Part shown: positions 1-36,240 of the stretch, in pieces
Position numbering within the stretch: the first letter of the stretch is position 1
Layout of the letters: every line of letters starts with the position of its first letter
From: a virus
DNA length: 36,240 nucleotides
IMG/VR virus record: IMGVR_UViG_3300032083_003746
Coordinates: 1 to 36,240 of that record
Strand: one strand, 5' to 3'
The notes under the pieces: model-generated
The model's input: the letters and a program-made list of their open reading frames with translations, nothing else
The model's database searches: none
What the model was told of the DNA's origin: nothing
Translations under genes and position numbers: made by a program

Positions 1-456
1 ATCTTTTTCAAATCTTGCTGATACATCTACAAAATCAAACTTTTTAATCATGAGTAAAGCAAGATCCTCTCCATCTGTTGCATCACTATATTTAACAACC
101 ACAGCATCCATAGATAATTCCCCAACAGTAATACCGTTTTCTATGAGCTTTTTAACTATCTTAACATCTTTAAATACAGGTTTCTTTAGTGTTTTACCTT
201 CAATATCTAAAATACTTCTGACACTTCTGATACCCTCTAAAACATGTGCGGCTGTCCATACAAAATTTACATTTTTTTCACCATCGTCTGATTGTATTTT
301 TCTCGTAAATATAACACCACTACCAGAACCTCTATCTGTTTTAATGGTCACGCTAATATCTTGTAAGTATTGACTGACAGGAATCTCTTCTGCTTGTAAA
401 ATAGATACTGGTATTAACATTAATGTGATTATAAATAGTGGGGCTAGTTTAATCAT
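1..456 (-). CDS. Exported trypsin-like serine protease (C-terminus beyond window)
   Basis: The frame stays open to the left edge, giving the first 152 residues. Residues 1-22 form a signal peptide: Lys3, then a hydrophobic core, then a probable cleavage after LQA. The mature part starts a chymotrypsin/HtrA-type fold: GSGSGVIF at 43-50, the catalytic-His motif TAAHV with His71, and a DLALL motif with Asp131 as the likely acid. The Ser motif would lie outside the window. I chose the ATG at 456 because AAGGAG lies 9 nt upstream; the in-frame ATG at 465 directly abuts that box. The start overlaps the stop of the 51-aa gene (ATGA). It would act outside the cytoplasm. It follows a papain-like protease gene, so two different proteases sit side by side. 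The family call is solid; the target is unknown. Confidence 0.8.
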   Translation of the reverse strand, partial: MIKLAPLFIITLMLIPVSILQAEEIPVSQYLQDISVTIKTDRGSGSGVIFTRKIQSDDGEKNVNFVWTAAHVLEGIRSVRSILDIEGKTLKKPVFKDVKIVKKLIENGITVGELSMDAVVVKYSDATDGEDLALLMIKKFDFVDVSARFEKD

Positions 457-608
457 TTTATCCATCTCCTTAGGAAATCTAAAACTGGTCTTTTTTTGTC
501 TGGTACAACATCATGTTGTGTAGGTTTAAACATTTTTAAAATTGCTAATATAAAATTAGTAATTGTTTTAATCAGGCTATTTAAAGCTATTTTATCTAAT
601 AATTTCAT
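453..608 (-). CDS. Small 51-residue protein between two protease genes
   Basis: This short gene fits exactly between its neighbours. Its ATG overlaps the TGA of the papain-like protease gene (ATGA), and its TGA overlaps the ATG of the trypsin-like protease gene (ATGA). The product begins MKLLDKIALNSLIKTITNF, has an amphipathic or weakly hydrophobic stretch at about residues 8-27, and ends in a basic tail (KKRPVLDFLRRWIK). It is probably membrane-associated. I recognise no family. The double overlap and matching codon style argue that it is a real, translationally coupled gene. Confidence 0.6.
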   Translation of the reverse strand: MKLLDKIALNSLIKTITNFILAILKMFKPTQHDVVPDKKRPVLDFLRRWIK

Positions 609-1531
609 AAGTAATCTACGAAGCCGTAGTCCGGGAGTTTTTGTGGTGGAAATCCGTTAAAGTCACTAAAGGCATAAGCTCCGTTTTGCCTTAACATACC
701 TTCTGCAACATCTGCATGTATTAAAAAAGATCCATCTGGGATTGGACCCCATTCTGGGTGTCCTCCGCTATTAAATTTACCCCAGCTGTTTTGTATAAGA
801 AAAGCAGGCTCATCACCAGTATCGTCACAAGCCGTCCAGGCCATCGCATGATTCCAGGACCCACTTTTTCGAGCAAATCCCTTGCTATTTCTTTTGTTAG
901 AAAATCCATAATTACTACAAACACTTAATCCATACCCATTGGCTAGCGCATCTCTAGCTTCTTCAACAGTTCTAATTAGAGAAACTGTTTTTATTTGATG
1001 TTCATCAGCTTTATCTATTACTTTATCTGGTAAGCCTCTAGCCCCCCATTTAGCACCCATGCTACCGTTATATTTACTAAAATCTGCTACTCCTGGATAA
1101 TTTTTACGAACTAATACCCCACCTGTTTGGCTAACAAAAGTTGCAGCACGACTACAACTCATTCCTTGACCACCATGACCTCTACACCCATAGATAGCCT
1201 CCGTAGCGCCTCTAGCAATCCAGCTCTCTTTATCTCCTTTAACATCTATTTCAATGGCTCTAGTTACATCGCAAGCATTACGAGTAGCATGAGAAACACA
1301 ATCTCCTGTGGTTTGTCTTTCTATATAAGCATTTTTATCAAATTTTAAAACCGACTTAAAAGGAGTTGATAATTTACCTTTACCACTATTTTTAATTTTT
1401 TTAGCACCATCTTTGAAATAGGCATACTTAGATGTGCTTATTAACTCATCAAAGATATGTGGTTCTGAAATTGAACCTATAAAACCTTTTTTATATAGAT
1501 TATATAATTGATCTGGAGTCATTCTAGACAT
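605..1531 (-). CDS. Papain-like (C1 family) cysteine protease
   Basis: The 308-residue product carries the papain catalytic elements in order: oxyanion-hole Gln73 and nucleophile Cys78 in RQTTGDCVSHA, His228 in SWNHAMAW, and Asn248 in IQNSWG. No signal peptide is visible; the N-terminal 65 residues are a charged extension that may be a propeptide-like segment. The start ATG overlaps the upstream stop (TAATG), with GAGGG about 10 nt before it. It lies downstream of a run of small membrane proteins and directly upstream of a 51-aa gene and an exported serine protease. It could process virion proteins or act on host envelope proteins; the sequence does not decide. The family assignment is firm. 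Confidence 0.88.
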   Translation of the reverse strand: MSRMTPDQLYNLYKKGFIGSISEPHIFDELISTSKYAYFKDGAKKIKNSGKGKLSTPFKSVLKFDKNAYIERQTTGDCVSHATRNACDVTRAIEIDVKGDKESWIARGATEAIYGCRGHGGQGMSCSRAATFVSQTGGVLVRKNYPGVADFSKYNGSMGAKWGARGLPDKVIDKADEHQIKTVSLIRTVEEARDALANGYGLSVCSNYGFSNKRNSKGFARKSGSWNHAMAWTACDDTGDEPAFLIQNSWGKFNSGGHPEWGPIPDGSFLIHADVAEGMLRQNGAYAFSDFNGFPPQKLPDYGFVDYL

Positions 1532-2034
1532 TATTTTGAACCCTCATAAAAAGCCCAGCTTAAAGCTCTAAAGGCGTTAACAGATTTTTGTCTCGTTGTA
1601 TTATCTAAGATAACGTCGTCTGAGCCGATAGCTGTAATAAGTAAATCTTTAGCAGACTCCGCTAAATTTGGATATTTGTCTTTAATATCAAGTCTAAGCA
1701 TTTTACCAGCTAAACTATTAGCTGATTTAATACTAGCGGTATCTTTAATAATCTCATCTTCATTATCTAAAGATATTAAAGTTGCCATATCTGAATATAA
1801 AGCAGATAATTTCATACAGTCGCTAGGCTTGGTTGAATCATTAGATTCTCCAAGTATATTAATTATTATTCTGGCTTTATTTAGTAATTCAGTATCTGCT
1901 GGAGCATCTGTCACATATGTCTCCACAGAGCACTTGGGTTCTAAAGCAGGAATACTGAAAGAACTTAAATCTGGTTTAAATAAACCTATCGCTACTAATC
2001 CTGTAGCTATAAAAAGTAATCCTTTGTTATTCAT
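1531..2034 (-). CDS. Small exported or membrane-anchored protein, unknown function
   Basis: The 167-residue product starts MNNKGLLFIATGLVAIGLF, a single N-terminal transmembrane or signal-anchor helix, followed by a soluble mostly helical domain with two Cys (CSVET and DCMKL). I chose the ATG at 2034 over an in-frame ATG at 2067 because GGAG lies 6 nt before it and it gives a compact ATGAATAA overlap with the preceding stop. I recognise no family. It is one of four consecutive small membrane proteins leading into the protease genes, so a shared role at the envelope is plausible but unproven. Confidence 0.65.
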   Translation of the reverse strand: MNNKGLLFIATGLVAIGLFKPDLSSFSIPALEPKCSVETYVTDAPADTELLNKARIIINILGESNDSTKPSDCMKLSALYSDMATLISLDNEDEIIKDTASIKSANSLAGKMLRLDIKDKYPNLAESAKDLLITAIGSDDVILDNTTRQKSVNAFRALSWAFYEGSK

Positions 2035-2431
2035 TATTATCTCCAGAAAAGGACTGTTTATCTTCACAAATATTTGGACTTAAATACGGAAACATTTGAT
2101 CAGCGACTTCTACAGCTTTATCACAACCACTCTTGACCGCTAAATCTCTTGTTTGCTTCCATGAAACTACAAGATCAAAAAATACATCTCTTTCTTCTGA
2201 ATTAACCTTTGGAGAAGAAGGAAACGAGTCTGGAATATCTGGTACTACAACCTTAACACTTTCGGGTATTTGGTTTTTTACGCTGTTAAATAAATTTAAA
2301 AGCAATTTTTGAATTGGGCTTAATTTATCTTTAAACAAAACCCATATTACTATTCCTACCCCAGCATACAACGCTAAATCTGTTACTCCTAATCCAGCGC
2401 TAAATTCTTCAAAACTTTGTGTAAAATTCAT
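2027..2431 (-). CDS. Single-pass membrane protein, unknown function
   Basis: The 134-residue product has one transmembrane helix at about residues 17-34 (DLALYAGVGIVIWVLF), then a basic/amphipathic segment, a Pro-rich joint (VVPDIPDSFPSSP), and a helical C-terminal domain with two Cys. The ATG is preceded by AAAGGACA at good spacing. It overlaps the next gene by 8 nt. No family is recognised. Its layout (helix, linker, soluble domain) is similar in outline to that of the next gene, but I see no clear sequence similarity. Confidence 0.65.
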   Translation of the reverse strand: MNFTQSFEEFSAGLGVTDLALYAGVGIVIWVLFKDKLSPIQKLLLNLFNSVKNQIPESVKVVVPDIPDSFPSSPKVNSEERDVFFDLVVSWKQTRDLAVKSGCDKAVEVADQMFPYLSPNICEDKQSFSGDNNE

Positions 2432-2441
2432 AATTGTCCTT

Positions 2442-2870
2442 TCATGGTATATATAAAACTGTTACAGATTGATTTTGATAATCTTCATCGTCTAATTGTT
2501 TTTTAAGAAAAATACCTGTTTGTCTAAAAGTAGCAACCAAAGCATCAATACTAGATCCTACTAAAATCATTAAAAATGCTTTGACATATTTGTGAATTAT
2601 AGGTTCTATGATATTAGGTATTACTGGTATATTCACAGCTATAAATACTTTATCATAAAAATCTGATAATAATTTTAATGCTAATTCTTTTTTGTCTGGG
2701 CTGCTTATATCAGTACCAATTTTTTCAATAATTTGAATAACACTAGCTGTAACTACTTGTAAAATTTTCCATGCTTCAGCTACTGCGAATCTTTTGACAT
2801 TTTTCAAGCTATCCTTAACTTGATTGGTTAGATTGTCAACTTCATTAGTAATTAATTCTTTACTATTCAT
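2442..2870 (-). CDS. Helical protein with a central hydrophobic segment, unknown
   Basis: The product is 142 residues from the ATG at 2870, which has GAGG 5 nt upstream; a longer in-frame start at 2921 would overlap the preceding gene and lacks such a box. The N-terminal third is helical and charged. The middle holds a Pro-rich hydrophobic stretch (VFIAVNIPVIPNIIEP), followed by a second hydrophobic segment (FLMILVGSSIDALVATF). This suggests membrane association. No enzymatic motif is seen and no family is recognised. Confidence 0.62.
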   Translation of the reverse strand: MNSKELITNEVDNLTNQVKDSLKNVKRFAVAEAWKILQVVTASVIQIIEKIGTDISSPDKKELALKLLSDFYDKVFIAVNIPVIPNIIEPIIHKYVKAFLMILVGSSIDALVATFRQTGIFLKKQLDDEDYQNQSVTVLYIP

Positions 2871-2877
2871 TATTACC

Positions 2878-3357
2878 TCATGTGTGTATATATTTACGAA
2901 TTTCTTGATAAATTGAATCACCGATACCGTTAATATTAATCAGTTCTTTAATATCTTTAAATTTTTGATTATTTCTATAGTCTATTATTTTTTGTGCTGT
3001 AGCAGGTCCTATGTGTGGCAATTGAATCAACTCTCCTAAACTTGCTTGGTTTATATTAACTGTAGATATCTTTTTGTCTATTCCTATATAATCTTCTAAT
3101 TCTTTCCGTTGATTGTCTTGTTCCTTTTGTTTAGTTATTTCCTGTTGTACTTTTTCTTTTTCTCGTTTCTTAAGATATCTAGATAATACCATACATTGGC
3201 CACCCAATAAAATGATACTCTCCACACCGTGAGTAACTGCGCTGATAAGATCGTCTTTGGTATCTGGTTCAGTAATTACTCCAATGATAAATAAGCCACT
3301 AATAATGAAGCTAACTAATGTAAACCAGAATTCACTTGTTTGGTAAGATTTTTTCAT
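2878..3357 (-). CDS. Holin-like membrane region fused to a ComEA-like helix-hairpin-helix domain
   Basis: The 159-residue product (ATG at 3357, GAGG 7 nt upstream) has two hydrophobic helices at about 10-28 and 44-60. A highly charged probable coiled coil follows at 62-90, then a double helix-hairpin-helix at about 100-156 (VNINQASLGELIQLPHIGPATA, split across two turns, then NINGIGDSIYQEI). The C-terminal half matches the ComEA DNA-binding domain used in DNA uptake. The N-terminal half resembles small two-helix phage holins in size and layout, but holin function is only an inference. A membrane protein that presents a sequence-independent DNA-binding domain is unusual in a phage. The Shine-Dalgarno box lies in a possible hairpin. 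Confidence 0.75.
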   Translation of the reverse strand: MKKSYQTSEFWFTLVSFIISGLFIIGVITEPDTKDDLISAVTHGVESIILLGGQCMVLSRYLKKREKEKVQQEITKQKEQDNQRKELEDYIGIDKKISTVNINQASLGELIQLPHIGPATAQKIIDYRNNQKFKDIKELININGIGDSIYQEIRKYIHT

Positions 3358-3363
3358 AAGTAG

Positions 3364-3391
3364 TCCTCTGTTATATCTATACACCAGAGGA
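3364..3391 (-). promoter_or_regulatory. Possible hairpin sequestering the Shine-Dalgarno box of the holin/HhH gene
   Basis: On the minus strand TCCTCTG (3391-3385) can pair with CAGAGGA (3370-3364) across a 14-nt loop. The second arm contains the GAGG box used by the ATG at 3357. Pairing would hide the ribosome-binding site. There is no T-run after it, so it is not a typical terminator. It lies in one of the few real intergenic gaps (3358-3406). Confidence 0.35.
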
Positions 3392-3406
3392 GAACTTATG
3401 TATTAT

Positions 3407-3598
3407 TTAGGCTGAGTAATATGTTGGATCATCAAATTTAGTGTCATATTTAGCTTCTATATCAGCTATAACAGGTTTGTTTGATACATATGTATCTATT
3501 TTGTCTTTAGCTGTCGGACCTGTGGGTTTGGTAGATACTACAATAGTACCATTTTTAATAGGATTAGCTGGTATGCTTTTTTGAATATCGTTTGCCAT
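3407..3598 (-). CDS. Small 63-residue soluble protein, unknown
   Basis: The product starts MANDIQKSIPANPIKNGTIVV and is short, polar and Pro/Thr/Lys-rich, with no Cys and no membrane segment. A strong CAGGAG box lies about 9 nt before the ATG. It sits directly after the two Cys-rich paralogues in transcription order. No family is recognised; it may be a minor virion or accessory protein. Confidence 0.6.
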   Translation of the reverse strand: MANDIQKSIPANPIKNGTIVVSTKPTGPTAKDKIDTYVSNKPVIADIEAKYDTKFDDPTYYSA

Positions 3599-3626
3599 AA
3601 TTTATTCTCCTGTTGTTATATTTGAT

Positions 3627-4829
3627 TTAGTCAATACTTATAGTGGTATTAGGATCTGGTTGCCTTGAAATTTTTGGGTTTACACCAGGATGGATCTCCG
3701 TTTGAATGAAAGGTCCGTTACCTTTAGCTCCTTTACCCAGTTGGCCGTTACCATTGCCTTCTTGTGGAGCAGCTGCAAATAGAGGAGAACACGTACAGGA
3801 TCCAGAAAGTATTTCTATGAAAACTTTTGATGGGCATTTTTTCTGAGAACAAGAATTAATAAAGAGCGCAGCTTTCTCCATAAACCTTGCAATAGATTTT
3901 GCACACCCTTCATTACCAGCGGCTGCTACAGCTGCTTCGATTGCTGCTGTATAGTCTAGACCTGCAAAAGGATTTGATTGCCTATCATTGTAATAACCTT
4001 TACTAAGAGTTACCTCTTTTGATGCATATGCTTTGACTTCACAAGCATTTGCTGGAGGAGCTATACCTGTAAGATATTGCCAAGATAAATTAGACCCAGG
4101 ACAAACAGCATAACCTGGCAGAGCTCCTTTTGGGTGTAATTGCCATACTGATCTAGTAGGCGCACAACCGCCTTTAATATTTTTCGGCTGTTGGCAACAT
4201 AAGGTGTAGCCGCCACCAATAGCTGATCCAGTATAGCCGTTTGGACATCGCCCTCTAGTTATTTGCATTTCCTGACCAGTGCCGTTGGTTAAGGTATTTT
4301 CTCCGTGACAAAATGTTTTTACATTAGGAGGCGTTGCTCCTACTGGTGTAATACTGCTAAGACCTGGGTATCCATGAGTATCGGTATCATCATCAGTAGC
4401 AGTAAAGCAATGTATAGTTATATTAACAACGCAATTGCATTGTATGCTTGCAAATCTAGGAGGATCATCTGCACCCGCCCCTTTTGCACTACAATTTAAA
4501 CCCATAACATTTGCAGCATTATACAACTCACTTAAGAATTTTTTCAATAGTTGCGGATTGTCTCTATGTCCTCGAATCACTTTTAGCACTAATGTGCCAC
4601 TACACAAAGCTCCTAAACCTCTAGGATTGCATATAGCTCCTGCTGGTTTGGGTTCACATGTTACATTAGGAGGCACAGCATAACTTATAGGTAAGCATTC
4701 ATCATAACTACAACCGACTTCAACTTCTCCTTTAGTTCCGTTTATTTCTTTTAATTTTTCACCATTAAGATCACAATAACTGTGTGTTACTGGCGTATCT
4801 TTATTTAGTATTATTGTAACACTACCCAT
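3627..4829 (-). CDS. Cys-rich phage protein, paralogue A
   Basis: The 400-residue product has about 22 cysteines and no signal peptide or membrane helix. It is a diverged tandem copy of the next gene upstream. Shared landmarks in the same order are YNAANxxGxNCxAKG (about 103), a CxC cluster, CPxGxTxxAxGGxxxLCC (about 195-215), and NPFAG (about 287). The C-terminal tail is Gly/Asn/Pro-rich with low complexity. An extracellular or virion-surface, disulfide-stabilised role is inferred from Cys content. The start has AAGGA about 12 nt upstream, which is a long spacing. No known family is recognised. Confidence 0.7.
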   Translation of the reverse strand: MGSVTIILNKDTPVTHSYCDLNGEKLKEINGTKGEVEVGCSYDECLPISYAVPPNVTCEPKPAGAICNPRGLGALCSGTLVLKVIRGHRDNPQLLKKFLSELYNAANVMGLNCSAKGAGADDPPRFASIQCNCVVNITIHCFTATDDDTDTHGYPGLSSITPVGATPPNVKTFCHGENTLTNGTGQEMQITRGRCPNGYTGSAIGGGYTLCCQQPKNIKGGCAPTRSVWQLHPKGALPGYAVCPGSNLSWQYLTGIAPPANACEVKAYASKEVTLSKGYYNDRQSNPFAGLDYTAAIEAAVAAAGNEGCAKSIARFMEKAALFINSCSQKKCPSKVFIEILSGSCTCSPLFAAAPQEGNGNGQLGKGAKGNGPFIQTEIHPGVNPKISRQPDPNTTISID

Positions 4830-4847
4830 ATGATTAAATTTCCTTTT

Positions 4848-6080
4848 TTATATGCCACCTGGATCAGATGGTTCTGGATTAGTCGGTACATCAAATTTAG
4901 GGTCAGTAACTGTTGGACCTCCGGGCCCGTTACCTCCATTGCCGCCGCCATCACCGGGCCAGCCTCCCTCAAGAACCGGATCCGAACATGGAGAACAGCT
5001 TACACTGACGCTCTCAACTGACATCAGTACCGCCGCGCATCCAGGTTTTAACTTCTCGCAAGCGCTGGTAAAACTCTGTAGATCTGGGTCGTTCAGGGCC
5101 TCACTTACGGCCTTGTCAGCAGCACTTTGGGCTGATGGTATACAGCCACTCACTATACCATCTTTAAATGTGTCCGCTGTTATACCAGCAAACGGATTTG
5201 CACAAGGTTCTGGAAAATAACCTGATGAGCCGCAAAGATCTGAGCCTGCTAATGCCTCAAACCCGCAAGTATCATTAGGTCCAGGTACCGGTGCTAAATA
5301 TTGATATGATTGCCCATTGTTGCAAGTCCAAGGTCCTCCACCCGTGTCATGTTTCGTTAACATAAAAGGACCAACATGTAGAGAACAAGCCATGTTTCCG
5401 GGTAAACTAGCAGGGTTTTTACAGCACAAAATCGAGCCACCTAGAGCCAGAACTGTGGTACCTGCAGGACACTTTGGTGGAATACCCACTGCAGCTGTAA
5501 TTGCGTTTACATTACCTCCTAAAGTGTTACCACCAGTACAACTTACAGGCATAGCAGGAACAGCACCACCTACAGGAGATCCATCCTCATCGTAGCCTGA
5601 TGCCCCCACCTCAATCTGATCCTGCTCTCCTTCATTAGTATGACAATAAGCTTTTACATACGCTGTTGCATTACAACAGCAATCTTTTAATTTACTAGGA
5701 TTTCTATTACCGTGACCCTTAGCCGTACAATTTGCTCCCTGAGTATTAGCTGCATTATATCCATAATTTAGATGCAGAAGTCTGGTCGCTGGATCCCAGG
5801 GGGCATTCAGAATTTTTCTTAAAACATTTCCACCACAACCACTCCATTTACTTACACTACAACCACCGGATTGTCTACCTCCTTTTGGTGTGCATGTAAT
5901 ACCACCGTCACCACCCCATTGAATAGGCCAACAAGCGCCTACCGTTACGCTTGCCATAGCTACTTCCTCATCAATAGTGATTTTATTTCGTTTCATTGCC
6001 TCCTTAATACAGGCAGTTTCGGACGATAATGATAATTTGATTGAGTTTGTGTTCACACCGAATTCTATGGTTTCACTCAT
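4848..6080 (-). CDS. Cys-rich phage protein, paralogue B, Gly-rich tail
   Basis: The 410-residue product has about 24 cysteines and shares the landmark motifs of paralogue A: YNAANTQGANCTAKG, a DCCCN cluster, CPAGTTVLALGGSILCC and NPFAG. It ends in a Gly/Pro/Asn-rich tail (GGWPGDGGGNGGNGPGGP). A good GAGGAG box lies 6 nt before the ATG. The DNA from about 4860 to 5600 is visibly richer in G+C than its surroundings, with G/C-ending codons rare elsewhere in the window. That could reflect recent acquisition or selection on this protein. No signal peptide is present. Function unknown; a virion surface component is a reasonable inference. Confidence 0.7.
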   Translation of the reverse strand: MSETIEFGVNTNSIKLSLSSETACIKEAMKRNKITIDEEVAMASVTVGACWPIQWGGDGGITCTPKGGRQSGGCSVSKWSGCGGNVLRKILNAPWDPATRLLHLNYGYNAANTQGANCTAKGHGNRNPSKLKDCCCNATAYVKAYCHTNEGEQDQIEVGASGYDEDGSPVGGAVPAMPVSCTGGNTLGGNVNAITAAVGIPPKCPAGTTVLALGGSILCCKNPASLPGNMACSLHVGPFMLTKHDTGGGPWTCNNGQSYQYLAPVPGPNDTCGFEALAGSDLCGSSGYFPEPCANPFAGITADTFKDGIVSGCIPSAQSAADKAVSEALNDPDLQSFTSACEKLKPGCAAVLMSVESVSVSCSPCSDPVLEGGWPGDGGGNGGNGPGGPTVTDPKFDVPTNPEPSDPGGI

Positions 6081-6083
6081 GTG

Positions 6084-6416
6084 TTACTCCTCTATTCTTT
6101 TTTCTAGGTTGTCTAATGTTTTGCTTAAAGTGGCGATGTTGATTTTTAACTCTGTCATCACCTCTGTATTTTTTTCTAAAGCTCTAAATAAAATATTAGT
6201 AGCTTCTTTGCTGTCGTTTAATCTTTCCATGATAAAATTTCTATCTTTGGCATATTGACTACCTTGAGACTGAGCAGCAATCATTTCTTCTACTTCTTTT
6301 TTATTAACTAAATTTCTAACAAATGTAGTCCAAAAACCTATTAAGGCTATAACTACACTTGCCATGTGTGTGGTAAAGTTATCAAAAAAATGACCCACGG
6401 TATTAGGATCTGCCAT
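6084..6416 (-). CDS. Membrane-anchored coiled-coil protein
   Basis: The 110-residue product has one transmembrane helix at about residues 18-36 (MASVVIALIGFWTTFV), followed by a long charged helix with heptad spacing to the end (about 40-110). This layout is common in phage lysis accessory or spanin-like proteins and in membrane-tethered assembly factors. No Shine-Dalgarno box is obvious. The ATG sits 1 nt after the preceding stop, which points to translational coupling. The specific role is not determined. Confidence 0.62.
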   Translation of the reverse strand: MADPNTVGHFFDNFTTHMASVVIALIGFWTTFVRNLVNKKEVEEMIAAQSQGSQYAKDRNFIMERLNDSKEATNILFRALEKNTEVMTELKINIATLSKTLDNLEKRIEE

Positions 6417-6417
6417 A

Positions 6418-6636
6418 TCAATTATCGCATTCTGTACAAAGACCTAAAATCTTATTCCAAAAATTACATTTTGGTGGTTTAATAGTAGACCAACAATCAC
6501 AACATTTTTTTAAATCAATATATTTTTTATTATCAGTAGATAGAGATCGCTCAAAAGCTTGAGCGACCTCGTCTTCTGTTAGTAAAAGATCAATGCATCT
6601 ATCATCTACATAAACTTTAGTATGTATAAATTTCAT
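6418..6636 (-). CDS. Small Cys-containing protein, unknown
   Basis: I place the start at the ATG at 6636 (MKFIHTKVYVDD), giving 72 residues; a TTG two codons upstream is less likely. The C-terminal half has six Cys, arranged as CCDC, then a single Cys, then CxxC (KCCDCWST, KCNF, LCTEC). This could be a small metal-binding or disulfide knuckle. The N-terminal half is acidic and helical. No family is recognised. Confidence 0.55.
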   Translation of the reverse strand: MKFIHTKVYVDDRCIDLLLTEDEVAQAFERSLSTDNKKYIDLKKCCDCWSTIKPPKCNFWNKILGLCTECDN

Positions 6637-6642
6637 AATCAA

Positions 6643-7155
6643 TTACTTTGCTGGATAATTTTGGGAAGTAGGTTTACTAGCATTAGCTTTAAATGTAATA
6701 CTACCAGGAATAGCAGCGTTAGATCTAGCAGCATTGTCGTTACCATAACTATCTGAACTAGTAGCAGGATAACTTAATGCAAAATCTCCAGTAAAGATGT
6801 TAAATTTACCGGCTCTAATAGCAGTAGCTGTTAGAACAGTGCTGGCACTTTCTATATAATTAATACTTCTTACATATGCTGGGTATATGCTACCATTACG
6901 CAAAGGTCTTTTAGATCCTACAGGATCTGATGATCTTTGAGCTATTAAAGTATTGGTATCTTTACCAAAAGCATATCCTAGAATAGCTTTTTGCGCATCG
7001 TCGCCATTATGAGGAGTTGAGTCAAATACATGAGTCTGATCATAATAATTAGCTGGTTTGTGGATTTTAACATTAGCAGATCCTGAGGAACCTGCAGCGA
7101 TAGTTGTTTTATTAGACCCTTCTGTTGACCCAACAACATAGTGAATACTTGCCAT
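6643..7155 (-). CDS. Probable virion protein, unknown family
   Basis: The 170-residue product is soluble, without Cys, and rich in Ala/Ser/Thr/Asn (start MASIHYVVGSTEGSNKTT). Such composition is typical of beta-rich phage structural proteins, but no homologous family is recognised. A strong AAGGAG box precedes the ATG by 7 nt, the best in this part of the window. A 64-nt gap separates it from the glycosyltransferase upstream, so it may begin a separately expressed unit. Strong translation signals would fit an abundant product. Confidence 0.55.
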   Translation of the reverse strand: MASIHYVVGSTEGSNKTTIAAGSSGSANVKIHKPANYYDQTHVFDSTPHNGDDAQKAILGYAFGKDTNTLIAQRSSDPVGSKRPLRNGSIYPAYVRSINYIESASTVLTATAIRAGKFNIFTGDFALSYPATSSDSYGNDNAARSNAAIPGSITFKANASKPTSQNYPAK

Positions 7156-7219
7156 GATATCTCCTTAATATTCGTTTAGATTGGATGATGATACTGTTTC
7201 ATATGGTATATACACCTTT

Positions 7220-7966
7220 TTATTGAAAAAGTTTATACCAATCAGAATACTCTTCAGGAGAGATTAGTATGTTAGAGCAGCTAGCGTCCAATTGCGTTCT
7301 AGATACAAAATCGGTCCTCACATTCACTATTTTGCGAGTAGAACACAATAAATCAAATTTATCAACATTATCAGAGATACAGCTATCTATTTGTTTATAT
7401 AAGGGAAATATCGTGTTCAGTAATTTCTTAGCCCCAGTATTAGATAAAACATATCCGTAAGTTCCAGTAATTAACCCCCTAGGTTTTGAAACAATATTAT
7501 TTATAACCTTTTTTTGAAAGCCGGGTATTTCATTACATCCTAAATATAAAATGTCAAAAATATGATTATTGACTTCTATTTCTTCTAATACTCTTGCTAA
7601 ATCATTATCAAAATTTTCATTAATAATAATATCATCTTCTAATACTAAGAAAGGCTTATGGCTATCTTGGCATTCTTGATAAATTAAATGATGAGATAAA
7701 GCACAAGCTAATGATCCATAAGTTAATGAAATACCATAAACTCTTTGTTTCTTTGCTATAATATCGTTTTTAGCTTTATTGGTAACAATATAATCTGGAA
7801 CTAATCTGATATCTAAAAATTTACCAACTACAGCTTCGTATCTTTTACATGTTTTAGATAAAAACTTAGATTTTTTAACTTCTTTTTCAAAGTATACTTT
7901 TTTATTTTTATCTTCATCTAAATTAATATAATAATTTTTATCGAAATATGTATATAAGTCTATCAT
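7220..7966 (-). CDS. Glycosyltransferase family 25 (LPS-type galactosyltransferase fold)
   Basis: The 248-residue product shows the GT25 pattern. FDKNYYINLDED near the N-terminus matches the start of the family. GSLACALSHHLIYQECQ at about 86-103 and LVLEDDIIINENF at about 107-121 match the nucleotide-sugar and metal-binding core, with EDD as the acidic motif. TGTYGYVLSNTGAKKLL and QIDSCISD at about 164-195 match the C-terminal core. It is likely to transfer a hexose onto a glycan. It ends the run of four glycosyltransferase genes at 7.2-11.3 kb and overlaps the upstream gene (ATGA). Acceptor unknown. Confidence 0.85.
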   Translation of the reverse strand: MIDLYTYFDKNYYINLDEDKNKKVYFEKEVKKSKFLSKTCKRYEAVVGKFLDIRLVPDYIVTNKAKNDIIAKKQRVYGISLTYGSLACALSHHLIYQECQDSHKPFLVLEDDIIINENFDNDLARVLEEIEVNNHIFDILYLGCNEIPGFQKKVINNIVSKPRGLITGTYGYVLSNTGAKKLLNTIFPLYKQIDSCISDNVDKFDLLCSTRKIVNVRTDFVSRTQLDASCSNILISPEEYSDWYKLFQ

Positions 7967-8907
7967 GATTTGGTATATTTAAAAATTTCATTTTTCTTTA
8001 TAAATTGTTCCACAGGGTACTTATCCCATTTTATAGTTATCTTTTTAGATGCGTCGTTTATTGATATGTTTCCGTGATCATTATTATTCATATTAGTAAT
8101 TCTATTGTTTATTTTATCTATAAAACAGTATGACTCCCAACAAAAATGTTTAAAATAAGCAACTATAAAATCTTGATGCTCTATGTACTCATAATTTTCA
8201 TCTGTTTGTCGTATTAAAAAATGATGAGAAGATATATTATTTCCATGTATATTGTAGATAGCGCAATCAATATTGTCTAATACTTTTGATGTAATATTAT
8301 TATCTCTCCATTTTTGACGCCAGCCAGCATCTTCAAAAGGGTGAATTCCCTGTAATTCTTTTGTTGATGTGTTTAACAAAACATTTAAAGCTTTTTTGTT
8401 AAATATATAACTAAAAGGCATACCAAACTTTGTGTTACTGTTTAAATCTTTGTGCCAATAACCACCCACATTATCAAAGTTTCCTGTGTATAATTTATTA
8501 TTATTTAATTGATATTTAATATTAGAAGATAATACATCTGACTTATATTTTTTATAATATTTTAACATAACTTCAATGTAATTTAGTTTGTATATATCAT
8601 CATCATCAATTTTAATAAAAAGATTATATTTATTGTAGTTGTTATCATGCTTTATAGGATAAAGATAATTTTCATGTTGACTTAAATTTTTATGAAAACA
8701 TAAATTAAGACGAGAATCTTTAAGTAAGTCAGATAATAAATTTTTATAATCTGATTCTTCTGAATCTTGGTCTATAGACACACCTACGCAATACTTAATA
8801 TTTTGATATGATTGATTCAGAATAGATATGATGGAGCTTCTTAAGTGGTAGGGTCGTTTGTATGAAGTCGTAAAACATAATATATTTTGATTTATAGCTT
8901 TAAACAT
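7963..8907 (-). CDS. GT-A (family 2-like) glycosyltransferase with extra C-terminal domain
   Basis: The 314-residue product begins with a GT2-like Rossmann core: ILCFTTSYKRPYHLRSSIISI at the start, and an acidic cluster FIKIDDDDIYKLNYIE at about 93-108 that serves as the metal-binding DxD. The last 85 residues form an extra beta-rich domain (WESYCFIDKINNR, NDHG, ITIKWDKYPVEQF), also present in the upstream gene. The two genes are tandem paralogues, and this one keeps the catalytic acidic motif. The Shine-Dalgarno is weak; the start is 2 nt after the preceding stop. Donor and acceptor are unknown. Confidence 0.78.
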   Translation of the reverse strand: MFKAINQNILCFTTSYKRPYHLRSSIISILNQSYQNIKYCVGVSIDQDSEESDYKNLLSDLLKDSRLNLCFHKNLSQHENYLYPIKHDNNYNKYNLFIKIDDDDIYKLNYIEVMLKYYKKYKSDVLSSNIKYQLNNNKLYTGNFDNVGGYWHKDLNSNTKFGMPFSYIFNKKALNVLLNTSTKELQGIHPFEDAGWRQKWRDNNITSKVLDNIDCAIYNIHGNNISSHHFLIRQTDENYEYIEHQDFIVAYFKHFCWESYCFIDKINNRITNMNNNDHGNISINDASKKITIKWDKYPVEQFIKKNEIFKYTKS

Positions 8908-8909
8908 AA

Positions 8910-9983
8910 CTACTGATGAACACTATAGTAGTAGTTACCATTTTCGTGATATTTTTTATAAAATTTTTCCTCGCCCCAAGTGTCCCAAGTAATAGTCATA
9001 TCTTCATTATTTAATATTTCGAAAGCTCCGTGATCATCATTAAATATATTATACATTCTATTGTTTCGTTTATTTAAGTATACATATGAGGACCAAAAAT
9101 TATGTTCAAATATACAAACGGTAAAATTATCATCTTCTAAATAAGCATAAGGAGCATCTTCATTTTCTCTTTCACTATATGTATTAACACTATCTGTTTG
9201 GCTTTGGTTTGATATTTGATGAAAATCTACTTGCTGATGATAATGCTTAAGTAGTGCTTCTAACTTAATATTCTGTATCTTAATTTTATGCTCTAACCAA
9301 ATATCTCTCCATAAATATAAATCCTTACAATCGTTTTTAATTAATACATCTAAAGCTTTTTTATTAAAAATATAATTATAGCTTAAATTATTGTCTTCAT
9401 TTTTCTCAATAATATTATTGTTAACTTGACACTTAGAGTCTACACATATAACATCTTTCTTTTTCTTGATATAATTATCAATTAAAGTTGAGATATAGTT
9501 CGTTTCAAATATATAATCCATGGTTAAATGAATATATAAATTATAATTATGATAATCTTTAATGGTTTGTATTGTATCCACTAAATTATCGACAGATGCT
9601 GTATTAATATCTTGAAACTGTATCTTAATTTTAGTATTATATTTATCTAAAATATTAGTAAAATACTTTTTATTGTCTTTAGAAGATACGAAAATATTTA
9701 ATACATAATCTATTTTTTTATCGTAAGATTGTAGTTCTATATTATTAATTAATCTAACAATATTATCTATGCTAGCGCTATAAACAGAAATTAAACCTAA
9801 AGGTCTAGGTATCATTTTTAAACTAGTGCTTTGAGCGTTTGTAGTTGATTTTGGTTTTTTTGTTATCTTTTTCTTAACTGGTTTTTTCTTAATTGTTGTT
9901 TTTTTACTAATTGATGGTTTTTTATCTTTAGTAGATTTTACTGTTGTTGTAGATTGTCGCTTGGTGGTTTTTTGTCTTGCCAT
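8910..9983 (-). CDS. Degenerate glycosyltransferase paralogue with basic N-terminal tail
   Basis: The 357-residue product starts with about 55 residues of Lys/Thr/Ser-rich tail (KKPVKKKITKKPKSTT), then a GT-A-like core related to the downstream gene. Shared segments include NYNLYIHLTMDY against NKYNLFIKIDDDDI, and YNYIFNKKALDVL against FSYIFNKKALNVL. The DDDD metal site of the paralogue is replaced here by LTMD, so glycosyl transfer by this copy is doubtful. The C-terminal domain (WSSYVYLNKRNNR, NDDHG, MTITWDTWGEEKF) is well conserved. The basic tail could bind nucleic acid, membranes or an acidic partner. A scaffold or binding role is an inference. Confidence 0.7.
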   Translation of the reverse strand: MARQKTTKRQSTTTVKSTKDKKPSISKKTTIKKKPVKKKITKKPKSTTNAQSTSLKMIPRPLGLISVYSASIDNIVRLINNIELQSYDKKIDYVLNIFVSSKDNKKYFTNILDKYNTKIKIQFQDINTASVDNLVDTIQTIKDYHNYNLYIHLTMDYIFETNYISTLIDNYIKKKKDVICVDSKCQVNNNIIEKNEDNNLSYNYIFNKKALDVLIKNDCKDLYLWRDIWLEHKIKIQNIKLEALLKHYHQQVDFHQISNQSQTDSVNTYSERENEDAPYAYLEDDNFTVCIFEHNFWSSYVYLNKRNNRMYNIFNDDHGAFEILNNEDMTITWDTWGEEKFYKKYHENGNYYYSVHQ

Positions 9984-9990
9984 TTTTATA

Positions 9991-11283
9991 CTAAACCTTT
10001 ATAAGAATTTTTTTAGCCCAGTCGCCGTCTTTGATGTGCGGTATAATGACACAATGATCAACAGTACCATCGCAAGAAAAACTAGCAGTAAATTTATTGT
10101 TTTGCTTTCTAAAAAATTGATGATAGAAATTATTGTCTTGATTAAAGTCTTGTCTCCAAAGTAGTTTATCATCTTTATCCTCAAAACCGAAAAACCAAAA
10201 ATCAAAAATAGTATTATCTGGAATATCATTATAGTCCCACTCAACAGTATATGATTGACTACGCATCATACCTGCTGCCCATTCTTCCTCAGTCATTACA
10301 TATGGTTCAGGTATATCTGTAGAATCATTAATCCTTGATGCATTTTTATGTACTTTACGGTTAGAGAAATCTAAACCAGCATAAAGTTCATATTCGTGTA
10401 ATGTTCTTTTTTTACCAAACCCATAATGTCTAAAATCAATATTAGATACTTCCATATTAAATAATGCTCGTTGCCTTTGTTTAGACCTTACATTTCTAGC
10501 TTCAGCTTCTATACCATCAAAATTTGATTTTGCACTAACATGATCTTCCCAGTGTTTATGTTGTTCTTTTCTTAAATATTCATGCCAAATAATAGAGTAT
10601 GTAGGATGGAACATATCATAGCCATGCGTATATGCTCTAGCGCTTAAAGTTACCTCCTCACCCCTAAAATAAAGATTAGGATCGTAGATACATTCTCTAC
10701 AAAACCTACCAGAAGTGAATATAAAATGTCCAGATAATAGTCTAGCTGGAATCAAGTTTATATTTTGAGATTTTAAAAATTTATGATTCATAATAAGTTG
10801 GGGTCGAGATACAATATCTCCATCTTCAGCGAAACTATCAAAAGTAATAATACGATACGGCTCATTCTTTAATGGCTTATCTGGTTTATTAGGCCAGTAT
10901 GTTGTGCCATAGCCGCCTATAATTGGTTTATCTGAAGAGGCTTCTGTATAAAGTTTTTTAAGATGCTCATCCCAATTTTCTAAAAATCTGTGATGAGAAT
11001 CTAACTGTAGATAATACTCCTCATTTGTGTATAAATGTTTCTGTATTATATGCCTAGCCCAACAAGCACCTTTACTGTTTTCCCAAGAACATTCGTGGAT
11101 TTTTACATTTTCATTATAAGCAAATTCTTCTATACTCTCTTCTGCTGTTTTTTGCCAGCATATACCTATTCTTAATAATTCTGGATGCTTAGCTTTTAAA
11201 AATATATCTCTTAGTGTTGGTAGTAACTCAGGGTCTCTATAAGAAGCTATACTTACAAATATTAAATTATTTTTCTGCGTCAT
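9991..11283 (-). CDS. GlcNAc-type glycosyltransferase (Skp1 GnT1-like family)
   Basis: The 430-residue product opens IFVSIASYRDPELLPTL and contains GACWARHIIQ (about 92-101), YYLQLDSHHRFLENWD with the DSH metal motif (about 110-126), and FRGEEVTLSARAYTHGYD (about 227-244). This is the signature of the family typified by the Dictyostelium Skp1 GlcNAc-transferase, which modifies hydroxyproline. A C-terminal domain of about 80 residues (from about 350) is rich in aromatic and acidic residues and may be a carbohydrate-binding add-on. It overlaps the upstream gene by 17 nt. The family call is strong; whether the acceptor is a protein or a glycan is unknown. Confidence 0.87.
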   Translation of the reverse strand: MTQKNNLIFVSIASYRDPELLPTLRDIFLKAKHPELLRIGICWQKTAEESIEEFAYNENVKIHECSWENSKGACWARHIIQKHLYTNEEYYLQLDSHHRFLENWDEHLKKLYTEASSDKPIIGGYGTTYWPNKPDKPLKNEPYRIITFDSFAEDGDIVSRPQLIMNHKFLKSQNINLIPARLLSGHFIFTSGRFCRECIYDPNLYFRGEEVTLSARAYTHGYDMFHPTYSIIWHEYLRKEQHKHWEDHVSAKSNFDGIEAEARNVRSKQRQRALFNMEVSNIDFRHYGFGKKRTLHEYELYAGLDFSNRKVHKNASRINDSTDIPEPYVMTEEEWAAGMMRSQSYTVEWDYNDIPDNTIFDFWFFGFEDKDDKLLWRQDFNQDNNFYHQFFRKQNNKFTASFSCDGTVDHCVIIPHIKDGDWAKKILIKV

Positions 11284-11926
11284 GAGTTTTATTCGAATAT
11301 TCTTTTATTAGATATAGCGATTGATGATGCTGAACGCTCAAACCTATAGGTCTTGCTTTCATAATAATATCGATATGGTTGTGCGTCCAGATATTACCAT
11401 TAAAGATTGTCTTAATTTTGCTTTTTTCTTCTAAATACTTACTAGCTAAAATATTATCATATATATTATCTATAAAAAAACCTGTAGATGGATAAATTGA
11501 TAGGATATTATTTTCTACTAATATAGAACAAAATTTTGCAAGGATAGCGTGATTGTATTTTCTGTAGTCTATGCAATATCTAATTTCTACATCATCACCA
11601 AGTATTTCCTTTATTTGTTTGATCTCTTTACGGATTTTATCATATTTTCTATTTATTAAATAATACGAAGGGGCTTGTATAGATATAATTTTTAATTTAT
11701 TAGATAAACTCTCTATGTTTTTTAATCTTATATCAGATGAACCTATACCTAAAGGATAATCTATAAAAACATTAATCTTATCATACGAAAAAAAATATTT
11801 AGCTAATCTATAATGATGTTCATTAATTAGTACAGAATCTATTTTTATAATTTCTTTAGCTTTTTTTAGTGTTTCCTTTACTTCATTATCTGTATAAAAA
11901 TTGTCTAAATAAAATTCTGTAAACAT
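11267..11926 (-). CDS. DeoC-like TIM-barrel protein lacking the Schiff-base lysine
   Basis: The 219-residue product follows the class I aldolase (deoxyribose-phosphate aldolase-like) pattern: SVLINEHHYRLAKYF (31-45), VFIDYPLGIGSSDIRLKNIE (53-72), IRYCIDYRK (115-123), and YPSTGFF (145-151). In DeoC the lysine that forms the Schiff base precedes STGF in a KTSTGF motif. Here the equivalent position appears to be Tyr145, so standard aldolase activity is unlikely. It lies between a ClpP-like protease and a GlcNAc-transferase. Phage copies of this fold may bind a sugar phosphate or act in another role. Confidence in the fold is moderate. Confidence 0.5.
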   Translation of the reverse strand: MFTEFYLDNFYTDNEVKETLKKAKEIIKIDSVLINEHHYRLAKYFFSYDKINVFIDYPLGIGSSDIRLKNIESLSNKLKIISIQAPSYYLINRKYDKIRKEIKQIKEILGDDVEIRYCIDYRKYNHAILAKFCSILVENNILSIYPSTGFFIDNIYDNILASKYLEEKSKIKTIFNGNIWTHNHIDIIMKARPIGLSVQHHQSLYLIKEYSNKTHDAEK

Positions 11927-12600
11927 TATGTATAATTTTTCTTAAGATACTCCCGAATGTCTTCTATAGTTGTAAAGGTCTCTGAACCTAAAATACCATC
12001 AGCGAAACCATAACTCACACTATCTTCTGGATAAAGTATCCAGTCTGATTTATTATCTAACTGTGAAATAATATGTTTTTTTACCATAGGTTTTTTCCAT
12101 TTTTTTTCTTTAACCATAGGAGATTCAAGCATTTTGTCTACAAATATATTAATCATTTTTACAGCTTGTTCTTGAGACCACTGAATATTTGAAACTGCTA
12201 CTTTATGATCTCCATCAACATAAGTACTTCCATAATGTATTAGCGTGTAAGCGTTAGGCATCATGATTCTAAGATCTGCTGCTTGTAAAATAATACTACC
12301 AGAAGACTCAGCTCTAGAATAAACTAAAATCGCTACAGGTGACTCGCATTGTGATATGGTATCGTATATACTCATACAATCGCACCATTCACCACCGGGG
12401 ATATGCATATGAATAATGATAGGGTCGTATGATAATGTGTTTAAGAATCTAATATTTTTTTGTAGAGATATTGCTGAACGAAAGTCTACGCCACTTTCTT
12501 CATCTCCGTATGCAGCAGAATGTAAATAGATTTCTCTATTTCTTGTGTCTATGTTATAATTATGTAATTGTTCAATTTGATTGTTATAGTAATTTCTCAT
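11926..12600 (-). CDS. ClpP-like serine protease
   Basis: The 224-residue product shows the ClpP triad in order: nucleophile Ser99 in SRAESSGSIIL, His122 in LIHYG, and Asp186 in DWILYPEDSVSYGFADGIL, which matches the conserved EAxxYGLxDxVL helix of ClpP. The IHMHIPGG segment (63-70) supplies the oxyanion glycines. Phages often use ClpP-fold proteases to mature the prohead, but this one lacks the fused scaffold seen in some families and sits among unknown genes and glycosyltransferases. Host-type regulated proteolysis is the alternative. No capsid or portal gene is visible in the window to decide. The start overlaps the upstream gene by 17 nt or less depending on start choice. Confidence 0.82.
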   Translation of the reverse strand: MRNYYNNQIEQLHNYNIDTRNREIYLHSAAYGDEESGVDFRSAISLQKNIRFLNTLSYDPIIIHMHIPGGEWCDCMSIYDTISQCESPVAILVYSRAESSGSIILQAADLRIMMPNAYTLIHYGSTYVDGDHKVAVSNIQWSQEQAVKMINIFVDKMLESPMVKEKKWKKPMVKKHIISQLDNKSDWILYPEDSVSYGFADGILGSETFTTIEDIREYLKKNYT

Positions 12601-13030
12601 ATAAATTTGTTTGTATGTTTTGCATAACTGATCTATCTTGGAACGCCTTTCCTATAGCTACTCTAAATCTATATCTGGTAAAAATATCTAAAATTTCCAC
12701 ACCATCGGTGTTTTCTATCACATTTTGACATTTTTCTGATAAAGTAAAGTTTGTATGACCTATCCAAAATTTAAAAGTTTTTGTACAAGCTGTCCTTTCA
12801 TTAATAGGTATCATACCCATAGGTGTTAATATAGCCTTAGTATTAGTTTTAAACAAAGACAGGTTCTGATCATCATCTACATTTTCTGTTGCATCTTCAT
12901 ATTCATTGCTATACCATTCGGATATATCTGGCTCAAGTTCTTCTGTGGGTATATCTTCTAAAACCCTACCTTCTTCAGTAGGTACTTCGTATGGATTTTC
13001 CCATTTTTGCCATAGTATCATCTGTTTCAT
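12584..13030 (-). CDS. Unknown acidic phage protein
   Basis: I place the start at the ATG at 13030, 4 nt after the preceding stop; a TTG-initiated extension to 13054 would overlap that gene without a better ribosome-binding site. The 148-residue product has a strongly acidic middle (EELEPDISEWYSNEYEDATENVDDDQN), then a more conserved-looking C-terminal half (ILTPMGMIPINE, FKFWIGHTNF, RYRFRVAIGKAF). No catalytic motif or membrane helix is seen. Neighbouring genes are the ClpP-like protease and a run of small unknown genes leading from the sigma factor, so a regulatory or assembly role is possible. No family recognised. Confidence 0.6.
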   Translation of the reverse strand: MKQMILWQKWENPYEVPTEEGRVLEDIPTEELEPDISEWYSNEYEDATENVDDDQNLSLFKTNTKAILTPMGMIPINERTACTKTFKFWIGHTNFTLSEKCQNVIENTDGVEILDIFTRYRFRVAIGKAFQDRSVMQNIQTNLYEKLL

Positions 13031-13034
13031 ATTC

Positions 13035-13439
13035 TTATTGAGGTTCTTGACCAAACACCTTAGAGGGTCTTACTAAAGGGGCTTCTGTTTCTTTCGATGC
13101 TAATAGATCAGCTAATATCTCCTTCCTTTGTTCCAGCAGTGTTATCGTATCTTGTAGCGCTAATTCGTCCGCAACGGATTCAGATTGGTATTCTGAGATA
13201 AGTTTCACTATTTCTTCTGTAAAAAAACCATATGTTACACCTAGAATTAAATTAGATAAACATGATGGCATTTTATCTATTTTCTCAGCACCCCACTTTA
13301 CTTCAAAAAAATATTGTTCATCATTATCAACTGCTAAATACAATGAACAAATATCATTTCTTGATTGTATTTTTGATGAATCTATTGTTCTTTTAGCTTT
13401 TGAAGAACCGAAGAATTTAAATAGTAGTTGAGATAACAT
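13035..13439 (-). CDS. Unknown phage protein
   Basis: The 134-residue product has a basic N-terminus (FKFFGSSKAKRTIDSSK), a beta-rich core (SLYLAVDNDEQYFFEVKWG) and a helical, acidic C-terminal third (about 75-120) with possible coiled coil. AGGAG lies about 9 nt before the ATG. It overlaps the upstream gene by 23 nt. No family or enzymatic motif is recognised. Confidence 0.58.
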   Translation of the reverse strand: MLSQLLFKFFGSSKAKRTIDSSKIQSRNDICSLYLAVDNDEQYFFEVKWGAEKIDKMPSCLSNLILGVTYGFFTEEIVKLISEYQSESVADELALQDTITLLEQRKEILADLLASKETEAPLVRPSKVFGQEPQ

Positions 13440-13812
13440 TATTAATCACTCCTAATTCTTCTCGTATATTTATATCATAAATATCAAATGTTTTCCAATA
13501 AAAATTAGCTTTTAAAGAAAGTTTAGGACATACACAACCATATAAGAGATAAAGATATTTATCAGAATCTTCAAAAATTTTACTAATATATTCGTCATTA
13601 ATACCTATAAATTTAGGATTAGCATAACCTTTAGCTAATTGCTCATCTTCAAAAGCGTGATGTATCATAATTTCTTTTGATTTGATATTTAAGTTCTTAT
13701 AGTCATCAACATCAAAAGAAGGAAAAATAATACTATCTTCTCTAAGAGATAAAACATACTTTTCATTTTTTAGAAAATCCGTTGTAACTAAACCAAATGC
13801 TAATTTAATCAC
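13417..13812 (-). CDS. Unknown phage protein with GTG start
   Basis: The 131-residue product begins at a GTG whose last bases overlap the stop of the sigma-factor gene (GTGA), with AGAGGTG upstream. It is a soluble mixed alpha/beta protein (IKLAFGLVTTDFLKNEKYVLSL, CVCPKLSLKANFYWKTFDI). No membrane segment or known motif is seen. Direct coupling to the sigma factor makes a role in transcription control possible, but nothing in the sequence itself supports more. Confidence 0.58.
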   Translation of the reverse strand: MIKLAFGLVTTDFLKNEKYVLSLREDSIIFPSFDVDDYKNLNIKSKEIMIHHAFEDEQLAKGYANPKFIGINDEYISKIFEDSDKYLYLLYGCVCPKLSLKANFYWKTFDIYDINIREELGVINNVISTTI

Positions 13813-14456
13813 TCTATAACACCTCTTATAATAGAATAAGCTTTGTTTAAACCTTGTCTTACAGCCTCTCTAGTAATATTAAACTCTTTACCAATTTTTT
13901 CAAGTGTCATCTCTTCAAAATAATACATTTTGATATATTGCGATTGTTTTTCTGTCAATATACCGCTATTCAATACCTTATTTATATCGTTTTTAAGTTC
14001 TTCAATATTTTCTTTTTCGATAATATTTTCAACTATATTTGTATTACTATTAGTTAGAATATTTTTAAGATTAAGATCATCCTGATAATCTTTATCTAGA
14101 GATAATGTTTGATTCCTAATTTTATTTTTAGGTCCATACTGTCTGGTTATATAGCTTTGTATAGACCATATAGCGCATTGATTTCTATAAGAATATCTAC
14201 TTTTGCTTTGACCTGTAATGGCTCCTTTACGATTTTTATCCCATCTCCAATCCGCCATCATAATACCATTAGCTACATTTGCTATAGCATCTTCACTAAG
14301 CAACATTCTTTTAGATGATCCTTGACATATTGAGTCAGCAAATTTTGCTATATTTTTTTTAGCCAAAGTTAGATAAAAATTTAAAGACTCAAATTGAATA
14401 GAATCTTTATCGTTATACTTTGTTTTATGGTTTCCAATATCCACAATATCTATCAT
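13809..14456 (-). CDS. Phage sigma factor, T4 gp55-like (regions 2 and 4)
   Basis: The start is the ATG at 14456 with AAGGA 7 nt upstream, giving 215 residues; an earlier TTG is less likely. Residues 51-105 resemble sigma region 2, including ANVANGIMMADWRWD and YSYRNQCAIWSIQSYI, which is the form seen in late sigma factors of T4-like phages. Residues 168-211 are a sigma region 4 helix-turn-helix (LTEKQSQYIKMYYF, LEKIGKEFNITREAVRQGL). Region 1 and a full region 3 are absent. T4 gp55 directs host RNA polymerase to late promoters (TATAAATA). That this protein does the same is an inference from similarity. It heads a coupled run including three unknown genes and the ClpP-like protease. Confidence 0.82.
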   Translation of the reverse strand: MIDIVDIGNHKTKYNDKDSIQFESLNFYLTLAKKNIAKFADSICQGSSKRMLLSEDAIANVANGIMMADWRWDKNRKGAITGQSKSRYSYRNQCAIWSIQSYITRQYGPKNKIRNQTLSLDKDYQDDLNLKNILTNSNTNIVENIIEKENIEELKNDINKVLNSGILTEKQSQYIKMYYFEEMTLEKIGKEFNITREAVRQGLNKAYSIIRGVIE

Positions 14457-14504
14457 GTTGTTATCCTTTTTCAACAAGTCCTAAAAAATTATTTTACGAT
14501 TTTA

Positions 14505-14882
14505 TTATTTGTTTGGTTGCTTTTGTTCCTTCTCTTGTGGTTTTGGAGCCTCTGTCTTTTTAGGCTTCTTTTTACCACAACCACAACCAGCAATACTTTT
14601 ATCGTCATCTGAAGGTACATACTTTACAAAATCATGTATAGTTCTCATGTAATCTTCAGTAATAGCTATTTTACCTTGAAGCCAACTAGCTGTCAAGTTA
14701 TTTTTAACAGTTTGATCATCGAGGGAAGAGAGGATAGCTTCTGCTGATTTCATAATAGTTTTAAGCGAACCAACATTCATTTTAATAAAATCTTCTTTAT
14801 ATTCTATAAATTCATTTGAGCTTTCTGTAGCTTTAGTATCCATAGTGTCTTGTATATTATTTAAAATTTTATTTCTAGACAT
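14505..14882 (-). CDS. Unknown helical protein with Cys/Lys/Pro-rich tail
   Basis: The ATG at 14882 has AAGGG 6 nt upstream and overlaps the PAP2 gene stop by 8 nt; an in-frame ATG at 14897 is a less likely start. The 125-residue product is mostly helical (residues 5-95), then has a CGCGKKKPKK motif and a Pro/Lys/Gln-rich tail. It could be a small structural or scaffold-like protein. No family is recognised. A candidate promoter lies inside this gene (14668-14696). Confidence 0.58.
   Translation of the reverse strand: MSRNKILNNIQDTMDTKATESSNEFIEYKEDFIKMNVGSLKTIMKSAEAILSSLDDQTVKNNLTASWLQGKIAITEDYMRTIHDFVKYVPSDDDKSIAGCGCGKKKPKKTEAPKPQEKEQKQPNK
14668..14696 (-). promoter_or_regulatory. Candidate sigma-70 promoter inside a gene, upstream of the sigma factor
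   Basis: On the minus strand TTGACA (14696-14691) is followed after exactly 17 nt by TAAAAT (14673-14668). The -35 is a perfect consensus match and the -10 differs at one position. It lies about 210 nt before the sigma-factor start, within the coding region of the preceding gene. It could give separate expression of the sigma factor. The codons of the host gene also explain the sequence, so this is a candidate only. Confidence 0.35.
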
Positions 14883-15558
14883 TATGAGCCCTTTCATGCT
14901 TAGTATTATATTTCACTATATGTTTATACACCTTGTCCACTAGCATAGCTGAGGCTTTATTGTCGCTAGGATAATGCACTCCCTGTATAACCCTAGCTTC
15001 TCCAATTTTATCAGCTATTTCAAAAAAATTGTCCATATATTGAGGGTAATAGTCTGTTAACACATGAGCGGCTAAAATACCATAAGCAGTATGACCAGAG
15101 GGATAAGCTGGTGTGCTGTGTGTATTAGTATACATAATATTAATATCTATATTTAATATCTCAGCTAATTGTTCCGGTCTCGGTCTGTTAAAAGAGTACT
15201 TTAGATCTAGAACAATATTTTCTAATATTTTATACAGAGCTGTGAAGTGCTCATATGGCATTTCTAAGTTTTTAGATTTTAAAAAAACATTGAATAGATC
15301 TAGAGGTTCTTTATCTGCTATCATTACAAGTTTTATATCTTCTGGGGAGCGATTATGAGTCCTCTTAGCGACTTCTTTTATTTCTAAAGCTGTTTGATTA
15401 CCACTATTTAATGGTGGGCTTGGAAGCGTTTTAAAATAATTATAGCCAAAATCATGAACAAAAGTTTTGTCTATATGTATAGATTTATTAGTATATACTA
15501 TATCGTCTAAATGTTTATCTGTAATAATTTTATTAACAGCACTTAATAGCTTATGCAT
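14875..15558 (-). CDS. PAP2-superfamily phosphatase (class A acid phosphatase type)
   Basis: The 227-residue product has the complete PAP2 signature with correct spacing: K120-x6-R127-P128 (KYSFNRPRP), PSGH at 153-156, and R189-x5-H195-x3-D199 (ARVIQGVHYPSD). His156 and His195 would be the general acid and nucleophile. No signal peptide or transmembrane bundle is seen, so it resembles the soluble acid-phosphatase branch rather than lipid phosphatases. Substrates could be nucleotides, sugar phosphates or other phosphomonoesters. It lies between a probable structural gene and a small helical protein. The family call is firm; the role in infection is unknown. Confidence 0.87.
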   Translation of the reverse strand: MHKLLSAVNKIITDKHLDDIVYTNKSIHIDKTFVHDFGYNYFKTLPSPPLNSGNQTALEIKEVAKRTHNRSPEDIKLVMIADKEPLDLFNVFLKSKNLEMPYEHFTALYKILENIVLDLKYSFNRPRPEQLAEILNIDINIMYTNTHSTPAYPSGHTAYGILAAHVLTDYYPQYMDNFFEIADKIGEARVIQGVHYPSDNKASAMLVDKVYKHIVKYNTKHERAHNV

Positions 15559-15562
15559 TTAC

Positions 15563-16315
15563 TTACCATTTTTTACAAGACCAATATCTTGCCTTCCATT
15601 TAGGTCCCGGATTGTCGCAATTGTGTCTGGCTCGAAAACTTTTACGCCTTTCTGGTATATGCTTTTTGATCTTCATATTAGGGTCACCAAATCTAACTAT
15701 AACTACATTTCCTTTTTCATTTTTGGTATATACAGCAAATTTTTTAGGACCGTCTGAAGTTCTAAAAGGTTTGTTGAGTTTGACTTTTTTCCCCTGATAT
15801 TCAGCTGCTCTAATCAAATAAATGCCATTTTTTTTATAACTACCGGGTCTATTAAAAGTATAAATTTCTCCGGTATGAGGGTCTTTGTATTTATATTCTT
15901 TATCAGATTGTGCTTTTTTAATTTCTTCTGGACTAGGTCTATCTGGATCTCCGGGTTTAGCCGGTTTATAATTTTTCCCTTCTCTTTCTTTTTTCTTGCG
16001 AATATTTTCCCATAGACCAGGTTTTGCTAAACTTAAATCTACTTCTTCTATATCATCACTATCGTAATCTAAATACTGTGATTCTTGAGGTTCTATATAA
16101 TTTTCTGCTGTTAATAATTCGGTATATCCATATGTATCGATTGAATATTGAAAATCAGCTCGACACATTAAATCCATATCTTCCGTGGCCTTAGATATAC
16201 ACACAGCAGTTCTTTGCGAAGGTTCTGGAAATTCTTTTTTAGTTTTTTCGTCTGATATGCATCTAGATATAAAGTTATTTCTATCTTCGTCTTTTCCTCT
16301 TTTAGGCAGTGGCAT
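15563..16315 (-). CDS. Phage protein with conserved basic C-terminal domain (probable structural or assembly role)
   Basis: The 250-residue product has three parts. Residues 1-45 match a short motif common in phage head-associated proteins (PLPKRGKDEDRNNFISRC, then FPEPSQRTAVC). Residues 95-170 are a Lys/Pro/Glu-rich linker that includes a short repeat-like region (YKYKDPHTGEIYTF). Residues about 175-250 are a strongly conserved type of basic domain with the motif VRFGDPNM, RRKSFRARHNCDNPGPK and ARYWSCKKW, similar to domains I know from many phage genomes. AGGAG lies 6-7 nt before the ATG. Domain similarity is from memory and the precise role is uncertain; a virion or scaffold function is inferred. 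Confidence 0.68.
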   Translation of the reverse strand: MPLPKRGKDEDRNNFISRCISDEKTKKEFPEPSQRTAVCISKATEDMDLMCRADFQYSIDTYGYTELLTAENYIEPQESQYLDYDSDDIEEVDLSLAKPGLWENIRKKKEREGKNYKPAKPGDPDRPSPEEIKKAQSDKEYKYKDPHTGEIYTFNRPGSYKKNGIYLIRAAEYQGKKVKLNKPFRTSDGPKKFAVYTKNEKGNVVIVRFGDPNMKIKKHIPERRKSFRARHNCDNPGPKWKARYWSCKKW

Positions 16316-16351
16316 TTGTTTCTCCTATGACTTAGTGTAACATATTTTATT

Positions 16352-17374
16352 TTACACCACATCTAAATCTTTAGACAGGTTTAGAATTGCTCCTTCAGGA
16401 ATTTTCTTAGTATAATTTTTGCCATCGATTTCGTATGTTATGGTCAAGTACTTTCTTAAACCAGGTGCGGGATCTCCGCATAGAGAGTTGTCTATTAATA
16501 TTTTATCAACTCCTCCTTGATTCAATAAATCAATGGCTGGTTTAGCGTCATTAATTATACCAAAAAATGCCTTATGAACATTTTCTTTTACGATCTCCTT
16601 TTCTGTCATAAAAAAACTCCATATGGTTTCTGGGTCTTTAATTGGATGATAAACATGTTTACTTATAGGTCTAATTTGCTGATTACAAAGAGTTTGATGA
16701 CATATCCATCTTTCATAAGATATATATATAGACATATCATCTATTTCTTCTGGTTTTTTATATTGAGATACTTCATAACCTAAATATTTAAGTATAGTAG
16801 CAAATTTAGTCTCTACGTATATTTTATTAGCATGTGGTATTTCTTGGATATGTTTAATAATCGCTTGAGCAGCATCATCCGAGATCATGTTACTACACAA
16901 CGGTGTGCATGCTGCGAAATTTAATGTGGTATAAATATTTTTAATCAAAGGATGTTTTCTTTGAACATCAAACCACCAGTAATGAAATTTTTTATACTTT
17001 TCATCAAAAATAGTATTAGCAGAAATAATACCATTATGATTCTTTAGTAGTTGGTCATCAATTTGAAAAAAATCTAAAATATCGGAAGCTGCATATGTAT
17101 CATATTCTAAAATTAGATACTGTTTAGCTCTTTTATCGGGGTTTGATAAATACCAATACAGAAAAATATTATCAGAACCCCAATACCATATTTCTCCACC
17201 TCCCCAATCTGATATGTGTCTATAATCTAAAAAATCATAAAAATAATTAATAAATTCATTTTGATGAATTGCATGGACCTTATACCCTCTAGAATTATTA
17301 ACAATAGAGTTATAAGTTAGATCTGTTAATTTATCTTTGTTGCTATATATAAAAATAATAGCTAAATCATCCAT
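16352..17374 (-). CDS. Glycosyltransferase-like protein with C-terminal beta domain
   Basis: The 340-residue product begins LAIIFIYSNKDKLTDLTYNSI and has LILEYDTYAASDIL at about 86-99, a DxD-like acidic site, with conserved aromatic patches (GGGEIWYWGSDN, YISYERWICHQ). The last 65 residues form a separate domain with GDPAPGLRKYLTITYEIDG and a following KIPEGAILNL, similar to the DUF3395 beta-sandwich pattern also found at the C-terminus of DnaJ C11-type proteins. It overlaps the GT4 gene by 8 nt. It is probably a sugar-transfer enzyme with an accessory binding domain. Family placement of the N-terminal part is moderate. Confidence 0.6.
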   Translation of the reverse strand: MDDLAIIFIYSNKDKLTDLTYNSIVNNSRGYKVHAIHQNEFINYFYDFLDYRHISDWGGGEIWYWGSDNIFLYWYLSNPDKRAKQYLILEYDTYAASDILDFFQIDDQLLKNHNGIISANTIFDEKYKKFHYWWFDVQRKHPLIKNIYTTLNFAACTPLCSNMISDDAAQAIIKHIQEIPHANKIYVETKFATILKYLGYEVSQYKKPEEIDDMSIYISYERWICHQTLCNQQIRPISKHVYHPIKDPETIWSFFMTEKEIVKENVHKAFFGIINDAKPAIDLLNQGGVDKILIDNSLCGDPAPGLRKYLTITYEIDGKNYTKKIPEGAILNLSKDLDVV

Positions 17375-18449
17375 ATATTTTTGATCCTATAATCTTTGCA
17401 CTTTGTTCCCATGAAAATTTATCTGCCGTTTTCAATCCATTTGAATTACTCTTTATATTATTTTTATACACATATCTCATGTAATCAACACCTTGATCAA
17501 TCACTTTTTTATCTAAATTAGCCCAATTTCCTGTGCTATGAAAAAATTTACCATCTTCAGCTATTTCCATATCTGTGATATTAATTAAATAACTATTATT
17601 ACTATTAGCATATTCTGTATGAGCTGAATAATTTGTTAAAATAATAGGTTTATTCATAGCCATAGTTTCTAAAGCCTCGTTATTCCACCCCTCAGCCCTA
17701 GCTGGATAAATACCACAATCAGTATAAGCCATAATTCTAGCTAATTGTTTTTGAGATGGTAATCTCGGAATCATATGTATTTTATCCCCCAGTTTGGTGT
17801 TTTTGTACATATTTTGCCACTGTCCGTTTTCTTTATCTGTTAAAAACGGATTAGTATTAGCCATCCATAACTCTACATTATCTTTAGGTTCGAAAGCTTC
17901 ATTGAATATGTGTACTAAGATATCATGACCTTTGCGTATCTCCCATTTGCCAGCATTAAAGAATACATAATTTGGAGAAACATCAGCTTCATCTATAGAG
18001 ATATTTTTATCAAATACATTTGTATCAACACCACAAGGGCATACAGTAATTTTTTTCTCTTCTATACCATTATTAATTAAGATGTTTTTTGCCCATGAAC
18101 TTGGAGTAAATATGATATCAGAAATATCGTATCCAATTTTCTCTACATCAGAAATTGAATCTATTTCAAAGAAACTATAAGTAGCATATATACTATTTTT
18201 AGTATGAGGCTTAATCACTAAATCATGTGGATGCCATATTTTTAAACATGGGTTTGAAGGTGAATAGATTTGTTGTTGATTTTTTATATCTGAAATAATA
18301 TTCTCTGTGTTCCAATGTTTTTCTGCTTCTACCTGACCGACAGGAAACAAAGAAATATTATTATTCTTTCTAAGTGCTTTCCATAAATTATAACCACTGA
18401 TACCATAACCTACAGTATTAATAGCGCAAGACAAAGATAGTTTATTCAT
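17367..18449 (-). CDS. Glycosyltransferase group 1 (GT4, GT-B fold)
   Basis: The 360-residue product has the usual two-domain GT-B layout. FTPSSWAKNILINNGI and VCPCGVDTNVF (about 115-145) precede NAGKWEIRKGHDILV (about 166-180), the donor-domain start. YPARAEGWNNEALETMAMNKPIILTNYS (about 252-280, read in two parts) holds the EGWNNEALE motif equivalent to the catalytic E-x7-E. Unlike most family members it has a very short N-terminal loop (VGYGISGYNLWKAL) that fits the sugar-acceptor side. It overlaps GuaC upstream (ATGA). A retaining transfer from a nucleotide sugar is expected; the acceptor is unknown. Confidence 0.88.
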   Translation of the reverse strand: MNKLSLSCAINTVGYGISGYNLWKALRKNNNISLFPVGQVEAEKHWNTENIISDIKNQQQIYSPSNPCLKIWHPHDLVIKPHTKNSIYATYSFFEIDSISDVEKIGYDISDIIFTPSSWAKNILINNGIEEKKITVCPCGVDTNVFDKNISIDEADVSPNYVFFNAGKWEIRKGHDILVHIFNEAFEPKDNVELWMANTNPFLTDKENGQWQNMYKNTKLGDKIHMIPRLPSQKQLARIMAYTDCGIYPARAEGWNNEALETMAMNKPIILTNYSAHTEYANSNNSYLINITDMEIAEDGKFFHSTGNWANLDKKVIDQGVDYMRYVYKNNIKSNSNGLKTADKFSWEQSAKIIGSKIYG

Positions 18450-19561
18450 GTTTTTTCATATACCTTATTATGAGTATTGTGAACTTTGATAAATGTAGTT
18501 TTTTTAGGCAGATCTTTTAAAGACTTAGAACCAACATAAGTGCAACAGCTTCTTAAACCTCCTAATATATCTAATATAGTATTTTCGGTGGTGCCTTTGT
18601 ATGGTATCGTTACACATTTACCTTCGCTGGTTCTATAGTCTGCTACTCCGCCATTATGTTTTTGCATAGCTTCTCTGCTACTCATACCATAAAATTTTAA
18701 TGACACTTTTCTTTTTTCTGTGTTATATTTCGGATCAAAAGGTTGCCACCATTCTTTATTTCGATTATTGTCTTCGCCTAAAGTTTTACATTTCCATTCA
18801 TACTGCCATTCTCCTTCGCAACAATCAGTACCAGCAAGCATACCTCCTAACATAACAAAGTCTGCATTAGCTCCAAAAGCTTTACAAATATCACCAGCAG
18901 CTTTACAACCGCCGTCACTACAAATATGTCCGTACAATCCATGTGCAGCATCAACACACTCAATAATCGCTGATAACTGTGGATAGCCTATGCCTGTTTT
19001 AAGCCTAGTAGTACATACACTGCCGGGACCAATTCCAACTTTTACTATATCGACACCGCCATGCAATATTAATTCTTCGGTCATTTCTGGAGTAACAACA
19101 TTACCTGCCATTATAATAATATCTGGATACCATTCTCTAATCTTTTTAATTGTTGATACAAATTTTTCATTATATCCATTAGCTACATCTACACAAAGAT
19201 TAGGCTTGTACTCTAATCTGTCATATACTATAGATAATTTCTGAATATCGGCCTCAGATATTCCTGTAGAATAAAAAGCATACTGCTTATTTGAGGAAAA
19301 ATATTCGATTAATTCTTCACTCTTGTAATGCTTGTGTAAACAAGTTATACAATCAAAGCTGGAAAGCGCATCCTCCATTTCCATAGAGCCTGTGGTATCC
19401 ATATTTGCAGCCATGATAGGTACGCAGTTGAGTTCTCTTGTAGAATGAGGGAATTTAAAAATTCTATTTAGATCGACTTCAGATCTACTAGAAATATTAG
19501 ACCTTTTAGGTATAATTAAAACATTATCAAAATCTAACTTAACGTCTTCTATAATTTTCAT
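18446..19561 (-). CDS. guaC: GMP reductase with an insertion after the GMP-binding region
   Basis: GMP reductase converts GMP to IMP with NADPH. The 371-residue product matches bacterial GuaC along its whole length: KLDFDNVLIIPKRS at the N-terminus, MAANMDTTGSM (about 50-60), catalytic Cys183 in IGPGSVCTTR (177-186), SDGGCKAAGD (215-224), ADFVMLGGMLAG (233-244), YGMSSREAM (291-299), and LGGLRSCCTYVG (333-344). No CBS domains are present, as expected for GuaC rather than IMP dehydrogenase. It is about 25 residues longer than E. coli GuaC because of an insertion at about 247-287 rich in Trp, Cys and charged residues. It sits between two glycosyltransferases. It may shift purine pools toward IMP. 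Confidence 0.93.
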   Translation of the reverse strand: MKIIEDVKLDFDNVLIIPKRSNISSRSEVDLNRIFKFPHSTRELNCVPIMAANMDTTGSMEMEDALSSFDCITCLHKHYKSEELIEYFSSNKQYAFYSTGISEADIQKLSIVYDRLEYKPNLCVDVANGYNEKFVSTIKKIREWYPDIIIMAGNVVTPEMTEELILHGGVDIVKVGIGPGSVCTTRLKTGIGYPQLSAIIECVDAAHGLYGHICSDGGCKAAGDICKAFGANADFVMLGGMLAGTDCCEGEWQYEWKCKTLGEDNNRNKEWWQPFDPKYNTEKRKVSLKFYGMSSREAMQKHNGGVADYRTSEGKCVTIPYKGTTENTILDILGGLRSCCTYVGSKSLKDLPKKTTFIKVHNTHNKVYEKT

Positions 19562-19562
19562 G

Positions 19563-20399
19563 TTAATCTACTATCATAATTTGACTTGGGTTATAGTACA
19601 TTCTAAAGTCATTGTGTAAAATTTTTAAATTTTTATGTAGCATGACATGCTCGCAACTTTCTCCTGAGTAATTATTTAATTCATAGCATGCTTTATATAT
19701 TGCTGCACCACCAAATCCGCTAAATACAGATATAGGATATGATCCTATGGGTAAATCAAAATATGGAAACCACATCATTTCATAGTATTCCCAACTATTA
19801 AGCCTAAAAGCAAAAGAATCATAATTCCTATAATGATCTTGTGATTTAGAAGGAAAATTTATATAGGAATTACCACATATGGCAGATATATTTTCATTAC
19901 TTGCTAACCAACCAAAGCTATTTAATATTCCGTTTATGCTGATATCCAAAAAGTCCAAATCAATAACTATATAGTAATCGAAGTCACCTTTTACAGCATT
20001 GGATAAATTATAGCATTTATTTCTAGCATTAGCCATATTTGTTGTTCTGACTTCTGATTTGGATAAAGGCATGTAGGATGTTTTAATTTGCTCACTATAC
20101 AAGTTAAAATTCTCATAACCCGGTTGAGATATTTTTTGTTTTATTAATGCGGGCGTGTCGTCTATTGAGTCATTTTCATATATATATACTTTTGAGTCAT
20201 GATGGAAATTCTCTAACAGTAATCTAAGTTGTCTTAAGCTATAATTAAATTCTTGTTTGATATTTCTTGCTAAAGAAAAAACTGCTATTTTTTTATCAGT
20301 AGCAAAGTTCTTACCACTCTCTAATTGATTTTGATATAACTCAGTGAATTCTTTGCTTGTGGGAAAAATTTCGTTTATATCGTAAATTAAATTATTCAT
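19563..20399 (-). CDS. Glycosyltransferase of the CAP59/mannosyltransferase 1 type
   Basis: The 278-residue product has IAVFSLARNIKQEFNYSLRQL (about 38-58), VYIYENDSIDDTPALI (71-86), a RTTNMANARNKCY segment, and YYIVIDLDFLDISING (about 141-156), where DLD is the metal-binding motif. This arrangement (ENDSxDxT, then MANARN, then a DxD) resembles the fungal CAP59/Cmt1 alpha-mannosyltransferase family and related bacterial or phage proteins. No clear Shine-Dalgarno is present and the start lies 2 nt after the upstream stop. Mannosyl transfer is plausible but the donor is not proven. Confidence 0.72.
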   Translation of the reverse strand: MNNLIYDINEIFPTSKEFTELYQNQLESGKNFATDKKIAVFSLARNIKQEFNYSLRQLRLLLENFHHDSKVYIYENDSIDDTPALIKQKISQPGYENFNLYSEQIKTSYMPLSKSEVRTTNMANARNKCYNLSNAVKGDFDYYIVIDLDFLDISINGILNSFGWLASNENISAICGNSYINFPSKSQDHYRNYDSFAFRLNSWEYYEMMWFPYFDLPIGSYPISVFSGFGGAAIYKACYELNNYSGESCEHVMLHKNLKILHNDFRMYYNPSQIMIVD

Positions 20400-20401
20400 A
20401 A

Positions 20402-20932
20402 TTATATATTAAAAAAATACCATCTATTGTAAGTGTTAATGTTTTCGGAAGAGTTTATGTGTTCTAGATAGCCATAAATATCGTTCCAATCAGAATAGAT
20501 CATTTGATGAGGCACTGTGCCAAAAAGCCAATCAGGAGCATGTTCTTTACCCTGTGCCATATGTATTATAATAGGTTTCTTCTGTCGATTTGCCCAAAAA
20601 ATTTCTTCATAAGTACCGCAAGGGTGAATATCTAAATCTAAGTTTACAATCAAAAAATCACTTATATCTACTAATCTAAGATCTACAGACCTAATAATTT
20701 TCATCATAGAGCTTAACTCATCATACCTTTTTTTGGATTTGAGTTTGTGTTTAACCATGTGAGTATCACTGTCCTCTAATCCTATCTCTGTGGGCTTCAG
20801 TATAGGATTAAATACTAATATGCCTAAAGACTCAAGGAATGGAGATATTTCTTCTCTCCAACCTCTGCCTTTATCAGACACTCGATCAATTGCTCCTGCT
20901 AGATATACTCTTTGATTCTTTAGTCTATTCAT
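20402..20932 (-). CDS. Nucleoside 2-deoxyribosyltransferase-like protein
   Basis: The 176-residue product has the family outline: VYLAGAIDR (9-17), GRGWREEISPFLESLG (22-37), DLRLVDISDFLIVNLDL (84-100) and the key acid in GTYEEIFWANRQKKPI (106-121), where Glu109 or Glu110 would be the nucleophile. Such enzymes move deoxyribose between bases or hydrolyse modified nucleotides, and the fold is shared with TIR-like NAD glycohydrolases. The gene overlaps the 31-aa gene upstream (ATGA) and belongs to the unit begun by the macrodomain gene. Substrate unknown. Confidence 0.72.
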   Translation of the reverse strand: MNRLKNQRVYLAGAIDRVSDKGRGWREEISPFLESLGILVFNPILKPTEIGLEDSDTHMVKHKLKSKKRYDELSSMMKIIRSVDLRLVDISDFLIVNLDLDIHPCGTYEEIFWANRQKKPIIIHMAQGKEHAPDWLFGTVPHQMIYSDWNDIYGYLEHINSSENINTYNRWYFFNI

Positions 20933-21024
20933 TTATATATTGATTGTTTGTAACGAATTATACCGTCTTGAAAACCTTTATAAGCCACCCAGATAAATAA
21001 AAAAGCCATCATATTTTCTAACAT
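20929..21024 (-). CDS. 31-residue single-pass membrane protein
   Basis: This small gene fills the gap between two larger ones exactly. Its ATG overlaps the preceding stop and its TGA overlaps the next ATG (ATGA). The product, starting MLENMMAFLFIWVAYKGF, is one short hydrophobic helix followed by a charged tail ending RYKQSIYK. AGGT lies about 6 nt upstream of the start. Perfect tiling and a plausible membrane topology support it as real. No function is suggested by the sequence. Confidence 0.55.
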   Translation of the reverse strand: MLENMMAFLFIWVAYKGFQDGIIRYKQSIYK

Positions 21025-21539
21025 ATTATACCTAATTTCTGATTATATATTTTTATTGTTTTTTGAGCCGATATAGTATTTTGACTAATAAGATTATTAA
21101 TTTTAGTAGTGTAACTGAGACCAGACCATTTATCACATAATAATATTTTGTCGTTGTCATATTCGCTACCTAAAAAACTAGCTAAATTATGATGACCTGA
21201 ATTTAAGTAGGTCTTTATAAAATCTTGACTCCATCTGCAAACTTTAAGACAAAAAGGAACTAGTTCCATTGGGAATTGAATATCTATCGGGAGCACTAGA
21301 CATATTTTCTTATTAAAAACAGATGTAATATATTCGGTTATATTAGTCATGTTAAAAGCACAGAAAGTATTTAAACCTAATATGTAATCATATTTTGCAT
21401 CTATGAAATCTTTAAGCAAGCATACATTTTTGTTATTAAAAGCTATATTATTTTTAATAGCTATATAAGACATGTGTGCAGCTGAAGCTTTTTCTAATGA
21501 CTTTTCTTTAGATAAATATTTAAATAAAATTTTAGACAT
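21018..21539 (-). CDS. Unknown protein in the macrodomain unit
   Basis: The 173-residue product is a mixed alpha/beta soluble protein with five Cys (LLKD context at about 41, FCAF, KICL, FCLKVCRW and IIC). Segments such as KICLVLPIDIQFPMELVPFC and FKYLSKEKSLEKASAAHMSYIA suggest a compact nucleotide- or sugar-binding fold, but no catalytic signature is recognised. It lies between a 120-aa unknown gene and the small membrane gene, in the run of genes behind the promoter at 22448. Function unknown. Confidence 0.58.
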   Translation of the reverse strand: MSKILFKYLSKEKSLEKASAAHMSYIAIKNNIAFNNKNVCLLKDFIDAKYDYILGLNTFCAFNMTNITEYITSVFNKKICLVLPIDIQFPMELVPFCLKVCRWSQDFIKTYLNSGHHNLASFLGSEYDNDKILLCDKWSGLSYTTKINNLISQNTISAQKTIKIYNQKLGIIC

Positions 21540-21894
21540 GATCTATATCAAATTCAGGTAAAGAATCAAGTGCGTCTTTGCAGTAGACATCATTAATTAT
21601 AAACATAATCAGATCACTTGTAATATTTTTAATATTATTTCGAGTTTCTAATCGCTCTTGTTCTGTATAACCATACGAAAAACTATCCGATGGATCTTTA
21701 ATTGTATCAAACCCAAGCATATATTTAGTAATAATTTTATCTATGTTTTTTTCATCTATATTGATGTCTATAAACTTATCCAGTGTATTGTTTAATTTTT
21801 CAACTATAGATAGCATTTTAGAATCATTAGATTCTTGGTATTTGAATTTAATTCTATTTTTAAGCCAACTTATGTCTTTAACTATGTGATTCAT
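21532..21894 (-). CDS. Unknown helical protein in the macrodomain unit
   Basis: The 120-residue product is almost entirely predicted alpha-helical and acidic (MNHIVKDISWLKNRIKFKY, ending LPEFDIDHV). No Cys-rich or catalytic motif is present. It overlaps the macrodomain gene by 17 nt and the next gene by 8 nt, so it is translated with them. No family recognised. Confidence 0.58.
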   Translation of the reverse strand: MNHIVKDISWLKNRIKFKYQESNDSKMLSIVEKLNNTLDKFIDINIDEKNIDKIITKYMLGFDTIKDPSDSFSYGYTEQERLETRNNIKNITSDLIMFIINDVYCKDALDSLPEFDIDHV

Positions 21895-22426
21895 ATATAT
21901 GTGTAAATGTAGGTTTTTTTAAAGTGTCTAAAATAAGTTCTTTTACGATATTCCAACTGCAACCAGAAATTCCAGCATTAAATTTAGGAGAGTATATTTG
22001 AATAGTTAAATCATTCTCTAGCTTATATTGTTTTAGATAGTGTTGAACTTTATACAAGCAAGATCCTAAAAAGAAATAATTTAAAGGTCTAGGATTTGTT
22101 TGCGATATAATACCTGTTTGACAAATCATGTTAGCAACAATAATTTCGTTTCTAAATTTATTATTCTTAGAGACAGTTACAAATTGAGTATGTCCGAGAG
22201 CTGTTCTGATTTTAGTAGCCCCTAGCATGTGATAATTTTCTTTAGCTAAAGGAAAAGCTTCGGCTATTGTTTTATTAAAACCAGCACCGAAAGTATTCAT
22301 ATTATTGCATACATTGAGAATCAGAACAGAATTATCTGTTTGCGATACGGTCTGTTTTGCATCGCTAATGATATTATACTTTTTACTAAGTATAGATATA
22401 TTTGAATTTTTATCTTTGGTGAGCAT
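21878..22426 (-). CDS. Macrodomain (ADP-ribose-binding/hydrolysing) protein
   Basis: The 182-residue product has the macrodomain outline. LILNVCNNMNTFGAGFNKTIA (35-55, two parts) matches the NxxNxxxxGGGVAxAI-type ADP-ribose loop. YHMLG and LGHTQFVTV follow, then IIVANMICQTGI (95-106), and YSPKFNAGISGCSWNIVKELI (145-165, two parts) matches the second phosphate-binding GIGGL-like loop and the following helix. The family binds ADP-ribose and may remove it from proteins or nucleic acids. AAGGA precedes the ATG, and a near-consensus promoter lies 22-50 nt upstream. In phage context an anti-ADP-ribosylation or anti-NAD-defence role is plausible. The fold call is good; activity is inferred. Confidence 0.75.
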   Translation of the reverse strand: MLTKDKNSNISILSKKYNIISDAKQTVSQTDNSVLILNVCNNMNTFGAGFNKTIAEAFPLAKENYHMLGATKIRTALGHTQFVTVSKNNKFRNEIIVANMICQTGIISQTNPRPLNYFFLGSCLYKVQHYLKQYKLENDLTIQIYSPKFNAGISGCSWNIVKELILDTLKKPTFTHIYESHS

Positions 22427-22447
22427 TTGAATGTCCTTGTTTCTCTT

Positions 22448-22476
22448 ATTATAGCACGAAGATTTCTATTAGTCAA
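22448..22476 (-). promoter_or_regulatory. Near-consensus sigma-70 promoter with extended -10
   Basis: On the minus strand TTGACT (22476-22471) is followed after 17 nt by TATAAT (22453-22448). TGC directly before TATAAT gives the extended -10 form TGnTATAAT. The -35 overlaps the TGA stop of the upstream gene. The first downstream start is the macrodomain ATG at 22426, with AAGGA before it. This is the best host-type promoter I found in the window and probably drives the macrodomain unit with host sigma-70. Confidence 0.72.
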
Positions 22477-22745
22477 TCTGATTTTTTAGCTTTCCAGAAA
22501 CCTTTAGGACATTCTTGATCAGCCCATGCTAATTTATTCATAAATTCTTTTCTATTTGTTAAATTACAACCACATATATTGCATGTCGCGTCCTCACTCT
22601 TCGGCTTTTTGCTGTAGTGTTCACACGAAGTACATATATTATATCTTTCTAGAATCTCCTCTTTGGAGCATGTAGGAAAGCCTTCTATACAATGCCAAAA
22701 AAGAGAGTAAAAAAATCTAGATATTCTTTTAATTTGTTTGATCAT
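22473..22745 (-). CDS. Small zinc-ribbon-like protein
   Basis: The 90-residue product has two CxxC pairs: CTSC (about 37-40) and CNICGC (about 55-60), followed by a conserved-looking KLAWADQECPKGFW near the C-terminus. This pattern is common in short zinc-knuckle proteins found beside phage and bacterial glycan genes. The N-terminal 20 residues are basic and aromatic (IKQIKRISRFFYSLFW) and may bind membrane. It overlaps the epimerase gene by 17 nt. The function is unknown; a zinc site is likely. Confidence 0.68.
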   Translation of the reverse strand: MIKQIKRISRFFYSLFWHCIEGFPTCSKEEILERYNICTSCEHYSKKPKSEDATCNICGCNLTNRKEFMNKLAWADQECPKGFWKAKKSD

Positions 22746-23736
22746 TTTGGGTTTGTTTTTGAATCCATTCGTAAGTAAGCGTAATGCCTTCTAATAAATT
22801 ATATTTCGGTTCCCAGTTTAGTTTTTCTTTAATTAATCTATTATCGGAATTTCTACCATTGACACCCGTAGGACCTGGTATATTATTAACAGTGATATTT
22901 TTACCAGATAAAGTTGCAATCATTTTTGCAAAATTATTTATGCTGATCATTTCTTCAGATCCGATATTAACAGGACCCATAAAATTATCTGATCTGATTA
23001 ATTTAATTGTTGCGTCTACACAGTCATCAATATATAAAAAAGATCTGGTTTGTTTACCTGTTCCCCAAACTTCAATAGTATCTTCAGAAGAAGCCTCTGC
23101 TATTTTTCTACACAAGGCGGCTGGGGCTTTTTCTTTTCCGTCCTTATAAGTTCCCTCTGGGCCATAAATATTGTGATATCTAGCAACTCTTACATTTAAA
23201 TTATGATTACGATTGTAAGCAAAATATATTCTTTCACTAAAAAGTTTTTCCCATCCATATTCACTATCTGGTGCGGCTGGATATGCTGATGATTCTTCGC
23301 ATTTAGGATTGTCTGGATCCATTTGGTTATATTCTGGGTATACACAAGCACTACTACTATAAAAAACTCTTTTAGCATTAAATAGCGTAGCGTATTGGCA
23401 TGTTAATAGGTTGACAGTAGCAGAATTCGTCATTACATTAGCGTCGTTATCTCCTGTAAAAATATATCCAGCACCACCCATATCAGCAGCTAATTGATAA
23501 ACTTCGTCAAAACTATTTTTATCATCTTTATGAGATTCTTGATTTGGGGCTCGCATTGCTTTTTGCATCACACTTGGATATCTTAAATCTCCAACAATAA
23601 AATCATCAGCTAGGCTTTCGCTAAACATAGGCTTTTTAAGGTCTACAGATCTTACCCAAAAACCTTCTTTTTTTAGTCTTTTTACTAAATGACTACCTAT
23701 AAAACCACCTCCGCCAAATACTAAAGCTGTTTTCAT
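22729..23736 (-). CDS. GDP-mannose 3,5-epimerase-like sugar-nucleotide enzyme
   Basis: The 335-residue product is an extended SDR. GGGGFIGSH at 8-16 binds NAD. SSSACVYPE (127-135) with Cys131, and Y160-x3-K164 (YGWEK), form the catalytic core. The distinctive GME stretch is present: RYHNIYGPEGTYKDGKEKAPAALCRK (read in parts, about 186-211), GKQTRSFLYIDDC, and GPTGVNGRNSDNRLIKEKL. GME converts GDP-mannose to GDP-L-galactose, with Cys131 and a Lys in GKEKAP as expected acid/base residues. It probably supplies a sugar nucleotide to nearby glycosyltransferases. The exact substrate is inferred from family. Confidence 0.88.
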   Translation of the reverse strand: MKTALVFGGGGFIGSHLVKRLKKEGFWVRSVDLKKPMFSESLADDFIVGDLRYPSVMQKAMRAPNQESHKDDKNSFDEVYQLAADMGGAGYIFTGDNDANVMTNSATVNLLTCQYATLFNAKRVFYSSSACVYPEYNQMDPDNPKCEESSAYPAAPDSEYGWEKLFSERIYFAYNRNHNLNVRVARYHNIYGPEGTYKDGKEKAPAALCRKIAEASSEDTIEVWGTGKQTRSFLYIDDCVDATIKLIRSDNFMGPVNIGSEEMISINNFAKMIATLSGKNITVNNIPGPTGVNGRNSDNRLIKEKLNWEPKYNLLEGITLTYEWIQKQTQNDQTN

Positions 23737-24362
23737 TATTTTATACCTTTATAATAATTAAATCGATTAAAATCTTCTTCATAAAATTCTATAGCCCTAT
23801 CTAATAGTGCTTTTCTTTTGAAATATTTTTGATAAGGGTAGTGCTCTGATTTATTTAATAGTGGCAAATCATCATCAATGCAAATTTTATCTTTAATAAA
23901 TTCCCAATCTTGCTGTATCGTTTCGAATTTACCTATAAAATCTAAAGACCTATTTATATCTTTTTGCCATCTGTCTACACAGACATGCAGCGGAACTAAA
24001 TGTAACATTATAGCCATATCCGTTCTTTGCCATAAATCAGTTTTTTGAATATCTTGAGACACTACGTTAAACATATCGGAAAGTTTCCAATCTAACTTAT
24101 GTCCTAATTCTACTAAATCTAATATATTATTCATTTCTTTGTGTATATTTTTCCATCTCCAAGCGCCCAATATAGAAGCTAGTCTATCTAAAGGGTTTCT
24201 AACTATAGTCCAAGTAAAAATATTATTAATATTTATTCTTTTTACAGATTTAATATCGTGATAGCCTTGCCTATTATAACATTGTAAAAAATCATATTTG
24301 TTAACAATAGCGATTTGACTTGTTCCAGCTGTTTTAGGTATATGAAAAAAAATACCTTTCAT
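23736..24362 (-). CDS. Sulfotransferase family protein (PAPS-dependent)
   Basis: The 208-residue product begins FFHIPKTAGTSQIAI (4-18), the 5'-phosphosulfate-binding loop of carbohydrate sulfotransferases. WTIVRNPLDRLASILGAW (about 51-68) matches the 3'-phosphate-binding site with Arg and Ser. HLVPLHVCVD and IGKFETIQQDW follow in family order. This type transfers sulfate from PAPS to glycans or, less often, proteins. The start overlaps the upstream context near the end of the RgpF-like gene with a 12-nt gap, and it is coupled to the epimerase downstream (shared base at 23736). It suggests that the glycans built by this phage may be sulfated. Confidence 0.85.
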   Translation of the reverse strand: MKGIFFHIPKTAGTSQIAIVNKYDFLQCYNRQGYHDIKSVKRININNIFTWTIVRNPLDRLASILGAWRWKNIHKEMNNILDLVELGHKLDWKLSDMFNVVSQDIQKTDLWQRTDMAIMLHLVPLHVCVDRWQKDINRSLDFIGKFETIQQDWEFIKDKICIDDDLPLLNKSEHYPYQKYFKRKALLDRAIEFYEEDFNRFNYYKGIK

Positions 24363-24373
24363 TATTTTCCCTA

Positions 24374-25303
24374 CTATTTTATTGTTATGGATGATCGGGT
24401 TAAATATTTATAATTTACTATTGGTTTATTATCAAAGTGCAACCATTGTATCTGTATAGATCTAGTATTTTTATGTATAATTTTACCATACATATTAACA
24501 TCTTCTAATAAATAACAATAATCATTATAAGTTATGCGTAAATGTAATTTTTTATATTGTTTATTATAAATAACATATGAATCTAATATAGTTGGCAGTA
24601 TCTTTAACTTTTGATAGGTTACTAGATAGCCAAAAATTCTTTCAAGAGAGTGACAAAATGTGCCTTGTTTCGCATATCTGTCATCAACTTTCCCTGTTTC
24701 TGTTTTTAGCAATTTGTCTAAAGCATTATAGTACTTGCTCAGAATATTTTTATAGACTTGGGTTTTACCCATAAACATTGAACCAGCAGCAAATGCGTGC
24801 ATAGATAATGTTTCATAATTAATATTCAATATTTTACAAAGTTGCAGTATCTTATTGTGGTTGTATCCTTCATTATTTTTTAATGTTAAAAATTTGACAG
24901 AACACATCCCTACATGTTCTCTACTTAATAAATTTAAGTTTTTATGTAAATCTTGAGCATTGCCAATTAGACTATCGATAAGCACTGTACCCCAATCAAC
25001 ATGCATTTTTGTTCCCCAGTTAGATTTTTTTGAATGAACTTTTATGAAAGATGGAAATTTTTGATAATCTAAATCTTTAATTTGTTTTAAAAAAGGAGCA
25101 ATATCAACACCGTAATTATCATGATAGTCAATTTTATGAAAAATGAATTTATGTTTATTTAATAAATTATTTAATGTTTGATTATTTTTATGTCTTTTAC
25201 CTAAAGAAAGATCTATTGGTAGGTTGCATCTATATGCTAGTTTAATTATATCCTCTATACGATCAATATCATACATAGAGCATAGTATTATTGCTTTATT
25301 CAT
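24374..25303 (-). CDS. RgpF-like (rhamnan synthesis F) glycosyltransferase
   Basis: The 309-residue product shows the RgpF pattern: DNYGVDIAPFLKQIKDL (about 63-79), FIKVHSKKSNWGTKMHVDWG (86-105), FAAGSMFMGK (about 169-178) and FCHSLERIFGYL (about 213-224). This family adds rhamnose or related sugars to polysaccharides. The last 70 residues are a beta-rich add-on (LRITYNDYCYLLE, IQIQWLHFDN), reminiscent of the C-terminal domains of the glycosyltransferases at 7.9-10 kb but not clearly homologous. It follows the giant protein gene by 6 nt. Family call good; donor not proven. Confidence 0.83.
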   Translation of the reverse strand: MNKAIILCSMYDIDRIEDIIKLAYRCNLPIDLSLGKRHKNNQTLNNLLNKHKFIFHKIDYHDNYGVDIAPFLKQIKDLDYQKFPSFIKVHSKKSNWGTKMHVDWGTVLIDSLIGNAQDLHKNLNLLSREHVGMCSVKFLTLKNNEGYNHNKILQLCKILNINYETLSMHAFAAGSMFMGKTQVYKNILSKYYNALDKLLKTETGKVDDRYAKQGTFCHSLERIFGYLVTYQKLKILPTILDSYVIYNKQYKKLHLRITYNDYCYLLEDVNMYGKIIHKNTRSIQIQWLHFDNKPIVNYKYLTRSSITIK

Positions 25304-25309
25304 ATTTGA

Positions 25310-28300
25310 CTATCCAGGTAGATCTATTTGATCAAATTCGTCGCAATCTAGACAATCAGCATCTGTTGTTAAATTAATATTATTCTCAGTAGGAGGACAT
25401 CTAAACACATCGCTTGGGTCCGTGTCATAGTTTTCTCCGCAGTAAAATAATAATGCTTCGAACGTAACGCTTGCTCTACCGCTTAAATTGTCCATTTTGC
25501 ATTCTAAATTTTTAATTTCAAAACCAGTATTATACCGGGGACTCCCGGTTACATTTAATATAGTAATATCGCTACCACTTGGCAACAAGTTTGATCTGTT
25601 TTCAGGAATTCTAATATCTCCCCCACTATAGACCCATGTAGAATTACTAAATGATGTACTCCTGCTAAGAGGTATATTAATCCATATGGCTTTGGGGTTT
25701 TGCCCTCCTTCAGCGACCAAAGGAATGTTAATAGATGAAGGAGTAAATTCAGTACCTTCTTTACATCCTGTTTCTTCGTCTATGTCTTCATCACAGCATG
25801 TCCAATGACCAACTTGCCTACATCCTTGAACCCCTTCATCATCACATAATGCATACCAATTACTTAATCTTTCCTGACATTCAGTACATCCTGTTGTATT
25901 AATACAAGATTGCTCCAAGCAGTCTCTTAGGTTGTCAAAAGTTTCGCATGGTGTGGAGCCGTCAAGCTCCCCAGTAAATACACAGTTGCCATCTCCCATT
26001 CTGGCTTTATTTTCTTCGCTATTTTTGATACATCCTACGAATTGTGTATTACCACTATCATCTCGACAAAAATCACAACCAGGGCAAACGTAGTGAGATA
26101 TAGGATAACATGTATCTCCATCACATAATACATAATAACCATGAGACCCACTCTTCCATGTAAAGTCTTCTTTGGGGTTTTCGCATAATTCTGTCATATA
26201 ATTTGCTTCGCACTCTCTCATAGCCTGCATTGTAGAACAGGCCGTGTTACCATTAGCGGAGAAAAATTCAGCACCTTGACATGAGCTATGTTCAGATTGC
26301 CATAAGTATTGACATTCACTTGAAGACCCAATAAATAACGGTAAAGCCTGATTACAACTATTCAAACAAGAAAATCCTTCATCCGGCATGATATTACCAT
26401 CTATACCTGAAATATCTTCGTGTTGTAGTATGTCGTCGCAACAGATTGCGGGCGGGGGGGTCAATGTCGCTGCTGGTGGGGTGGTTTGAGGTGGTGGGGG
26501 TGGAGGGTGTTGAGGAAGTGGTGTGGGTGTTGTTATTGTTTCTGGTGTTATTGTTTCTGGTGTTATTGTTGTTGGTGTTTTTGTTGCTGTTGTTATTGTT
26601 GTTGGTGTTGTTGTAGTAGTTGTTGTAGTAGTTGTAGTGGTTGTTGGTGGAGGTGGTGGAGGTGGCGGTGGAGGTGGGGTTGGTGTTGTGGTGGTTTCTG
26701 TGGGACATGGCCGACACTCTTGACAGGTTGAGTATGATGAAATCCTACCAAACTCATCTGTTGGTGCTAATATATTTAATTTAATTACTTGATGTGAGGT
26801 GCTAGGTAATGTATTTACCATAGTGTCAAAATATAATTTGCCGCAATTATTTTGGAAAGATGCTGTACCATAATCGCTTTCTCCCGAAGCTATTGGATCA
26901 TATCCGAGTTCTTTATAAACAGAGCTATATTGTAAAGTATATCCTAAAAGTTCAAAGATATGAATTGAAAGTGTTGGTGCTTCAAAGGTATTTTCATTTA
27001 ACCATTCGCAAACTGGTGTGTTGTTGATCTCAGATACATAAATAGGCACATTATAAAACAAATGTATGAGTTCAATGTTATTTTCAGATGTTGGTGTTGG
27101 TGTTGGTGTTGGTGTTGGTAAGACTTTTGTTAGATGACTATCTTCATCTCCACAAATACACATACCCAAATATAAATAACAAGGCAGTGGTGTCTCTGTT
27201 ATGGTGGTTGTTGTTGTGGTTGGTGTTGTTGTAGTAGTTGTAGTTGTAGTTGTAATTGGTTGTGGTGGTTTTGTTGTTGGTATTGGTGTTGGTATTGGTG
27301 TTGATATTGGTGTGGTTCTCGTTGTCGTTGTCGGACAATAGTCTAGCATATGATCTGTTAAACAGAACTCGCAACTCACATATGAATCTTGAGTCGCATT
27401 AGCTATTAAAGTAGCTTGATGATAAATTGTGGCATCTGATGGTAAATCAGCAGCATCAACCAACCAAGCACGAGCGCAAAAATTTTGATCTTCATAATTA
27501 CCGCCATCTGATTCCTGAAACTGTTTAATATGAATATAATATTTTGGATCATCTATATAAGCTGTCGTTTGATGTCGATTAAAAATTTCTTCAGTCCAGT
27601 ATTTAGCAGCATAGACGCTATCTTGATAATTATTTTCGCTAGTAATTGTATTAATATATTTAACATATTTAATAGAATTTATCTCATTGCAACATCCGTC
27701 TATTTCTTGTATTGCTACATATATTAGGTCAGGATTTATTTGTGCTGATGAGGTCTTTTGAATACCTATAGGATTTGGTGCATTATAAGTTGTAACAGCT
27801 CTGAAATTGTAAGTTGGATCCAATATTAACATTTCGTCTACTATAAAGGTAATAGTTTGAGTGTAAATATTTTCTTGATCTCTATATTCACCCAGTAAAC
27901 TATCTACATCAGAACTTATTAAAGAATTACTTGCTGGTAAATCATCCCAACTTTCCCAGTCATTAGCAAATCCAGACTGCCATTGTAATTCAGCATATTC
28001 TCCAGAGTCTCCTACACCTCTAGGCCAAGCATTTTCTAATTGAACAGAATTTGCTAAATTAATAATCGGTTCTGCAATTTTATAAATAATTTTTGTTCTT
28101 AAAAAAGTAGATCCTGAATCTTCATAGGTTTCTGTTTTGAATTTAACGCTATCTAATATATGTGCTGTTGGAGACTGTTTAGCACTGTGCAATCCTTTAG
28201 TATCTCTGGTAGTACCTGAAGGGTCATAGCTTTTGTCATTAGAAAATCTTAAAGGATCTACTTGATTAATAGGACCATCAGAATCATATATAGTTTGTTC

Positions 28301-31300
28301 ATAAATATCTTTTTTGATACTGCTATTGCCTTTATTACTAAATATTTTGACAATGTAATTACGTCCTGTGGAGTCTTCTCCGGGGAAAGTACAACACGAA
28401 CAATCTATAGGTGTTGTGTATGTTGGTGTTGGTGTTGCATTATCTGAATAAGAATAATTAGAATTACTACTGTGGGCACAATCTTTATCTACTAGAAGAT
28501 TATTGCCATGAGAAGTTTGATTGTTTATAGTTCCAAAAAGTGATTCTAAATTAATAGTTACTATAAAAAATCTCCAGTGATTAGGTATACTACCTAAATC
28601 TGAAGCAAATCCAGATAAAAACTTTCTATATCTAGAAGGAGCATTTCCGGCGTCTACCCTTAGAATAGGAATATTATCCCAAGATTGATAATCATTCTTG
28701 TAAAGACCCCAATTTTCCCCATCAACATAACAGCCTGTAGTGTCATTTCCTGTAAAACTATTGTCGCTAGGAGATAAATCAATACATTTTTTAACCATTT
28801 GCCCAATGCCAGTTATACTACTATCAGAAGATTTATTAGTTGCTATGGATATACCATATCTAGTAGCATCGCATTTCCCCGGAGGGTCGTCATCATATAA
28901 AACATTAAGACCAAAATCTGTTATAACTGATAAATCAACAGCCCATGCAATCGTGATACTATCATGATCTTTAAATAGTCTAACGTAACGACTATCTTCC
29001 GAGCAATCTTCAAATGGAGGTTCTGTTTCTGGTGTTGGTGTTGTAGTAGTAGGCTCTGTAGTAGCACAGCTTAATTGATATCGACTTAGTAATGCGTTAA
29101 CATTAGTTTGTATTTCATTAATATTTAATGCTTTGTCATATACTAAGAAAGGACCCAGCTCACCATCATACGCTTTTGCATAACCAGTTGCTCGGCCTAT
29201 GTGTGATATAGTCAGAATGTTTTCAAGTTCATTCGTTGGAGTTGCAGAAGCATCTCTTCCATAGTCTGATGTTTCTCCCAAAAAGAAACAATCTTTATAA
29301 TGATAAGCTTTATAGCTATCAAATACAATTGTATAAACAGACCATTGATTGTTATCAAAAGAAGTAGCAGGTCCATCAAATGTATTTAGATTAGTATCGG
29401 TTTCGCCTTTAACTTGGTTGCTATCTAACTGTATATATGATTTATTATGAGATCCTCCATATATTAAATTACTAGGCTTAAAATTTCGAACAACAAAACT
29501 AATTGTACTGCTAACAGTACCAAGTGTTAAATTGTCTCCGTTTGTCTTTGCATTAATAAACAAAGATTGAGAACTTCCATTAAATGTTAAGTAGCTAAAA
29601 TCACTAGAAAATATAGGCCAGTTTATTAACTGTGCATCATATCTATCAGCAGCAGCTTTACCGGGTGTTAGATCTAATAAAAAATTACCATAAGCACTAG
29701 CGTTAGGGTCATAAGATAATGGATCTATAAAACATTCTAAACCATCTGTTACTATACTAGGGAAAATATATGGAGTTGGGGTTACTGTAGTTGGGGTTGT
29801 TGTAGTGGTTGTAGTTGGTGTAACACAAGAATTAATATCTGGGTATCGTCCTGTCTTCACAATTTCATTATGGTTGTGCTTAATTTCAGCATCACTTAAT
29901 TCTTTGTCATACAATAAGATAGGTCCAACTCTACCCTGAAAGCCAGTACCTATCTCACTAAAGTAAAAATGACCTAATAGTTTATTAGCAACAACATCTC
30001 GACCGGGGGTTACTCCCTCACTAGCCCTACATGCTGAATATCCATACCATGTTTCTTCACCTATAAATTCACAATTTTTATAATATCTAACTATACCTTC
30101 TTTGCTTACACGAATAGTTATGTTGTACCATTTTTGTCTATCCATATCAAATTGTGGTTCATTAGTTACTCTACTACCATCATATATATTCGTTGTATAG
30201 AAAGCTGTTTGAAAATAATTTAGACCAAAATAATGACCACCATTTAGATCTCTATAACCACAACTTTCGTCTGCACCTGTTCGCGTTATATCGTCAGTAG
30301 ATCCTATTAAATAACTTCTTTTATCCCCAAAGAATCTAGACTCATATTCTTCTATGGCAATTTTACTGCTATAGTTCTTTGTTGAAAATAATACTCCACC
30401 ACTGTAAAATCTATAAACTACAAAATTTAGTGTACATCCACCATCTGGATGATAAGTATCACCATGTATATTAATATCATCACTATCTGCGCTCGGCTCA
30501 ATAGATAAGTCAATAGCTCTATTAGACTGTTGTATATCGATATAACCTCCCCATCCGGGGAGTTGGATATAACTATTATCTGGAGCGTAGCGGGGTAGTG
30601 TCCAAGGAGGGTCGTCGTCACCTGTCGCAAAAGTGCTATCAAATATACCATGATATCCATTACCACTCCAATCGTATATCTGATACTGAGATAAATCGAT
30701 AGATGGAGTGGGGGTAGTAGTAGTGGTAGCATAATTTTCAGGTGGTGGGTTTTGTGACAACTCAGGGTCATAAAAAAGTGTCAGTCCATCTTTAATAGGA
30801 TTAAATGAAACTCTGCTTTGATCGGTAGGGTTAGTAACTAAATATAACGAACTAAAGCTACTAATATGAACAGATATAGTTTTATTTGCAAAGTTACGGA
30901 TGTAATCTCCATGCTCGATAGTTGCATCTGTAATGCCATATTCATCTTTGTGGAATATTTTAAGACTATCAAACTCTGATTTAGCTATATTGCTGTTTAA
31001 GTTAAATGTTACTATTACACTACCTGAGAAATTTGCGGTAGCTGTAAGATTTACAGCAGAGGCACTGTCTATCAGGTTGTATTCTGTGATTGGTTCAATG
31101 TCTGGCAAATCGTAATCGGTTTGTATTGCTAGGTCGCCAGAATTAGTAATTTCATCAAAAGTTAAGTCAATAGAATCAATGAAATAATCAGAATAAGAAA
31201 GATTGGTGGATACATCCGACCCTTGGTTTAATGTTTTATTTCTAGAGATATCTTGACTAACTATATAGAATAAGCTAAATTCATCAACTTGTGCGGATAT

Positions 31301-33445
31301 CTTTTTTGTTTCAAAATCACGAGCATATGTGCCGCTATTAACTGTCACATCTGTAAGTTCTGAAGTATCTTCTTTTATACGAAATACTTTTAAGTTATTG
31401 AACTCTGCTTTGGTAATATTATTTTCTGTATCATCTATTGAGAAGTCTATGATTGCATCTCCATCAAATGATATTGGTGTGTCAATGTCTATAGAATCAA
31501 TAATGGCATCGTTAGCATAATCTGTAGCAAAATCTGTAGATGGTACAGTGCTAGCATCTAATAATGATAGTGATAATTCATTTAAGTCAATAATATTAGA
31601 GAAGGATAACCCCAAAGTAAGAAGCTTATTAGTTCCTATGCCAGGGGATGTTGTAATTGAGAATGGATAATTTGGATCAGGAGTCGCTGTGGTAACAACT
31701 TGATGAATAGTAGGGGTTTGCGATACAGATGAAGTAGCTGTCGGAGTAGCTGTCGGAGTAGCTGTCGGAGTAGCTGGTGGGCTTGAAGGCGGAGGTGCTG
31801 GTGGTCCCGGAAGTGCTGGTGGGCTTGGAGGTGCTGGTGGGCTTGGTGGTGCTGGTGGTCCCGGAGGTGCTGGTGGACCTGGTAGCGCTGGTGGGCTTGG
31901 AGGTGCTGGTGGACTTGGTGGAGGAGGTGCTGGTGGACTTGGCGGCGATGATGGACTTGGCGGCAATGGTGGGCTTGGCGGTGAAGGTGCTGGTGGACTA
32001 GGAGGTTGAGGTACTGGAGGAATTGGGGGTTGAGGTACTGGAGGAATTGGAGGTTGAGGTGCTGGTGGGCTCGGTGGTGGTGGACTTGGTGGTGATGGAC
32101 TTGGAGGCGGTGGGGGTGCGGGCGTTATAGGAGTTTGCGTCGGAGGAGGTGTTGGTGGGGTTGGGGGCGAAGGTGCTGGTGGGTTTGGAGGCGGAGGTGA
32201 TGGTGGGCTTGGTGGTGGTGGACTCGGTGGTGGTGGTGGTGGAGTAGCTGCTTGACAAGGTGGATTAGACATAGCAAAGGCAACTTTATAATCACATTTG
32301 TCTGAACTCCACTGGAGTGATTGTTGTTTTTCGAGTTTATGAGTACCCAATACTTCATCAAAACACCATTCAAATTCAGATTTACTCGCAGAGCAAGAAG
32401 GTTTTTTATCTGGACCAACATTGTAATTACAATATTCATGACTACTAATCACAATAGCATTAAATGGACCAACTACGGTCCACTGAAAATCATTAACATC
32501 TGCACCATCTCCACAAGCACAGCATATATCATCCTCTGGTGGTTCAGTAGTTTCAGGCGTACTTGGGGGAGGTGGTGGAGGAGGTGAGCTAGGACACTCG
32601 TCCATATATCTAATAAAAAATGGCACCCAACCGCATTCTGAAAAACTAAAAGCGTAGGAAGTCAGACCTAGTTGTGATCCATCGGGACATATACTGGGTT
32701 CACCTACAGGAGGCAAGCTCGTAGGGCCAGTACAGTCTTCTGTTGGAGGTTCTGGAGGAAAAGGTGGAGAAGGCGGTGGAAAAACTGGTGGAGCAACGGT
32801 TGCTGTGGTTTGTGTTTCATTAAGTATTTTTGCTAGATCGTTATTTTGTAATATATCTGGTAAATCTTTATCTATAATTAAATCACTATCACACAATTTT
32901 TGTTGTATTTTATATCGACATTTATCTAAACAGTTTGAATCATTATTATAGTTTTCATTACAATGGTTTTGAAAATTATTGATAGCAAATTTTACAGAAG
33001 AGATGTTTACAAAAGGACCTAGTGTTATTTCTTTAGAGTTTTTATCACAATCGTCTTCTAGCATAAGATAGAAACAAATTTGATTTTTTAAAAATTCATC
33101 AGATGTAATTCTCGGTTCTTGCGATTTGTTGTCTATGATAATAGAATTTGGTGGTTTTTCTCCATAAGGAGAGCTATATATTAAATTATCACCAGAGTAA
33201 AGCTCATAGTAATTTTCATAACTATAAAATCCAGATTCATTATAAACTATTTCGAATAGAGAATCTTCTGAATCAATATGAAATTTATATATTTTACTAT
33301 TAATATCATCTATATAGTCATTATATAATAATGTAATATTTTCTAAAATTATTTTATTATTATGTTTGATTGATAATGAATTATTGTTCCAACCATCTTG
33401 TTTAGTGTCATACAAAATGATATTGTAATATTTACGCTTACTCAT
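25310..33445 (-). CDS. 2711-residue mosaic giant protein: Pro/Thr-rich linkers, LamG-like and Cys-rich domains
   Basis: Approximate domain order: 1-105, a DxxGDGW-type beta domain; 128-182 and 310-395, Cys-rich domains with a GPF motif; 395-575, a tract of SPP/PPPP/GPPAPP repeats like extensin or pherophorin; 588-735 and 738-875, two related beta domains ending in FSLFY/FSSLY; 882-1205 and 1228-1458, two LamG/concanavalin-like domains, each opening with DGL and containing LYDKELSDAEI or VYDKALNINEI. Then 1478-2035, two unassigned domains; 2035-2088 and 2247-2328, mucin-like Thr/Pro linkers; 2330-2568, a Cys-rich block with an internal repeat; 2569-2711, a beta-rich end. No signal peptide is visible. 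It is probably a virion adhesin or fibre. The start ATG overlaps the preceding stop (ATGA). Confidence 0.85.
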   Translation of the reverse strand: MSKRKYYNIILYDTKQDGWNNNSLSIKHNNKIILENITLLYNDYIDDINSKIYKFHIDSEDSLFEIVYNESGFYSYENYYELYSGDNLIYSSPYGEKPPNSIIIDNKSQEPRITSDEFLKNQICFYLMLEDDCDKNSKEITLGPFVNISSVKFAINNFQNHCNENYNNDSNCLDKCRYKIQQKLCDSDLIIDKDLPDILQNNDLAKILNETQTTATVAPPVFPPPSPPFPPEPPTEDCTGPTSLPPVGEPSICPDGSQLGLTSYAFSFSECGWVPFFIRYMDECPSSPPPPPPPSTPETTEPPEDDICCACGDGADVNDFQWTVVGPFNAIVISSHEYCNYNVGPDKKPSCSASKSEFEWCFDEVLGTHKLEKQQSLQWSSDKCDYKVAFAMSNPPCQAATPPPPPPSPPPPSPPSPPPPNPPAPSPPTPPTPPPTQTPITPAPPPPPSPSPPSPPPPSPPAPQPPIPPVPQPPIPPVPQPPSPPAPSPPSPPLPPSPSSPPSPPAPPPPSPPAPPSPPALPGPPAPPGPPAPPSPPAPPSPPALPGPPAPPPSSPPATPTATPTATPTATSSVSQTPTIHQVVTTATPDPNYPFSITTSPGIGTNKLLTLGLSFSNIIDLNELSLSLLDASTVPSTDFATDYANDAIIDSIDIDTPISFDGDAIIDFSIDDTENNITKAEFNNLKVFRIKEDTSELTDVTVNSGTYARDFETKKISAQVDEFSLFYIVSQDISRNKTLNQGSDVSTNLSYSDYFIDSIDLTFDEITNSGDLAIQTDYDLPDIEPITEYNLIDSASAVNLTATANFSGSVIVTFNLNSNIAKSEFDSLKIFHKDEYGITDATIEHGDYIRNFANKTISVHISSFSSLYLVTNPTDQSRVSFNPIKDGLTLFYDPELSQNPPPENYATTTTTPTPSIDLSQYQIYDWSGNGYHGIFDSTFATGDDDPPWTLPRYAPDNSYIQLPGWGGYIDIQQSNRAIDLSIEPSADSDDINIHGDTYHPDGGCTLNFVVYRFYSGGVLFSTKNYSSKIAIEEYESRFFGDKRSYLIGSTDDITRTGADESCGYRDLNGGHYFGLNYFQTAFYTTNIYDGSRVTNEPQFDMDRQKWYNITIRVSKEGIVRYYKNCEFIGEETWYGYSACRASEGVTPGRDVVANKLLGHFYFSEIGTGFQGRVGPILLYDKELSDAEIKHNHNEIVKTGRYPDINSCVTPTTTTTTTPTTVTPTPYIFPSIVTDGLECFIDPLSYDPNASAYGNFLLDLTPGKAAADRYDAQLINWPIFSSDFSYLTFNGSSQSLFINAKTNGDNLTLGTVSSTISFVVRNFKPSNLIYGGSHNKSYIQLDSNQVKGETDTNLNTFDGPATSFDNNQWSVYTIVFDSYKAYHYKDCFFLGETSDYGRDASATPTNELENILTISHIGRATGYAKAYDGELGPFLVYDKALNINEIQTNVNALLSRYQLSCATTEPTTTTPTPETEPPFEDCSEDSRYVRLFKDHDSITIAWAVDLSVITDFGLNVLYDDDPPGKCDATRYGISIATNKSSDSSITGIGQMVKKCIDLSPSDNSFTGNDTTGCYVDGENWGLYKNDYQSWDNIPILRVDAGNAPSRYRKFLSGFASDLGSIPNHWRFFIVTINLESLFGTINNQTSHGNNLLVDKDCAHSSNSNYSYSDNATPTPTYTTPIDCSCCTFPGEDSTGRNYIVKIFSNKGNSSIKKDIYEQTIYDSDGPINQVDPLRFSNDKSYDPSGTTRDTKGLHSAKQSPTAHILDSVKFKTETYEDSGSTFLRTKIIYKIAEPIINLANSVQLENAWPRGVGDSGEYAELQWQSGFANDWESWDDLPASNSLISSDVDSLLGEYRDQENIYTQTITFIVDEMLILDPTYNFRAVTTYNAPNPIGIQKTSSAQINPDLIYVAIQEIDGCCNEINSIKYVKYINTITSENNYQDSVYAAKYWTEEIFNRHQTTAYIDDPKYYIHIKQFQESDGGNYEDQNFCARAWLVDAADLPSDATIYHQATLIANATQDSYVSCEFCLTDHMLDYCPTTTTRTTPISTPIPTPIPTTKPPQPITTTTTTTTTTPTTTTTTITETPLPCYLYLGMCICGDEDSHLTKVLPTPTPTPTPTSENNIELIHLFYNVPIYVSEINNTPVCEWLNENTFEAPTLSIHIFELLGYTLQYSSVYKELGYDPIASGESDYGTASFQNNCGKLYFDTMVNTLPSTSHQVIKLNILAPTDEFGRISSYSTCQECRPCPTETTTTPTPPPPPPPPPPPTTTTTTTTTTTTTPTTITTATKTPTTITPETITPETITTPTPLPQHPPPPPPQTTPPAATLTPPPAICCDDILQHEDISGIDGNIMPDEGFSCLNSCNQALPLFIGSSSECQYLWQSEHSSCQGAEFFSANGNTACSTMQAMRECEANYMTELCENPKEDFTWKSGSHGYYVLCDGDTCYPISHYVCPGCDFCRDDSGNTQFVGCIKNSEENKARMGDGNCVFTGELDGSTPCETFDNLRDCLEQSCINTTGCTECQERLSNWYALCDDEGVQGCRQVGHWTCCDEDIDEETGCKEGTEFTPSSINIPLVAEGGQNPKAIWINIPLSRSTSFSNSTWVYSGGDIRIPENRSNLLPSGSDITILNVTGSPRYNTGFEIKNLECKMDNLSGRASVTFEALLFYCGENYDTDPSDVFRCPPTENNINLTTDADCLDCDEFDQIDLPG
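26460..26705 (-). repeat. Thr/Pro-rich mucin-like tract near the C-terminal Cys-rich block
   Basis: The coding strand gives a run of about nine Pro, then a long Thr run, then mixed TPTT/TPETIT units and a second Pro-rich stretch. The nucleotide sequence is a degenerate GTT/GGT array on the plus strand, prone to slippage. It separates domain E from the Cys-rich C-terminal part of the giant protein and is a natural site for O-linked sugars. Similar shorter Thr tracts occur at 27180-27340, 29010-29070 and 29765-29830. Confidence 0.85.
27090..27119 (-). repeat. Hexanucleotide microsatellite (GTTGGT x5)
   Basis: On the plus strand GTTGGT is repeated five times without interruption. On the coding strand it gives alternating Thr-Pro, in domain E of the giant protein. 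In-frame slippage could change Thr-Pro number. Confidence 0.9.
31734..31776 (-). repeat. 12-bp tandem repeat (three copies plus a partial) coding TPTA units
   Basis: On the plus strand the unit GTAGCTGTCGGA is repeated three times without change (31734-31745, 31746-31757, 31758-31769) and then starts again. It codes for TPTA-type repeats at the end of the Pro-rich tract of the giant protein. Whole-codon units mean copy-number change would alter linker length without a frameshift. Confidence 0.9.
31780..32260 (-). repeat. Proline-rich low-complexity tract in the giant protein
   Basis: About 160 codons of the giant gene encode mainly Pro, Ser, Ala and Gly in SPP, PPPP and PGPPAPP patterns. It contains exact 24-bp tandem units at 32004-32051 coding PPVPQPPI. 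The tract is strand-asymmetric (G-rich on the plus strand, C-rich coding). Repeats are in multiples of three, so slippage would change length in frame. A polyproline-II rod linking two globular parts is the likely structure. Confidence 0.88.
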
Positions 33446-34431
33446 AATTTTATTATAGTATTATCTGGTGGTTTTTCATACATAGTAGATTTAAAGATTA
33501 ATTTATTGTCGCAGTCATAGATTTCGTAGTAATTTTCATACGATAGTTTATTTTTAGAGTGATATCTTATATTGAAGTTTTTTTCTGCTAAATCTATATT
33601 TATAATTTTAGTATACGGACCATAGCCATGATCTAAAGTAATATTACTAATAATAGGATTATGAAGCGAATCATTAATATCTATATAATTATCTTTCCAC
33701 CCATCTCCATAAGTATCATATAATTTTACAGTAAATTGTTTTGTTTCTGATTTTTTACAAATTCTTGCACTAATATAGTTGGCATAATATTCATTAGAGA
33801 CTTCATATTTAATACCAGACTTAGCGTTGTTGGGATGCCTGTTATTTGAGCCGCCTGATATCGTATATTTATCTGCATAACTATTATCTATAATAGTAAA
33901 GTATTTAAATCCTGCATTGATTAATCCATATTTAGTCATAGTATTATTGTACATATCAGAATCAGAATATGAATCACTACTATTTGGGAATGCCCAATAT
34001 TTTTTTTCATAAGCGTCGTAGTAAACTGCTTTATACCATTCGTTAAAATTAGGTATCCAGTATTTGGCAGCAGATTTTTCGAAAGTGTTTTCTTTAATAT
34101 TATATGGAAATTCATTAATAATTTTAAGATTGTGCGTATTAATCCAATTGCAATAAATTTTTAAGTTATTTATATTAATATATTTAATAGGAGAATATGG
34201 ATCTACGTCTGGATTTAATGAAAAAATACTTTGTTGTGATTGTATGATATTTTTTGTATATTGGTTATATAAGCCTAATGGTTCAACAAGTGGAGATATA
34301 CAATTTAAAAATTCTACATAATTTTCACAAGATATAAAGTTTTGTTGAATGAAAAAATTATAATCAACACTACCATATGTGTTAATATCTGGTTCATTAT
34401 TTTTATTTTTTATTAAGCAGTAATTACTCAT
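33442..34431 (-). CDS. FGE-sulfatase/C-type-lectin-fold protein fused to a DxxGDGW domain
   Basis: The 329-residue product has a SUMF1/FGE-sulfatase-like domain at about 24-228: ISCENYVEFLNCI, IKYININNLKIYCNWI, AKYWIPNFNEWYKAVYYD (122-139), KYWAFPNSSDS, ISGGSNNRHPN (191-201) and ISARICKK at the end. The paired catalytic Cys of true formylglycine-generating enzyme are not evident, so a binding role in a C-type-lectin fold is more likely. Residues 233-329 form a beta domain (LYDTYGDGWKDN) that is repeated at the start of the giant protein directly downstream. It overlaps both neighbours by 4-8 nt. It is probably part of the same surface structure. Confidence 0.75.
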   Translation of the reverse strand: MSNYCLIKNKNNEPDINTYGSVDYNFFIQQNFISCENYVEFLNCISPLVEPLGLYNQYTKNIIQSQQSIFSLNPDVDPYSPIKYININNLKIYCNWINTHNLKIINEFPYNIKENTFEKSAAKYWIPNFNEWYKAVYYDAYEKKYWAFPNSSDSYSDSDMYNNTMTKYGLINAGFKYFTIIDNSYADKYTISGGSNNRHPNNAKSGIKYEVSNEYYANYISARICKKSETKQFTVKLYDTYGDGWKDNYIDINDSLHNPIISNITLDHGYGPYTKIINIDLAEKNFNIRYHSKNKLSYENYYEIYDCDNKLIFKSTMYEKPPDNTIIKL

Positions 34432-35110
34432 TATACTGTGTGGTTATAGTGATATTTGAAGAATTAAAATTTAAAGATTTATATAATATATTAAAACTAT
34501 TAAATATTGGCTGGTACTCTGTGCAATTGATTCTTTGAAATTCATCATGAATAAAGTTAGGATTTTGATAAATACTCATAATATCTATAGTTTCGTCTGT
34601 GTTTTTATCTTGTGCAGAGATCATCAGTATGCATTTTGTTCGGAAATAATATAAATATGCATGAACCATATACTCTTCATGATCTATAGCAGAAACCCAC
34701 ACTTGATTATATCCCACCCATTGATGGAATTTATGTAGTCGATCTCTTACTGTGAATAGTATATTTGGCAGCTTATTGATTCTGGTTGAATCTTGACATA
34801 AGCAGTTGATAGTATTTAAATCCACTGTATTTTCAGATGGCTCTATCAAATTTGATGGAGGAATTAATATATTCTTTTTAATATTATCTTTTTTATTAGT
34901 CCAACCACTTTTAAATGTTATAGGTATCATATTATCATTATATAGTTTTATAACATCATCAGATTTGTGATCTTGTATTACGCAAGTAATTTTATTATAT
35001 ATATCCTCATTCATAACATATGAAAAATTTTTTTTACATAAGATACTTTCGAATGGTTTATTGTATAAATAAATATTGTTATTAAAATAATTTATAGATA
35101 AGTATATCAT
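34424..35110 (-). CDS. Unknown protein beside the giant virion genes
   Basis: The 228-residue product is soluble and beta-rich with conserved-looking aromatic stretches (RDRLHKFHQWVGYNQVWVSAIDHEEY at about 121-146, in two parts). Four Cys are scattered. No catalytic motif is recognised. It lies between two surface-type genes and overlaps both (ATGA and 8 nt), so it is probably made with them; a chaperone, connector or minor fibre role is possible but not supported by sequence. Confidence 0.6.
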   Translation of the reverse strand: MIYLSINYFNNNIYLYNKPFESILCKKNFSYVMNEDIYNKITCVIQDHKSDDVIKLYNDNMIPITFKSGWTNKKDNIKKNILIPPSNLIEPSENTVDLNTINCLCQDSTRINKLPNILFTVRDRLHKFHQWVGYNQVWVSAIDHEEYMVHAYLYYFRTKCILMISAQDKNTDETIDIMSIYQNPNFIHDEFQRINCTEYQPIFNSFNILYKSLNFNSSNITITTQYNE

Positions 35111-35334
35111 AATAGTTGATCGAAAAAGTTAATATGGCAAAAATCTATCAATGTGTTTTTGTTTTCGCTAAATACAAAAGTTGTAATGTTAATTGATTCA
35201 ATACCTTTGGTTGTCTTTATAATAATATTATCACTATGTACATTCAAGGGGTGTTTTATATTTTTATAATCTTCTTGATTGATATAATAATTAATTTTAA
35301 ATAAAATATCTGTATCTATATTATTCACATTCAT
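35107..35334 (-). CDS. Small unknown protein
   Basis: I place the start at the ATG at 35334 (MNVNNIDTDILFKIN); a TTG two codons earlier is less likely. The 75-residue product is beta-rich with no Cys cluster. It overlaps the preceding Cys-rich giant gene by 14 nt and the next gene by 4 nt. The Shine-Dalgarno is weak. No family is recognised. Confidence 0.55.
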   Translation of the reverse strand: MNVNNIDTDILFKINYYINQEDYKNIKHPLNVHSDNIIIKTTKGIESINITTFVFSENKNTLIDFCHINFFDQLL

Positions 35335-36240
35335 TATCAATAGACATCCAATCGACCGCTTCTTCTTCTGTATAAAACATCAATAATTCCGCACCAAATT
35401 GGTGAGGCGGGCATTCTTCATTATTATCTATCATTAGTAATTGTTTTGGTGATTGTATATTGTTAAAACAGTATTTCTCATAACCACACCATCTGAAAAA
35501 TTGATTAATTCCATCAAAATCTTTTTCACAAGGTGAGTCTTGACATAAGTGGTCACAGCAATATCCATCTTTAATAATAATATTTACAAAACATTCATTT
35601 TGACATAATAAATTATTGTTATATTTAGAGCAATAATGGTCATTCTTATATCTTTCAGCTTCTTCTTTTGATGTATAAGGTCCGTCTAGATACAAATGAT
35701 TATCGCACTGGCTTTTATATTCGATATAGAAATATTTGCAATCTTTATTATTTAAACAATATGGGTTTTCTTTTTCTGATAAATTATCTTCGGGTAATAT
35801 AAAAGCTAGACCTAATCCTGTTGCTTCTTCTGTAGCCGCCTCAGTAGTTTGGGGGCCATGAGTTGATTCAGTACATACTCCATCAATACAGCTGTTACTT
35901 GGGGGGCAACAGCTACCACCACAACAACTGTAACCAAAAGGGCAGCAGTTGCCGTTACAGCACTGGCTGGCATTGCAACAGCTACCACCACAACAGACTT
36001 CACCACCAGCGCAGCAAACATTATTGCAGCAAACATTTGGATATGCGCAGCAGTACGTACCGCAGCATCTTGTGTTTGTTGTTCCTCCACAACACGAACC
36101 TGAGCCACCTGTGCAGTTTCCGCAATAGTCATCTGTTACATCTGGGCAGCATACGGGTAAATCAGCACTATTGTAACATATTAAATGAAAACCGTCAGGA
36201 CATGGGTTTGAAGGAGGTGCTGGTGGTTCCGGAGGTCCCG
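35321..36240 (-). CDS. C-terminal end of a Cys/Pro-rich giant surface protein (N-terminus beyond window)
   Basis: Reading the minus strand shows one frame open from the right edge to the stop at 35321, giving the last 305 residues. It opens with a Pro-rich linker (GPPEPPAPPSNPCPDG). It continues with a block at about 28-125 holding twelve Cys-Cys pairs in CCxGG/CCxxxCC spacing (CCGGSCCNASQCCNGNCC), a granulin-like cysteine-stack pattern. It then has a short Thr/Ala linker and a C-terminal domain with YLDGPYTSKEEAERY and HYC...CQNEC, homologous in layout to residues 128-182 of the 2711-aa protein (LGPF..., HCNENY..., C...C). It is therefore a sister of that giant protein. The inside TTG at 35695 is not its start. 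Confidence 0.8.
   Translation of the reverse strand, partial: GPPEPPAPPSNPCPDGFHLICYNSADLPVCCPDVTDDYCGNCTGGSGSCCGGTTNTRCCGTYCCAYPNVCCNNVCCAGGEVCCGGSCCNASQCCNGNCCPFGYSCCGGSCCPPSNSCIDGVCTESTHGPQTTEAATEEATGLGLAFILPEDNLSEKENPYCLNNKDCKYFYIEYKSQCDNHLYLDGPYTSKEEAERYKNDHYCSKYNNNLLCQNECFVNIIIKDGYCCDHLCQDSPCEKDFDGINQFFRWCGYEKYCFNNIQSPKQLLMIDNNEECPPHQFGAELLMFYTEEEAVDWMSIDNECE

Follow-up and report, generated by a model that had tools for sequence, protein, structure and literature searches.

The stretch of DNA analysed here, which we call the window, comprises 36,240 bp and is filled by a run of minus-strand genes, among which a single open frame encodes a giant protein of 2,711 residues (Table 1). The giant's ATG lies at 33445 and its stop codon at 25310-25312; its first 4 bases (33442-33445) are shared with the preceding gene at that gene's stop, and the next gene begins 6 bases after the giant's own stop.

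Architecture of the giant and its surroundings

A relative of 2,607 residues (P0002), encoded on a 194,787-bp IMG/VR contig (G002, also L004), is 70% identical to the giant from end to end and has the same domain order; its Pro rod and Thr tracts stand in corresponding positions but differ in sequence and length. A third contig (L021) encodes the C-terminal domain at 40% identity. This conservation identifies the frame as a genuine gene rather than a chance ORF, and it agrees with the original prediction of a single mosaic protein. That unrelated genes were joined during assembly across the low-complexity linkers is highly improbable: low-complexity DNA can mislead assembly, and frame breaks occur in a neighbouring rod gene and in the GT60 gene of G002, but the independent contig at 70% identity keeps the order and the linker positions, and a partial copy on another contig (G003) is 99.8% identical.

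Table 1. Features of the giant (residue numbers are its own) and of neighbouring genes in the window
Feature	Position	Strand	Basis
Mosaic giant, 2,711 aa, whole ORF	25310..33445	-	ORF and full-length relative P0002
Residues 1-110, GDGW domain	33116..33445	-	homologous to C-terminus of ORF 33442-34431
Residues 111-215, segment absent from P0002	32801..33115	-	alignment gap
Residues 236-400, two Cys-rich segments with short Pro spacer between	32246..32740	-	alignment
Residues 401-575, extensin/pherophorin-like Pro rod (PPSPPAP repeats)	31721..32245	-	composition; position conserved
Residues 586-735, first of two related domains	31241..31690	-	95% aa identity to relative
Residues 736-880, second of two related domains	30806..31240	-	mutual similarity
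Residues 881-1208, LamG-like domain 1	29822..30805	-	Pfam score in relatives; similarity to domain 2
Residues 1209-1226, Thr linker 1	29768..29821	-	composition, alignment
Residues 1227-1462, LamG-like domain 2 (PF13385)	29060..29767	-	Pfam score
Residues 1475-1670, domain without family match	28436..29023	-	82% identical in relative
Residues 1680-2035, domain without family match	27341..28408	-	about 80% identical in relative
Residues 2036-2088, mucin-like Thr linker 2	27182..27340	-	composition
Residues 2089-2248, variable domain	26702..27181	-	33% identical in relative
Residues 2249-2333, mucin-like Thr/Pro linker 3	26447..26701	-	composition
Residues 2334-2711, Cys-rich C-terminal domain	25313..26446	-	35-40% identical in relatives
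Second rod protein, 3' end (Pro/Thr rod, then CCGGxCC repeats), cut by window end	35321..36238	-	
228-aa protein	34424..35110	-	same order conserved in relatives
Preceding gene, FGE-sulfatase-like N-terminus and C-terminal GDGW domain	33442..34431	-	PF03781, 19.8 bits, below 23.3 cut-off
RgpF-like protein, after giant	24374..25303	-	homologue in L004 matches PF05045, 1e-11
Sulfotransferase	23736..24362	-	PF03567, 3e-11
Nucleotide-sugar epimerase	22729..23736	-	PF01370, 1e-38; PF16363, 2e-25
Group 1/4 (GT4-type) glycosyltransferase	17367..18449	-	
GT60 polypeptide GlcNAc-transferase family	9991..11283	-	PF11397, E 1e-66
GT2-like glycosyltransferase, weak	7963..8907	-	20.3 bits
GT25 glycosyltransferase	7220..7966	-	1e-21

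Most of the segments predicted from the DNA alone are found in the protein: the Cys-rich segments, the pherophorin- or extensin-like Pro rod (65 Pro in residues 401-500), the mucin-like Thr tracts (32-35 Thr per 100 residues in residues 2001-2100 and 2201-2300) and the Cys-rich end. The predicted kinship of the two domains that follow the rod is borne out by their match to each other (blastp E 5e-13), and the two LamG-like domains are likewise supported, the second scoring 26.7 bits, just under the Pfam cut-off of 27.6, and 29.4 bits in relatives, and the first scoring 20.3 bits in relatives and resembling the second (E 1e-8). The N-terminal domain had been described by a DxxGDGW motif; the domain is there, though its sequence at this point in the giant is DTKQDGW. 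DTYGDGW, which fits the motif exactly, occurs in the ORF before it, the C-terminal domain of which is homologous to the giant's N-terminal domain (44% identity over about 100 aa). AlphaFold modelled the GDGW domain of that preceding ORF at a pLDDT of about 77 and most of its remainder below 50; the best structural matches of the domain, to C2, PLAT and carbohydrate-binding modules (beta-sandwich), have Z of about 7, which is noise level, and we make no claim from them. For residues 585-1462 of the giant (878 aa, alignment of two sequences) the mean pLDDT is 27, and the beta fold suggested for the two related domains is thus not borne out by the model.

Searches by database gave few matches. 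LamG is the sole family that Pfam recognises in the giant; PHROG and the annotated phages of INPHARED contain no match, a search of its profile against PDB sequences found nothing, and the full-length relative came from IMG/VR. The only match in 84,980 cellular genomes, to a Bacillota rumen MAG (29%, residues 394-579), was rejected as falling on the low-complexity Pro rod. The description of the linkers as plant/algal-like therefore stands for composition and not for homology. No signal peptide, hydrophobic N-terminus or membrane helix was found in the 2,711 residues.

The linkers had also been read as tandem DNA repeats in codon multiples. All 22 tandem arrays in the gene do have periods divisible by 3, and they cover 767 bp, compared with 544 +/- 74 bp (maximum 681) in gene-wide synonymous shuffles and 663 +/- 63 bp (maximum 802) in local ones. 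Because local shuffling gives almost equal coverage, the arrays are mostly amino-acid repetition, which together with local codon bias explains nearly all of the coverage; the excess over synonymous shuffles is only small, and we do not claim that the linkers grew by recent DNA duplication.

Several other genes of the block deserve mention. An IMP-dehydrogenase/GMP-reductase-like gene (18446-19561; phrog_9582, 5.5e-110) is kept across the family and may feed GDP-sugar synthesis, and a protein that appears papain-like by eye (605-1531), with no PHROG match, is 67-93% identical in relatives and among the most conserved of the block. Two Cys-rich proteins of 400 aa (3627-6080) are found only in contigs of the window's own phage; in the relative G014 their slot is occupied by a mosaic protein of 1,094 aa, LamG-like by eye, which suggests a second exchangeable adhesin slot. 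The second rod protein is represented at L004:3279-8394 by about 1,000 residues of PPAPPT-type repeats and a CCGGxCC end, its frame apparently broken near the start.

Phage family, domain exchange and tail-module relatives

Over its left 8,514 bp the window matches one end of a 165,940-bp contig (G006) at 99.98% identity, and it therefore belongs to a tailed phage of roughly 200 kb that has capsid genes of its own. We assign G006 to the window's own phage by this overlap and a further contig, G007, which extends further on the other side, by an oxygenase gene identical to that of G006; the two were accordingly rejected as GT60-negative relatives. The capsid gene on G006 is 92% identical to that of G002, in which a terminase match was also found, and it belongs to a family with at least 600 relatives in IMG/VR. 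Its only match among annotated phages is a distant one, the major head protein of Bacillus phage G (21%). For the capsid protein at L011:15592-16590, the best 80 of the at least 600 IMG/VR relatives are 83-100% identical and there is no PHROG match, marking a widespread, unannotated family.

The host is probably a planctomycete. G002, G006 and G007 each encode a DUF1559 protein, a family typical of Planctomycetota, and the end of G002 carries DUF1501 and PSD1/DUF1553 genes, which are typical of the same phylum. That end (L019:17292-19785), with DUF1501 in two frames, DUF1553 and a ferredoxin-like gene, has the look of a planctomycete chromosome and could be host flank, a chimera or captured genes. 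The family offers a way into the phages of Planctomycetota, which have been little studied.

Divergence between the giant and P0002 is distributed unevenly. Synonymous divergence (dS) is 0.12-0.48 over residues 586-2035, 0.4-1.2 ahead of residue 586, and beyond residue 2035 it exceeds 1 or is saturated, save for one linker at 0.8; dN/dS is about 0.2-0.5 in most segments. Since dS is low in the middle and higher in the ends, the giant is a recombinant mosaic whose middle was exchanged recently while its ends diverged. In one relative (L020) the whole giant is missing within an otherwise conserved gene order, with the locus, GT60 and the rod protein kept, which indicates an accessory module.

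In its own clade the giant lies outside the tail module; on G002 the tail genes occupy the plus strand at about 38-64 kb and the giant the minus strand at 116-124 kb, about 50 kb apart. In relatives, giants lie inside that module. In G014 (238 kb, with a capsid protein 85% identical) the tape-measure gene is followed directly by a series of giants, 850-2,500 aa long, in which LamG (29.7 bits), FGE-sulfatase (51.7 bits) and RCC1 repeats are linked by the same kind of Thr/Pro tracts; the RCC1 repeats are of beta-propeller type (L116, G014:20136-38621). Because giants of the same build follow the tape-measure gene in phages of the same family, the giant is likely a virion adhesin, and a ligand-binding domain, as in a receptor-binding protein, is found in the form of LamG, which exceeds its cut-off in relatives. 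The suggestion that the arrangement is not a standard tail fibre is thus correct as to the lack of annotated-phage relatives and the gene's place outside the tail module, but must be tempered by the tail-module giants of the family.

A protein that acts during infection outside the virion, whether exported, shown on the surface of the infected cell or set free by lysis to serve as matrix or decoy, would suit a gene that stands apart from the tail genes in a block rich in sugar-modifying genes, as would Cys-rich domains, which are typical of extracellular proteins. The missing signal peptide and membrane helix and the similar giants behind the tape measure in relatives argue against it, and we consider it improbable. 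The FGE-sulfatase-like domain, present both in the gene next to the giant and in giants of relatives, recalls receptor-binding proteins of the Mtd/FGE type that are diversified by DGRs; as reverse transcriptase (PF00078) was found in none of the 20 contigs, we reject a DGR system.

Co-encoded enzyme families

GT60 is encoded in the window, in every contig that carries the giant's locus and in two wider relatives. The copy at G002:101134-102418 (L015) is broken by stops, but G001, whose capsid protein is identical, has the gene intact, so that a sequencing error is probable. The clade also encodes NeuB, a UDP-GlcNAc 2-epimerase (NeuC-type), a CMP-sugar cytidylyltransferase, GDP-mannose dehydratase (GMD), UDP-galactopyranose mutase and several sulfotransferases. 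NeuB and a prolyl-hydroxylase-like 2OG-Fe(II) oxygenase (PF13640) lie on the window's companion contig; it is the 8.5-kb overlap that links the window to the oxygenase gene (G006:15380-15961). Among the 20 contigs the oxygenase occurs in G002, G006 and G007 only, that is, in the clade with long Pro rods, and its nearest solved relatives are prolyl 3-hydroxylase 1 (1.7e-6) and prolyl 4-hydroxylases (1.2e-5).

In eukaryotes GT60 is a polypeptide-modifying family and not one of envelope polysaccharides (PMC6939170): together with a prolyl hydroxylase it places GlcNAc on hydroxyproline of Skp1 in the cytosol of Toxoplasma and Dictyostelium (PMC6939170), and a GT60 enzyme of Trypanosoma cruzi is reported to start mucin chains on Thr (PMC3769586). 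Of the features of mucin-type glycoproteins, Thr/Ser/Pro-rich tracts and a predicted initiating polypeptide glycosyltransferase (GT60) are found in the same genome. Of those of hydroxyproline-rich glycoproteins, the Pro-rich rod is present (401-575) and the signal peptide is absent, so that the giant is similar in build to extensins and pherophorins and not a member of their class. With the Pro rod, the Thr tracts and both kinds of enzyme present, substrate and enzymes would meet in one phage lineage.

The giant may instead be a modular adhesin of the usual kind, on tail or capsid, whose Pro/Thr linkers are flexible and bare, the glycosyltransferases altering the host surface (superinfection exclusion) or another phage component; we regard this as possible but less likely. 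Modular exchange and LamG domains are usual in phage adhesins, and the association of linkers with enzyme within the family is not significant: Thr/Pro tracts occur in six of six phages with GT60 and in three of six without (Fisher two-sided about 0.18), counted on incomplete contigs after merging those of the same phage, and proteins with such tracts are present in G008, G010 and G017, where GT60 was not found. Moreover, L020 has GT60 and no giant at the locus, so GT60 must have other substrates too, and the oxygenase and sugar enzymes could serve other glycans. Against bare linkers stand the polypeptide-modifying role of GT60 in eukaryotes, the prolyl-hydroxylase-like gene in the clade with long Pro rods, and glycoproteins in the virions of a phage with a GT60 homologue, XacN1, described below.

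A possible virion glycoprotein and its known counterparts

As the best single reading, in which our confidence is evenly divided, we propose that the giant is a mucin/extensin-like glycoprotein of the virion and that the phage also encodes the enzymes that would glycosylate it. It would be a virion adhesin of the roughly 200-kb tailed phage built like a eukaryotic surface glycoprotein, with binding modules (GDGW, LamG lectin-like and Cys-rich) strung on the stiff Pro rod and the Thr/Pro tracts. Phage enzymes would probably modify these linkers in the host cytosol, the lack of a signal peptide being consistent with cytosolic assembly: the oxygenase would act on the Pro rod, GT60 would initiate O-linked GlcNAc on hydroxyproline and/or Thr, and the GT25, GT2, GT4, sugar-nucleotide enzymes and sulfotransferases would extend and cap the chains. 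The product would be an extended, glycan-coated fibre reaching the host surface, its middle domains exchanged by recombination. More tentatively, the system may be self-contained, with Pro-rod and Thr-tract scaffolds, a prolyl hydroxylase, GT60 acting on both hydroxyproline and Thr, and decoration of sialic-acid, fucose, galactofuranose and sulfate type on a glycan-coated virion fibre.

The giant is unusual, and the new point is its surroundings, in which a hydroxylase-like enzyme is paired with GT60. To our knowledge, reports of glycosylated phage virion proteins are rare. Should the enzymes act on the giant, we would know of no earlier hydroxyproline/threonine glycosylation pathway encoded by a phage together with its substrate (a literature search found none). 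Such a pathway would have arisen by convergence with eukaryotic mucins and the Skp1 pathway, and its small cytosolic enzymes would be of use for making glycoproteins in bacteria.

Each known counterpart shares part of this arrangement. The Skp1 pathway of Dictyostelium and Toxoplasma (PhyA and Gnt1) employs the same pair of enzyme families, prolyl-hydroxylase-like and GT60, in the cytosol, but is eukaryotic and modifies a single Pro of one small protein. Mucins of T. cruzi and others, plant extensins and algal pherophorins have the composition of the giant's Thr/Pro tracts and Pro rod; without sequence homology found and without a signal peptide in the giant, this is a resemblance only. Like LamG/ConA-like adhesins of phages and bacteria (PF13385), the giant has two LamG-like domains between linkers, but its scores are weak, and its combination with GDGW, Cys-rich domains and a Pro rod was seen nowhere else in the collections searched.

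Among the 50,697 annotated phage records of INPHARED, GT60 was found only in Xanthomonas phage XacN1 and Stenotrophomonas phages CM1 and RAS14, which, being related, count as one independent case and not three. Their GT60 homologue (ORF334 in XacN1) is 33-35% identical over 99% to that of the window's phage, and they alone in INPHARED carry the XacN1 giant, ORF325, which in XacN1 adjoins a baseplate gene and has TPTPTP linkers (TPTPTPTPT) near the C-terminus. The two kinds of giant differ in having no detectable sequence relation, and in the XacN1 group the linkers are short, with no long Pro rod; the PF13640 oxygenase is absent from XacN1 and RAS14. According to the available text of the XacN1 report (PMC5852040), at least two glycoproteins were detected experimentally in the virions, and its authors suggested the phage's own transferases, ORF334 among them, as the source of the glycosylation; that text does not name ORF325 among the virion proteins. 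Another glycosyltransferase is encoded by ORF328 of XacN1.
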